From: Acidobacteriota bacterium
GTDB lineage: Bacteria > Acidobacteriota > Thermoanaerobaculia > Gp7-AA8
Direction of reading: 5' to 3'
Assembly: GCA_003223645.1 (NCBI GenBank)
Contig: QHVT01000031.1
Location: forward strand, 1-50,230
DNA: 50,230 nucleotides
Part shown: piece by piece, positions 1 to 50,230 of the stretch
Layout of the letters: each line of letters opens with the position of its first letter
Numbering within the stretch: the stretch's first letter is position 1
Program-made: the position numbers and the translations under genes
The notes under the pieces: generated by a model
The model's input: the letters and a program-made list of their open reading frames with translations, nothing else
Database searches by the model: none
What the model was told of the DNA's origin: nothing

Positions 1-76
1 CGGCGTCGAAAGCGCGATGGTCGCGCCCTCGCAGTACGCGGCGTCGAAAGCGCGATGGTCGCGCCCTCGCAGTACG
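1..76. repeat. Exact 38-bp tandem duplication at the left edge
   Basis: Positions 1-38 and 39-76 are identical. Because 38 is not a multiple of three, the Ig-like reading frame, which is intact through base 39, is shifted in the outer copy. The duplication sits at the extreme edge and inside a 243-bp repeat array, so an assembly artefact at a contig end is more likely than a biological frameshift. Confidence 0.9.
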
Positions 77-3000
77 GACCGCCGTTGGATGCGGTCGGCG
101 TCGCGGGGACCGGATTGACGACGACGTTGGTCGTGCCGGCGGCCGAGGTGCAGCCGCTTACCGTGACGGTGACGGAGTACGTGCCGGCATCAGCGGTCGT
201 GGCGCTGGATCGCGTCGGGTTCTGAAGCGCGGAGGTGAAGCCGTTCGGGCCCGTCCACGAATACGTGGCGCCGGCGACGGTCGGTGTGGAGAGCGCGATC
301 GTTGCGCCTTCGCAGTACGGGCCGCCGTTGGACGCACTCGGTGTGGCGGGTGTCGCGTTGACCACGACGTTGGTCGTGCCGGCGGCCGACGTGCAGCCGC
401 TTACCGTGACGGTGACGGAGTACGTGCCGGCGTCCGCGGTCATGGCGTTGGAGCGCGTCGGGTTCTGCAGCGCGGAAGTGAAGCCGTTCGGGCCGGTCCA
501 CGAATAGGTGGCGCCGGCGACGGTCGGTGTGGAGAGCGCGATGGTTGCGCCTTCGCAGTACGGGCCGCCGTTCGAGGCGGTCGGCGTGGCGGGTGTCGCG
601 TTGACGACGACGTTCGTCGTTCCAGCGGCTGACGTGCAACCGTTGACGGTGATGGTGACGGAGTAGGTGCCTGCATCAGCCGTCGTCGCGTTGGAACGCG
701 TGGGGTTCTGCAGTGAAGACGTGAAGCCGTTCGGGCCGGTCCACGCATACGTTGCTCCGCTCACGAACGGCGTGGAGAGTTGAATCGTTGCGCCTTCGCA
801 GTACGGACCCGTGTTCGACGCAGTCGGTGTTGCCGGCGTTGCGTTGACGACGACGTTCGTCGTGCCTGCGGCCGAGTTGCAGCCGTTCACCGTGACGGTC
901 ACGGAGTATGTGCCCGCATCAGCCGTCGTCGCGTTCGTACGCGTCGGGTTCTGCAGCGAAGACGTGAAGCCGTTCGGGCCCGTCCAGGAATACGTCGCGC
1001 CCGCAACGGATGGCGTGGACAACTGGATCGTCGCACCTTCGCAATACGGTCCGGTGTTCGAAGCCGAAGGCGTTGCCGGTGTCGCGTTCACGACGACGAT
1101 GGTCGTGCCCGCGGCCGAGGTGCAACTATTAACGGTGACGGTGACGGTGACGGAGTACGTGCCCGCATCAGCTGTCGTCGCGTTTGCGCGCGCCGGATTC
1201 TGAAGGGACGACGTGAAGCCACCAGGACCAGTCCACGAATACGTCGCGCCGGCAACAGATGGAGTAGACAACTGAATCGTCGCGCCTTCGCAATACGGTC
1301 CCGTGTTCGAAGCCGAAGGCGTTGCCGGCGTCGCGTTCACGACAACGGAGGTCGTTCCCGCGGCCGACGTGCAGCCGCTCACCGTGATGGTCACGGAGTA
1401 CGTGCCCGCGTCAGCCGTCGTCGTATTCGCGCGCGTCGGGTTTTGCAGCGATGACGTGAAGCCACCAGGGCCTGTCCACGAGTACGTCGCGCCAGCAACG
1501 GATGGAGTAGACAACTGAATCGTCGCGCCTTCGCAATACGGTCCCGTGTTCGAAGCCGAAGGCGTCGCCGGCGTCGCGTTCACGACGACGGAAGTCGTGC
1601 CCGCGGCCGAAGTGCAATTGTTGACGGTGACCGTGACGGAGTACGTGCCCGCATCCGCGGTCGTCGCGTTGGAACGCGTCGGGTTCTGAAGAGACGACGC
1701 GAAGCCACCAGGGCCCGTCCATGAATACGTCGCGCCGACAACGGACGGCGTGGACAGTTGAATCGTCGCGCCTTCGCAATACGGTCCCGTATTCGAAGCC
1801 GAGGGCGTCGCCGGTGTCGCATTCACGACGACGGAAGTCGTTCCCGCGGCCGAGGTGCAGCTGTTGACGGTAATGGTGACGGAGTACGTCCCCGCATCAG
1901 CAGTCGTCGCATTCGCACGCGTCGGGTTCTGCAGGGCAGACGTGAAGCCGTTCGGACCCGTCCATGAGTACGTCGCACCCGCGACGGCCGGAGTGGACAG
2001 TTGAATCGTCCCGCCTTCGCAATACGGTCCGCTGTTCGAAGCCGAAGGCGTCGACGGAGTCGCGTTGACGATGACGGAAGTCGTTCCCGCGGCCGAGGTG
2101 CAGCTGTTGACAGTGATGGTGACGGAGTACGTCCCCGCGTCAGCCGTCGTCGCATTCGCACGCGTCGGGTTCTGCAGCGAAGACGTGAAGCCGTTCGGAC
2201 CGGTCCACGAATACGTCGCGCTGGCGACCGAGGGAGTCGACAGTTGAATGGTCTGGCCGGAGCAGTATGGGCCGGTGTTCGATGCAGTCGGCGTTGCGGG
2301 GACTGCGTTGACGACGACTGATGTCGATCCGGCGGCGGACGTGCAGCTGTTGACGGTGACGGTGACCGAGTAGGTCCCCGCATCCGCGGTTGTCGCGTTG
2401 GAACGCGTCGGGTTCTGCAGGGAAGACGTGAAGCCGTTCGGACCCGTCCATGAGTACGTCGCACCCGCGACGGCCGGAGTGGACAGTTGAATCGTCGCGC
2501 CTTCGCAATACGGTCCGGTATTCGAAGCCGAAGGCGTCGACGGAGTCGCGTTGACGATGACGGAAGTCGTTCCCGCGGCCGAGGTGCAGCTGTTGACCGT
2601 GACGGTGACCGAGTAGGTCCCCGCATCCGTGGTCGTCGCGTTCGTACGCGTCGGGTTCTGCAGTGACGACGTGAAGCCGTTCGGACCGGTCCACGAATAC
2701 GTCGCGCCGGCGACCGAGGGAGTCGACAGTTGAATGGTCTGGCCGGAGCAGTATGGGCCGGTGTTCGATGCAGTCGGCGTTGCGGGGACTGTGTTCACGA
2801 CGACCGACGTCGATCCGGCGGCCGAGGTGCAGCTGTTGACCGTGATGGTGACTGAATAGGAGCCGGCGTCAGTGGTCGTCGCGTTGGAGCGCGTCGGATT
2901 CTGCAAAGAAGACGTGAAGCCGTTCGGGCCCGTCCAGGAATACGTTGCGCCGGCAACGGATGGCGTGTTCAGTTGAATCATCTGTCCAGCGCAATACGGT

Positions 3001-6000
3001 CCGGTGTTCGAAGCCGAAGGCGTTGCCGGTATCGCGTTCACGACAACGGAAGTCGTTCCCGCCGCCGAGGTACAGCTGTTCACGGTGACGGTGACGGAAT
3101 AGGAGCCCGCATCGGCCGTCGTCGCGTTCGTACGCGTCGGGTTTTGCAGTGAGGACGTGAAGCCACCAGGACCCGTCCACGAATACGTCGCGCCAGCGAC
3201 GGTCGGTGTGGAGAGGGAGATCGTCGCGCCGGCGCAGTACGGGCCGGTGTTCGATGCGGTCGGCGTGGCGGGAGTCTGATTGACAGCGACCGTGGTGCTG
3301 CCTGCGGCCGAGGTGCAGCCATTGACCGTCACGGTGACGGAGTACGTCCCCGCGTCAGCGGTCGTGATGGTCGAGCGCGTCGGGTTCTGCAGTGCTGACG
3401 TGAAGCCGTTCGGACCGGTCCACGAATAGGTCGCGCCCGAAACGGCCGGCGTGGAAAGCGAAATCGTGCCGCCGGAGCAGTACGGGCCGGTATTCGACGC
3501 GGCCGGTGTCGCCGGGATCGTGTTGACGACGACGCTCGTGCTTCCGGCCGCGGAGGGACAGCCGTTGACCGTTACGGTGACGGAGTATGTCCCCGCATCC
3601 GCGGTGGTGGCGCTCGAGCGCGTCGGGTTCTGCAGTGCTGACGTGAAACCGTTCGGACCGGTCCACGAATACGTAGCACCGGAGACCGTCGGCGTGGCGA
3701 GCGAGATCGTGCCGCCGACGCAATACGGGCCGGTATTCGACGCGGTCGGCGTGGCCGGCGTCGGGTTCACGACGACGCTCGTCGTGCCGGCGGCCGAGGT
3801 GCAGCCGGCGACGGTCACGGTGACGGAGTACGTGCCGGCATCAGCGGTCGTGGCGTTGGTCCGCGTCGGATTCTGCGCGGATGAAATGAAGCCGTTCGGA
3901 CCGGTCCAAGCGTAGGTCGCGCTGGCCACCGTCGGAGTCGACAGCGAGATCGTGTTGCCCGGGCAGTACGGGCCGGTGTTCGACGCGGTTGGCGTCGCGG
4001 GCGGCGTACATGCCGGGCAGGCGCCCGGTCCCGCGGTCAGGTCGTAGAAGCCGGAGACGAGACCGGAGTACTGCGCACAGGTGGTCGAGCCGGTGTTGGT
4101 GTTGACGACGACGACGAAGTTCGAGCTCGCCGGAACGTTGAACGAGTACGCGCCGCTGCCGGTGCTGGTCCCGAGTCCGCTGATGCCGGTGTCGCCGAGG
4201 TAACCGGTGCAGAGGTTCGCCGGAAGGTAGCTGGTGAGGTAAGCCGCACTCTCGATGTCGCCCGCGTTGCCGCCGCTGCCGCACGCGGCGTTGATCGTCA
4301 CGGTGATGCAGGCCGGAACGGTCGCGGAGTTGGTGAAGGTGAAGGTGTCGTAGTTGCGCGTGCCGACGGTGCCGATGCCGGCGGGACAGGCCTTGCCGCT
4401 ACAGGTGCTCGGGACGCCGTCGCGTCCGAGGCGATCGGTCTGCGCCAGGTCCGTGAGGGCGATGGAGCTCGTGGCGATGGTCTGATTCGCGCCGCCGCCG
4501 CAGGTCGGGAGGCTGATGCCGATCGACTTGCTGCCGCCGGCGTACGTCAGGTTCAGACTGAGGCTGATGGTGGTGCCGCAGACGAAACTGTTCGAGGTCT
4601 GGATCTTGAACGGCGTCGCGTTCGTGCCGCTGGCATCGATGGCGAGGTTCGAATACGCCGAGCTCCCCTGCGTGATCGTGACGTTGGGCGTGGTGGTGGT
4701 CAGCGTGGCGGAGATCGCCGTCTCATTCGCGCAGCCGTTGTTCTTGACGGCGACGTTGACGTTGATGCACTCGTTCTTGTTGATGACGCCGTTGCTGTTG
4801 CCGTTGACGGTGTCGTCGATCGTGACGCCATTCGACTGCAGGTTCGACGCACCGGACATGCAGAAATTCTGGGTGGTGGTCGAACCGGAAGTGGAGATGA
4901 CGGAGACGCTCGCCGGAGAGGCGCTCGAGCAGTTGCGGTCCGCATCGGCGGCGGTCGCCGTGTAGGTGCCGGCCGGAACGAGGATGGTGTAGACGCCGGA
5001 CGCGTTGGTGGCGTCGGCGAATCCGTTGCTCAGCGACACCACGACACCGGAGAGCGGAACGCCGGTGGCGCAGGACGTGATCGTTCCGGTGACCGTTCCC
5101 CATGCGGCGGACGCCGTACACGAAGGAAACTTGTAAGTGGCGATGCGTGTCGACCAGTTGAACGCGCCGTTGGCCTTCAGGTACTCGTTGGTGTACCAGA
5201 AGGTGCACTGATCGATCGGGTCGAGGGTCATCGCGCTGTAGTCGCCCCAGCGGTTGAGGGCCCCCGCGGTCTGCGAACCGACGCCCGCCTGGACGGTCGC
5301 TTCGGCGCCCATCGTGTTGATGGCGTCGGTGCCGAGGCGGCCGGTCATGTAGATGCCGGGCCTGATCGATAAGCTCGATTTGCTGTAGCCGAGCGCGATG
5401 TTGTGATCCTTGTCCATCGCGATCGACGGAAGCCAGCGGTAAGCGGTGTCGGGATCGAAGGTGCCGGACTGAAAGACCGTCGGTGCGGTCGTGGAGCTGC
5501 CGGCGTTTCGGAACTCCATCCATTTGACCGCGCCGTGAGAGGGCGTGCTTGCACTACCGGAAGTCACCCCGCTGGCGACGAGAGATTCCTGCACCGGAGC
5601 GCCGCCGAAGTTGCGGTACGCCAGGCGGTACATGTAGTGGAAGGAGATATTGTCGAGGTAATCCGCGGCGACGGCAGGCGACGGCTGTGGAACGCAGTCG
5701 CGGTTTTCCTGCGCGACGGTGTTGTTCACGCACGGGGCATTGCCGATGCCGACGGTCGTGATCGTGCCGCTTCCGGGAAAGGTGATCGTCGGCGTCGTTC
5801 CCCAGGTCACGGCAACGCGTGTCCAATCGGTTCGGTTGGTGAACTGTCCGTTCGGTCCCAGCACGAAAGACGCCTCGCCTGCCGGAGGAGGGGTCAGACT
5901 GTCGAGGTCGGCCGGAAGAAATCCATACTGAAATGCGGATCCGTCTTTGCTCAGGTCCTTCTGGACCTGACGCGCCGGCAGACCGAGAATCATCTTGTCG

Positions 6001-7046
6001 CGCTCGAACACGTGCACGCGCGCCGCGACCTGCGCGGTACCGGCGGCGTTGAAGACGTGCGTGGTCATGTAGTAGCCGTCGGGCCACACACCGGTATGCG
6101 GGTAGTCGACGAAGTTCACCGGGTCGGTGACGAAGTCATAGATGTAGTAGGAGCCGAGCGCGTCATCGGAAACCGAAACGGCGATGCACTGATGGGAGTA
6201 GCTCGGGCTGGCGCCGACGACGAACTGCGAGAGGATCCAGCGGCCGGCGAGGAGGTCATAGCTGACGACCGGATCGCCGTCATTGTGTGTGGAGCAGGGA
6301 GCGCCGAGGGACTGGAAGAGGGTGTTGCCAGCGGCCGGCCCGTAGAGCAGCGCGCCGGTGGCCTTGTCGAAAACGGCGAAGCTGGTGTTGTTCCACTGCA
6401 CGTACTGCGTTGCACCGACGCGACCGTTGACGTCGGGAGGATTGCTGCTGGGGCTGAAGGCGCCGAGACCGATGCCGATGCCGTCGAAACCGGAGCCGAC
6501 GGGGCTCGGGGCCGAAAGCTGCGGCCCGAAGAAGTCCTGGACCGGCCCGTTCGGTCCTCCGACTTCGGTCGGGGGAACCGGGCGGATCGGCTCGGGATGA
6601 CCCTCATCGTGGCCATCGCCGCGGTTGGGCGGCGGGAGCGGATGGATCTTGCGAAGAGGAGGGGTGCGGATTCCCTGTACCGGCTGGTGATCGACGGGCG
6701 GACCGGCGTAGGGCATCGCGGATACGGAGCCTTCCGACGCTCTTTTTCCCGCCGCGGAGAGTGGTCTCGCCGGCCTGCCCGCCCGCAGGTGCACCTGCTG
6801 CCACATCGCGCTTTCGCATGCGGCCTTTGGCGGCGCCGTGCGATTCTTCTTCGCGTACGATTTGGCTGGATCGGTTTTCGATTCGCGCGCTTCCTCGCGC
6901 ATCTTCCAGGTGATGGAGATGCCACGACACTGCGGAAGGTCATTGGTATCGGAAGACGCGGCATAGGCCGTACCGAAAAGCGAAAAGAATGCGGCTGCCG
7001 CAACGGCAATGCGCTTCATGGACAGGGACGTAACGATTCTTCTCAT
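1..7046 (-). CDS. Giant secreted Ig-like repeat protein (partial, C-terminus beyond left edge)
   Basis: The frame is open from ATG 7046 to the left edge, about 2,340 codons, with no stop. GAGAGG lies 8 nt before ATG 7046, which favours it over the internal ATG at 7019. A signal peptide follows (hydrophobic AVAAAAFFSLFG, then TAYA before the predicted cleavage). Residues about 30-645 form an unrecognised exported region that may be a beta-propeller or sialidase-like fold. Residues 650-730 look like a carboxypeptidase-regulatory-type beta-sandwich (GTVTGTITSCATGVPLSGV). Residues 735-860 contain a CARDB/DUF11-like segment (NKNECINVNVAVKNNGC), and 870-1000 a pre-peptidase-like beta domain. From about residue 1010 on, the protein is Ig-like repeats, each with a GPYC cysteine and a second cysteine in a GCTSAAG-type motif, so one disulfide per domain is likely. 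Family knowledge suggests a surface or secreted adhesin-like role; no enzyme motif was seen. Confidence 0.88.
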   Translation of the reverse strand, partial: MRRIVTSLSMKRIAVAAAAFFSLFGTAYAASSDTNDLPQCRGISITWKMREEARESKTDPAKSYAKKNRTAPPKAACESAMWQQVHLRAGRPARPLSAAGKRASEGSVSAMPYAGPPVDHQPVQGIRTPPLRKIHPLPPPNRGDGHDEGHPEPIRPVPPTEVGGPNGPVQDFFGPQLSAPSPVGSGFDGIGIGLGAFSPSSNPPDVNGRVGATQYVQWNNTSFAVFDKATGALLYGPAAGNTLFQSLGAPCSTHNDGDPVVSYDLLAGRWILSQFVVGASPSYSHQCIAVSVSDDALGSYYIYDFVTDPVNFVDYPHTGVWPDGYYMTTHVFNAAGTAQVAARVHVFERDKMILGLPARQVQKDLSKDGSAFQYGFLPADLDSLTPPPAGEASFVLGPNGQFTNRTDWTRVAVTWGTTPTITFPGSGTITTVGIGNAPCVNNTVAQENRDCVPQPSPAVAADYLDNISFHYMYRLAYRNFGGAPVQESLVASGVTSGSASTPSHGAVKWMEFRNAGSSTTAPTVFQSGTFDPDTAYRWLPSIAMDKDHNIALGYSKSSLSIRPGIYMTGRLGTDAINTMGAEATVQAGVGSQTAGALNRWGDYSAMTLDPIDQCTFWYTNEYLKANGAFNWSTRIATYKFPSCTASAAWGTVTGTITSCATGVPLSGVVVSLSNGFADATNASGVYTILVPAGTYTATAADADRNCSSASPASVSVISTSGSTTTQNFCMSGASNLQSNGVTIDDTVNGNSNGVINKNECINVNVAVKNNGCANETAISATLTTTTPNVTITQGSSAYSNLAIDASGTNATPFKIQTSNSFVCGTTISLSLNLTYAGGSKSIGISLPTCGGGANQTIATSSIALTDLAQTDRLGRDGVPSTCSGKACPAGIGTVGTRNYDTFTFTNSATVPACITVTINAACGSGGNAGDIESAAYLTSYLPANLCTGYLGDTGISGLGTSTGSGAYSFNVPASSNFVVVVNTNTGSTTCAQYSGLVSGFYDLTAGPGACPACTPPATPTASNTGPYCPGNTISLSTPTVASATYAWTGPNGFISSAQNPTRTNATTADAGTYSVTVTVAGCTSAAGTTSVVVNPTPATPTASNTGPYCVGGTISLATPTVSGATYSWTGPNGFTSALQNPTRSSATTADAGTYSVTVTVNGCPSAAGSTSVVVNTIPATPAASNTGPYCSGGTISLSTPAVSGATYSWTGPNGFTSALQNPTRSTITTADAGTYSVTVTVNGCTSAAGSTTVAVNQTPATPTASNTGPYCAGATISLSTPTVAGATYSWTGPGGFTSSLQNPTRTNATTADAGSYSVTVTVNSCTSAAGTTSVVVNAIPATPSASNTGPYCAGQMIQLNTPSVAGATYSWTGPNGFTSSLQNPTRSNATTTDAGSYSVTITVNSCTSAAGSTSVVVNTVPATPTASNTGPYCSGQTIQLSTPSVAGATYSWTGPNGFTSSLQNPTRTNATTTDAGTYSVTVTVNSCTSAAGTTSVIVNATPSTPSASNTGPYCEGATIQLSTPAVAGATYSWTGPNGFTSSLQNPTRSNATTADAGTYSVTVTVNSCTSAAGSTSVVVNAVPATPTASNTGPYCSGQTIQLSTPSVASATYSWTGPNGFTSSLQNPTRANATTADAGTYSVTITVNSCTSAAGTTSVIVNATPSTPSASNSGPYCEGGTIQLSTPAVAGATYSWTGPNGFTSALQNPTRANATTADAGTYSVTITVNSCTSAAGTTSVVVNATPATPSASNTGPYCEGATIQLSTPSVVGATYSWTGPGGFASSLQNPTRSNATTADAGTYSVTVTVNNCTSAAGTTSVVVNATPATPSASNTGPYCEGATIQLSTPSVAGATYSWTGPGGFTSSLQNPTRANTTTADAGTYSVTITVSGCTSAAGTTSVVVNATPATPSASNTGPYCEGATIQLSTPSVAGATYSWTGPGGFTSSLQNPARANATTADAGTYSVTVTVTVNSCTSAAGTTIVVVNATPATPSASNTGPYCEGATIQLSTPSVAGATYSWTGPNGFTSSLQNPTRTNATTADAGTYSVTVTVNGCNSAAGTTNVVVNATPATPTASNTGPYCEGATIQLSTPFVSGATYAWTGPNGFTSSLQNPTRSNATTADAGTYSVTITVNGCTSAAGTTNVVVNATPATPTASNGGPYCEGATIALSTPTVAGATYSWTGPNGFTSALQNPTRSNAMTADAGTYSVTVTVSGCTSAAGTTNVVVNATPATPSASNGGPYCEGATIALSTPTVAGATYSWTGPNGFTSALQNPTRSSATTADAGTYSVTVTVSGCTSAAGTTNVVVNPVPATPTASNGGPYCEGATIALSTPRTARARPSRFRR
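77..4012 (-). repeat. Array of 17 Ig-like coding repeats, period 243 bp
   Basis: The codons for the GPYC motif recur with their anchor base at 70, 313, 556, 799, 1042, 1291, 1534, 1777, 2020, 2263, 2506, 2749, 2992, 3235, 3478, 3721 and 3964. Every step is 243 bp (81 codons) except 1042 to 1291, which is 249 bp because a GTGACG unit is present three times near 1134-1150. The frame is kept throughout. Central copies are closest to one another at the nucleotide level, which suggests recent expansion. The array continues past the left edge. Confidence 0.95.
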
Positions 7047-7293
7047 GTGGACGACAACCTCTCAGGGGACCCAGACATCCAATTGAAGGCTCCGCGGCGG
7101 CGTCCGTACACCAGTACGGAGCGAGCCGGCAATGAGCTCGTCATCACCGATCGATTGGATCGGGGTGTCATCAGATGAGTTGGACCGGGGAAAGCGCCAT
7201 GATCCCATGCCCGCGTAGGGCCGCGCATCCGTCAATTACGGTAAGTGATGCAGGTCAATGACGTCAACTCCTCGGGGATGTGCGGTAAATGCG
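7047..7293. other. Spacer upstream of the Ig-like protein gene
   Basis: No gene was found here. There is a small perfect stem (TCCGTAC 7103-7109 with GTACGGA 7114-7120, loop ACCA) in the presumed 5' leader of the giant gene. I could not place a convincing -35/-10 pair. Confidence 0.5.
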
Positions 7294-7396
7294 GCGCTTC
7301 GCTCGCCCACGATACGTCGCTTGCGCGACGAGCTGATCAGCTACATGCATGATCTCTTCGCGATGGTCGAGAACCAATCGGTGCACGTGCGGATCG
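7294..7396 (+). pseudogene. Relic of quinone oxidoreductase C-terminus
   Basis: Translated in the frame starting at 7294, this stretch reads LRDELISYMHDLFAMVENQS followed by VHVRI. It lines up with the C-terminal part of the intact quinone oxidoreductase encoded at 12870-13808 (TRDELLARARDLFSMIENKS, then LHIRI), including the preceding short stretch (LRSPT versus LTRPS). No NAD(P)-binding or N-terminal part is present, and the similarity ends at about 7396, after which the frame reads unrelated sequence. I read it as a decayed fragment of a second gene of that family, lying between the Ig-like and RHS loci. Its reading direction is opposite to both neighbours. Confidence 0.6.
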
Positions 7397-7417
7397 GCGA
7401 TATTACCAATTACAAAC

Positions 7418-7738
7418 TTAGCCATGCGGGCCAAAAACCGCAACAACAGGATTCATGTCCGTCTCGACCGTGGCAACACGACAATGCAGAATCTTATGAA
7501 GAATCCGGATCATAGCGTCTTCGTGATCCAGACCCACTCGGTCTACTGGTAGGACAACCTCACTGACAAGAGTCTCGCCATTCCAAAACTGAAAGCAATC
7601 GACATCGCGGCTGCTGCTATCAGACAACTCAATCCCCTTTCTTCGTCGCACTAGATATCTTACAGGAACGAAGTCGCACACGATCGTCACCATCCATTCA
7701 ACGGGGTGCGAATCGGCGTATGTCAAATGGGTACTCAT
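7418..7738 (-). CDS. Small protein overlapping the RHS gene; candidate immunity protein
   Basis: This 106-residue ORF starts at ATG 7738, which overlaps the RHS stop codon as ATGA (7735-7738), so the two genes are translationally coupled. I do not recognise the family. The protein has no signal peptide or membrane segment. It is a mix of acidic and hydrophobic stretches (GETLVSEVVLPVDRVGLDHE) with a predicted helix near the C-terminus (DAMIRILHKIL), typical of a small cytosolic alpha/beta protein. In RHS toxin loci the gene directly after the toxin usually encodes the cognate immunity protein, and position, size and overlap fit that. The role is inference from context only. Confidence 0.6.
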   Translation of the reverse strand: MSTHLTYADSHPVEWMVTIVCDFVPVRYLVRRRKGIELSDSSSRDVDCFQFWNGETLVSEVVLPVDRVGLDHEDAMIRILHKILHCRVATVETDMNPVVAVFGPHG

Positions 7739-10700
7739 TGCTGGTCAGGCGCGTCGTGCTCGATCTCTGCCGCACATTTCTGAGCGAGATCGCTATGCGC
7801 AGTAAATGTCGTATACGTTTTACCCTCGGGCGTAACGCACCAATACGTACAGATTCTAATCTTCGACTTGAAATCGATAAAGTCGTCAACGAGTTTGCAT
7901 TTATTCGCCGGAGCTGGAGGCGGCACAGGCTTTGGACCCTGGTGACAGGCCTCGCATGGCATTTTTGCGGGATATGATTCGACATTAGGAATATTCTGCG
8001 CAACCACCACCAGCGCCAACCCCAGCAAGGCTGCTGCAAGTACAGTTTTCGTAACAGGTTCAGGATCAGCGGCACATACAGCGCCAAGCGCGCCTGCTGC
8101 CGGAACGAATAACCCCAATGAATCTGTGTTTTTAATGGGGTTGTCCAGTCCATAAGCATATCGATACGTCAATGTCTCAGCACTGTAAGAGGCAAACGGG
8201 TACGAGTTCACGCCATTTGTCAAAGGATCATCTTGCGTATACCGCCCCCACCCCGCCCTGTACCACCGAAAGACATTGTAATGCTCGTCGCCGAGCTCGT
8301 ATTGCCCGGCGACGTCCTGGCCCAGGAGGCGGAGGGGCTGGCCGTAGCCGTAGTCGGCGCGAAGGGAATAGAGACGGCCGAACGGCTCGTAGTCGCCGAA
8401 CCAGACGATTGAGCCCGTGCCGTCGGTTTGAATCGCCGGCATGCCCAGGTGATCGGTGAAGCTGTACAGGATCGAGGGCGCCGAGGAGGAGACTTGTGCG
8501 ACCGGATGGCCGTTGAACCAGACGAACTCGTCGACGGTATCAGCATTCGGATCCCGGGTGACTGAGAGGTTGAGCTCGGGAGTGTAGACAAAATCCCGCG
8601 CTTCCAGGCTGCTCGTCTCCAGGTGCACTCTCACACCACGACCGTCATACGTGTAGTCGAACTGAGTAATGTTCGGCGGCGGAAAGGGCGGCCGGCACGG
8701 AATCGTTCGACATGGCCGCCGCCAGTTCGCCGCCAGATGCGCGAGCAGGTTACGCGGAGAATATTCTCGCGCTACCTGATTATTGCTTGTGTCGAACAGT
8801 CTGCCGTCAGCAGCGGGTCGCAGGACATACATCGTCGAGAGTTCATTGCCGGCCGCGTCATATTCGACAGGAAACTCCACTGCCTGCTCTGTCGCTACGG
8901 AGATTTTGGGAGTGGTGCCGTCATACGCAAATGTTGCGCTCCAGTCGCCGACGCTCTCCGACAGAGCGTTGCCCATCGCGTCATATGTGTATGCGGCCGA
9001 ACCCCATAATGATGTGCCGGTGCCCGCGCCCGTCAGCCGATTGAGGTCGTCATAGGCAAACGTACGGCTGAACGTGGCATCGACGGCATCGGCGATGCCG
9101 GTGATGTTCCCCGCGCCGTCTTGCGCATAGATGAAATCAGCGAGGGTCAGACCGGATGCCGTGAGCGTGTTTCTGCTGATCCGGTAGCGCGTGTCGTATA
9201 ACTTCGTTTGTGTCGTTCCGTTGGCGAAGACCAGCGTCCGTTCCGGACCGAACGGCAGGTAAGACGCCGAGGTGACGATTGGGACGGCGGTACAGGTGGC
9301 GCACTCGCGGCGCGCGACCGTCAGGGGATGGCCGGCGAAGTCGTACGCGTACTCCAGATCGCCCAGCTTCGTGCGATTGCCGTCCACGTCATAAGCATAC
9401 GCCGTGGACGACGACCATGAGCCGATGACCCGCTCTTCGCTTTGCAACAGGCCGCGACGCTCATAAGCGTAACTCGTCGAGCCTGACGGATCCGTCATCG
9501 TGGACAGCCGGCCGATCGCAAATCGTCCTGCCGTGCCATCGTCATATGTCCATGTGACGGTCTCAGCGGCTTCGTCCCTGGTCGACGTTGAAGAGGTGAC
9601 ACGGCCGAGAAGGTCATACGCGCGGGCCGTCGAAGCATTGTTCGCGTCAACAGTGGAGACCAGGCGGCCTCCGGCATCATATTCATAGGTCGTGGTTCCG
9701 GAAACGAGACTCACCTGCCGGATCATCTGCCCGAAATCGTCGTACGTGTAATGAGTGACGTTTCCATTCGGGTCCGTGACCGACGCGAGGCCTTGCGTGT
9801 CGTACGCGTACAGCGTTGTAATCGATCCGCCGGATGCGGTGGCAAGCGTCTGCATCACGCGCGACAGTCGGCCCGCGGCATCGTAAGCATAGAAGGTGTT
9901 CGGCGACGCATGATTCTCGTCGCGAGTCGTTGCGACGCGCCCCCCGGCGTCGTATGTGTAGGCGACGCTGGTGTTGTCCGCATTCGTCGTCTGCGCCAGA
10001 CGGCCGAAACCGTCGTAAGCGTAGGAAGTTCGTTTCTTCTCGACCCAGGAGTTGTTCTCGCGAGCGAGAATTCGCTCGAGATTCTTTTTTCCGGTCGTCG
10101 GATCGTATGTGTATTCGATTCGTTCGCGCAGATCGTTCGACGCCGGTCCGCGCGACATCGCGCTGGCGCGCCCGCGATCGTCATACCCATAAACGGTCGT
10201 TCCGCCACCGGGCCGCTGATCGGACTGCAGCGGGCCTGCTCCATTGTAGATGCGGCTGCTGACGATATTCGTACCGCACAACGGATCGAGCGTCTGATCG
10301 CAACCTGCAATCGGCGGCAGTGCCGTGGACACGACTCGCCCGATGCTGTCTACGGCGGTGGTCTGCGGGACGCCGTTTGCGTCCGTGACACGCTGCGCAT
10401 TGCCGAAGGCGTCGTAGTCTTCGTACAACGTAATGTGTCCTGCGGCATTACGAACCGCGGCGAGCCGGCCCCGCGCGACTGGCGGCACGGCGGAATGGAC
10501 AGGATAATAAACAAACATCGTCTGGTCGTCGGTGCCAGGCAGCGGGCCATCAACGCTGCGCCGCCGTCCCCTCGGCTGCGGGAACGCGGCCCATTCGTTC
10601 GGGAATGACGGTCCGCCGGGCAGAAATGCCGCGCCGAGCAGTCCGTCATAGAGCGCGGTCGTCGTCGTATGCGTTTCGGCGTGTGCCGGATCGCCGGTCC

Positions 10701-12726
10701 ACCCGCTGGTCGTTCGCGTCAGGATGTCACCCGAAGTCGCGTCAAAGGTCACACTGACGACGCGTTGCTGCGACGGCTGCAAAACGCTGGCAACGCGCGC
10801 GACCGTGGCCCGGCGAGGCCAGTTGGCGTCGCCGTATTCATAAGTCGCATGGACGCTCGCCGAAGACGTGGTGAGGGCCGCAGTGCCGAGAGCGTCGGTG
10901 GTTCGGCGGCAACGGTCCGCGGCGGTGACTGGATCGCAGCCGACCGGCGTCAGAAACGTATCCGTTTGGATGACCTGTTGAAGCATGTCATACACATTGG
11001 CGATGATGTAGCCATCGGCGTTCTGCGCGCGCAGCACATTTCCTTGTTCGTCATAGGCGAAGGTCGCATTTCCCGCTCCGCACGAGGAACAACCGCCATC
11101 GATCTCGACGGTTTCGTAACGTCCGGCGATCGTACGGAAATAACGTGTTTCGACTCGGCCTGTCTTATAGGTGATAGTCGCCATGTCTTCGCCACTGATC
11201 CGCCCCGGTTGGCTGACGACGATCGAGGCGATTTCATCGCTCGGTCCGGTGGAACTGAGCGCGAGCAAATCGACGCTGTAGGTATGACTCTCGATGATCT
11301 TGCCGGCCCCATCCCGGACGGCCGTGATCGGATAGTTCGCGCCGTAGATGTTGCTGCCATGCTCGTACGATCGCCAGGTTCCGAGCGGCGAGTCGACACG
11401 AACGAGGCGTTCGCCGGAATAGACATAACCCCAGTGGATGTCCGGCCGTCCGGCAACGTCAATGGCGGTAATGCGATGTGTCGAGGAGTCGGCGGTGAAC
11501 AGCAGCGTCCAGTTCGCGTAAGAATCCGTGACCGCAGCCGGCAAGTTGTCATTCCAGCTGATCGAAATCTCCCGGCCGGTGGCGATTTCGCGGTACGCGA
11601 TCAGCCTTCCGTCGCCGGAGAAAATTCGTTGGACCTTCTCCTGCGGATCGGTGAAGACCCAGGTTCCGTCGGCTGCGGCAAAGACATGTGCCTGGTTCTG
11701 TGTCGCCGCAGGGGAAATCTGAACAAACGCGCCGGCCACCTCGCGGAATACATACTGCTGCCTGTCCTCGGTCACGACATTCAGGTGCCGATATTGAAAA
11801 TCGTCCACCGTGAGCCGCGCGAAGGACTCGAACAAGGTCGTCCATCCGGCTCCGAACGTACCGATATTCTTCGCTTGTGAGTCGTAATGACGGCGAAACG
11901 CGAAAAAGTTGTTGGACGGCAAAGGATCGACTTCTTCGAACTCCATGTTGCCGTTCGTCATGTTCACGGGATCGGCAGAGCATTTGCTGCAACTGCTCCC
12001 GATCGTTCCCAAAAGCGGCTGAACACCGGGCGTGAGATTGCACGCGCCGGAACTGCTGTTTACGCGAACTGTCGTAACCCCCGAACAGGCCCGAAAGATC
12101 GACGTGACAGTAACGGCGTCCGTCGGGTCGAACTTTACCTGAGCAATCCCTTCAACATCGACTTGATGACCCGGCTCTACTCCGCTCCACTTGATTTCGG
12201 TCTGCCTGCCGTCCGCATACTGATAGATGTGATAAATCCTGTTCCCGTCACCGCTATTCGGAAAGCGGTAGTTGTAGTCGATGATCTTTTCGTGTGCCGT
12301 CTCACGAATTTCACGAAGTGTCACGATCGGCGTCGTATCCACGACCGGTACTTCAACAAACTGCGTGGTCCATTGGCTGCACTTGTACGCGTCAATTCGC
12401 AATGTCGGCGACGTCGTCCTGCACTGAGCCCATACCAGGAAATCCTGCGTGGTCGGTGTCCAGAGCCCGTAATTGGTGAGCCCGGAACACTCCGGACAGG
12501 AGGCGTACACGTCGGCGCCATTATGATAGATCCGATATTGAAATTTGGCGGGCTCGCTTGTCGCGACGATTTCAACACCGTTGATGTGCGGTGGTTCCTC
12601 AGCGCCTGGTGTGCAATAGTCGGCGCGGAGTAGCGATACCGTGCCGCCGAGGAGTAATAAGAGAACCGCGACACGCGGTCCAACTGCTTTGGCGAAATGC
12701 AAAGACTTCACGGAATCGGCGAACAT
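7735..12726 (-). CDS. Exported RHS/YD-repeat protein with variable C-terminal tail
   Basis: I chose ATG 12726 because GGAG lies 6 nt upstream; a TTG at 12738 would extend it by four residues. The protein has 1,663 residues. A signal peptide or N-terminal anchor (VAVLLLLLGGTVSLL) is followed by a cysteine-containing N-terminal region. A DUF6531-type segment (DPVNMTNGNMEFEEVDPLPS) and then a long series of YD repeats (forms such as YAYDAAGRL, YTYDDFGQM and YEYDAGGRL) follow. The RHS core closes with YRYAYGLDNPIKNTDSLGL, the usual hallmark before a variable domain. The roughly 120 residues after it hold a membrane-like stretch (VLAAALLGLALVVV), a CEACH motif, a proline-rich linker and a Cys-rich end (CTYWCVTPEGKTYTTF). 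RHS proteins encapsulate a C-terminal toxin; the toxin activity here is unknown. Confidence 0.9.
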   Translation of the reverse strand: MFADSVKSLHFAKAVGPRVAVLLLLLGGTVSLLRADYCTPGAEEPPHINGVEIVATSEPAKFQYRIYHNGADVYASCPECSGLTNYGLWTPTTQDFLVWAQCRTTSPTLRIDAYKCSQWTTQFVEVPVVDTTPIVTLREIRETAHEKIIDYNYRFPNSGDGNRIYHIYQYADGRQTEIKWSGVEPGHQVDVEGIAQVKFDPTDAVTVTSIFRACSGVTTVRVNSSSGACNLTPGVQPLLGTIGSSCSKCSADPVNMTNGNMEFEEVDPLPSNNFFAFRRHYDSQAKNIGTFGAGWTTLFESFARLTVDDFQYRHLNVVTEDRQQYVFREVAGAFVQISPAATQNQAHVFAAADGTWVFTDPQEKVQRIFSGDGRLIAYREIATGREISISWNDNLPAAVTDSYANWTLLFTADSSTHRITAIDVAGRPDIHWGYVYSGERLVRVDSPLGTWRSYEHGSNIYGANYPITAVRDGAGKIIESHTYSVDLLALSSTGPSDEIASIVVSQPGRISGEDMATITYKTGRVETRYFRTIAGRYETVEIDGGCSSCGAGNATFAYDEQGNVLRAQNADGYIIANVYDMLQQVIQTDTFLTPVGCDPVTAADRCRRTTDALGTAALTTSSASVHATYEYGDANWPRRATVARVASVLQPSQQRVVSVTFDATSGDILTRTTSGWTGDPAHAETHTTTTALYDGLLGAAFLPGGPSFPNEWAAFPQPRGRRRSVDGPLPGTDDQTMFVYYPVHSAVPPVARGRLAAVRNAAGHITLYEDYDAFGNAQRVTDANGVPQTTAVDSIGRVVSTALPPIAGCDQTLDPLCGTNIVSSRIYNGAGPLQSDQRPGGGTTVYGYDDRGRASAMSRGPASNDLRERIEYTYDPTTGKKNLERILARENNSWVEKKRTSYAYDGFGRLAQTTNADNTSVAYTYDAGGRVATTRDENHASPNTFYAYDAAGRLSRVMQTLATASGGSITTLYAYDTQGLASVTDPNGNVTHYTYDDFGQMIRQVSLVSGTTTYEYDAGGRLVSTVDANNASTARAYDLLGRVTSSTSTRDEAAETVTWTYDDGTAGRFAIGRLSTMTDPSGSTSYAYERRGLLQSEERVIGSWSSSTAYAYDVDGNRTKLGDLEYAYDFAGHPLTVARRECATCTAVPIVTSASYLPFGPERTLVFANGTTQTKLYDTRYRISRNTLTASGLTLADFIYAQDGAGNITGIADAVDATFSRTFAYDDLNRLTGAGTGTSLWGSAAYTYDAMGNALSESVGDWSATFAYDGTTPKISVATEQAVEFPVEYDAAGNELSTMYVLRPAADGRLFDTSNNQVAREYSPRNLLAHLAANWRRPCRTIPCRPPFPPPNITQFDYTYDGRGVRVHLETSSLEARDFVYTPELNLSVTRDPNADTVDEFVWFNGHPVAQVSSSAPSILYSFTDHLGMPAIQTDGTGSIVWFGDYEPFGRLYSLRADYGYGQPLRLLGQDVAGQYELGDEHYNVFRWYRAGWGRYTQDDPLTNGVNSYPFASYSAETLTYRYAYGLDNPIKNTDSLGLFVPAAGALGAVCAADPEPVTKTVLAAALLGLALVVVAQNIPNVESYPAKMPCEACHQGPKPVPPPAPANKCKLVDDFIDFKSKIRICTYWCVTPEGKTYTTFTAHSDLAQKCAAEIEHDAPDQQ

Positions 12727-12869
12727 CGCAGGCTCCAAACACCCCCGAGGACAGGGGCGTCACCGCGCTCATTACAGTGTGAACTTAGCGGATCGCCCGA
12801 GATGGTAACACGGCAGTTCGAATTCCGCCTAACAGGCCATCACTAAGCGAGAGATAGACTGCAGTTTGC

Positions 12870-13808
12870 TCAGGGAATCAGCAGCAGTTTGCCCGCGGTC
12901 GCGCGGCTTTCGAGCAGCCGGTGCGCCTCGGCGGCGGCGCGCAGCGGAAGCTCGCGCGCGATGCGGATGTGCAGCGACTTGTTCTCGATCATCGAGAACA
13001 GATCGCGTGCGCGCGCGAGGAGCTCGTCGCGCGTCGACGTGTAGTGTCCGAGGCTCGGGCGCGTGAGGTAGATGCCGCGTTTGGCAAGGCGTGAGGGATC
13101 GACGGGCGGGACGACGCCGCTCGATTGTCCGAAGAGCGCGAGCACGCCGCGCAGGCCGACGGAGTCGAGGCTCTTGTCGAACGTCGTCTTGCCGACGGAG
13201 TCGTAGACGACGCGCACGCCGGCGCCGTTCGTGTGCTGCATCACGATCTCGTGAAAATCTTCGGAGGTGTAATCGATGACGAGGTCCGCGCCGTCGGCGC
13301 GCGGGATGTCGAGCTTCTTCGTCGACGCGGTCGCGAATACGAACGCGCCGCGCGCCTTCGCCATCTGCACGGTCAGCGCGCCCGCGCCGCCGGCCGCCGC
13401 GTGCACGATCGCGGCTTCGCCCTGTACAAGCGGATGCGTGCTGTGCGTCAGGTAGTGCGCGGTCATTCCCTGCAGCATCGCCGCGGCCGCGGTGCGCGCG
13501 TCGACCGCGTCCGGAATCTTCACCAGCTTCCACTCCGGCACGACCGCGTACTCCGCGTACGATCCGGGATTCATCGCGTACACCACGCGCTCGCCGGTTG
13601 CTTCGACGATGCCGGCGGCTTCCGAGCCCGGCGTGAACGGTACGGGCAGCGGATAGAGACCGCTGCGGTGATAGACATCGATGTAGTTGACGCCGATCGC
13701 CTCGATCTTCACCAGTGCTTCGCCCGGACCGGGCGACGGCTTCGGCACTTCGACGTACTCGAGCGCCTCGGGGCCGCCGGGACGCGAAACGCGGATTGCG
13801 CGCATCAC
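12870..13808 (-). CDS. qor: NADPH:quinone oxidoreductase family protein
   Basis: This is a 312-residue medium-chain dehydrogenase/reductase of the zinc-independent quinone oxidoreductase branch. The N-terminal GroES-like domain (GPGEALVKIEAIGVNYIDVY, then TPGSEAAGIV) lacks catalytic zinc ligands. The Rossmann domain carries HAAAGGAGALTVQMAKARGA at about residues 140-160, the NADPH-binding loop of this family. Expected reaction: one- or two-electron reduction of quinones or enals with NADPH in the cytosol. It starts at ATG 13808, overlapping the stop of the upstream ArsR-type gene by 4 bp, so the two form an operon. The alternative start two residues earlier or later cannot be resolved. Confidence 0.9.
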   Translation of the reverse strand: MMRAIRVSRPGGPEALEYVEVPKPSPGPGEALVKIEAIGVNYIDVYHRSGLYPLPVPFTPGSEAAGIVEATGERVVYAMNPGSYAEYAVVPEWKLVKIPDAVDARTAAAAMLQGMTAHYLTHSTHPLVQGEAAIVHAAAGGAGALTVQMAKARGAFVFATASTKKLDIPRADGADLVIDYTSEDFHEIVMQHTNGAGVRVVYDSVGKTTFDKSLDSVGLRGVLALFGQSSGVVPPVDPSRLAKRGIYLTRPSLGHYTSTRDELLARARDLFSMIENKSLHIRIARELPLRAAAEAHRLLESRATAGKLLLIP

Positions 13809-14107
13809 CAGGCCGAGCGGAACTCGCGCTTCACTTCCGCGATCCGCTTCTCGTCACGCTTGTAGAAGATCCACTGCTTGATGCGCTTCGCGCGCACGAG
13901 GCCGGTGCTGGTGAGAATGCGCAGATGCTCGCTCGCCGTCGGCTGCGAGACGCCGAGCTTCTCGGCGATGAACACGCCGCAGACGCCGTCCTTCACGAGA
14001 TCGCCGTCGACCTGCGGGCGGAAGTGCGCGCGCGGCTCCTTGAGCCACGCCAGGATCTGCAGGCGCTTCTCGTTGGCCAGCGCCTTCACGACATCGACGG
14101 TGAGCAT
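13805..14107 (-). CDS. ArsR/SmtB-type winged-helix regulator
   Basis: This 100-residue protein is a single winged helix: a dimerisation helix (MLTVDVVKALANEKRLQILA), recognition helices (VSQPTASEHLRILTSTGLVR) and a beta wing (KRIKQWIFYKRDE). The classical arsenic site of ArsR is absent; one cysteine (GVCGVF) precedes the HTH, as in redox- or small-molecule-responsive members. It is the first gene of a two-gene operon with the quinone oxidoreductase and faces the RidA-like gene, so it probably represses one or both from the twin repeat at 14122-14158. The inducer is unknown; electrophile or quinone sensing would fit the partner gene but is inference. Confidence 0.88.
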   Translation of the reverse strand: MLTVDVVKALANEKRLQILAWLKEPRAHFRPQVDGDLVKDGVCGVFIAEKLGVSQPTASEHLRILTSTGLVRAKRIKQWIFYKRDEKRIAEVKREFRSAW

Positions 14108-14110
14108 GTC

Positions 14111-14161
14111 GAGAGTTTGCCAATTGGCTAATTGTATGTCAAGCTAATTGGCTAATTGACG
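14111..14161. promoter_or_regulatory. Divergent control region with twin AATTGGCTAATTG repeats
   Basis: Two exact 13-bp direct repeats AATTGGCTAATTG lie at 14122-14134 and 14146-14158, 24 bp apart. On the minus strand a consensus TTGACA (complement of 14137-14142) lies between them, and the -10 region expected 17 bp further on falls on the first repeat, so a repressor bound there would block the regulator/oxidoreductase operon. The second repeat ends 3 bp before ATG 14162 of the RidA-like gene. The region is AT-rich against a GC-rich background. Neither flanking gene has a clear ribosome binding site. Confidence 0.65.
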
Positions 14162-14620
14162 ATGTCCGCCCAAGAGAACCTCCAGCGCCTCGGCATCACG
14201 CTCCCCGTCCCCACCGCGCCCCTCGCCGCGTTCGAGCTGTGGGTGCAGTCGGGCAATCTCCTGTTCGTCTCGGGACACATCGCCAAGCGCGACGGCAAGC
14301 CGTGGACCGGACAGCTCGGCCGCGAGCTCACGACCGCCGACGGCAAAGAAGCGGCGCGTCTCGTCGCCATCGATCTTCTCGGCACGCTGCAAGCCGCGAC
14401 CGGCGATCTCGATCGCATCCAGCGCATCGTCAAGCTGACGGTGCTCGTGAACAGCACGAGCGATTTCAAAGAGCAGCACCTCGTCGCCAACGGCGCCTCC
14501 GAATTGTTCGCCGCAGTCCTTGGCGACCGCGGCAAACACGCGCGCAGCGCATACGGCACCGCGCAGCTGCCGTTCGGCTCGTGCGTCGAGATCGAATTGA
14601 TCGCCGAGGTATCGGCGTGA
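14162..14620 (+). CDS. RidA/YjgF/UK114-family protein
   Basis: This 152-residue protein carries the YjgF fold signatures: an N-terminal LGITLPVP, then LLFVSGHIAKRDGKPWTGQLG, the central GKEAARLVAIDLLGTLQAATG with DLDRI, and the end RSAYGTAQLPFGSCVEIELI. The last contains the conserved arginine that binds carboxylate groups in RidA. RidA proteins hydrolyse reactive enamine/imine intermediates released by PLP enzymes; this longer subfamily (about 150 residues) is less well characterised. ATG 14162 was preferred over TTG 14156. No ribosome binding site is visible, so the transcript may be leaderless. It is divergent from the ArsR-type regulator and likely shares its operator. Confidence 0.88.
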   Translation: MSAQENLQRLGITLPVPTAPLAAFELWVQSGNLLFVSGHIAKRDGKPWTGQLGRELTTADGKEAARLVAIDLLGTLQAATGDLDRIQRIVKLTVLVNSTSDFKEQHLVANGASELFAAVLGDRGKHARSAYGTAQLPFGSCVEIELIAEVSA

Positions 14621-14822
14621 CCCCTCATCCGCCGGTGGAGCGGCGGCCGCTTCGGCCGCCAATTAATCGCGAGAGGCCGGCGCCCGAAGCGGGCGCCGCT
14701 CCACAAGACTTCGGGCACCTTCTGCCCGCAAGCGGGGAGAAGGGCGACAACGCACGCCCGCCGTTCGTTGCCCCTCGCCCCGCTTGCGGGGAGAGGGTGG
14801 CGCGAAGCGCCGGGTGAGGGGC
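14621..14822. repeat. Composite RIME-like palindromic element with nested GTGGAG palindrome
   Basis: The outer ends CCCCTCATCCG (14621-14631) and CGGGTGAGGGG (14811-14821) are inverted repeats (10 of 11). Inside lie a nested 70-bp palindrome bounded by GTGGAGCGGC and GCCGCTCCAC (14635-14704), then stems around CCGCAAGCGGGGAGAAGGG and CCCCGCTTGCGGGGAGAGGG. The latter words resemble the RIME repeats known from Rhizobium and relatives. It fills the whole spacer between the RidA-like and GT2 genes. Confidence 0.85.
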
Positions 14823-14823
14823 C

Positions 14824-15681
14824 GTGTTCGTGCGACGCCTGTCCGTCATCATCCCCTCGTACAACACGGCGGAGATGACGCTGCGCTGTGCTCGCGCCGT
14901 ACTCGCGGCGATGCCGGACACGGAGGTGATCGTCGTTGACGACGGCTCGACAGACGGCACCGCAGCGCTGATGCCGAGGGAAGTGCGCGTCGTGCGAATC
15001 GAGTCGAACAGCGGCTTCGCGGCGGCTGCGAATCGCGGGGTCGCGGCGGCGAATGGCCGCATCATTCTTTTGTTGAACAGCGATGCGATGGTCGAAAGCG
15101 ATGCGTTGCAAAAGATCGTGAGCGCGTTCGACAACGACGCGCGCCTCGGAGTCGCCGGTGCGCAACTGATCGAAGAAGACGGCTCGCCGCAGTGGAGCGG
15201 CGGATCGACGCCGACGTTGGCGTGGATGATCGCGGTCGTAAGCGGCGCGGGAAGTCGCGGGAAGCCGCGCGTGAAAACAAAAGTCGATTGGGTGAGCGGC
15301 GCGGCGATGGCGTTTCGTCGCGAAGCGTGGTCGCCGTTCAGCGAACGGTTTCTCTTCTATTGTCAGGACATCGAGTTTTGTCTCAACGCGCGCAAGAAGG
15401 GATGGGACGTTCGCGTGATCGAAGACGCGCGCGTCGTTCACGCGATGGGGAAAACGATCGCCGCCGACAGTCCGCTGCGTCACGATCCGGCGAAGCTGTG
15501 GCCCGATCTCCTCACCTGGGGCAGCGCGCACTACGGAAAAACGTGGGCCGCATTCGCACGCGTGACGTTGATGCTTGCCGCAGCCTTGCGCATCGCGTGG
15601 ACGAAACTCCGCGGACGCGATGCGAGCGCGTTCGTCCGCGCGCTCAAAGCGATTCGTAAAAGCGCAGCAGTCCGCGCGTGA
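14824..15681 (+). CDS. Family 2 glycosyltransferase
   Basis: This 285-residue GT-A enzyme starts with a nucleotide-binding strand (SVIIPSYNTAEMTLRC), has VIVVDDGSTDGTAAL at residues about 36-51, a metal-site equivalent LLLNSDAMV, and the late motif FYCQDIEFCLNARKKGW with an acidic catalytic residue. The C-terminus is amphipathic. The pattern is that of rhamnosyl- or galactofuranosyl-type GT2 enzymes that add sugars to cell-surface glycans. The start is GTG 14824; GTG 14830 is an alternative. It follows directly after a palindromic element, so its ribosome binding site would be element-derived. Its last 38 bp overlap the convergent GT4 gene. Confidence 0.9.
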   Translation: MFVRRLSVIIPSYNTAEMTLRCARAVLAAMPDTEVIVVDDGSTDGTAALMPREVRVVRIESNSGFAAAANRGVAAANGRIILLLNSDAMVESDALQKIVSAFDNDARLGVAGAQLIEEDGSPQWSGGSTPTLAWMIAVVSGAGSRGKPRVKTKVDWVSGAAMAFRREAWSPFSERFLFYCQDIEFCLNARKKGWDVRVIEDARVVHAMGKTIAADSPLRHDPAKLWPDLLTWGSAHYGKTWAAFARVTLMLAAALRIAWTKLRGRDASAFVRALKAIRKSAAVRA

Positions 15682-16813
15682 GCGCGTGGTTGTCGTAGCG
15701 CTCGGCGACGTTCGCGCGCGCGGCAACGCCAATGCGCCGCGCGGTCTCGGGATCGCGCAACAGTCGCACGACCGAGTCGGCGAACGACGGCGCGTCGTCC
15801 GCGATCAGGATGTCGCGCTCGTGCTGCACCGCGATCCCGCCCGCGCCGATCGTCGTCGCCACGATCGGTTTCTCCAGCGCCATCGCCTCCAGCACTTTGA
15901 TGCGCATGCCGCCGCCGGCGAAGAGCGGCGCGATCACGACGGACATCCTGCGCATGAACGCGTCGGCGTCGTCGACGTCCGCATGCAGGTCGACTCCGCG
16001 CCGCTCCGCCTGACGGCGCAGCCAATGCGGCGGCGACGTGCCGGCGATCGACAGCCTTGCGCGCGGCGCCCGCTCGCGCACGCGCGGCCACAGCTCGTCG
16101 AGAATCCACGCCGCCGCTTCCTGATTCGGACGGAAGTCGAGCGAGCCGATGAAGCCGATGTGGTCCGGCTCGCCCGTGCCGTTGCGATGGAACGAAGCCG
16201 CGACGCCGCACGGAACGACGTGCATCGGCCGCGTGCATCCGAGCGATTGAAAGTCCGACGCGTCTGCGGCGGAGATCGGCACGATCGCGTCGAGAGTCTC
16301 CATCTGCTTCAGCTCATACGCGCGCAATCCCGACGCGACGCGCCGCAGCGCGAGGCGGCGCAGCGCCGTGCGCGCGGTGCGCCCGAGGCTTTCCCAGATG
16401 CGGAACTCGACATTGAGTGAGCGGAGGACGACGCGCGCGTTGCCGGCCTCGCGCACACACGACGCGTACGGCAGCAGAAACGGACTCTCGATCTGCACGA
16501 CGTCGGGCTCGAAGCGGCGCAGCGTCTCGGTCAGCGCATCGCAGAATTTCTTGGAGACGAATCGCGCGACGAGATACGTCACTTCACCGGACAGCGCGCG
16601 CAGCGCCGGCATGAACACGCGCGATGTGTCGATGTCGACGGCGCGGACTCGCACCGGCCCGCTCGCTGACGCGCGATGCTTGCGCGGATTGAGCGACAGC
16701 ACTTCCACGTCCGCGCCGCAGTCCGCGAGCGATCGCGCGAGACGCGACATGGCCACACGCCCTCCATCGACGGCAGGCCACGGCAGACGTGGCGTGAGTA
16801 TGAGGATTCGCAT
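15644..16813 (-). CDS. Family 4 glycosyltransferase
   Basis: This 389-residue GT-B enzyme begins with RILILTPRLPWPAVDGGR, the typical start of family 4 enzymes. The donor half contains HIGFIGSLDFRPNQEAA and, near the C-terminus, LFAGGGMRIKVLEAMALEKP, the glycine-rich loop and the EAMA motif that bind the nucleotide sugar, then PIVATTIGAGGI. The open frame extends upstream to 17803 but that part is antisense to the membrane glycosyltransferase and has no family similarity, so I placed the start at ATG 16813. The gene is divergent from the membrane glycosyltransferase (ATG 16847, 33-bp gap), so promoters must overlap. Its product probably adds a sugar to a surface glycan. Confidence 0.9.
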   Translation of the reverse strand: MRILILTPRLPWPAVDGGRVAMSRLARSLADCGADVEVLSLNPRKHRASASGPVRVRAVDIDTSRVFMPALRALSGEVTYLVARFVSKKFCDALTETLRRFEPDVVQIESPFLLPYASCVREAGNARVVLRSLNVEFRIWESLGRTARTALRRLALRRVASGLRAYELKQMETLDAIVPISAADASDFQSLGCTRPMHVVPCGVAASFHRNGTGEPDHIGFIGSLDFRPNQEAAAWILDELWPRVRERAPRARLSIAGTSPPHWLRRQAERRGVDLHADVDDADAFMRRMSVVIAPLFAGGGMRIKVLEAMALEKPIVATTIGAGGIAVQHERDILIADDAPSFADSVVRLLRDPETARRIGVAARANVAERYDNHALTRGLLRFYESL

Positions 16814-16846
16814 CCGGACCGCGAACTCGCGGATGATACCGCTTTC

Positions 16847-18565
16847 ATGCCGCTCCTGCTGGGCACGGTAGTATTTGCCGCAATTCTGCTCGCCGCCGCC
16901 GGCGCGGGCACGCTCGTCGCGGGCTCGCGCTTCCCGCTCGCGCTCCGCTCCGCCCTCGGCCTCGCGGTTCTCGCGCACGCACTGTTCGTTCTCGGACTCC
17001 TCGGCTGGCTGCGCCCCGCGCCGATCATCGCGCTGTACGTCATCGCGATCGGTGGAGCGGCGGCCGCCCACGGCTGCCGAAATGTTCCGGCGCCCGAGGG
17101 CGGGCGCCGCTCCACTTCGTATCTGCCGCTCTTGGCGTTCTTCGTCCCTCTCTTCCTCCTCGCGCTGCATCCCCCGCTCGCATTCGACGAGACGCTCTAC
17201 CACCTCCCCTTCATCCGCGCGGCCGCGGAGTCGGGACGATTGCAGTTTCTGACCGGCAACCGCTTCCCCGTCTTTCCGCAACTGCACGAGCTGCTGTGCG
17301 TGCCGCCGTTTCTCGTCGGCGGCGACGTCGCGACGCATCTCGTGTCGCTCGCCGAGCTCGTGATCCTGTCCGCGCTCGTGTACGAATGGGGAGGCGCGCT
17401 CGCGACCGCGCTGCTCCTCGGCAGTCCGATCGTCCTCTACTTCGGCACCGTGTTGTACGTCGATACCGCACTCGCGCTTTTCGTCGCCGCCGGCTTCTAT
17501 TGCCTCGACCGCGAGCACGACGCGCTCGCCGGCTTCTTCCTCGGCAGCGCCTGCAGTGTCAAATACCTCGGCGGTTTCTTCGCCGCCGCCGCGCTGGTCA
17601 TTCGACGGCGCATGAAGTACGCGCTGTGGTGTCTCGCCGCAGCGCTGCCGACGACGCTCTGGATCTTTGCGTACACACGCGATCCGCTGTTCCCGTTCGT
17701 GCGCGACTCGTTGTGGCGCATCCACTTCGCGCCGGTCTCCCTCGGCGCGCGCATCGTGCGAACGCTCACGCTTCTCTGGAACGTGACGTTCGCGCGGCAG
17801 CACGTGAACTTCCAGCCGCCGGTCACGCCGCTGCTCATCGGAATCGTGATCGCGCTGATCGCGATCGCGCGCCGCGACCTGCGCGCGCGCATCGTCGCAA
17901 TCCTCTGCGCCGCGTACGTGATCGTGTTCGCGTTCCTGCCGCAGGACACGCGCTACCTCGTGCCGCTGCTTCCGCTGATCTGCGTCGCCGTCGCACAGAG
18001 ATTGTGGCGACCGCTGCCCTCAGCGGTCGCGCGGCGCAACGCGCCGCTGGCCGGCAAAGCCGGCGGTGCCGCTGAGGGCAGCGGCACCCACAAAGGTGAT
18101 GGAGCTTCAGCCATCCGATGGATCGCAATCGCACCCGGCGTGTTTTACATCGCGTATCGATTGGTCGTGATGGGATTGCCGCCCGTGAACGACGCGCAGC
18201 GCGACGCGGAGCTGCGCACGCGCGTGCCGGAATACGCCGCCGTCGTGCGCGCGGGCGACGATCGCGTGTACGCGTGCGGCGGCGAGCAGTTGAAGTACTA
18301 CGCGCGCGGATCGCTGATCGGCGACGAGAACGGACCGTTCGCGTACGGGCGCATTCTCGCGCCCGACACCGCAACGCTCGCGGAGCGGCTGCGCGCGATC
18401 GGCGTGCAGTCGTTCCTCGTCGCGAAGCGCGCGTGCAAACCGCCACGGCCGAACGGTGGGATGGAGCTCGTTTACGAAGACGCGTCCGCGCAGTTGTGGC
18501 GCGTGATGGCGTCGACGAGACCGCGCGCGCCGGATTCGAGCGGCACGAGCCAGCCATTGCCGTGA
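16847..18565 (+). CDS. Polytopic membrane glycosyltransferase (GT39/GT83-like)
   Basis: This 572-residue protein has about ten hydrophobic segments, starting with LLLGTVVFAAILLAAAGAG. A large loop after the second segment carries FDETLYHLPFIRAAAESG, the position of the catalytic acid in lipid-phosphate-sugar dependent GT-C enzymes (ArnT/PMT type). The C-terminal third is a soluble part ending in YEDASAQLWRV. It likely transfers a sugar from a polyprenyl-phosphate donor on the outer membrane face; the DPM1-GtrA protein at 33554-34660 could supply such donors. Two palindromic elements are embedded in frame, at 17052-17115 and 18004-18092, each in a loop between hydrophobic segments. Its last 94 bp overlap the convergent GT4 gene. 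Acceptor and sugar are unknown. Confidence 0.85.
   Translation: MPLLLGTVVFAAILLAAAGAGTLVAGSRFPLALRSALGLAVLAHALFVLGLLGWLRPAPIIALYVIAIGGAAAAHGCRNVPAPEGGRRSTSYLPLLAFFVPLFLLALHPPLAFDETLYHLPFIRAAAESGRLQFLTGNRFPVFPQLHELLCVPPFLVGGDVATHLVSLAELVILSALVYEWGGALATALLLGSPIVLYFGTVLYVDTALALFVAAGFYCLDREHDALAGFFLGSACSVKYLGGFFAAAALVIRRRMKYALWCLAAALPTTLWIFAYTRDPLFPFVRDSLWRIHFAPVSLGARIVRTLTLLWNVTFARQHVNFQPPVTPLLIGIVIALIAIARRDLRARIVAILCAAYVIVFAFLPQDTRYLVPLLPLICVAVAQRLWRPLPSAVARRNAPLAGKAGGAAEGSGTHKGDGASAIRWIAIAPGVFYIAYRLVVMGLPPVNDAQRDAELRTRVPEYAAVVRAGDDRVYACGGEQLKYYARGSLIGDENGPFAYGRILAPDTATLAERLRAIGVQSFLVAKRACKPPRPNGGMELVYEDASAQLWRVMASTRPRAPDSSGTSQPLP
17052..17115. repeat. GTGGAG palindromic element inside a coding region
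   Basis: A 64-bp inverted repeat runs from GTGGAGCGGCGGCCGC to GGCGCCGCTCCAC, the same family as 14635-14704, 19901-19968, 21706-21769 and 24453-24524. It encodes a Gly/Ala/Arg-rich insert (from GGAAAAHGCRNV to GGRRSTS) between two membrane segments of the glycosyltransferase, with no stop codon and no frame change. Confidence 0.9.
18004..18092. repeat. CAGCGG palindromic element (long form) inside a coding region
   Basis: Two self-complementary units, GCGACCGCTGCCCTCAGCGG at the left and GCCGCTGAGGGCAGCGGCAC at the right, flank an inner stem region. In reverse complement it matches the shorter copy at 27049-27102, with an extra inner hairpin. It encodes a Pro/Ala/Gly-rich insert in the loop before the last membrane segment of the glycosyltransferase. 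Confidence 0.85.
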
Positions 18566-19461
18566 GCGCGGATGCGCTCGGCCTGTGCGCCATGATCGAA
18601 CGCGATGACGCGCGCGCCGGCTTGCCACGCTTCAGACAACACGAGCGAGAAGGACTCCGGCACGATCGACGGAAGCACGACGAGTCCGATGCGATGCCGC
18701 GCGAGCAGCGACGGGAGCGTGCCGGCGCGGTAGTAGCCGTGGATCACGACGTTCGGCAGCGCGCGCAGCGGGCGGAAGAGATCGGCGTCGCCTCCGCCAA
18801 AGACGTGCAGCTCCGTGTCGAGCGCGCGCGCGATGTCGGGAAGAAGATGCGCGCCTTTGTGACGCTTCACCGCGCCCGCGAACGCGATGGCTTCGCCTGA
18901 TGGCGGCTGCGCTGATGGCGGATGGCAGATGGCGGGCTCGATGATCTCGCCCACCAGCGACGGAAGGATCTCGCGATGTTTCTCGAGAAGAAAGCGCGAC
19001 GGAAAGATGAGCGCCTGCGCTTCGACGAGCACGCGGCGCGCGAGCTCGCGATCGATGTCAAATAAGGTGAGATCGTGAATGCTGACGATGAGCGGAAAGC
19101 GCAGCAACTCTTCGAGCGGAGCGTTGCTCGTTCCTTCGAGATGGATCGCCTTTGCACCGGTGACTGTCATCGCTTCGGCAATCGTCGTGGCGCGACGGCG
19201 ATGTCCTCCGACGTCGAGACCGCCGGGATGCAGGAGCGCGACATTTCGCTGCCCGCGAAGGCGCGTCATCAGCTGAATTGCGACGCCTCCCGTGCGCGGA
19301 GCGATGCTGCTCGCAGAGAAAATCAGAATCTCCGCTTCGCTCGATCCGTGACGCATTCGCATCGCGATGTCCTGCGCCGCTTCTTCGATGCGCTCGCCCG
19401 CGCGGCGCAGCGCCGACGCGAAACCTTCGCCGCGAAGGACATTCGCGATCGCGCGGATCAT
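18472..19461 (-). CDS. Family 4 glycosyltransferase
   Basis: This 329-residue GT-B enzyme starts at ATG 19461, overlapping the stop of the upstream GT2-GT4 gene by ATGA, so it is co-translated with it. The acceptor half has LIFSASSIAPRTGGVAIQL and VSIHDLTLFD; the donor half has IAFAGAVKRHKGAHLLPDIA and LPSIVPESFSLVLSEAWQAG, the ExxxLxxxEAxA-type nucleotide-sugar motif of family 4. The open frame upstream of 19461 is Arg-rich shadow sequence and was excluded. A short tandem-word repeat (18899-18936) lies in frame at the linker between the two halves. The 3' end overlaps the convergent membrane glycosyltransferase gene by 94 bp. Confidence 0.88.
   Translation of the reverse strand: MIRAIANVLRGEGFASALRRAGERIEEAAQDIAMRMRHGSSEAEILIFSASSIAPRTGGVAIQLMTRLRGQRNVALLHPGGLDVGGHRRRATTIAEAMTVTGAKAIHLEGTSNAPLEELLRFPLIVSIHDLTLFDIDRELARRVLVEAQALIFPSRFLLEKHREILPSLVGEIIEPAICHPPSAQPPSGEAIAFAGAVKRHKGAHLLPDIARALDTELHVFGGGDADLFRPLRALPNVVIHGYYRAGTLPSLLARHRIGLVVLPSIVPESFSLVLSEAWQAGARVIAFDHGAQAERIRAHGNGWLVPLESGARGLVDAITRHNCADASS
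18899..18936. repeat. GGATGGC-type tandem-word repeat inside a coding region
   Basis: The word GGATGGC/AGATGGC is iterated (TGATGGCGGATGGCAGATGG). The same words occur at 20641-20671. On the minus strand it encodes a Pro/Ser/His-rich insert (CHPPSAQPPSG) between the two halves of a GT4 enzyme. Confidence 0.75.
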
Positions 19462-21443
19462 CGCAGCACCGACCGGTACACGTGCTCGATCTCCTCCGCG
19501 TGCGCGTCGACGTGCTTTGGCTCCGGCAGACGCGCGGACCATTCGTCGATGAGCGACGGCGTTTCGATCACGCGGCGCACGATTGCGCGCAGCGCGGCGG
19601 AATCGCCCGGCGGGAAAAACTCGCTCGCGTTGCCGGCCGACGCGATCACCGGAACACCGCACGCCATCGCTTCATGCGCAACGAGTCCGAACGACTCGAG
19701 GCCGATCGATGGAACGAGCAGCACATCCATCGCCGCAAACACGCGCGGCTTCTCTTCCTCGGTGAAACCCCGATGAATGTCCAGTGTGGCATCCGAAGGA
19801 TCGATGCCGCGCATCGCTTCCACCGCGATGTGCAGGCCTTTATGCGGCGCATTCGAGCCGACGTAGCCGAAGCGGATCGGCCGGCGTGCGCTCGTGTCTG
19901 GTGGAGCGGCGGCCGCTTCGGCCGCCGATCGTCGCGAAAACCGGCGCCCGAAGCGGGCGCCGCTCCACAGGATCGGTTCGATTGCCACGCCGTACGGAAT
20001 CACGTGAAACGGCGTCGAGCGCGGAACGACGTTCGCGTAGTCGTCGCGAATCGCGTTCGTGCCGGCGATGAACACATCGGCGGTTGCGAGCGCGGCTCGC
20101 GCCGCTCGCCTCCGCAGCGCGTGCATCAGACCGTTCATCGCAGGCACGCGCGTCAGCGTCACGCAGCGCGCGCACTTTGCGGGCGAAGGTCCGTCGCAGC
20201 GATTGCCGTCGCGATCGAAGCGATTCACGCGCGCGCAGACGAACCACCAGTCCTGAATCTGCATCACGATCGGGATGCCGAGGCGCTTGGCGACGTGTGC
20301 GAGTGAGAAGGTGTGGCCGGCGAGGTGGTGCACGTGCAGCAACTGCGGACGCTCCCCGGTCAGAAACTTCTCGAAGTCGCGCTCCAGCGCACGATCGCGA
20401 ATCGCGTTGCGCCGCAGCGGATCGCGCGCGGTGAAGTGATTCGTCACGATGCGCACGCGCGCGCCGCCGTCATCCAGCTCGACGGCCTCGCGTTCCCCGC
20501 GCGCCGGATCAGCACCGCGCGTGTACACCGCGACGTGATGATTTTCACGTTGCCTTTGAACGAGCCAATAGGCGTACAGCTCCGTGCCGGCGTGTTGGAA
20601 CGGCGGCCAGCCGTGGACGAGATGCGCGATGCGCAATCCGGATGGCGGATGGCGGATGGCAGATGCCATCCGTGCAGCCGCAATGCGCGCGCGCACCTCC
20701 GCCAGCGGATCGCGCTTCATGAACTCCGCGATCATCGCCGTGTAGCGCCGCGGCAATTTCGCTCTCGCGCGTCGCTGGCGCTCCGCTCGCGAGTTGCCGA
20801 AGCTGCGGTGGCCGGCGTGGTAGATGAACGTCGCGTCGTCGGCAATGTGCAGCCAGCCGCGATCGAGCGCGCGCAGGCAGAACTCGTTCTCTTCGCCGTA
20901 GCCATCCGCGAAGCGCTTCGCGTCGAAGAGGCCGATGTCATCGAGCAGCGCACGGCGGATGTAGAGACAGAAGCCGACACCGGTCGGAATGCGCGGGTAG
21001 CTGCGCATCGACACGCGCTCGACGCGCTCCGCGAACGATGCGATGTCTGGAATCAGGTTCTCTTCGAATGCGCGCGGCACCGAGCAGAGCGTCGCGTTGT
21101 TCGAGAGCGGCGTAACGGTGCCGATGTCCTCGTGCGAATACGCGGCATCGATCAACTTCTCGATCCATCGCGGCGTCACGATCGTGTCGCTATTGAGCAG
21201 CACGACGTCGCGCGTCGACTCGGCGATCCCGCGATTGACGCTCGCGGCAAACCCGATGCGTCGTTCGTTTTGAAGAATGGTCCAGGCAGGCAGGCTCGGA
21301 AGCTCCTGCGGGCCATCGATCACGAGGATCACTCGATGCGTTTCGAGATCCGTGTGTGCGGCGACGCTCGCGATGCAGTCGCGCAATTCGTCCGCCGCCC
21401 CGTAAATGGGAATGATGATGTCTACCGCTCGTGGCACGGACAC
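19458..21443 (-). CDS. GT2-GT4 fusion glycosyltransferase
   Basis: This 661-residue protein fuses two enzymes. Residues 1-265 are a GT2 domain (DIIIPIYGAADELRDCIASV, then LLNSDTIVTPRWIEKLI, and DGYGEENEFCLRA with the catalytic acidic pair). From about residue 275 a GT4 domain begins (RIAHLVHGWPPFQHAGTELY), with RFGYVGSNAPHKGLHIAVEA and GLESFGLVAHEAMACGVPVI as the donor site. A CxxxC cluster (RCDGPSPAKCARCVTL) sits mid-domain. The start is GTG 21443. Palindromic inserts lie exactly at the GT2-GT4 linker (20641-20671) and between the two halves of the GT4 domain (19901-19968). It is the first gene of a two-gene operon with the downstream GT4. The product would add two successive sugars to a glycan. 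Confidence 0.9.
   Translation of the reverse strand: MSVPRAVDIIIPIYGAADELRDCIASVAAHTDLETHRVILVIDGPQELPSLPAWTILQNERRIGFAASVNRGIAESTRDVVLLNSDTIVTPRWIEKLIDAAYSHEDIGTVTPLSNNATLCSVPRAFEENLIPDIASFAERVERVSMRSYPRIPTGVGFCLYIRRALLDDIGLFDAKRFADGYGEENEFCLRALDRGWLHIADDATFIYHAGHRSFGNSRAERQRRARAKLPRRYTAMIAEFMKRDPLAEVRARIAAARMASAIRHPPSGLRIAHLVHGWPPFQHAGTELYAYWLVQRQRENHHVAVYTRGADPARGEREAVELDDGGARVRIVTNHFTARDPLRRNAIRDRALERDFEKFLTGERPQLLHVHHLAGHTFSLAHVAKRLGIPIVMQIQDWWFVCARVNRFDRDGNRCDGPSPAKCARCVTLTRVPAMNGLMHALRRRAARAALATADVFIAGTNAIRDDYANVVPRSTPFHVIPYGVAIEPILWSGARFGRRFSRRSAAEAAAAPPDTSARRPIRFGYVGSNAPHKGLHIAVEAMRGIDPSDATLDIHRGFTEEEKPRVFAAMDVLLVPSIGLESFGLVAHEAMACGVPVIASAGNASEFFPPGDSAALRAIVRRVIETPSLIDEWSARLPEPKHVDAHAEEIEHVYRSVLR
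19901..19968. repeat. GTGGAG palindromic element inside a coding region
   Basis: A 68-bp inverted repeat bounded by GTGGAGCGGCGGCCGC and GGGCGCCGCTCCAC. On the minus strand it reads in frame as an Arg/Ala-rich insert (LWSGARFGRRF and onward) between the acceptor and donor halves of the GT4 domain. Confidence 0.9.
20641..20671. repeat. GGATGGC-type tandem-word repeat inside a coding region
   Basis: GGATGGC is iterated four times, then inverts at GATGCCATCC, so the end can pair back. On the minus strand it encodes ASAIRHPPSG at the junction between the GT2 and GT4 domains. Confidence 0.75.
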
Positions 21444-21705
21444 GATTGTAGATTCGCTCTACCCGAGCCCGCACCCGGTGCCGGGTGCCGGGTGCCGAGT
21501 GCCGGGTGCTGAGTAACAGAGCATCTAACTCAGCACCCAGCACTCGGCACCCAGCACTCAGGCCCGCTTCCGCGCCCGGGGTGGGGGAACGTAGTCGGTT
21601 CACTCGCCGCCCACCCCGGGCGCGGAAGCGGGCGCGGGCGCGGGCGCGGGCGCGGGGCTGCGTAGCGATGCGGCGTCCTCGACAGTCACGCTCGTTGCCG
21701 CTACT
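21444..21705. repeat. Two consecutive long hairpins plus GCGGGC tandem repeat
   Basis: This spacer holds no gene. A first hairpin (about 21481-21560) has arms made of a 7-bp word (CGGGTGC/CGAGTGC) and its inner 23 bp pair with one mismatch around a 13-nt loop. A second hairpin has perfect 24-bp arms (21562-21585 and 21610-21633) separated by 24 nt. It runs into a GCGGGC hexamer tandem repeat (about 21627-21655). Any promoter for the cytochrome gene must lie in or between these structures. Confidence 0.85.
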
Positions 21706-21769
21706 GTGGAGCGGCGCCCGCCCTCGGGCGCCGGGACGATTCGGCGGCCGAGGGCGGCCGCCGCTCCAC
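21706..21769. repeat. GTGGAG palindromic element in the leader of the cytochrome gene
   Basis: A 64-bp inverted repeat from GTGGAGCGGCGCCCGC to GGCCGCCGCTCCAC, ending 21 bp before the ATG of the P460/multiheme gene. It would sit in the 5' leader just upstream of the ribosome binding site. Confidence 0.88.
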
Positions 21770-21790
21770 TCTGAGAAAAGAGGATCAACG

Positions 21791-24448
21791 ATGCGCATCG
21801 CCCGGGTGTTCGTCGCTCTCTGTACGCTCGTCCTCGCATTGCACGCGTCCGCCGTCTGCCGCGCCGCGGGGCCGGAGGCGGATGTGCCGAGGCCGAGCAG
21901 CGTGCCGCCGGAGAAACTCGGCGAGTATGAAACGCAACTTCTGAAGTGGCTGCAGACCGGCAGTTACGCCAAGTGGTGCGGCGACAAGGCGATCCGCGAC
22001 ACCGGTCCGTGGATCAACGACATCTATTACGGCACGCACAAAGCCGCGCGCGTCTACTACTCACCCGCGGTGATGCGCTGGCTCACGAGCGGACGCAAAG
22101 GCGTGATCGAAGACGGCGCGATGATCATCAAGGAAGGGATTCGTCCGCCGGCCGCGCGCTACGAAACGAATCCGCCGCCGCCGGTCACCGACTGGACGAT
22201 CATGATCCGCGACTCGAAGGGCTCGGCGGACGGATGGTTCTGGGCGGAACTGTTCGACGAGATGGTGCCGGACAATCATCAGTATCCGTTCGCCTATCCC
22301 AACGCCGGCTTCGGACTCTATTGCACGCGCTGCCACGGATCGGCGGAAAAGGAGCTGACGTTCTCGTCGATCAACAACATCAAGGGATTTCCGGGCGAGT
22401 TCCTCACCTTCCGCGTCGACGACTCGTGGCGCGACGGCGACAAGGAGACGGCGCATCACCACGATCCGGCGATGCAGCTCGCGCCGCCCGCGCCGGTCGT
22501 CGCGCCGAATCCGGAGTTCCTGCAGACGTTCCGCGCGATCGCGCCCGTCCTCGCGAATCAGGTACAGCGCATTCCGAACGAAACGTGGGACGCCATCCCG
22601 GCGTCGCCGCACAAGCCGGACATGTTCCTGACGTCGAATCAATGCGAGAGCTGCCACGCCGCGGCGAACGGCGTGTTCGGTCCGACGATGTTTCTGCCGA
22701 CCGCGAACGGCGGCATCAACGTGTCGGAGTTCACGGAGTGGCGCTGGTCGCCGATGGGACTCGCCGGACGCGATCCGATTTTCTACGCGCAGCTCGACAG
22801 CGAGCTGACGTACGCCGACTCGCTGACGGATGAAGCGAAGCGCAAAGAGCTGCGCAAGGAGATCCTCAACACCTGCTTCCGCTGCCACGGCGTGATGGGC
22901 AAGCGGCAGCTCGACATCGATCATCCCGGCGAGAATTTCGTCCTCGACTTCATCCTCGCCACCGGCAGCATGCCCGGTGCAAAGTACGGCGCACTCTCCC
23001 GCGACGGCATCAGCTGCGCGTCGTGCCACCACATCCGCCGCGACGAGATTCCGCCCGGTTTCAAGGGCACTCCGCTCGAATACTTCCTCGAGCACTCCAT
23101 CACCGGCCTTTTTCAAACCGGTCCCGCCGACGAGCTGTTCGGTCCGTTCAAAGACAACGAGATCACCACCGTCCCGATGGATCACTCGCTCGGCATCAAG
23201 CCGAAGTTCAACGACTACGTGAAGAGCTCGCGCATGTGCGGGCATTGCCACACGATCAACCTGCCGGTCGTCGACAGTCCGAAGCCGGGCATGCATTCGA
23301 TCGAGCAGGCGACGTATCTGGAGTGGCTGAACAGCGCGTATCAAAACGAGTTCGGCAAACCGGGACCGAAGGCGAAGACGTGTCAGGACTGCCACATGCC
23401 CGGCCACTTCGAGAGCGCGACGGAGAAGGTGAACGCGGACCCGATTCAAACGCGCATCGCCATCGTGCAGGACGACACGTATCCCGCCGCCGAACATCGT
23501 GCGACGCTCGAAGACGTGCGCGTCCGCTTCCGCGAGTCGGGTTTCGGGCGCCACGAGCTCCTCGGCATGAACGCGTTCCTTCTCATGATGTTCAACGAGT
23601 TCAACGACATCCTTGGCGTGCGCAAGTCCGACTACATGACCGGCCGCTCCGACGCGCTCGACCGCGCGATTCAGAATCTCGTTCGCCAGGCGCGCAACGA
23701 CAGCGCGACCGTGAAGACCGACATGTCGATCGACGCCGCGAAGAACCTCACCGCCAACGTGACGGTCACGAACATGACCGGCCACCGCTTCCCGAGCGGC
23801 GTCGGATTCCGGCGTCTGTTCATCGAGCTGCTCGTCGTCGAGAACCAGGATGAGCGCGAGCGCGTCGTCTGGAGCTCCGGCCGCACGAACGGAGTCGGCG
23901 TGATCGTCGACGCCGAGGGACGTCCGCTGCCGACGGAGTTCATGCAAGACAATTCGTACCAGCCGCACCACGAAGTCATCACGTCCGACGACCAGGTGCA
24001 GATCTACGAAGAGCTCACGCGCGACGCCGACGGAAATCTCACCACGAGCTTCATCCGCCGCGACGAAGAAGTGAAAGACAACCGTCTGCTCCCGTTAGGC
24101 TGGACCGAACAAGGCCCCGACTCGTCCCTCAACGGCGAGTTCCTCCACGCGACGTTCCCCAAAGGAAACGCGGCGAACGACCCCGACTACAAAAACGGCA
24201 AAGGCTCCGACATCGTCACGTACAAAGTCGCGCTCCCGGCCGACGTGAACCCGAAAAACGTCAGCGTGCGCGCCACGCTCTACTACCAGATCATTCCGCC
24301 GTACTACCTCAACCAGCGCTTCACCGGCGGCAAAGGCGACGCAACGAAGCGGCTGTTCTACTTGACGTCGAACCTGAACCTGCGCGGCACGCCGCTGGAC
24401 GGATGGAAGATTCGGATCGCGGGGGCGGTGGCCGGGACGGCTCCGTGA
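21791..24448 (+). CDS. Exported cytochrome P460 domain fused to a multiheme c protein
   Basis: The 885-residue protein starts at ATG 21791 with AAGAGG 7 nt upstream; the frame is open further upstream only through repeats. A signal peptide (VFVALCTLVLALHASA) precedes a cytochrome P460-like domain (residues about 60-200: GVIEDGAMIIKEGIRPP, WTIMIRDSKG, and the closing heme motif CTRCH). Five more heme motifs follow: CESCH, CFRCH, CASCH, CGHCH and CQDCH, with first cysteines at residues 178, 285, 362, 409, 483 and 531. The last 300 residues have no heme motif and look like beta-sandwich (VTVTNMTGHRFPSGVGFRRL). P460 cytochromes oxidise hydroxylamine or NO; whether this one does is unknown. It acts in the periplasm or at the cell surface. 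No redox partner is encoded nearby. Confidence 0.9.
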   Translation: MRIARVFVALCTLVLALHASAVCRAAGPEADVPRPSSVPPEKLGEYETQLLKWLQTGSYAKWCGDKAIRDTGPWINDIYYGTHKAARVYYSPAVMRWLTSGRKGVIEDGAMIIKEGIRPPAARYETNPPPPVTDWTIMIRDSKGSADGWFWAELFDEMVPDNHQYPFAYPNAGFGLYCTRCHGSAEKELTFSSINNIKGFPGEFLTFRVDDSWRDGDKETAHHHDPAMQLAPPAPVVAPNPEFLQTFRAIAPVLANQVQRIPNETWDAIPASPHKPDMFLTSNQCESCHAAANGVFGPTMFLPTANGGINVSEFTEWRWSPMGLAGRDPIFYAQLDSELTYADSLTDEAKRKELRKEILNTCFRCHGVMGKRQLDIDHPGENFVLDFILATGSMPGAKYGALSRDGISCASCHHIRRDEIPPGFKGTPLEYFLEHSITGLFQTGPADELFGPFKDNEITTVPMDHSLGIKPKFNDYVKSSRMCGHCHTINLPVVDSPKPGMHSIEQATYLEWLNSAYQNEFGKPGPKAKTCQDCHMPGHFESATEKVNADPIQTRIAIVQDDTYPAAEHRATLEDVRVRFRESGFGRHELLGMNAFLLMMFNEFNDILGVRKSDYMTGRSDALDRAIQNLVRQARNDSATVKTDMSIDAAKNLTANVTVTNMTGHRFPSGVGFRRLFIELLVVENQDERERVVWSSGRTNGVGVIVDAEGRPLPTEFMQDNSYQPHHEVITSDDQVQIYEELTRDADGNLTTSFIRRDEEVKDNRLLPLGWTEQGPDSSLNGEFLHATFPKGNAANDPDYKNGKGSDIVTYKVALPADVNPKNVSVRATLYYQIIPPYYLNQRFTGGKGDATKRLFYLTSNLNLRGTPLDGWKIRIAGAVAGTAP

Positions 24449-24452
24449 ACCT

Positions 24453-24524
24453 GTGGAGCGGCGGCCGCTCTCGGCCGCCGACCTCTCGCGAGGAAACCGG
24501 CGGCCGAAGCGGCCGCCGCTCCAC
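24453..24524. repeat. GTGGAG palindromic element between convergent genes
   Basis: A 72-bp inverted repeat (GTGGAGCGGCGGCCGC to GGCCGCCGCTCCACAG) occupies almost the whole 79-bp gap between the cytochrome gene and the ATP sulfurylase gene, which converge here. It could act as a two-way terminator without a T-run; that is inference. Confidence 0.88.
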
Positions 24525-24527
24525 AGG

Positions 24528-26210
24528 TCACCGAATCAAGCCCCGCTCCCGCAGCACCTCAATAATCCGCGCCGCGTTCTCCTCCGCCGAATTCTTCGTC
24601 GTTTCCAACGTAACCTCCGCCGCGAGCGGCGCTTCGTACGCGTCGTCGACGCCCGTGAACTGCGCGATCGCGCCTTTGCGCGCCTGCGCGTACATCCCCT
24701 TCACGTCGCGCGACTCGCAAACGTCGAGCGGCGTGTCGACGAACACCTCGATGAAGCGGTCGCTGCCCGCCATCGCGCGCGCGTTTTCACGCGCGGCGCG
24801 GTAGGGGCTCACGGCCGCGCAAATCGCGATGCCGCCATGGCGCGTGATCTCGGAGGCGACGAAGGCGATGCGGGCGATGTTGGTGTCGCGGTCTTCTTTC
24901 GAGAAGCCGAGTCCTTTGGAGAGGTGTGTGCGGACGACATCGCCATCGAGGAGCGTGGACTGGCGACCGTGTTCGAGGAGGCGCGCGACAAGGATCTCGG
25001 CGGTCGTGGATTTGCCGGAGGACGGAAGGCCGGTGAACCAGATGCAGACGCCCTGCTGATGCCGCGGCGGGTAGCTCTCCGCGAGAATCGCCGCGGTCTC
25101 GGGCCGCGTGAACCACGACGGCAGCGCGACGCCGGCGGCGAGATAGTGGTCGCGGAGCTGCGTACCGGAGATGGAGCGCGTCTCCGCGCCGGCGGGGACG
25201 CGCGACGCTTCTTCGTAGCGGTCCTCATTCACGACGTAGACGAGGTCGTGGAACGGCACCATCTTCATCCCGATCTCGTCGGAGTGTTGCGCGACGAGCT
25301 CCTGCGCGTCGTACGGGCCGTAAAACTGCGGACCGGGGCTGGCGTGATCGCGGCCGACGATGAAGTGGCTCGCACCGAAGTTGCGGCGGATGAGCGCGTG
25401 CCAGAGCGCTTCGCGCGGACCGGCCATGCGCATCGCCAGCGGCAGGAGCGAGAGCAGCACGCGGTCCTTCGGGAAGTAACGCTCGACGAGCGCCTTGTAG
25501 ATGCGGACGCGCGTGAAGTGATCGACATCGCCCGGTTTCGTCAGACCAACTGCAGGATGCAGCAGCAGCGTTCCGTCGACGGCTTCGATCGCGCGGCGCG
25601 TCAGCTCTTCGTGCGCGCGATGCATCGGATTGCGCGTTTGGAACGCGACGACCTGATCGCGTCCGAGCTCCGCGAGCTTCGCGCGCACCTCGGCCGGCGT
25701 GCGTCGCAATTCGCGAAAGTCGAACGGCGACGGGAGATTGAGCACGCGCAATCGTCCCGAAATGTTCCGCGGTCCCCACCGCTCCATCTCCGACACGAGC
25801 GGATGCTTCGGATCGCGCGTGCCGGCGATGCCCTGCGCGGCTTCGCCTCGATCCCACTCGTAAATCTCCTCGACCGTCATCACCGCGAGGATCTCGTTCG
25901 TCGAGCTGCGCAGCACGACGTCGCGACCTTCCGCGACCGGCGCATCCGCGGCGACCGGCAGCGTGATCGGCATCGGCCAGAGCGTTCCGTTTGCGAGTCG
26001 CATTTCCGCGAGGACGCCCGCGTAATCGGACGAGCCGAGGAAACGATCGAGCGGAGAGAAGGCGCCGGTGGCGAGCAGCTCGAGATCGTGCTGCGCGCGC
26101 GGCGAGATTTGAATCGAAGGCAGCGCGGCCGCTTCGCGCAACAGCGAGTCGCGCTCTTCGCCGCGCACGAGAAGATCGATGAGGGTACCGCCGTAGGGAG
26201 GGGTCAGCAT
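24528..26210 (-). CDS. sat: Bifunctional ATP sulfurylase / APS kinase
   Basis: The N-terminal part is ATP sulfurylase: the MLTPPYGGTLIDLLV start, QTRNPMHRAHEELTRRAIEA with the nucleotide-binding HxxH at residue about 190, and GRDHASPG further on. The C-terminal part is APS kinase: P-loop GLPSSGKST at about 391, then LLDGDVVRTHLSKGLGFSKE and the FVDTPLDVCESRD lid segment. Together they convert sulfate and two ATP to PAPS, the donor for sulfotransferases or for reductive assimilation. The order sulfurylase-kinase matches heterotroph bifunctional enzymes. I chose ATG 26210; a GTG at 26234 gives eight extra residues. No cysD/cysN or PAPS reductase is nearby, so a role in supplying sulfate for glycans made by the neighbouring cluster is possible but unproven. 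Confidence 0.93.
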   Translation of the reverse strand: MLTPPYGGTLIDLLVRGEERDSLLREAAALPSIQISPRAQHDLELLATGAFSPLDRFLGSSDYAGVLAEMRLANGTLWPMPITLPVAADAPVAEGRDVVLRSSTNEILAVMTVEEIYEWDRGEAAQGIAGTRDPKHPLVSEMERWGPRNISGRLRVLNLPSPFDFRELRRTPAEVRAKLAELGRDQVVAFQTRNPMHRAHEELTRRAIEAVDGTLLLHPAVGLTKPGDVDHFTRVRIYKALVERYFPKDRVLLSLLPLAMRMAGPREALWHALIRRNFGASHFIVGRDHASPGPQFYGPYDAQELVAQHSDEIGMKMVPFHDLVYVVNEDRYEEASRVPAGAETRSISGTQLRDHYLAAGVALPSWFTRPETAAILAESYPPRHQQGVCIWFTGLPSSGKSTTAEILVARLLEHGRQSTLLDGDVVRTHLSKGLGFSKEDRDTNIARIAFVASEITRHGGIAICAAVSPYRAARENARAMAGSDRFIEVFVDTPLDVCESRDVKGMYAQARKGAIAQFTGVDDAYEAPLAAEVTLETTKNSAEENAARIIEVLRERGLIR

Positions 26211-26290
26211 GTCGTAGTCAGACTTGAAACACACGAAGTCGTGCCGCCCGGCCGTTCCCGCTCGAAGGTGGATTTGCGAGCACGGGTCGG

Positions 26291-26394
26291 GAATGCAGAA
26301 CGCAGAATTCAGAATGCAGAAGTGAGAAGCCCGCCCGCCGGACGATCCGGGTGGGCTTCTGACTTCTGCATTCTGAATTCTGCGTTCTGCATTC
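26291..26394. repeat. Long hairpin with 42-bp arms made of GAATGCAGAA-type words
   Basis: Arms 26291-26332 and 26353-26394 are complementary at 41 of 42 positions around a 20-nt GC-rich loop. Each arm is built from 10-bp words (GAATGCAGAA, GAATTCAGAA). It lies in the 299-bp spacer between the start of the ATP sulfurylase gene and the S26-like gene, so it is upstream of both divergent genes. Confidence 0.92.
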
Positions 26395-26457
26395 CTGTGC
26401 CGTGCGCGAAAAGGTTCACCACAGCGCGCGCACGCCGCACCAGAGTATCCGCACCTG

Positions 26458-26478
26458 GTCTCCTAGGAGACTAGGAGA
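26458..26478. repeat. GTCTCCTAGGAGAC palindrome plus repeated word
   Basis: A perfect 14-bp palindrome (26458-26471) is followed by a second TAGGAGACT word. It lies 32-52 bp before the start of the S26-like gene, so it may be an operator of that operon or another tandem-word hairpin remnant. Confidence 0.7.
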
Positions 26479-26509
26479 CTCAAACGGCCGCACAGGATAC
26501 ATTGAACGC

Positions 26510-26878
26510 GTGGACCTTCGCGTGTTTTCGGCGCTGCGCGATCTCGCGCGCGAAGAGGATTCGCCGGTGGTGATCAGCGGCGACTGCATGGAGCCGCTGC
26601 TGCGCCGCGGCGAGACGGTGCGCGTGCGCGCGCGGCGCGTTTACTTGCCGGGCGACGTGGTGGTCTTTCGCACGCGCGCCGGCGATCTCGCCGCGCATCG
26701 CGTCCTCGGCTGGCACCCGCGCGGTCTCGTCACGAAAGGCGACGACTGCGTCGAGCGCGACGCGCCGGTGTCGCGCGACGACATCGTCGGCGCGGCGCGC
26801 CTGCATATCGCATTCGCCGATCGACTGCGCGCGTTCGCGGCGTGGACGCGCATCGCCGCGCGAAGGATCGCGCGGTGA
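26510..26878 (+). CDS. S26/S24-like peptidase with Cys at the nucleophile position
   Basis: This 122-residue protein resembles SipW/ER-type signal peptidases: VVISGDCMEPLLRRGETVRV aligns with the SGSMEP box, VYLPGDVVVF follows, and AAHRVLGW with LVTKGDDC matches the His-containing HR and TKGD motifs. The usual Ser nucleophile is replaced by Cys in DCMEP. There is no N-terminal membrane anchor, only a weakly hydrophobic C-terminus, so the enzyme may be cytosolic. The start is GTG 26510; an AGGA lies 12 nt upstream. Its stop overlaps the ATG of the HprK-like gene (TGATG). In this operon a leader-peptide protease is the most natural role, but that is inference. Confidence 0.7.
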   Translation: MDLRVFSALRDLAREEDSPVVISGDCMEPLLRRGETVRVRARRVYLPGDVVVFRTRAGDLAAHRVLGWHPRGLVTKGDDCVERDAPVSRDDIVGAARLHIAFADRLRAFAAWTRIAARRIAR

Positions 26879-27825
26879 TGGAGCGCTTCCTCGTCGAGCC
26901 CGCGCTTTTTCCGCGCCGCATCTCCGGCGAGACGTGGGGCACGGAGAGCGTGACGATCGATCTCGCCGGCGATCGCTATCGCATCGACGGTCTCGCTTCG
27001 TGGCAGGTCGCGAGTCTCGCGTCGCGCTACGGACCGCGCATGAACTTTGTGGGTGCCGCTGCCCTCAGCGGCACCGCGACCGCTGGGGGCAGCGGTCGCC
27101 ACATCACGAGCGGCGATGCGGTCGCGACGCTGCAAGTGTTTCGCGCGCCGCGCTCGGACTTTCGTGAGATCGACACGCGCGGATGGGAGTACTGGCTCGA
27201 TCTGCAGTGGGACGACAACGCGCTCGCGATCGCCGGCATGCGTCTGATGGCGCGCGTCGATCTCGCGTCGATGCGCGGCGGCATCTGGACCTGCGTCGAC
27301 GATCCGGACGAGTTCTGGGGACTTGTCGAAAACGTGCTGCGCCCGATTCTCGCCGCGCAGCTTCTCGATCGCGGCAACGGTTTGCTCGTGCACAGCGCCG
27401 CGGCGGACGGATTTCTGTTCCCGAGCACGTCCGGCGGCGGCAAGTCGACGATCGCGCGGATGGCACTTGACGCTGGACTGCCGGTGTTGAGCGACGACTT
27501 GAACGCAATCGTCCGTCGCGAGGATCAATGGATGATTCTTCCGCTGCCCTTCACGGGCGACTTGCTCGAGCGCGAGCTGAGCGCAACGCCGCAACGTCTC
27601 CGCGCGATCGTCGCGATCGAGAAAAGCACGGACAACGCGCTGCGGAACATGCCGGCCGCTGCCGCCGTTTCACTCCTCACACGATGCTCGCCTTACGTGA
27701 ACCAAGATCCGCAGCGGACGGACGCGCTCGTCTCGCGCGCGGCGGAGATCGCCGCGGCAGTGCCCCGCGCGATGCTCGCGTTCACGATGGGCGGGAACGT
27801 GTGGCCTATACTGAATCGGGCCTGA
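26878..27825 (+). CDS. HprK-like serine kinase
   Basis: This 315-residue protein has the HPr kinase C-terminal fold signature: GLLVHSAAADGF, P-loop STSGGGKSTIARMALDAG (near residue 185), then LPVLSDDLNAIVRRE with the conserved acidic pair. The N-terminal half is not the HprK N-domain but a region seen in HprK-related proteins of peptide gene clusters. A CAGCGG palindrome (27049-27102) is embedded in frame near residues 58-75. In some lasso clusters such kinases phosphorylate the precursor C-terminus; here the substrate is unknown. It is translationally coupled to the S26-like gene by the TGATG overlap, and a hairpin (27823-27911) separates it from the next gene. Confidence 0.8.
   Translation: MERFLVEPALFPRRISGETWGTESVTIDLAGDRYRIDGLASWQVASLASRYGPRMNFVGAAALSGTATAGGSGRHITSGDAVATLQVFRAPRSDFREIDTRGWEYWLDLQWDDNALAIAGMRLMARVDLASMRGGIWTCVDDPDEFWGLVENVLRPILAAQLLDRGNGLLVHSAAADGFLFPSTSGGGKSTIARMALDAGLPVLSDDLNAIVRREDQWMILPLPFTGDLLERELSATPQRLRAIVAIEKSTDNALRNMPAAAAVSLLTRCSPYVNQDPQRTDALVSRAAEIAAAVPRAMLAFTMGGNVWPILNRA
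27049..27102. repeat. CAGCGG palindromic element (short form) inside a coding region
   Basis: A 54-bp element, two self-complementary units (GGTGCCGCTGCCCTCAGCGG and GACCGCTGGGGGCAGCGGTC). In reverse complement it corresponds to the ends of the longer copy at 18004-18092. It encodes a Gly/Ala/Ser-rich insert (FVGAAALSGTATAGGSG) in the HprK-like protein. Confidence 0.88.
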
Positions 27826-27911
27826 TAGGACTTATAGGACCAATAGGACTGATAGGACTCATAGGACGTTATAGGACGTCCTATGAGTCCTATTCGTCCT
27901 ATTCGTCCTAA
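27823..27911. repeat. ATAGGAC tandem-word hairpin inside the operon
   Basis: The arms are built from the word ATAGGACTN; the core 17-bp arms (27852-27868 and 27877-27893) are perfectly complementary around an 8-nt loop, and outer words pair partly. The element starts on the HprK-like stop codon and ends 11 bp before the AGGAG of the PqqD-like gene, so a strong hairpin forms in the operon mRNA between two genes. Confidence 0.9.
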
Positions 27912-27934
27912 GGGCCGGGCCAGGAGACCACGAG

Positions 27935-28210
27935 TTGCTCGATCCCAACACAACGCTCACACTCGACCGGCAAGTCCGCTTTCGCCGGTTCGAGGATGAA
28001 GGCATCGTCATCAATCAGAAGGCGGCCGAGGCGGTCGTCATCAGCGAAGTCGGCACGCGGCTCATCGAGCTGGCGGACGGCACGCGCACGCTGCGCGAAT
28101 GCGCGGCGCTGCTCAGCGAAGAATTCGACGCGGCGCCGGACGTCATCGAACAGGACGTGATCCGCTTCGCCGAGCAGCTCGTCGAAGCGGGAATCGCGGC
28201 GCCATCATGA
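27935..28210 (+). CDS. PqqD-like peptide-binding protein (RRE type)
   Basis: The start is TTG 27935, supported by AGGAG 8 nt upstream; no ATG is available in frame. The 91-residue protein matches the PqqD fold: beta strands VRFRRFEDEGIVINQK and AVVISEVGTRLIELADG, then helices TLRECAALLSEEFD and VIEQDVIRFAEQLVEAGI. PqqD-like domains (RiPP recognition elements) bind the leader of a precursor peptide and present it to the modifying enzyme. The stop overlaps the ATG of the radical SAM gene (ATGA), so the two proteins are made together. It is not accompanied by the genes of pyrroloquinoline quinone synthesis. Confidence 0.88.
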   Translation: MLDPNTTLTLDRQVRFRRFEDEGIVINQKAAEAVVISEVGTRLIELADGTRTLRECAALLSEEFDAAPDVIEQDVIRFAEQLVEAGIAAPS

Positions 28211-29358
28211 CGGCCTTCGATCAGATGAACGCGCGCAGCTGGGAAGAGAACCATCTCTTCGGCGTGCTGATCGAGCTCACCTACCGCTGCAATCTCGACT
28301 GCTTCTTCTGCTACAACGATCTCAATCTGCGCGGCACGCCGCTCACCTTCGACGAGTACGCGACGTTCCTCCGCGATCTCGCGGACATGAACGTGCTCAA
28401 CGTGATTCTGAGCGGCGGTGAGCCGCTCGCGCATCCCGATTTTTTCCGCATCGGCTCTCTCGCCCGCGGCCTCGGCTTCGTCGTGCGCGTGAAGTCGAAC
28501 GGCCATGCGCTCCGCGGCGAGCTCGCGCGGCGGCTGCGCGATGAAGTCGATCCGTACGTCGTCGAAGTCTCGCTGCACGGCGCGCGCGCGGACACGCACG
28601 ACCGCCAGACGCGCGTGCCCGGCAGCTTCGCGCGCCTCATCCAGAACCTGTCGGTGATGAAAGAGCTCGGGCTGCGCGTGAAGGTGAACAGCACGCTCAC
28701 CGCGTGGAACGAGCACGAGACCGCGGAGATGTACGCGATCTGCGACGCGCTCGAGCTCCCGCTGCGCTTCGATCTGCAGGTCTCGCCGCGCGACGATGGC
28801 GATCGCACGCCGCTCGAGGTCGCGCCGACACGCGAAGGGATCGGAAAGTTGATCGCGGTGCAGGACGCGCGCTTCGCTGCGCTGAACCCCTCACCCGTCG
28901 CGGAGCCAGTCCTGAGCGAAGTCGAAGGGCGACACCCTCTCCCCGCAAGCGGGGCGAGGGGCAACGAGAGCGGGAACGCGGAAAGCGCGGCAGGTAGCCC
29001 TTCTCCCCGCGTGCGGGGAGAAGGTGGCCAACGGCCGGATGAGGGGCCGTCCTCCACCAAGCATTGCGGCGCGGGCTCCGCCGGCATCGCCATCGATCCC
29101 TACGGCAACGTCTATCCGTGCGTGCAGTGGCGGCGCGCGGTGGCGAATCTGCACGACGTCCGCATCGCGGAGATCTGGCAGACGGGATTCGACGGGATTC
29201 GCGCGGAGACGGAAGAGGCGGCGCGCGTGGTGCGCGCGCATCCGCGCGGGAAGCTGCTGAATTTCTGTCCGGGATTGGCCGAGGTGCTGACTGGTTCGGC
29301 CACGCGCGTCCCCGAGGAGCTGGAGCGCATGGCCGAAATCGTCGCGTCTACGAGTTGA
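28207..29358 (+). CDS. Radical SAM/SPASM-like peptide-modifying enzyme
   Basis: This 383-residue protein has the radical SAM cluster motif CNLDCFFC (Cys 28, 32, 35), the SAM-binding ILSGGEPLAHPDFF and VEVSLHGA. After the TIM barrel, a C-terminal Cys-containing region (HCGAGSAGIAIDPYGNVYPC and NFCPG) resembles a SPASM or twitch domain with auxiliary iron-sulfur ligands. A roughly 55-residue repeat-derived insert (28887-29050) lies between core and SPASM. Partnered with the PqqD-like protein, it should install a C-C, C-S or C-O link, epimerise or otherwise modify a peptide. The ATG overlaps the PqqD-like stop. The target peptide is not certain; a small ORF overlaps its 3' end. Confidence 0.9.
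   Translation: MTAFDQMNARSWEENHLFGVLIELTYRCNLDCFFCYNDLNLRGTPLTFDEYATFLRDLADMNVLNVILSGGEPLAHPDFFRIGSLARGLGFVVRVKSNGHALRGELARRLRDEVDPYVVEVSLHGARADTHDRQTRVPGSFARLIQNLSVMKELGLRVKVNSTLTAWNEHETAEMYAICDALELPLRFDLQVSPRDDGDRTPLEVAPTREGIGKLIAVQDARFAALNPSPVAEPVLSEVEGRHPLPASGARGNESGNAESAAGSPSPRVRGEGGQRPDEGPSSTKHCGAGSAGIAIDPYGNVYPCVQWRRAVANLHDVRIAEIWQTGFDGIRAETEEAARVVRAHPRGKLLNFCPGLAEVLTGSATRVPEELERMAEIVASTS
28887..29050. repeat. RIME-like composite element inside the radical SAM gene
   Basis: It begins with CCCCTCACCCG and ends with CGGATGAGGGG, like the composite at 14621-14822. Inside are CTCCCCGCAAGCGGGGCGAGG and TTCTCCCCGCGTGCGGGGAG hairpins and a nested TCCTGAGCGAAGTCGAAGGG (28910-28929), a repeat word common in many bacterial genomes. 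It is translated in frame. Confidence 0.9.
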
Positions 29359-29468
29359 TCGGGCCGCTGGGGCAGCTGGCCGCGTTGCCCTTCGCCGGCG
29401 GCCGCGGGGAGCAGAGCGCCGCCATCGCCTCGAGCGGTTCGCGCGAGACGATCGACGGCGGCGAATAA
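29355..29468 (+). CDS. Tiny overlapping ORF; candidate precursor peptide
   Basis: A 37-residue ORF starts at TTG 29355, overlapping the radical SAM stop (TTGA). It ends at TAA 29466-29468. Codon third positions are almost all G or C, as in real genes here. The sequence runs from IGPLGQLAALPFAGG, a hydrophobic leader-like part, to a Gly/Ser/Ala-rich tail (AAIASSGSRETIDGGE). Immediately upstream, in the same frame, the codons read RRVYEL, which resembles the Y-containing part of RRE-recognised leaders, but no normal start codon covers it. No clear ribosome binding site is seen. It could be a substrate of the operon or a chance ORF. Confidence 0.35.
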   Translation: MIGPLGQLAALPFAGGRGEQSAAIASSGSRETIDGGE

Positions 29469-29489
29469 GGCCTCCGCTTTTTCTCTTCG

Positions 29490-32400
29490 TTATTCGTTTC
29501 CGGTGCCTGGGCCACCGACATTCTTAACCTCCGTGGGAAGGTCGACCCGCAGTGCGGGATCGCCGAGAAGCAGATAGACGCTGGCGGTGTCGTTGCGATG
29601 CTCGGCCAGCGACTTCACGATGAGATCGCCGATGCGCGACGACGGAGTCAGCGATGCAAGCCGCATGAACGACCGCTGGATCTCGCTGGCCTCGGCGTGC
29701 TCCGAGAGGCCGGACGCGGACCAGACCGCAAGCGCGCCCGCGTTGTCCGCGCGCGTCAGCGAGACGCCGAGCGGATCGACGAAGCCGTTCTCGAAGCGGT
29801 TGATCGTGCAGGTCATCGCGACCATCAGCGGCAGCCTACCGGATGACGTGAGCGACGGCGCGTCGTACGAACTGAGCACGCCGTAATTGGAAATGCGATC
29901 GAGTCCGCCGTGGCCGACCCAGCTCACCAGCGGCGTGCCGCTGTGCCACGAGTCGATCAGCGTGTTGCGCGCCTGATCGAATCCGACTTGATCGAGGTAC
30001 GCATGCGTGATCTGCAGCGCGGAGAGCGACGTTTCGGCGCGCTTGCTCGCGTTGGTGAAGATCGTGGTCCCGTCGGCCGCGTCCGCGCTGAACACCATCG
30101 GCGAGTTCGCGACGTTGATGAAGCGGTTCGCGTTGACCTTGGCGGTGTACGACGACAGCTCCGAGGCTGACGATACCGGAATGCGTCCGATGCTGACGTC
30201 CGGGAGATGGTCGTTGTCGAAGTCGACGTAGAGCGTGTCCGACGCGTAGATGCCGTTGAGCGTCGAGAGCATGATCGGCGGCATTGCGCCGGGCGAGCCG
30301 TTGATGCCGCGATAGTCGACCGTGCCGTTGCCGGCGAGGACGACGTACGCCGGCGACGCGCTCCAGTTCGAGCGCGCGTATTTCAAAAAGTCCTGGATCG
30401 CGTGCGGGCTCTTGTTGCCGCCGTTGAACTCGTCGTAGATCTGCTCGAGGTCGGCGACGAACGTCGTGAGCCCTTCGCTCTGACGCAGACTCGCGAGCTG
30501 ATCGGCCGCCGCATGCCATGACGACGGCGCGATGATCAGCCACTGCGCGCGCTGCCGCGTCTTCAGCGTCGCCGCGTACGCGGGACGCACCGAGCTCGGC
30601 GCCACAAAGCTCTCTGCGAGATAAAAGTCTTTTTGCGACGGAGAGACGAAGCTCGCCGTGCCGGCGATGAACGCCGCGCCCTGCACGACCTGCGGATGCA
30701 GCGGGTTGGTCACGTCGAGCACCATCGGAGCCGCGGTGAACGGACCGGCGCCGACTGCGCCGTTGCCCTTCATCGCCAGCTGACCGCTATCGGGCTTCGC
30801 GAACTTCTGATAGCCGACCGCGAATCCGTCGACGTAGAAGATGTCGAACACGCCCGGCTGATACACGCCTTCGACGACGACTTCATTCGCGCCGTCGCGC
30901 AAGAGCGCGGCCGGCAGCGCGAATGACGCGTTCTGCGCGTTGAACGATGTGAACGTCGTTTCGCCGAGGGGGACGCCGTTGAACGTGATCTTCGCGCGAT
31001 GCGTCGCGTCCTTCGACGCGCCCTGCAGCCGCACGTTGAGCGTCGCGCCGCTCGCCGACGCGACCGACGGAACGTTCAGGTTGAACGTCTGCCGCCCGAT
31101 GTCGGGATCGCCGCTGAGCAGCGCGGCCCAGAACCAGTAGTCGCTCTCCGCATCGAGCGGGAGCACCGTCGCGTGGAACGCATCGGTCTCGAAGTCCTGG
31201 GTCGCCGTGAACGAAGAGACCGCGGCGCTCGAAGATGCAACCGCGAGGTTGCTCATCGCCGCGCCGTCCTGATCGAGCTCGATGCGATACACGCGCTCAC
31301 TCGAGTAAATCGAATTCGGCTTCTGCGCGAAGAAGTACAGCGACGCGCCGTCGCTCGTGTACGAAACGAGCGAGCCGTTGTCGGTGATGAGCAGGCGTCC
31401 CTTGTCGAGCGCCTTCGTGACGTCCTTCACGTCGACGCCGAGGGACGACGCGAGATCGGTGGCGGACATGCGCACGATGCCGGTCGACTTCACGCCGACC
31501 ATCGCCGCGGCCACCGGCAACTTCGCATTCGACTGGAACCCCGCGTCGGCAAATGCATTCGTCGCGAACGAGCGCGGACGGCGCTGTTCCTCGGCCTTCG
31601 CCTTCTCGCGATCGAATCCCTCGAAGCGATGGAACGGACCGTACGATTTCCTGCGCCCGGACGACGTCACTTCTTCGACGACGTACATTGCGCCCGGATC
31701 GGCGTTGTTGCGATCGAAGAGCGAGTACTTGCCGCCGCTGGCCTTGAGGCTCGCCGGGATCAGCGTCTCGTTCACTCTCGTGCCGTCGAGGCGATAGATG
31801 TTGAAGCCGAGGGTTCCGGCTTCGGACGCGGTGGTGAACTCGATGTTGGTGCCGCCGCCGCGCACGTCCATGTCGAACTTCGACAGGACCGCCTCGGTCG
31901 CCAAGCCGCCGACCGTGACCGCCAGCTCGCACAAACCGCCGAGCGTGTACGTCGCGCGCGTCTGCGTCGCATTGCCGGTCTCGTCGACGAACGTCGCGCG
32001 CGTTCCGTTGCCGGAAGCGGGAGTGTTCGTGATGATCTTGCGTCCGTTCGTCGGCGACGTGATGCGCACGTCGTAAAAGAGAATCGCGGTCGCACCGGCG
32101 GCGAGACTAGTGCCGCTGTTCGGATTCCACGTGATCGCGCCGGTGCTTCCGACCGCCGGCTGCGCCGTGATCGTTCCCTGCGAGACGCCGGCGTTGCCGC
32201 CGTACACGAGGCCATACGCGTTCGCCGGTACTTCCGTGCGCACGAGGTTGGCGGCGCTGAACGTGATCGCATACGGCGTCGGGTTCACGACGCGAACCGT
32301 GACCGTGAAACGGCTCTGCGTGCCGATGACGGGCGGGTTCGGCCCGGGCGAGATTGACGCCTTCGTGAGGAACTGCTCCATGTACGGCTTCACCGGCACG

Positions 32401-33410
32401 CCGCCGCCGTCGGTCGGCAGATAGAGGCGGAACGCGGCCGGAGCTGCGCCGTTGACGATCGGGTTCGACGTCGGATTGCCGGTCGTCAGATAGCTGCCGA
32501 CGTAGTACGTTTCGTAGTTTCCGCTCGGACCGCCGCCGTACGTAGTGATGGTCGGCTGGACGCGCCAGATGCCGTAGTCGTCGACTTCATCGTCGTCGAC
32601 CCACGACGTCAGGTCATCGTGATTCCAAGCGTTGTTGATCGACAACGTTGTGGACGGGAAGGTCTGGGTCGTTCCGGTCAATGCGCTGACGAGGTTCAGC
32701 CGGCTGCGATACGTGACCGAGCCGGTGTCGCCGGAGTCGGTGTCGCGGTCGAAGTCGTTCTGCGAGCAGGTACAACCGGAGGTGACGTAAGGAAAGAGCG
32801 TGTACGTTCGCGTGGCGGCACCGGGATCGGGATTGATACCCAGCGACACCATCGAGTCGGCGTAGACATTCATCTCCGTGCCGGTGCCGTCGACGTTGCC
32901 TTCGTTGGCGCGGATACCGATCGCGTTGATGTCGTTGTTGCCCGCGGGACCATTCATGTCCACCCGCAGTTCCCAATGGCCGACCGCATTCCGGTCCGCC
33001 ACCGCGGTGCTGTTGAACAGGATCGTCCACGCGTTGTCGGTGCAGGTCGTGCTGCTGCAGCCGGCCAGCGTCGCTGCGGTCGTACCATCCGGCCTGAAAA
33101 GCGTGTAATCGACGGTGGTGCTGAACCCGCCGCCGCGATCGCGGTCGCGTCCCGCATCCGCCTCGGCGGCGCCGCCACGGCCGATGTCGGCGTCGAAGAT
33201 CTCCACGCGGATTCGCGGGAGACCGGCCGGCACCTCGACCCAGTAGCGATAAACGGTGTTCAGACCGGCGGCGTCGGACACGTAGTCGCCGTTCGCCGTA
33301 CCAGCCTGCGTGCCCTGAGGCATGTGCAGTGCGATCTGTCCGGTCGACCCCGCGTACGCAGACACCGCGACGCACGCAATGATGAGACAAAGCGCAACTC
33401 TGGTTTTCAT
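29490..33410 (-). CDS. Exported C25 (gingipain-type) cysteine peptidase
   Basis: The start is ATG 33410, with GGGAA upstream; a TTG at 33437 is less likely. The signal peptide is TRVALCLIIACVAVSAYA. The 1,306-residue protein has several beta-sandwich regions, one starting RIRVEIFDADIGRGGAAEAD, a beta-repeat segment with NPTPYAITFSAANLV, and a von Willebrand-like or Ig part. From about residue 930 comes the C25 peptidase: QWLIIAPSSWHAAADQLASL, YVVLAGNGTVDYRGI, catalytic His in SWVGHGG (about 1165) and catalytic Cys in MVAMTC (about 1200). Gingipain relatives are secreted and often process other surface proteins. It converges with the radical SAM operon with little spacer. Confidence 0.88.
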   Translation of the reverse strand: MKTRVALCLIIACVAVSAYAGSTGQIALHMPQGTQAGTANGDYVSDAAGLNTVYRYWVEVPAGLPRIRVEIFDADIGRGGAAEADAGRDRDRGGGFSTTVDYTLFRPDGTTAATLAGCSSTTCTDNAWTILFNSTAVADRNAVGHWELRVDMNGPAGNNDINAIGIRANEGNVDGTGTEMNVYADSMVSLGINPDPGAATRTYTLFPYVTSGCTCSQNDFDRDTDSGDTGSVTYRSRLNLVSALTGTTQTFPSTTLSINNAWNHDDLTSWVDDDEVDDYGIWRVQPTITTYGGGPSGNYETYYVGSYLTTGNPTSNPIVNGAAPAAFRLYLPTDGGGVPVKPYMEQFLTKASISPGPNPPVIGTQSRFTVTVRVVNPTPYAITFSAANLVRTEVPANAYGLVYGGNAGVSQGTITAQPAVGSTGAITWNPNSGTSLAAGATAILFYDVRITSPTNGRKIITNTPASGNGTRATFVDETGNATQTRATYTLGGLCELAVTVGGLATEAVLSKFDMDVRGGGTNIEFTTASEAGTLGFNIYRLDGTRVNETLIPASLKASGGKYSLFDRNNADPGAMYVVEEVTSSGRRKSYGPFHRFEGFDREKAKAEEQRRPRSFATNAFADAGFQSNAKLPVAAAMVGVKSTGIVRMSATDLASSLGVDVKDVTKALDKGRLLITDNGSLVSYTSDGASLYFFAQKPNSIYSSERVYRIELDQDGAAMSNLAVASSSAAVSSFTATQDFETDAFHATVLPLDAESDYWFWAALLSGDPDIGRQTFNLNVPSVASASGATLNVRLQGASKDATHRAKITFNGVPLGETTFTSFNAQNASFALPAALLRDGANEVVVEGVYQPGVFDIFYVDGFAVGYQKFAKPDSGQLAMKGNGAVGAGPFTAAPMVLDVTNPLHPQVVQGAAFIAGTASFVSPSQKDFYLAESFVAPSSVRPAYAATLKTRQRAQWLIIAPSSWHAAADQLASLRQSEGLTTFVADLEQIYDEFNGGNKSPHAIQDFLKYARSNWSASPAYVVLAGNGTVDYRGINGSPGAMPPIMLSTLNGIYASDTLYVDFDNDHLPDVSIGRIPVSSASELSSYTAKVNANRFINVANSPMVFSADAADGTTIFTNASKRAETSLSALQITHAYLDQVGFDQARNTLIDSWHSGTPLVSWVGHGGLDRISNYGVLSSYDAPSLTSSGRLPLMVAMTCTINRFENGFVDPLGVSLTRADNAGALAVWSASGLSEHAEASEIQRSFMRLASLTPSSRIGDLIVKSLAEHRNDTASVYLLLGDPALRVDLPTEVKNVGGPGTGNE

Positions 33411-33553
33411 GATTTTCCCGTTGGGATACTGATTCAAACACAGCAGATCGCCGTCTCTTCCCGCGTCAACAAAACGTGAAGAAGAGACCGCCGGCTGGTT
33501 TCTCTCTTTTAAGGGACCTCATCCAATGTAACACGCCACGGTACGATGCGCGC

Positions 33554-34660
33554 GTGCTCGAGCTGGCAGTGATCGTTCCGACCTTCGACGAGCGCGAGAA
33601 CGCCGTCGAGCTGATCCGCCGCCTGCACGCGGTGCTGCAGGAGATCGATCACGAGATCATCGTCGTCGATGACGACTCCCCGGACGGCACGGCGAACGCG
33701 GTACGCGACATCGCCCGCAACGACACGCGCGTGCGCGTGCTTCAACGCGTCGGACGCCGCGGATTGGCGTCCGCATGCATCGAAGGGATGATGGCAACGG
33801 CCGCGCCCTCCATCGCGGTGATCGACGCCGACCTGCAGCACGACGAGCGTCTGCTTCCGGCAATGCTCGCGAAACTGAAAAGCGAGAACCTCGACCTCGT
33901 TGCCGGCACGCGCCACGCCGAAGGCGGATCCGCAGCCGCGCTCACCGAGCGTCGCGCCTCACTCAGCAACCTCGGCAAACGACTGAGCCGCATCGTCAGC
34001 CACGCCGATCTCTCCGATCCGATGAGCGGCTTCTTCATCGTCGACCGCCGCTATCTCGATGAGGTGGTGCGCTCCCTCTCCGGCAGCGGCTTCAAGATCC
34101 TGCTCGACCTCGTTGCATCCTCGCGACGCGCGCCGCGCATCGGCGAGCTCCCCTACGAATTCCGCCCGCGCCTCCACGGCGAGAGCAAGCTCGATGTCGT
34201 CGTCGGCCTCGAATACCTGCAACTCCTCGCCGACAAACTGATCGGCGACGTCATCCCTCCCCGCTTCGTCCTCTTCGCCCTCGTCGGCGGCAGCGGCGTC
34301 CTCCTCCACCTCCTCGTTTTGTACGCAACGCTGCAGTGGACCACCTTCCCCACCGCCCAACTCATCGCCACCGTCGTCGGCATGACCAGCAACTTCTTCC
34401 TCAACAACCTCTTCACCTGGCGCGACCACCGCCTCCGCGGCCGCGCGGCATTCATCGGATTACTGAAGTTCTACGCCGCCTGCTCCATCGGCGCGTTCCT
34501 GAACCTGCGCGTCGCGACGTTCGCGGTCCAGCACGGAGCGGCGTGGTATGTGGCGGGATTCGCGGGACTGGTGATCGGGTCGATCTGGAACTTTGCGGTT
34601 ACGGCGACGACGACCTGGAAGAGGAGAAGGGGCCGCTATTGGAACGCCGACGTAAAGTGA
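33554..34660 (+). CDS. Polyprenyl-phosphate sugar transferase fused to GtrA
   Basis: Residues 1-225 are a DPM1-type GT2 domain: LAVIVPTFDERENAVELIRR, IIVVDDDSPDGTANAV, VIDADLQHDERLLPAML and DPMSGFFIVDR. Residues about 235-365 have four hydrophobic segments (FVLFALVGGSGVLLHLLVLY, SNFFLNNLFTW, and more), a GtrA-like domain. Such fusions make a lipid-linked monosaccharide and flip or present it to GT-C transferases, so it may serve the membrane glycosyltransferase at 16847. I chose GTG 33554 because homologous enzymes start at this point; an earlier GTG 33476 would add 26 residues with no similarity. It is divergent from the C25 peptidase gene. Confidence 0.88.
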   Translation: MLELAVIVPTFDERENAVELIRRLHAVLQEIDHEIIVVDDDSPDGTANAVRDIARNDTRVRVLQRVGRRGLASACIEGMMATAAPSIAVIDADLQHDERLLPAMLAKLKSENLDLVAGTRHAEGGSAAALTERRASLSNLGKRLSRIVSHADLSDPMSGFFIVDRRYLDEVVRSLSGSGFKILLDLVASSRRAPRIGELPYEFRPRLHGESKLDVVVGLEYLQLLADKLIGDVIPPRFVLFALVGGSGVLLHLLVLYATLQWTTFPTAQLIATVVGMTSNFFLNNLFTWRDHRLRGRAAFIGLLKFYAACSIGAFLNLRVATFAVQHGAAWYVAGFAGLVIGSIWNFAVTATTTWKRRRGRYWNADVK

Positions 34661-34707
34661 CCACTGCGAGCTTGTGAGTACCGGAATTTTGCTCTGGGCG
34701 TCGACAG

Positions 34708-34992
34708 CTAGTCTTGCGGATCTACGAGCCCCGGCCGTTGTACAACAAGCACCGCAGCACTCGACTCGAATTGATACACATAACGGAGTCGATCAGCGCC
34801 GGGGGGTTGAAGAGTGCTGGTAAGCAGGTTCTTGATACCTGCGAGAATCGCGACTCGTTGCGCTATGTCGCCCACGACGACATGCGGCCGATAGCGAGCG
34901 GTCGGATGATCGAGATGGAGCGGTTGAGTACGACCACCATCCGCCGTAGAAATGAAATGGACGTCTGCATCTATGAAATATCGCCTGAACAT
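34708..34992 (-). CDS. Small protein of unknown function
   Basis: This 94-residue ORF (ATG 34992) has an N-terminal DADVHFISTADGGRTQP followed by RYRPHVVVGD, reminiscent of short EF-Tu-beta-barrel-like hypothetical proteins; I hold this weakly. Codon use is less GC-biased than in neighbours, consistent with acquired DNA. It lies downstream of the toxin-antitoxin pair on the same strand, about 105 bp away. An opposite-strand ORF over 34714-35100 is the alternative reading; I prefer this one because of its motif. Part of the C-terminus does not fit the family well, so a frameshift is possible. Confidence 0.4.
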   Translation of the reverse strand: MFRRYFIDADVHFISTADGGRTQPLHLDHPTARYRPHVVVGDIAQRVAILAGIKNLLTSTLQPPGADRLRYVYQFESSAAVLVVQRPGLVDPQD

Positions 34993-35096
34993 AGCCGATC
35001 GACGTGGCAGGAAATCGAATGCGCATTACAGCCCGTTGTAGGGAAAGTCGCGCAACTCACGTTCACCATAATCTCTGACGCCACAGAGGTCCGTTA

Positions 35097-35351
35097 CTAG
35101 CGAATGAGTCGATTGTACTCGGCATGCGTTCCGACCCAGCCCCACAACACACCCTCGGCGATTGGCTTGCCCAGTGCGCGATAATGTTGACCGATGCGTA
35201 CGGCCCAATAGCGCCCAACACGCTTGAAGTGAAGTGAAGGATGCCACGGATCTACAACGAGCAAGTCGTAATTCTTTCGAGCGAGGTCTTGGATATCAGC
35301 CGGCAGTGAGTTGAAGCTCGACCAGAACGACGGTGCCGCGTAGTGATTCAA
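35097..35351 (-). CDS. ParE/RelE-like toxin of a type II toxin-antitoxin pair
   Basis: This 84-residue protein has the RelE/ParE fold signature: helices PSFWSSFNSLPADIQDLARK, then NYDLLVVDPWHPSLHFKRVG, beta strands RYWAVRIGQHYRALG and VLWGWVGTHAEYNRLI. ParE-like toxins act on gyrase, RelE-like ones cleave mRNA on ribosomes; the target of this one cannot be told from sequence. It starts at TTG 35351, overlapping the antitoxin stop (TTGA), so it is coupled to the antitoxin. No ATG is available in frame. Confidence 0.82.
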   Translation of the reverse strand: MNHYAAPSFWSSFNSLPADIQDLARKNYDLLVVDPWHPSLHFKRVGRYWAVRIGQHYRALGKPIAEGVLWGWVGTHAEYNRLIR

Positions 35352-35548
35352 AACTTCGTGCTCTTGCCCGCGAGATGTGCGCGTTCCGCCTCATCGAACA
35401 GCGCGTCCAGCTTCCCGCTTGCAGAATCTTGCTCGATTTGCTGATCCCACTGCATCCAATCCTGCTCGAGTAGCCAATCTCGCAGCTGGCTGAATTCGGC
35501 AGGACTGAGCTTCTTGATCTCTGCTTCGAGAGTATCGAGTCGAGTCAT
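35348..35548 (-). CDS. Antitoxin partner of the ParE/RelE-like toxin
   Basis: This 66-residue acidic protein starts at ATG 35548, with AGGAG 8 nt upstream; a longer frame to 35587 lacks a good site. The sequence pattern (TRLDTLEAEIKKLSPAEFSQ, then LRDWLLEQDWMQWDQQIEQD and SGKLDALFDEA) is typical of small helical antitoxins lying just before RelE/ParE-like toxins. It has no DNA-binding domain of its own, so autoregulation probably depends on another protein, possibly the divergent XRE protein. Confidence 0.82.
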   Translation of the reverse strand: MTRLDTLEAEIKKLSPAEFSQLRDWLLEQDWMQWDQQIEQDSASGKLDALFDEAERAHLAGKSTKF

Positions 35549-35606
35549 GTGATCACTCCTCGCGCATTCTACGGCAGCTTCGAACATGCCACGATCCGAC
35601 CTAAAG

Positions 35607-35646
35607 AGTTGTCAACTAAACCATCTGATGCTACATTAATAAGGCG
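35607..35646 (+). promoter_or_regulatory. Divergent promoter with AGTTGTCAACT palindrome
   Basis: TTGTCA (35609-35614) and TACATT (35632-35637) are 17 bp apart, a plausible sigma-70 promoter for the XRE gene, whose ATG is only 9 bp further. The -35 lies in AGTTGTCAACT (35607-35617), an 11-bp palindrome that also gives TTGACA on the other strand, facing the toxin-antitoxin operon. It may be the XRE operator. Confidence 0.55.
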
Positions 35647-36114
35647 ATGCTACACCACCAGCTCCGGAGTGCGCGCGAGGCGGCGAAGATGAGTCAGGCC
35701 GAGTTGGCAGCCCGGGCCGGCATCCCCCGCAATCAGGTCGTTCGCGCGGAAAAGGGCCAAAACATTACCCTCGACACTCTGCGAAAGCTCGTCGCACATC
35801 TGCCGGTAACGGAACTGACGCTCCTCGACACGGTGAAGTTGTCGACAGACATCCTTCCCGTCCACGACAAGGTTTATCTCGGAGCGCTGGACACATTCCT
35901 CCAGGTATTCGAGGCGATGAAAAGGGCACTGATCCACGCGCAGGACACCCTCGCTGCATACGAGTCGGCGCGGAAGCGCGAGACGCCGGAGGAGTCGGCC
36001 CAACGCGGCGGCGAAGTCCATCCGAGGTTGATCCTGCAGAGCATGATGCGCGCTGTGAATGAAGTGGACGAACGGCTCAAGCGAAATCCCTTGCGCGAAG
36101 CCGCCACTCATTGA
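35647..36114 (+). CDS. XRE-family helix-turn-helix regulator
   Basis: This 155-residue protein has an N-terminal HTH (QLRSAREAAKMSQAELAARA, then GIPRNQVVRAEKGQNITLDT) as in Cro/CI-type repressors, followed by a helical C-terminal half (FLQVFEAMKRALIHAQDTLA) without a known domain. ATG 35647 has a weak AAGG 2 nt before it; the transcript may be nearly leaderless given the -10 at 35632. It is divergent from the toxin-antitoxin operon and shares the control region with it, so it could be the missing DNA-binding regulator of that operon. No direct evidence. Confidence 0.8.
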   Translation: MLHHQLRSAREAAKMSQAELAARAGIPRNQVVRAEKGQNITLDTLRKLVAHLPVTELTLLDTVKLSTDILPVHDKVYLGALDTFLQVFEAMKRALIHAQDTLAAYESARKRETPEESAQRGGEVHPRLILQSMMRAVNEVDERLKRNPLREAATH

Positions 36115-36408
36115 ACGTACCAGCCTTGAACCCTCGCAAGTGAAGGTCCAGCCCTCGCAGAGGGACGGTGCGACCCTCGGTAATGAGGGTGCAGCGGGCG
36201 AACTGGGGAAGACGACCTTCCCGACGCTCCGGTCGTGCGTTTAACAACGAAGAAGCCGTCGCCTTCCACGTGCGCGTATGCGTCGTTCGGTGATTCAGCC
36301 ACTTGCATAGTTGATAAAGCTTCGGGCGCAGCGACCGGAGACTGACGTGTTTATCCACAGCGCTCAACGTGAGCGGCAGGGGGACATTCAGCGGCTGATC
36401 GCTGCTCA
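36115..36408. repeat. Spacer with three tandem small stem-loops
   Basis: No gene could be supported. Three similar units start at 36131, 36152 and 36174: CCCTCGCAAGTGAAGG, CCCTCGCAGAGGG and CCCTCGGTAATGAGGG. Each can fold into a 4-5 bp hairpin. A further short stem (ACGACC 36212 with GGTCGT) follows. The rest is unremarkable. Confidence 0.6.
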
Positions 36409-36525
36409 TTGAAAACCTGAGAAATTTGGACTATATGGTGTCTTTAATCCATAAGTCCTCTCGGACGGCCGGCATGGGGCCGACCGCCCGCCTGCGGCGC
36501 TTCCTTGTATCCGAAGGAGCTCGAC
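36409..36525 (+). promoter_or_regulatory. Promoter and leader of the 4,125-residue protein gene
   Basis: TTGAAA (36409-36414) and TATATG (36432-36437) are 17 bp apart, the best sigma-70-like pair I saw in the window. It predicts a start near 36444 and a leader of about 80 nt. The leader has a short stem CGGCC/GGCCG (36466-36482), a GC-rich stretch, and GAAGGAG 6 nt before ATG 36526. Confidence 0.65.
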
Positions 36526-39500
36526 ATGGCGTTGCGCGGTTTGGGGTTCGTCTCGGTCCTCATTCTTTCTCTGCTCAAACTGGTTCCGACGGCGGCGGTG
36601 ACGTTCACCGTCAACTCCACCGCCGACACGGGCGACGCCACTCCCGGCGACGGCGTGTGCGATGCCGGCGGCGGGGTCTGCACGCTGCGCGCGGCGATCG
36701 AAGAGGCGAATGCGCTCGCCGGCAGCGACACGATTCAGTTCGCGATCGGCAGCGGGCCGCGGACGATCGCGATCGGTCCCAACCTGCCGGTGATCAGCGA
36801 AGCCGTCACCATCGACGGCACGACGCAGCCGGATTACTCCGGGACGCCGCTGATCACGATCGACGGCCCTCCCACCCTCGGCATCGGCGTGACCGGCGGC
36901 GGAACGACCATTCGCGGCCTCGCGCTCGATCATTTCAACGGCACGGCGATCGGCATCAACAGCGGCAACAACACGATCGAGCTCTGCACGATCCTGCATG
37001 CCGGCAACGGCAACGGCGTGGAAATCGACAACGGATCCGGCAACGTGATCCGCAACAACACGATCGCATTCAGCGGTGCCGATGGCGTGCACGTCAACGA
37101 AAGCTTCAACTTCTCCTTCCCGCTCTTCACCGCGCTCACTCCCGACCAGACCCACGTCACCCAAACCATCGATTACACCGACGACTGCAGCAACTTTCAT
37201 CATGTCAGCGACAACGCCCCGATCCTCGACAACGCGGGGCATGCGTTCAACGAGAACTTCGGCGCGCGCTTCACGGCGACGATGTCGATTCCGATGCCGG
37301 GGTCTTATCACTTCGAGTTCTCGAATCTCGACGACCTCGGACGTCTGGTCATCGACTCCACGGAATACATCAACGGCAACGGCGGCAGCGGACTGTTGAG
37401 CGCCGACGTGCTGCTCGGCAGCGGCGATCACGCGATCGAAATCGATTACTGGGAAGGCGGCGGAGCGGCGCGCATCGTCTTCGCCGCCGGCGGGCCGGGC
37501 ACGCCCACGTTCTCCACCGGCGGCAATCCCGGCTGGCTTGCGGAGCTGTTCCAGGGACGCATTCCCTCAGAAGGCAACAAGATCAGCAGGAACTCGATCT
37601 ATGACAACACGAACCAGGGCATCGCGCTGTCGTGCTGCTGCGTCGACGTCAACGATGCCGGCGACGTCGACGCCGGACCGAACACGTTTCTGAACTATCC
37701 CGTCTTCACGAATCGCATCCTCAATCTCAACGGCAGCATCACGCTCGACGGCACCGCGCCGCCGAACGCGCTGGTGGAAGTCTTCGCCAGCACGAACGAT
37801 GCGAACGGCCACGGCGAAGGGAAAGTGTTCCTGGGCGACGTGACGGCAAACGGCGGCGGGAACTTCAACATCACGGTGACGCTGCCGTCCGGCTACTACA
37901 GCGTCACCGCCACGGCCACCGACGCGGCGAACAACACCTCGGAGCTCTCCCAGAACTTCTTCGTGCTGCCGCATCCGGTCGTGGTCACGAACATGAGCGA
38001 CTCCGGACCGGGCTCGCTGCGCGATGCGATCGACGAGGCGAATTCGGACGGCGTAGAGACGGCGATCACCTTCGATCCGTCGCTGAACGGCTCCGCGATT
38101 CAACTGAGCAGCAGCCTCCCTCCGCTCAGCGAGAACGGCACGACGATCAACGGCGACATCAACGGCGACTGCAAGCCGGACGTCGAAGTGCGCGGCAACG
38201 GCACGTTCAACGGCATCACCATCTTCGGCGCGTTCTGCACGATCCGCGGATTGGTGCTCAATCGCTTCAACGCCGAGGCGGTGACGATTCCGGGGAGCGC
38301 GAACAACGACACGATTGTGTGCAACTACATCGGCACCGATCTCACCGGCACGATCTCGTACGACATCGGCGTGCACGGCGTCGTGGTGCGCGACGGCGCG
38401 AACAACAACCATCTCGACCAAAACGTGATCGCGGCGTTCGGGCAGGACGGCGTACTCATCTCGAACGCGTCGAACAACACTCTGAGCGGCAACACCATCG
38501 GGCTCAATGCGACCGGCACCGCGCCGATGGCGTCGCCGATCGGCCTGCAGATCACGAGCTCGAACAACTCGAACATCGACGGCAATCGTATCCTTGGCAC
38601 CAACGGCGCCGTCGACGTGCAGACCTCGCTGGCGACGTCGATCACGAACAACACCATCGGCTGGCCCGCGGGCGCGAATCCGCTCGGCTACGGCATCCGC
38701 CTGTCGAGCACCAGCGGCTCGGTCATCCTCAATAATCACATCGAGAACAACGGCGGCAGCGGAATCCGCATCGAAGGCGGCAACAGCGACGTCAACACGA
38801 TTCGCAACAACGCGATCTCCAACAACGGCGCGCTCGGCATCGATCTCGATGGCGACGGCGTCACGCCGAACGACGGCACCGCCGACGCCGACTTCGGCGC
38901 GAACGAGGATCTGAACTTTCCCGTCATCACGCACGCGACGACGAACGGCGCGAATACCGCGATCGAAGGTTTTCTCGATGCGCCGCCCGGCTCGTACGAC
39001 ATCGATTTCTACGTCAGCAGCCAGCGCGATCCATCGGGCTACGGCGAAGGCGCGACGTGGCTGCAGTCGGGGACGATCTTCCCCGCGCCCTTCACATTTA
39101 ACCTCCCCGCGGTCCCGATCGGCTCGTACATCACGGCGACTGTCACCGGCGGCGGCAGCACCTCGGAATTCTCGCTCGCGATCGCCGTCACCGGTCCGCC
39201 GATCGGCGCACCGCAGATGGGAGCGACGGAGCTCGTCGCGTATCCGGTGCTGCCGAACGCGATCTCGCTACGCTGGCGCGATCCGCAGGCGAGCGAGACC
39301 GGCTTCCGCATCGAGCGGAATCAGTCCGCGAGCTGGGTCACCGTGACGAACGTCGGCCCCGACACGACCACGTTCACCGATACGAGTGTGCAGCCGGGCG
39401 TAACGCGCATGTATCGCGTCGTCGCCTTCACGCCGTCCGGCGATGCGCCGCCGTCGAACATCGCACAGGCGACCGCGTTCAGCACGAACACGCTGCCGGT

Positions 39501-42500
39501 CTGCCGCGAGCGCGCGAGCGCCGCACACGAGGATGCCCGCTCGCCGAGCGTCGCCTGGAACGGCACGAACTGGGCGATGGCCTACGCCGATCAGACGGCG
39601 GGACGCGAGTCCGACATCTTCTTCCGATTCCTCAACGCTGACGGCACGCCCAACAGTCCGCCGATCCGGATCACGAATGACGACGTGCCGTCGACGAATC
39701 CGACGCTGGTGTGGAACGGCACGAGCTACGGCCTCGTCTGGTTCGATCATCTGCGCGGCGCGAACGGGCAGCCGGTCTCGCAGCTGACGTTCGCGCTCCT
39801 CGGGCCGAGCGGCGCGAAGATGCGCGGCGACATCCGCGTCACCGGCACCAATGCAACAGGTCCGGCAAATCCCGACGGCGACATGCCGCTCGTGTGGGAC
39901 GGAAGCGGGTGGGGGATCTTCGTCACCGAATCGACCAGCTCTCCGTCGTCGATCGTCTTCTATCGGCTCGATGACGACGGCGACGTCGTGGTGAACGACG
40001 TCACGATCGCGCAGACGCCGTCGATCGAGGCGAACGTCTCGGCCACCTGGAACGGCTCGGAGTATGGCGTGGCGTGGATCCAGGAGAACGGGCCGGGCAG
40101 CGCATCGATGCGGTTCACGAAAGTGCAGACCAGCGGCGCCGCGGGGCCGATCCGCAATGCCGGATTCGTCGGCGGCGCGGCCGGCACGTTCAATCAGCCG
40201 GCCGGCGCGCGCGGCACGAGTATCGTCTGGAACGGCAGCGGGTGGGCGGTGGCGGGAGCGGGCGCATTCAACGGCATGAACGCGGTCTGGCTCTCGCTGC
40301 TCGACACGAACGGCGTGCTGATCGGCAGTCCGGTGCGGCTCAACGACATCGACGCAATGCCGAAACTGTTCAACAAGCCGGGCGGCGGCTACATCGTCTT
40401 CACCACCGCGACAATCTTCGGGACGTTCACATACGAAGTCGGCCGCATCGAAGCGGATGGGAACGGCCAACCGGTCGGCTCGCGCGCGCTGGTCACTCCC
40501 GACGACGGCACGAATTCACAAATGCCGCGCGTCGCGTTCGACAGCAATACGTCTTACCTCGCCGCGTGGAACGAGCCGAACGAGATCGACGATGCCGTCG
40601 TCTCTGATAACGGCGTCGTCGGAACGATCAACGGCGTCACCGGCGGCCACGGGACGGACTACGAATCGTCGTTCCCGACGCTCATCGAGCACGCAACCGG
40701 ATTCGTCGCGTTCTGGGACGAGTCGGTCGGCAACGCGAGCCAGTTGCACGCCCGGTTCTATCGCCCGTTCGGCACTCCGCTCGACCGCCATCCGGTCAAC
40801 GGCGCGAATCCGGTGCGCACGCCGTCGGCCGTCAGCATCGGCGGCGAGATCGCGCTTGCATGGGGCGACCGCACCACACAAGGCGTCCACTTCGATCGCA
40901 TCGACTCGAACGTCAACTCCGTCCTCGGCGGCGGCGTGCGGATCGGCGACGCGGATGTCGATCGCGGCGTGGCCATGGCGTTCAACGGCGAGGAGTTCGG
41001 CGTCGTCTACGTCCATCCGACGTCCACGCTCAACTTCCAGCGGATGGGCTACAACACGCCGATCGGCCCTCCGACGATCGTCGGCGATGCGAGCGGCGGC
41101 GACGCGGATGCGGATCCGCAGATTCAATGGATCGGCAGCGGCTGGGCGATCGTTTGGGGACGCGACCGCAACCTCTGGTTCGCGAAAGTCGATCCGGCCG
41201 GCGCGCTCGTCGTACCACCCATGCGGCTCACCGACATGAACGCCGACCCGACCGACTTCCAGCTCCTCTGGAACGGTCAGACCCTCGGCCTGGTGACGTC
41301 GGAGAACGGCAACCTCTATTTCACGACCGTCGACGCGAACGGCTTCAAGAACTTCACGCCGGTGCTCGTGGTCAACACGATGAACGCCGATCGCTTCCCG
41401 GCGCTGTACTTCGACGGGACGAACTTCCGCATCGTCTATCCCGACGTCGCGACCGGCATGCGCGAAGTGCAGGTGACGCCCACCGGCAGCGTGCTGCCGG
41501 GCTCGCGCTTCCTCGGCAATCACGCCGAGGGACGGGTGGCGGCGGCGTTCAATGGGGCGGCGACGGCGATGGCGTGGGAGCATCGCGGCGACATCCTGTT
41601 CCAGACCACCGGATGTCTCGCCGACACCACCGCGCCGCCGTGCGCGACGGTGAACGCGTCATTTGCGAACGGTGGCGTGCAACTCAACTGGTCGCAGCCT
41701 CCCGATCCGCAGTCGTTCATCCTCGGCAACAATCTCTATCGCGACGGACGGCTGCTGACGGAGATCGGTCCGAGCACGTTCTCGTATTTCGACGGCGGCG
41801 TCACGCCGGCAGCGACGTACAACTACCAGCTCCGCGCGCTGAACGCCGCGTACCTCGAGGCCACCGGCTGCGCGACGCAGACCATCACTGCGGGCATCGT
41901 GGTCGGTCCACCCGTGCTGCCGAACGCGAGGGTGAACGAGTACTACGAGCAGCACTTCACCGCATCGCAGGGCACGCCGTCGTATTCGTTCGGACTCACC
42001 AGTGCGGTGCCGAGCGGCCTCACGTTCCAGACGTTCGGCATGTTGAACGGCATCCCGACGACGACGGGCCAGTCGCAGTTCACCGTCACGGCGACCGACG
42101 GCCTCAACGCGACCGGCCAGCGCACCTATTTGCTGCGCGTCTGTCCCGCGACGTACATCGCTCCGGCCGTGCTTCCCGATCCGCTCCTCGGCGCTGCATA
42201 TCAGCAGACGCTCACGGTCCGCGGCAGCGGTGGATCGCAGACGTTTGCGATCACCACGGGTGCGCTGCCGCCGGGACTCGCGCTCGCCACCGGCGGCAAC
42301 CTCACCGGCACGCCGGCCGCCGCCGGCGCATACTCGTTCACGATCACGGCCACCGAGGCAAATAGCTGCGCGACGACGCAGCAGTACGCGATGACCGTGG
42401 TGACCGGCGCCGCGCCGCGCGACGTGCAGGCGCTGCCGCAATCGAATTCGCAGATCCTCGTGCGCTGGACGCGTCCGCAACACGGCGAGACCGGCTTCCG

Positions 42501-45500
42501 CGTGGAGCGCTCGCTCGACGGCGGCAACACGTGGGGCTCGATCAACATCGTCGGCCCCGACGTCACTTCGCACCTCGACTCCGGCCTCGGTGCGAACACG
42601 ACCTACACGTATCGCGTCGTCGCGTTCGACGGGCTCACGTCGACAAATTCGAGCAACGCCGTGGGCACGACGTTTCCGCTCGGACCGACTAAAATCTGTG
42701 CACAGGCGCTGAGCCCGTACCACACGCACGCGCAGTCGATCTCCGTCACGCGCGCCGACGCGCGCTGGGCCGCGGTGTGGCAGGAGCGGAGCGGCGGCAC
42801 GCTCGACGACATCTGGTTCACGTTCCTTCAGGATGCGAACGGCGGCTTCACCGGCATGACGGTGCACGTCACGCAGAGCGACAGTCTCTCCCGCTTCCCG
42901 ATCGTCCGCTGGAACGGCACGAACTTCGGCGTGCTGTATTTCGAGAACCTGCGCCTGCCGAACGGCGACTCCGCGTCGTCGGCCAGCTTCGCGCTGCTCG
43001 ACTCCGCCGGCAACGTGCTCCGCAGCGGCGTCCGCCTCTACAACGGCAACGTCTCCTTCCTGAGCAGCAACGCCGAGGTCCCGTTCCTGTGGGATGGCAC
43101 CGGATGGGGCGTCTTCACCATCGACACTGCCGGCAACACTCCGGCCGATCTCTGGTACCGGCGACTCCTGCCGAATGGGGACAACAACGGTGCTCCGATC
43201 CGCATCACCGACACGCCGAACGATTTCGAGGGTGACGTCGCGGTAGCATGGAACGGCAGCGAGTACGGCATCGCCTGGATCGAGTCGCGCGATCTGACCT
43301 CCAAGCTGCGCTTCGCCCGCATGCAGGCGAACGGCACGTTCGTCGGATCGACGCAGCTCATCGAGCAGAACGGCGCGAGCGAGACGCTCTCCAGCCCGAG
43401 CGTGGCGTGGAACGGCAGCGAGTGGGCGCTGGCCTGGAACGTCGCGACGACGGACGAGTTCATCGTCCGCTTCAAGACGCTCAATCCCGACGGCACGCCG
43501 AAGACCGCCACCGTCCGCCTCAGCGACGACATGAATCCGGCTCCGATGGACGACGAGATTCCGGTCGTCCAGCCGAAGCCAGGCGGCGGCTACATCGTGT
43601 TTACGGCCTCTCACGGCGGAAACGCATACGACGTCGCGCGACTGACGGCGGATGCATCCGGCAATCGCACCGGCTCGCGCGTTTTCCTGACACCAACGAT
43701 CAATGCGATCGGCACGAACGTCGTGCGCGTCGCCACCGACGGCTCGCGTTTCCTCGTCGGATGCGATTCGATCGACGTCGGCGACACCGATGCCGCGACG
43801 CTGCTCACGGACGCAGCGGGCAACCTGACTGCCGGTCCATTCATCGTCTCCGTGGGCCACAACAGCAGCACGTCGCTCAATCCTGTGATCGTCGCCATGG
43901 GCCCGAACTTTGGCGCGCTCTGGGCGGAGCAGATCTTTTGGAATGGGACGCAGATCTACGGCAAGTTCTTCGACGGCGGCGGCAACCTGACGCAGACGCG
44001 CTTCCCGCTGTTCGTCTCGAACAATCTCGCCACCCGCTTCGCCGCGGTCGGCACGCCGAACAGCTTCGGCATCAGCTGGCGCGACCAGAACAACAGCCTT
44101 CGCTTCGGCCGGTTCGACGTGAACGGCAACTCGCTCATGACCGACGTCGTCGTCAGCACCAACGGTCTCAGCCCTGGTCTCGGCTGGAACGGCGAGCAGT
44201 TCGGCCTCGCACTCTTCGAAGGCGCGGAGCTTCGCTTCCAACGCATCAATCCGAACGGTACATTGAACGGGCCGAAGGTGTTCGTCGGCACCGGCGCCAA
44301 TGGAATCCTGCCGCTGGTTCGCTGGGTCGGACGCGGCTGGGCGATCGTCTGGCGCAGCGGAAATTCGCTCTTCTTCGCGCTGCTCGACCGCAACGGCGCA
44401 ATCCTCGTCAACCCGACACAGGTCACCTTCTCCGGTAACAACATCAACAATTTTCAGATCGAATGGTCGGGCGACGTTCTCGGCGTCGTCTGGCGCGAGA
44501 ACCGGCACACGAATTTGACCGGCGACGACATCTGGTTCACCGCGCTCGGACTCGACGGCACGAAGCAATTCACCGAGAAGGCGATCGTCAGCACGCTGTT
44601 CAGCGACAGCGGCCCCGCGATCTACTGGGACCACGATCGCTTCCGCGTCATCTTCAACAACGGTCTCGGCGGCACGAAGGAGATCGCGGTGATGCCCGAC
44701 GGCACGGTCGTTCCGGGCGAGCGGCTGATCAACAACCGCCAGGCCGCGATGAACGTTGCCTTCAACGGCGTCACCGCCGGCATGCTGTTCAACGGCCTGT
44801 TCGACACGACCATCGAGTCGAGCAGTTGCCTCGACGACACCAGCGCCCCGTCGTGTCCCACGTCCAGCGTCTCGTTCGACGGGACGAAGGTGCACGTGTC
44901 GTGGAGCGCGGTCAGCGATCCGGAATCCGGCCTCCTCGACTACAACCTCTATCGCGACGGCGCGCTACTCGCGGAGCTGCAGCCGAACACGCTCGCGTAC
45001 GACGACCGCGGCTTCATCTCCGGCTTCAGTCACGTCTACGAAGTGCGCGGGCTGAATCGCGCATTCAAAGAGAGCTCGGGATGCACGCCGCGCACGATCA
45101 CCGCGGGCGTGACGGTGAATCCGTCGACGCTGCCGAACGGCAGCGTGAACGGGGTTTACAACGCGACGGTGACGGGCAGCGGCGGCACAGCGCCCTACGC
45201 GTTCGCGGTGACCGCCGGCGCATTGCCGCCGGGAGTCACGCTCGCGAGCGGAGGCACGATCGCCGGCGTGCCCACGACCGGCGGCTTGTTCAACGTCACG
45301 ATCACAGCCACCGACGCGCTCGCGCAGACCGGCTCGCGCGCGTACTCGATCCGCATCTGCTTCCCGAGCTTCGCGCTCTATCCGACGGTGCTCACCGACG
45401 GCATCGTGAGCGTCTCCTATAGCCAGACCATCGTGCCGGCGGATCCGGTCGGCACGGCCACGATGAGCGTCACGTCCGGCGCATTGCCCGCCGGCCTCAC

Positions 45501-48500
45501 GCTCGATCCAACCGGATGGCTGCACGGCACGCCGGCAGCCGCGGGCACGTTCAACTTCACCATCACCGCGATCGACAGCGCGACCTGTTCGACCTCGCGC
45601 GCCTACACACTCGTCGTGCAGAACGCCGGCGCGGCGCGCTCTCTCTCCGCCTACGCGACCGGCACGTCGAGCATCCGCCTGCGCTGGACCGATCCGCAGC
45701 GCAACGAGACCGCCTTCCGCGTCGAGCGCTCCCTCGACCTCGGCACGGCCTGGACCGCGATCAACATCGTCGGTCCCGACACCACGACGTACAACGACAC
45801 GTCGCTCACGGCGGCGACGGCGTACGCCTATCGCGTGATCGCAACCACGCCGTCGGGCGACGCATCGCCGTCGAACAGCGGCACCGCGACCACCTGGCCG
45901 GCCGCGGCGGCGAAGACGTGCATCCAGCAGATCTCGCCCTACCACGCGTTCGCGCGCGCGCCGTCGGTCGTCCGCGCCGGCTCGCAATGGGCGATGGCTT
46001 ACCAGGATCGCAAGAACAACGAGAACGATGAGATCTGGTTCACCTTCCTCGACGCGAACGGCGCCATGACCGGAACGCCGAAGCGCGTCACGAACAACGA
46101 CTCCGTCTCCATCCGCCCGCGGCTCGTCTGGAACGGATCGAAGTTCGGCGTCGTCTGGTTCGAACAGCTCCGCGGTCCGCAGGGCGAGCTGGCCAGCCCG
46201 TACCGCTTCGCGCTGCTCGATGCGAGCGGCAACGTGATTCGCGGCGACGTGCGCATTCCGATGCCGGAGACGTCGACGATCGTCAACATCGATCTGCAGC
46301 TCGTGTGGGACGGCTCGGCGTGGGGGTTCTTCGAATCGCACATGACCAGCGACGGCCTGTCGGACCTCTTCTTCTATCGCTTCGACGAAGACGGCGACCC
46401 GCTGGCCGGCCCCGTGCGCCTCACCACGCACACCGATTTCGATTACCTGCCGGCGGTGGCGTGGAACGGCAGCGAGTACGGCGTCACTTGGCGGCGCGAT
46501 ATCGACGATCAGGTGAAGGTCATGTTCCAGCGGATCTCCATCGCCGGCGTTCCCCTCGGCTCAGCGGTCGTCGTCGACTCCGGGCTGGTTGATTTCTTCG
46601 GCGGCACGGGCGGCGGCATCACTGCGCGGACGGGCGGATGGGCGGTGGCGTACGTGATGACCGAGACCGGCGAAGACTCGGCGGTCTACATGCGTTTGCT
46701 GGACGCGAGAGGCGCGCTTACCGGCGCCCGCACGCGCGTGAGTGAAGACTCGACGCCGAGCGTCAACACGCTCGACAACACCATTCAGGATCTCGTGGCG
46801 CTGCCATCCGGCTTCGCCGTCTTCACCAGCTCCAACGCGGCGGGCCACAACGAAGTCGGCATGCTGCACGCGGACGCCAGCGGCAACCGCAGCGCGGCGC
46901 GCTCGATCATCTCGACCAACGACACCTTCGCCTCCGCCGCCGCACACGCCGCGTTCGACGGCGCGAACTTCCTCGTCGCATACAACGAAGGGCGGCTCAC
47001 CACGCAGGAACTGGCGAGCGTCATCGTCAACCCGGCGGGTGCGACGATCAGCGGCCCGGCCGATCTCACGTCGGGTCACAGCCCCGGCAACTCGGCCGGC
47101 ATCGCCACCGCGGGCGCGCAGCAACTCGTCGCCGTCGGCGCCGGCTTCGCCGCTCTCTGGAACGAGCCGGTCACGAACGACACGCGGCTCTCCGCGAAGC
47201 TCTTCGACGGAAGCGGCAACCTGAGTGCGACGCGGCTTCCGCTCTCGACGCGCAGCATCCGCGGCCGCGCCGCCGCGGCCGGTGTCGGCTCGACGTTCGC
47301 CGTCGCCTTCCGCGATACGGCGAACAACATCGTCTTCTGCCGCTACGACGCGTCGGGCAATTCGCTGATGGCCGAGGTGAACGCGGTCACCGGCGCGGGT
47401 GGCAATGGCGTGCTGCTGCTTGGGTTCGACGGCGCGAATTACGCGATCGTTTTCAATCAGGGCGGCCGCATCAACTTCCAGCGCGTCAGTCCAAGCGGAA
47501 CGACGCTCGGCGCGCGCTCGATTCTCGCGCCGGTGCTTTCGGCGAATCTGATGCAGATGGCGTGGACCGGCGCCGGATGGGCGATCGTCTTCGTCACCGC
47601 GGGCGACGTGCACTACGTCCTCGTCGATTCGAGCGGCGCGGTGCTGGCCGGACCGGTGCGCGTGTCGTTCACGCCGGCGCGCTCGACGCTCGGCCTCGCC
47701 GCGGCGTGGAGCGGCGATGCGCTCGGCGTGGCGTGGACGAGCTTCGGCAATCCCGATCCTCCCGGCTCGATCGTCCAGTTCACGGTCCTCGGCGCCGACG
47801 GCATCAAGCAGTTCAGCGAACAGACGGTGAGCGAAGGACGATTCGGCACATCGGTGCAGGCGTTGAACTGGACCGGCGATCGCTTCCGCCTCGATTACTT
47901 CCCCGGCGAGACCGGCACGCTGCGCGAAGTCGACTTCAGCAGCAGCGGCGCGACGCTCGGCAGTCCCCGCCTGATCTCCAGCCGCGGCGCAAACGGAACC
48001 TTCGTCGTCTGGAACGGCGCCACCAGCGGCGTCCTCTTCTCGACCCTCGGCGAGATGCACTTCGAGACCACCGCGTGTCTCGCCGACACGACGGCGCCGC
48101 CGTGCCCGTCCGTCACCGCGACGCACAACACCTCGAACGTCACGCTCGACTGGCCGGCGGTTGCCGATCCGGAGTCGTCGATCTGGCGCTACATCATCTA
48201 TCGCGACGGAGTGCTCGTCGGCGAGACGTCGCTCAACACGTTCGTCGACGCGAGCGTTCGTCCGGGCGAGACGCCGGCGTATCGCGTCACCGCCGTGAAC
48301 GGCGCGTTCGGCGAATCGCAGTCCTGCTCTGCGTTCACGCTGCTCGCATCGCCCACAGGCCTCGTCGCGACCGGCGTATCGGCCACACAGGTCCACGTCA
48401 CCTGGACCGCCGTGCCCGGCGCGGCGCAATATCTCGTCGAGCGGACCTCCGGCGGCGTGAGCTACACACAGGTGGGGACGCCGTCGTCCCCGTCCTGGGA

Positions 48501-48903
48501 CGACACGACCGCGCAGCTCGATCACGCCTATCTCTACCGCGTCCGCGCCGCCACCCCGCAGCAGACCACGGCCGCGAGCAACACCGATCTGGCGACCACC
48601 ACCCCGTTCACGGACGATCCGCTCATGGCCAACACGACGCAGGCGAAATGGGCACACATGGCGGAGTTGCGCCGCGCCGTCGACGCCGTGCGCGCGCTCG
48701 CGCAACTGCCTGCGGCGACTTACACATCCCCCGGAGGCTCCGGCACGCCCATCGGCAGCGCCGGCATGCAGGAGATTCGCGCCGCCCTCGCCGCCGCCCG
48801 CACCGCCCTCACCCTGCCGGCAGCGACCTACACGAACGCGATCGCGACGGGCGCATGGATCAAGGCCATCGACTTCCAGGAGGTGAGAAGCGCAGCGCGA
48901 TAG
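36526..48903 (+). CDS. Giant secreted protein: CSLREA/beta-helix head, three repeated modules, ELR tail
   Basis: ATG 36526 has GAAGGAG 6 nt upstream. The 4,125-residue protein has a signal peptide (FVSVLILSLLKLVPTAA), then a CSLREA-type motif (VNSTADTGDATPGDGVCDAG) and a right-handed beta-helix region with a PA14-like insert at about residues 200-345. From residue 915 three copies of a roughly 1,070-residue module follow: a fibronectin III domain (GFRIERN or GFRVERS), about ten propeller-like beta repeats with W(N/D)GS.(W/Y)G motifs, a second FnIII, and in copies 1 and 2 two putative Ig (He_PIG) domains (IPTTTGQSQFTVTATDG). Copy 3 ends in an extra FnIII and a helical C-terminal module (AHMAELRRAVDAVRAL). 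The role is likely adhesion or glycan binding at the cell surface; no catalytic site was seen. Confidence 0.9.
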   Translation: MALRGLGFVSVLILSLLKLVPTAAVTFTVNSTADTGDATPGDGVCDAGGGVCTLRAAIEEANALAGSDTIQFAIGSGPRTIAIGPNLPVISEAVTIDGTTQPDYSGTPLITIDGPPTLGIGVTGGGTTIRGLALDHFNGTAIGINSGNNTIELCTILHAGNGNGVEIDNGSGNVIRNNTIAFSGADGVHVNESFNFSFPLFTALTPDQTHVTQTIDYTDDCSNFHHVSDNAPILDNAGHAFNENFGARFTATMSIPMPGSYHFEFSNLDDLGRLVIDSTEYINGNGGSGLLSADVLLGSGDHAIEIDYWEGGGAARIVFAAGGPGTPTFSTGGNPGWLAELFQGRIPSEGNKISRNSIYDNTNQGIALSCCCVDVNDAGDVDAGPNTFLNYPVFTNRILNLNGSITLDGTAPPNALVEVFASTNDANGHGEGKVFLGDVTANGGGNFNITVTLPSGYYSVTATATDAANNTSELSQNFFVLPHPVVVTNMSDSGPGSLRDAIDEANSDGVETAITFDPSLNGSAIQLSSSLPPLSENGTTINGDINGDCKPDVEVRGNGTFNGITIFGAFCTIRGLVLNRFNAEAVTIPGSANNDTIVCNYIGTDLTGTISYDIGVHGVVVRDGANNNHLDQNVIAAFGQDGVLISNASNNTLSGNTIGLNATGTAPMASPIGLQITSSNNSNIDGNRILGTNGAVDVQTSLATSITNNTIGWPAGANPLGYGIRLSSTSGSVILNNHIENNGGSGIRIEGGNSDVNTIRNNAISNNGALGIDLDGDGVTPNDGTADADFGANEDLNFPVITHATTNGANTAIEGFLDAPPGSYDIDFYVSSQRDPSGYGEGATWLQSGTIFPAPFTFNLPAVPIGSYITATVTGGGSTSEFSLAIAVTGPPIGAPQMGATELVAYPVLPNAISLRWRDPQASETGFRIERNQSASWVTVTNVGPDTTTFTDTSVQPGVTRMYRVVAFTPSGDAPPSNIAQATAFSTNTLPVCRERASAAHEDARSPSVAWNGTNWAMAYADQTAGRESDIFFRFLNADGTPNSPPIRITNDDVPSTNPTLVWNGTSYGLVWFDHLRGANGQPVSQLTFALLGPSGAKMRGDIRVTGTNATGPANPDGDMPLVWDGSGWGIFVTESTSSPSSIVFYRLDDDGDVVVNDVTIAQTPSIEANVSATWNGSEYGVAWIQENGPGSASMRFTKVQTSGAAGPIRNAGFVGGAAGTFNQPAGARGTSIVWNGSGWAVAGAGAFNGMNAVWLSLLDTNGVLIGSPVRLNDIDAMPKLFNKPGGGYIVFTTATIFGTFTYEVGRIEADGNGQPVGSRALVTPDDGTNSQMPRVAFDSNTSYLAAWNEPNEIDDAVVSDNGVVGTINGVTGGHGTDYESSFPTLIEHATGFVAFWDESVGNASQLHARFYRPFGTPLDRHPVNGANPVRTPSAVSIGGEIALAWGDRTTQGVHFDRIDSNVNSVLGGGVRIGDADVDRGVAMAFNGEEFGVVYVHPTSTLNFQRMGYNTPIGPPTIVGDASGGDADADPQIQWIGSGWAIVWGRDRNLWFAKVDPAGALVVPPMRLTDMNADPTDFQLLWNGQTLGLVTSENGNLYFTTVDANGFKNFTPVLVVNTMNADRFPALYFDGTNFRIVYPDVATGMREVQVTPTGSVLPGSRFLGNHAEGRVAAAFNGAATAMAWEHRGDILFQTTGCLADTTAPPCATVNASFANGGVQLNWSQPPDPQSFILGNNLYRDGRLLTEIGPSTFSYFDGGVTPAATYNYQLRALNAAYLEATGCATQTITAGIVVGPPVLPNARVNEYYEQHFTASQGTPSYSFGLTSAVPSGLTFQTFGMLNGIPTTTGQSQFTVTATDGLNATGQRTYLLRVCPATYIAPAVLPDPLLGAAYQQTLTVRGSGGSQTFAITTGALPPGLALATGGNLTGTPAAAGAYSFTITATEANSCATTQQYAMTVVTGAAPRDVQALPQSNSQILVRWTRPQHGETGFRVERSLDGGNTWGSINIVGPDVTSHLDSGLGANTTYTYRVVAFDGLTSTNSSNAVGTTFPLGPTKICAQALSPYHTHAQSISVTRADARWAAVWQERSGGTLDDIWFTFLQDANGGFTGMTVHVTQSDSLSRFPIVRWNGTNFGVLYFENLRLPNGDSASSASFALLDSAGNVLRSGVRLYNGNVSFLSSNAEVPFLWDGTGWGVFTIDTAGNTPADLWYRRLLPNGDNNGAPIRITDTPNDFEGDVAVAWNGSEYGIAWIESRDLTSKLRFARMQANGTFVGSTQLIEQNGASETLSSPSVAWNGSEWALAWNVATTDEFIVRFKTLNPDGTPKTATVRLSDDMNPAPMDDEIPVVQPKPGGGYIVFTASHGGNAYDVARLTADASGNRTGSRVFLTPTINAIGTNVVRVATDGSRFLVGCDSIDVGDTDAATLLTDAAGNLTAGPFIVSVGHNSSTSLNPVIVAMGPNFGALWAEQIFWNGTQIYGKFFDGGGNLTQTRFPLFVSNNLATRFAAVGTPNSFGISWRDQNNSLRFGRFDVNGNSLMTDVVVSTNGLSPGLGWNGEQFGLALFEGAELRFQRINPNGTLNGPKVFVGTGANGILPLVRWVGRGWAIVWRSGNSLFFALLDRNGAILVNPTQVTFSGNNINNFQIEWSGDVLGVVWRENRHTNLTGDDIWFTALGLDGTKQFTEKAIVSTLFSDSGPAIYWDHDRFRVIFNNGLGGTKEIAVMPDGTVVPGERLINNRQAAMNVAFNGVTAGMLFNGLFDTTIESSSCLDDTSAPSCPTSSVSFDGTKVHVSWSAVSDPESGLLDYNLYRDGALLAELQPNTLAYDDRGFISGFSHVYEVRGLNRAFKESSGCTPRTITAGVTVNPSTLPNGSVNGVYNATVTGSGGTAPYAFAVTAGALPPGVTLASGGTIAGVPTTGGLFNVTITATDALAQTGSRAYSIRICFPSFALYPTVLTDGIVSVSYSQTIVPADPVGTATMSVTSGALPAGLTLDPTGWLHGTPAAAGTFNFTITAIDSATCSTSRAYTLVVQNAGAARSLSAYATGTSSIRLRWTDPQRNETAFRVERSLDLGTAWTAINIVGPDTTTYNDTSLTAATAYAYRVIATTPSGDASPSNSGTATTWPAAAAKTCIQQISPYHAFARAPSVVRAGSQWAMAYQDRKNNENDEIWFTFLDANGAMTGTPKRVTNNDSVSIRPRLVWNGSKFGVVWFEQLRGPQGELASPYRFALLDASGNVIRGDVRIPMPETSTIVNIDLQLVWDGSAWGFFESHMTSDGLSDLFFYRFDEDGDPLAGPVRLTTHTDFDYLPAVAWNGSEYGVTWRRDIDDQVKVMFQRISIAGVPLGSAVVVDSGLVDFFGGTGGGITARTGGWAVAYVMTETGEDSAVYMRLLDARGALTGARTRVSEDSTPSVNTLDNTIQDLVALPSGFAVFTSSNAAGHNEVGMLHADASGNRSAARSIISTNDTFASAAAHAAFDGANFLVAYNEGRLTTQELASVIVNPAGATISGPADLTSGHSPGNSAGIATAGAQQLVAVGAGFAALWNEPVTNDTRLSAKLFDGSGNLSATRLPLSTRSIRGRAAAAGVGSTFAVAFRDTANNIVFCRYDASGNSLMAEVNAVTGAGGNGVLLLGFDGANYAIVFNQGGRINFQRVSPSGTTLGARSILAPVLSANLMQMAWTGAGWAIVFVTAGDVHYVLVDSSGAVLAGPVRVSFTPARSTLGLAAAWSGDALGVAWTSFGNPDPPGSIVQFTVLGADGIKQFSEQTVSEGRFGTSVQALNWTGDRFRLDYFPGETGTLREVDFSSSGATLGSPRLISSRGANGTFVVWNGATSGVLFSTLGEMHFETTACLADTTAPPCPSVTATHNTSNVTLDWPAVADPESSIWRYIIYRDGVLVGETSLNTFVDASVRPGETPAYRVTAVNGAFGESQSCSAFTLLASPTGLVATGVSATQVHVTWTAVPGAAQYLVERTSGGVSYTQVGTPSSPSWDDTTAQLDHAYLYRVRAATPQQTTAASNTDLATTTPFTDDPLMANTTQAKWAHMAELRRAVDAVRALAQLPAATYTSPGGSGTPIGSAGMQEIRAALAAARTALTLPAATYTNAIATGAWIKAIDFQEVRSAAR

Positions 48904-48942
48904 CGCGGGATAAACCGGATGAGGCGGACGTAAGATGTCGCG

Positions 48943-49917
48943 ATGGACGAACGAGACGTCGATTTCCTCATTGTGCATATTGCGCGGCGCGCAGGCGCAA
49001 TAACTGAGTTGGCGGCTCACGTCGCCCGCGCAGGCGGACCATCCGATCCAGGCGGCCGTGATGTTGCCGAGCAGGTGTCATTCGTCCGAGCGCTGCGTTC
49101 TGCCAATCGGATCGGATTCGCCGAGTACATCTTTCATGCGTCCTTTTGGGTGCTAAGCGAACACGAAGAGCGGTGGTCCTCAGGCGCTTACGCCTCGGAA
49201 CTGGATCCGATTTCATCGGCCATGCGCCGCATCGAACAAGAGCACGGTCTTACAGCTCACCAAGCATGGCGGGTCGGTGAAGGGCCTGAAGAATGGGAGG
49301 TCCTATCAAGCCAATACGATGTCCTGCTTGATCGACATCGGGTCCCGGTGTTCCGCGAATTCGGGCTGGAAGATATTGCGAAGCTACTTGAACTGGATCG
49401 AGAACGCTTCGACCTGTTGTACGAGGAGGGGCGACGATCAGTGATGGGTCCTCCTCCGGGCGAGGGCTCACGCTTGCGGTCTCTCCTCGATAGCTACAGA
49501 CGCGAAGCGGACGCTGCGGAACGCGTAAGCGCATACATCGCTGCGGCTGCTCTGCGCGGTGCCGAACTTGAATGCTTGCTCTTACAAAGATGTCTTGAAC
49601 ATCTAAACGACGCGATGCAGGCACTGCAAGGCGTCCACGGTCATGCGCGGTGGCCGAGGGACCCGACGCGGTGGAAGCTCGCGCAGCTCATAACCATCGC
49701 AAATGCTGCTGGCTGGTTACCGGATGTCGTCATCGGCGAACGCGTACTGAGTACCGCGGAGTTCGCAAACCTAGTTCGGCGCCTGCGCAACTATGTTCAT
49801 CCTGGGCGGCACCTTTTGGAGCGACCGGCATTTGAAATCGCCGATGAACACAGTCTCGACGCACGGGCGGCCACCTTACTGATCCGGGTTGCGATCGAGC
49901 GGCTAACGATACTGTGA
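48943..49917 (+). CDS. Protein of unknown function, possible HEPN-like C-terminus
   Basis: This 324-residue protein (ATG 48943) is not one I recognise. It is mostly helical with no signal peptide or membrane segment. Near the C-terminus, FANLVRRLRNYVHPGRHLLE contains an RxxxxxH-type motif (RLRNYVH) that resembles the catalytic pattern of HEPN RNases, though short motifs like this arise by chance. Base composition is more mixed than in its neighbours, suggesting acquisition. It starts 40 bp after the giant gene and precedes a spacer that ends in an intron. Confidence 0.75.
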   Translation: MDERDVDFLIVHIARRAGAITELAAHVARAGGPSDPGGRDVAEQVSFVRALRSANRIGFAEYIFHASFWVLSEHEERWSSGAYASELDPISSAMRRIEQEHGLTAHQAWRVGEGPEEWEVLSSQYDVLLDRHRVPVFREFGLEDIAKLLELDRERFDLLYEEGRRSVMGPPPGEGSRLRSLLDSYRREADAAERVSAYIAAAALRGAELECLLLQRCLEHLNDAMQALQGVHGHARWPRDPTRWKLAQLITIANAAGWLPDVVIGERVLSTAEFANLVRRLRNYVHPGRHLLERPAFEIADEHSLDARAATLLIRVAIERLTIL

Positions 49918-50057
49918 GTACTTCGCCGCCCAACTCGAGCCAGAAGCCGACACGGCCCGGCGCTGGCTCGCCGGCCGAGCCGGCTCGTCAACTCACAAGA
50001 ATCACGGCGTCACGGCGGTTGCAGATCGCCAGTCGTGGCTCCGCAACTCCTCGGCGG
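49918..50057. other. Spacer between unknown gene and intron end
   Basis: A stem-loop with arms CGAGCCAG (49936-49943) and CTGGCTCG (49963-49970) could be a terminator for the upstream gene, though no T-run follows. A GCCCAAC word precedes it. The rest of the spacer shows nothing I recognise. Confidence 0.45.
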
Positions 50058-50230
50058 GTCGGGTAGACCGAGGCGATTACTCGCCCCGGCCCCCCTGAAG
50101 ATCCGGACGTGCGGGACTCCCGCATCCGGCTCCGCGAATCACAGGTTCACTGTTCACACAGCCCAATTCGTTATCCATTGAAGTTGCGGTTACACCCAAC
50201 AACGAGCTCAGTGTCTCGGGGTGTTTCCCC
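50058..50230 (-). ncRNA. 3' end of a bacterial group II intron (domains V and VI), partial
   Basis: Read on the minus strand, 50132-50100 is a 33-nt hairpin starting GAGCCGGATGCGGG and ending CCCGCACGTCCGGATC, the form of domain V with its AGC catalytic triad. Domain VI follows (stem around GGGGCGA with TCGCCTCGG, loop GTAA), then TCTACCCGAC, a typical 3' end for class C introns, near 50058. The intron body and any reverse transcriptase gene lie beyond the right edge. Sequence between the domain V start and the edge is not recognised as coding. Confidence 0.75.

Follow-up and report, generated by a model that had tools for sequence, protein, structure and literature searches.

A candidate radical SAM peptide pathway with an HprK-like kinase, encoded next to a C25 peptidase gene in an Acidobacteriota bacterium

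The DNA analysed here (the window, a stretch of 50,230 nucleotides from contig QHVT01000031.1 of an Acidobacteriota bacterium) almost certainly encodes, judging from gene content and conservation, a RiPP (modified-peptide) pathway that consists of four genuine genes on the plus strand and a precursor peptide gene on the opposite strand. The best overall explanation, to which a probability of roughly one half is assigned, is that this gene set makes a RiPP, modified by the radical SAM enzyme and phosphorylated by the kinase, whose product acts on the C25 peptidase encoded beside it. The gene set, the precursor family, and the pairing with C25 are established at the level of sequence; that the peptide would control its cognate C25 peptidase in the cytoplasm, in a staphostatin-like manner, is the most likely mode of action and is put forward with modest confidence.

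A sequence-only reading of this DNA had placed four genes on one strand in the order S26-like, HprK-like, PqqD-like, and radical SAM/SPASM, and this order and the coordinates were verified on the plus strand: the S26-like protein is encoded at 26510-26878 (GTG start), the HprK-like protein at 26878-27825 (ATG start), the PqqD-like protein at 27935-28210 (TTG start), and the radical SAM/SPASM protein at 28207-29358 (ATG start). Both overlaps that it named are present (TGATG between the S26-like and HprK-like genes and ATGA between the PqqD-like and radical SAM genes), and a gap of about 110 bp containing TAGGAC repeats separates the HprK-like and PqqD-like genes. The span that it gave, 26510-29468, does contain the four genes, but ends 110 bp beyond the radical SAM stop codon, and the C25 peptidase gene and the larger part of the precursor gene fall outside it. 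Neither of these two opposite-strand parts had been recognised, and their addition changes the biological meaning of the locus. The precursor peptide gene, MSVAQAPETNNEEKKRRPYSPPSIVSREPLEAMAALCSPRPPAKGNAASCPSGPINS, occupies 29348-29521 on the minus strand (57 codons); it was found by motif, is matched by a leader-only model at E 1.1e-11, and has a Shine-Dalgarno sequence, GGAGG (29528-29532, minus strand), 6 nt upstream of its ATG on direct reading of the sequence.

Among 52 loci gathered by their radical SAM gene (window included), HprK-like genes recur at 48, PqqD-like genes at 47, and S26-like genes at 31, indicating that the gene set is not a chance assembly. The earlier proposal of a plausible RiPP pathway is supported by the comparison: a small ORF is conserved at 42 of the 52 homologous loci (window included), three genomes that lack one at the locus encode it elsewhere, in trans, these ORFs share a [YW]xxP leader motif, and the radical SAM protein stays below the NCBIfam cut-off for each of the 25 families that were listed out of 72 matching (the best, NirJ, at 108.9 bits versus a cut-off of 515). 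Homologous loci with the same precursor are found in Acidobacteriota, Gammaproteobacteria, and Myxococcota; given the presence of the system in several phyla, the result would not be local to one genome. Carriers of the modification gene set are soil and sediment bacteria.

Precursors at homologous loci have in common the [YW]xxP leader, two Cys residues, a Lys between them, and a C-terminal Ser. The window precursor has the YxxP form, and Trp replaces Tyr in some relatives. The core varies in length and sequence between and after the Cys residues, with the Lys, Cys, and final Ser constant; further, K/R is conserved across the family, and no signal peptide was seen by eye in the precursors. 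A first precursor model was built from nine seeds, all ending in Ser, and the first screen, which covered only ORFs of <260 aa, missed the precursors of loci L062 and L068 because their reading frames extend upstream; both were added after reading by eye. A filter demanding that the match reach the ORF end kept 33 rows and was replaced by the leader-only model, trained on the leaders of 46 rows from the first model plus those of L062 and L068. This model found 48 precursors in near loci, of which 47 end in Ser and 47 have Lys between the Cys residues, the 48 not being an independent sample because the training leaders came by way of the Ser-ending first-model seeds. Its hits are the same precursors as before, and its worth lies in the finding of no further ORF in the near loci with this leader and a different ending, with the one exception of L097, which has neither the Lys nor the terminal Ser. 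The family of 48 rules out a chance small ORF; one row, L097:12976, was discarded as spurious, lying inside a radical SAM frame.

The C-terminal Ser is also present in 9 of 9 subfamily B and 4 of 4 subfamily C precursors, which were chosen by eye from a motif list with no terminal-Ser requirement (none was chosen in L162 or L164), and in 3 of 3 in-trans copies, which came from a search with a full alignment (A3) whose last column is Ser. Counted in subfamily C are L052 and L053, which were first-model seeds and are unmatched by the leader-only model at E<0.05. Over all precursor groups, 63 of 64 end in Ser. The background frequency is 10-11%, a terminal Ser being encoded by 59 of the 599 predicted genes and by 1374 of the 12570 small ORFs examined.

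By its motifs, the HprK-like protein resembles lasso-peptide kinases. The His, Lys, and Asp-Asp motif are kept in most of 54 aligned HprK-like proteins; in the window protein the first Walker-A Gly is a Ser and a short in-frame repeat is present. A Pfam scan of the window protein gave no HprK match, and among 44 family members scanned (window included) ScmC was matched by 34 and PF07475 by 3, while an AlphaFold model (pLDDT 92.9) gave weak fold matches to PEPCK and HprK structures. Passages in the literature state that most characterised HprK-type kinases of lasso peptides phosphorylate a C-terminal Ser (PMC9266682, PMC10368454), that this Ser is extremely conserved where a lasso cluster includes a kinase of this type (PMC9266682), and that one kinase, BsfK, phosphorylates an internal Ser (PMC10368454). 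Since the lasso enzymes act mostly on a C-terminal Ser, the HprK-like enzyme quite probably adds phosphate to the C-terminal Ser of the precursor, here on a radical SAM peptide. The link between terminal Ser and kinase is not clean across a distant group: at kinase-bearing loci, precursor-like ORFs end in Thr (L124), Cys (L127), Gly (L134), or Leu (L138), and those of L120 and L122 end in Ser with no kinase detected at either locus.

The PqqD-like protein (PF05402, 3.3e-12), of the leader-binding (RRE) type, would bind the 57-residue precursor at its [YW]xxP leader. The radical SAM enzyme (PF04055, 7e-19; PF13186, 1.6e-5) carries CxxxCxxC and, in alignment A1, a SPASM/twitch-like region that is shortened and contains three Cys residues (CGAG..C..FCPG). 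It would modify the Lys-containing, two-Cys core, most likely by closing a loop through a thioether or another cross-link between side chains, a chemistry for which we consider the chances to be even. The S26-like protein matches TIGR02228 at 3.3e-12 (46.6 bits, below the cut-off of 51.85), and human SEC11, SpsB, and LexA are structural matches of its AlphaFold model (pLDDT 93.3). Where type I signal peptidases (S26) have a catalytic Ser, the window protein has Cys (SGDCMEP), with a His partner (AHR); across 31 aligned S26-like proteins (window included), the nucleophile position is Cys in 25, Ser in 5, and a gap in 1, and the His is present in 30. This S26/LexA-clan peptidase-like protein is the probable leader peptidase and, usually with a Cys-His pair, would remove the leader, plausibly at a conserved LExxAxxC.

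The C25 (gingipain/PorU-like) peptidase is encoded on the minus strand at 29490-33437 (PF01364, 1.1e-64; 219.5 bits versus a cut-off of 23), and its gene shares 32 bp at the 3' end with the precursor gene. The protein contains the GHG and TC motifs and has its catalytic domain at the C-terminus and an N-terminus that is signal-peptide-like by eye; the family profile matches PorU (6za2, the best solved relative) and gingipains (1cvr and 4rbm). Across the 60 genomes compared, the open frames that contain C25 domains range from 517 to 4099 codons. For 32 of the 48 precursors a C25 domain lies <=500 bp upstream on the same strand and, conversely, 33 of 41 C25 domain matches have a precursor behind them at <=700 bp. 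Loci L073, L076, and L087 each contain two C25-precursor units and a single enzyme set; at L088 one C25 gene is followed by two precursors, so that one-to-one pairing is no strict rule. Of the 60 genomes (own included), the 10 that are rSAM-positive all carry C25, versus 13 of the 50 rSAM-negative genomes, and 6 of those 13 have a subfamily B cluster. The precursor occurs in 9 of the 60 genomes, all among the 10 that are rSAM-positive, and in one (G010) it directly follows the only C25 match of the genome at E <= 1e-10. In a quick tree, the association additionally extends over rSAM branches A and B, which are separate. The usual adjacency of precursor and C25 genes suggests that the two work as a pair, and the C25 peptidase is, on this genomic evidence, very probably the functional partner of the modified peptide.

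The peptide may be a cytoplasmic ligand that restrains its cognate, apparently exported C25 peptidase before export, as staphostatins do with staphopains. A passage of PMC3462683 describes staphopain-staphostatin, SpeB-Spi, and Bacteroides C10 pairs, in which a small gene directly adjoins that of a secreted cysteine protease; those inhibitors are unmodified proteins, whereas here a short modified peptide would meet a C25 protease, and the likeness lies in the gene pairing alone. Action in the cytoplasm is most likely because the pairing is mostly one to one and often translationally close, and because there is no widely recurring exporter gene. An ABC-exporter-like gene (named by eye) occurs at 5 of 54 loci; among the clusters listed, nothing else was noticed that resembled a transporter, although many loci have short flanks and exporter absence is therefore weakly supported. 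The conserved core Lys could sit in the S1 pocket of the protease; a comparison of C25 S1-pocket residues yielded no assignment of Lys or Arg specificity. That the peptide inhibits C25 is suggested tentatively. The fullest reading, a new RiPP class in which radical-SAM-looped, C-terminally phosphorylated peptides present a Lys and, in the cytoplasm, inhibit or lock the gingipain-like (C25) exoproteases encoded next to them, with a maturation enzyme of signal-peptidase fold in which the catalytic Ser has been exchanged for Cys, is somewhat unlikely to hold in every element.

Among the alternatives, the C25 peptidase could be a maturation protease that cuts an exported or periplasmic precursor, for example at the core Lys or behind the KR that precedes YxxP, the product being a secreted signal or antimicrobial. 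RiPP precursors commonly have protease genes beside them and gingipains, to which, as to PorU, these C25 domains are related, cleave after Lys/Arg, residues of the kind conserved in the precursors. Most tandem units have one protease per precursor, however, the precursors have no evident signal peptide, exporter-like genes are rare, and many loci already have an S26-like peptidase, all of which makes maturation by C25 rather unlikely. The C25 protein might instead be a PorU-like transpeptidase that joins the modified peptide to the large C25 protein itself or to the cell surface. The NCBIfam PorU sortase model does match (1.3e-54) and PorU is the best solved relative, but the score of 185 bits is below the cut-off of 420, and such a role seems improbable.

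There is similarly little likelihood that the peptide and C25 genes are mere neighbours with no common function. No C25 was found in the available sequence at 10 of 42 near precursor loci, among them L072, L080, L082, and L106 with >9 kb upstream of the precursor, nor on the four subfamily C stretches read, and some rSAM-negative genomes do carry C25; against this stand the repeated tandem units, the gene overlap in the window, the association in both rSAM branches, and the complete genome co-occurrence. A small peptide-derived cofactor like PQQ or mycofactocin would suit the combination of PqqD, radical SAM/SPASM enzyme, and peptidase and the relationship of the radical SAM protein to PqqE (6c8v, 8.9e-26, its best solved relative), but is very unlikely, as cofactor precursors hold their reacting residues and spacing fixed and here the core varies in length and sequence around a constant Lys, Cys, and final Ser.

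The earlier suggestion of an orphan relative of lasso clusters holds for the parts that resemble phosphorylated lasso peptides of the paeninodin and pseudomycoidin type (A, B1, B2, C, K, N), namely the YxxP leader, the PqqD/B1-like protein, the HprK-type kinase (His, GK, Asp-Asp motif), and the C-terminal Ser; PF14907-type genes at 15 loci resemble PsmN. The radical SAM enzyme, Cys-containing core, S26-like peptidase, and C25 partner differ. As had been claimed, the lasso cyclase is absent: of 7 own-genome matches to Asn_synthase (PF00733) none is on the window contig (C17), and the sole match to the B2 leader peptidase (PF13471) is on another contig (G000:C33), which rules out a lasso peptide cluster. 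Families of the SynChlorMet cassette (NCBIfam ScmA-F) rank first among the NCBIfam matches of the kinase (ScmC, 17.9 bits against a cut-off of 125), second for the PqqD-like protein (ScmD, 25.9 against 100), and occur among those of the radical SAM protein (ScmE, 66.6 against 400), and on these cut-offs membership is ruled out; that cassette has two radical SAM proteins, ScmE and ScmF, versus a single match on the window contig. Like sactipeptides and ranthipeptides, the locus has a SPASM-type radical SAM enzyme adjoining a Cys-bearing precursor, whereas the kinase, terminal Ser, and C25 pairing differ, the cross-link here is predicted, and the enzyme scores below the NCBIfam StsB and AlbA cut-offs. 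Gingipains and PorU share catalytic domain homology; here many C25 proteins are paired with a RiPP precursor.

A search of open-licence papers for the gene set, C25 with RiPPs, SynChlorMet, and phosphorylated radical SAM peptides listed none on this system; two of those listed, PMC12257519 and PMC12026744, contain PqqD and S24 terms. The proposed pathway would place a lasso-type C-terminal Ser kinase in a radical SAM context, giving an exact, testable modification site, and would link the C25 family, whose chief known members are gingipains and PorU, to a RiPP, which suggests a role for modified peptides in regulating proteases of the producer itself. A further oddity that can be tested is the replacement of Ser by Cys in a protein with a signal-peptidase fold.

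The radical SAM gene of the window also contains a dispersed repeat (28934-29056, plus strand), inserted in frame in the linker ahead of the SPASM-like Cys residues. The residues that it encodes are missing from six full-length relatives in A1, 20 of 31 own-genome matches to the radical SAM protein fall in this part, and among the 20 matches listed the repeat shows a 79% match to rhizobial plasmid DNA.

The four plus-strand genes that the sequence-only reading had assembled into one operon were confirmed in place and order: an S26-like peptidase (26510-26878), an HprK-like kinase (26878-27825), a PqqD-like protein (27935-28210), and a radical SAM/SPASM enzyme (rSAM; 28207-29358), with a TGATG overlap joining the first pair and an ATGA overlap the last. 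Family searches upheld its naming of the PqqD-like protein (PF05402, 3.3e-12) and the rSAM enzyme (PF04055, 7e-19; PF13186, 1.6e-5), and that of the S26-like peptidase through a signal-peptidase-like family (TIGR02228, 3.3e-12) at 46.6 bits, below the cut-off of 51.85; the HprK-like call is made from matches of relatives and predicted structure. Two opposite-strand ORFs were absent from that reading. One, of 57 codons (29348-29521), is the putative precursor gene; it has a GGAGG Shine-Dalgarno sequence 6 nt ahead of its ATG, is convergent with the rSAM gene, whose end it overlaps, and also overlaps the 3' end of the other ORF by 32 bp. The latter, of 1315 codons (29490-33437), encodes a C25 peptidase (PF01364, 1.1e-64) in its C-terminal 330 residues and has an N-terminus that by eye resembles a signal peptide.

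Relatives of the rSAM enzyme were found in 10 of 60 genomes, the window's own included (E <= 1e-40), and a scan of genome contigs with it gave the best 79 loci of 178 relatives. A close group of 51 loci (L062-L112; E <= 2e-69) and the window make up 52 near loci, all carrying rSAM by construction; HprK is present at 48, PqqD at 47, S26 at 31, and C25 at 34. The small ORF with a common leader motif that had been anticipated beside the gene set was found by the leader model at 42 of the 52. Several of the ten near loci without a precursor end at or just beyond the rSAM gene, and for three of them (L071, L079, and L096) a precursor lies elsewhere in the genome (taken to be G040, G010, and G045, respectively). 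Among the hosts are Acidobacteriota, Gammaproteobacteria (Competibacter, Thiocapsa marina, Halioglobus), Myxococcota, and one Verrucomicrobiota bin. Subfamily A formed a 50-row set (support 95) when 92 rSAM rows were placed in a quick tree, in which A with subfamily C comprised 54 rows (support 98) and the nine subfamily B rows formed a separate branch (support 93). The window's own genome also carries a further, diverged copy, of subfamily B (L054 8077-11239; G000:C36). The HprK-PqqD-rSAM theme, often with S26, also reaches Chloroflexota, Omnitrophota, Elusimicrobiota, Planctomycetota, and a Slackia bin in a distant group of 28 loci (L113-L140; HprK 21, PqqD 24, S26 14, C25 4).

The earlier reading could match the set to no characterised cluster. 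The window's kinase, PqqD, and rSAM proteins fell below the cut-offs of all NCBIfam families among the matches listed. No NCBIfam model for the precursor was found (35 members scanned, one chance match), and targeted full-text searches of open-licence papers listed none that describes this gene set. The enzyme families are known, and it is their combination and their partner that are rated as new.

Aligned precursors share the pattern [KR]x[YW]xxPxI, LExxAxxC, then Cys, Lys, another Cys, and Ser at the end. When only the leader, as far as the first Cys, was modelled, 48 precursors matched in the 52 near loci and L051; 47 end in Ser and 47 have Lys between the two Cys (L097:15115 being the sole exception to both), and these are no independent sample because the leaders were drawn from rows found by a first model built on nine seeds, each of them with a terminal Ser. 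Besides L097:15115, this search of the near loci found no ORF with the same leader and another ending. Among predicted genes 59 of 599 end in Ser, and among small ORFs 1374 of 12570, a background against which the related precursors are not independent counts. Beyond the second Cys the precursors differ greatly in length and sequence (GPISS, IIQGS, GFS, TLGS, NPNS), and the last residue is constant. Ser also ends three unlinked subfamily A precursors (L150, L151, L152), nine of subfamily B, which have CK after the leader (L054, L153-L160), and four of subfamily C (L052, L053, L161, L163), or 63 of 64 overall, with those of B and C chosen by eye and none chosen in L162 or L164. The distant group counts against this regularity: at kinase-bearing loci, precursor-like ORFs end in Thr (L124), Cys (L127), Gly (L134), or Leu (L138), and at L120 and L122 no kinase was detected yet the precursor-like ORF ends in Ser.

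Among 44 members of the kinase family, the window's included, 34 matched the SynChlorMet cassette family ScmC, 31 HprK-related kinase A, 23 PEPCK_ATP, and 3 the Pfam HPr kinase C-terminal domain; the window kinase itself had no match at the limit used in that scan. Its AlphaFold model (pLDDT 92.9) matches PEPCK and HprK structures, which have a common fold, with low TM scores (best E 2.6e-5). In the excerpted text of PMC9266682, the Ser that ends lasso precursors is phosphorylated by PadeK, ThcoK, SyanK, and PsmK and is "extremely conserved" in kinase-bearing clusters, and PsmN puts a hexose on the phosphorylated Ser; an excerpt of PMC10368454 gives the conserved lasso-kinase motif as H-G-G-G-K-S-D-D and BsfK, which acts on Ser3, as an exception. 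In 54 aligned near-locus kinases, the His is kept in 51, the Lys in 53, the first Asp in 53, and the second in 46 (Glu in 7); the window kinase retains His, Lys, Ser, Asp, and Asp, with Ser replacing the first Walker-A Gly. Nucleotidyltransferase-like genes at 15 loci, with PF14907 in all four representatives scanned, recall PsmN. Structures matched by the S26-like model (pLDDT 93.3) are those of the catalytic subunit of human signal peptidase, SpsB, and LexA. The presumed nucleophile position of this protein holds Cys in 25, Ser in 5, and a gap in 1 of 31 aligned proteins, with the His partner in 30; this Cys/Ser alternation argues for a putative nucleophile rather than decay. The L054 paralog has Ser.

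The C25 domains are related to PorU and gingipains; a profile of 17 matched PorU (6za2, 9.5e-39), gingipain R (1cvr, 1.3e-20), and Lys-gingipain (4rbm, 5.9e-13). GH[GSA] then [TS]C was seen in 38 of 41 matches (a split gene in L104 counted twice) and was not clearly visible in L074, one L104 fragment, and L110. A precursor follows within 700 bp in 33 of the 41, and 32 of 48 precursors lie at most 500 bp downstream of a same-strand C25 domain; the frames overlap in the window and are at most 4 nt apart in L068, L083, and L111. Two C25-precursor units accompany a single rSAM/HprK set in each of L073, L076, and L087 and two enzyme sets in L097, L088 has two precursors and one C25, and in L110 and L094 the precursor lies just upstream of the C25 gene. 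C25 was absent at 10 of 42 precursor-bearing near loci within the DNA stretch examined for each. Across the 60 genomes, C25 occurs in 10 of 10 rSAM-positive genomes and in 13 of the 50 without rSAM (Fisher p 1.5e-5) and precursors in nine, all rSAM-positive (p 6.8e-10), both values being optimistic owing to relatedness. Six of the 13 carry a subfamily B cluster. The single C25 match of G010 at E <= 1e-10 has the precursor immediately after it, with fragments of another C25 frame 3-5 kb upstream. Among subfamily B stretches from other genomes, C25 was found in seven (L153-L159) and not on L160; in the window's own genome, the other strong C25 lies in a 3346-codon frame downstream of the B cluster.

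In the proposed pathway, PqqD would bind the leader, rSAM would alter the core, the kinase would phosphorylate the last Ser, and the S26-like peptidase would cut off the leader of a precursor whose gene adjoins the C25 frame and at a few loci overlaps it. A gene judged by eye to be ABC-exporter-like occurs at only 5 of 54 loci, which makes a cytoplasmic role of the peptide plausible, though many loci have short flanks. A small inhibitor gene adjoining a secreted cysteine protease is a known bacterial theme (staphopains and staphostatins, SpeB and Spi, Bacteroides C10 proteases), to which the precursor-C25 pair is likened; staphostatins and Spi are thought to prevent premature activation in the cytoplasm (PMC3462683, in excerpt). 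Taken together, this adjacency, the plausible cytoplasmic role, and the known pairs tentatively favour a control or inhibitor role for the peptide, with a stand-alone probability of about 0.35. The inter-Cys Lys would sit in a small loop that may resemble those of standard-mechanism inhibitors. Maturation by the C25 peptidase, the main rival, is given a somewhat lower probability.

Further features accompany the operon. A lasso-like set adjoins the rSAM cluster at L065 (11383-13928) and L067 (13413-16345), comprising PqqD, a Transglut_core3 B2-like protein, an HprK-like protein, and a PF14907 protein, with no cyclase noticed among the genes read. A fused sulfate adenylyltransferase/APS kinase gene adjoins the operon in the window (24528-26234); in L047 (11728-13443) the two are separated by about 2.5 kb. 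The plus-strand frame of 4132 codons at 36505-48903 was judged by eye as perhaps a giant exported protein, and spurious long frames also arise in this GC-rich DNA. By eye, GCAGAATTCAGAATGCAG-type repeats form a long hairpin ahead of the S26 gene (26290-26395), and an inverted repeat with TAGGAC microrepeats separates HprK and PqqD (27822-27915). An in-frame palindromic repeat within the HprK gene (27047-27100; GAAALSGTATAGGSGR) falls in the low-confidence stretch of the kinase model (residues 69-75, pLDDT < 50). A second in-frame repeat, dispersed, lies within the rSAM gene (28934-29056) and matches 20 listed plasmid rows, all Sinorhizobium meliloti, at 79%, with no listed gene beneath; some part of a 3051-bp query including it matched at 482 places in 171 records, and the rSAM part holding it was matched by 20 of 31 own-genome rows.
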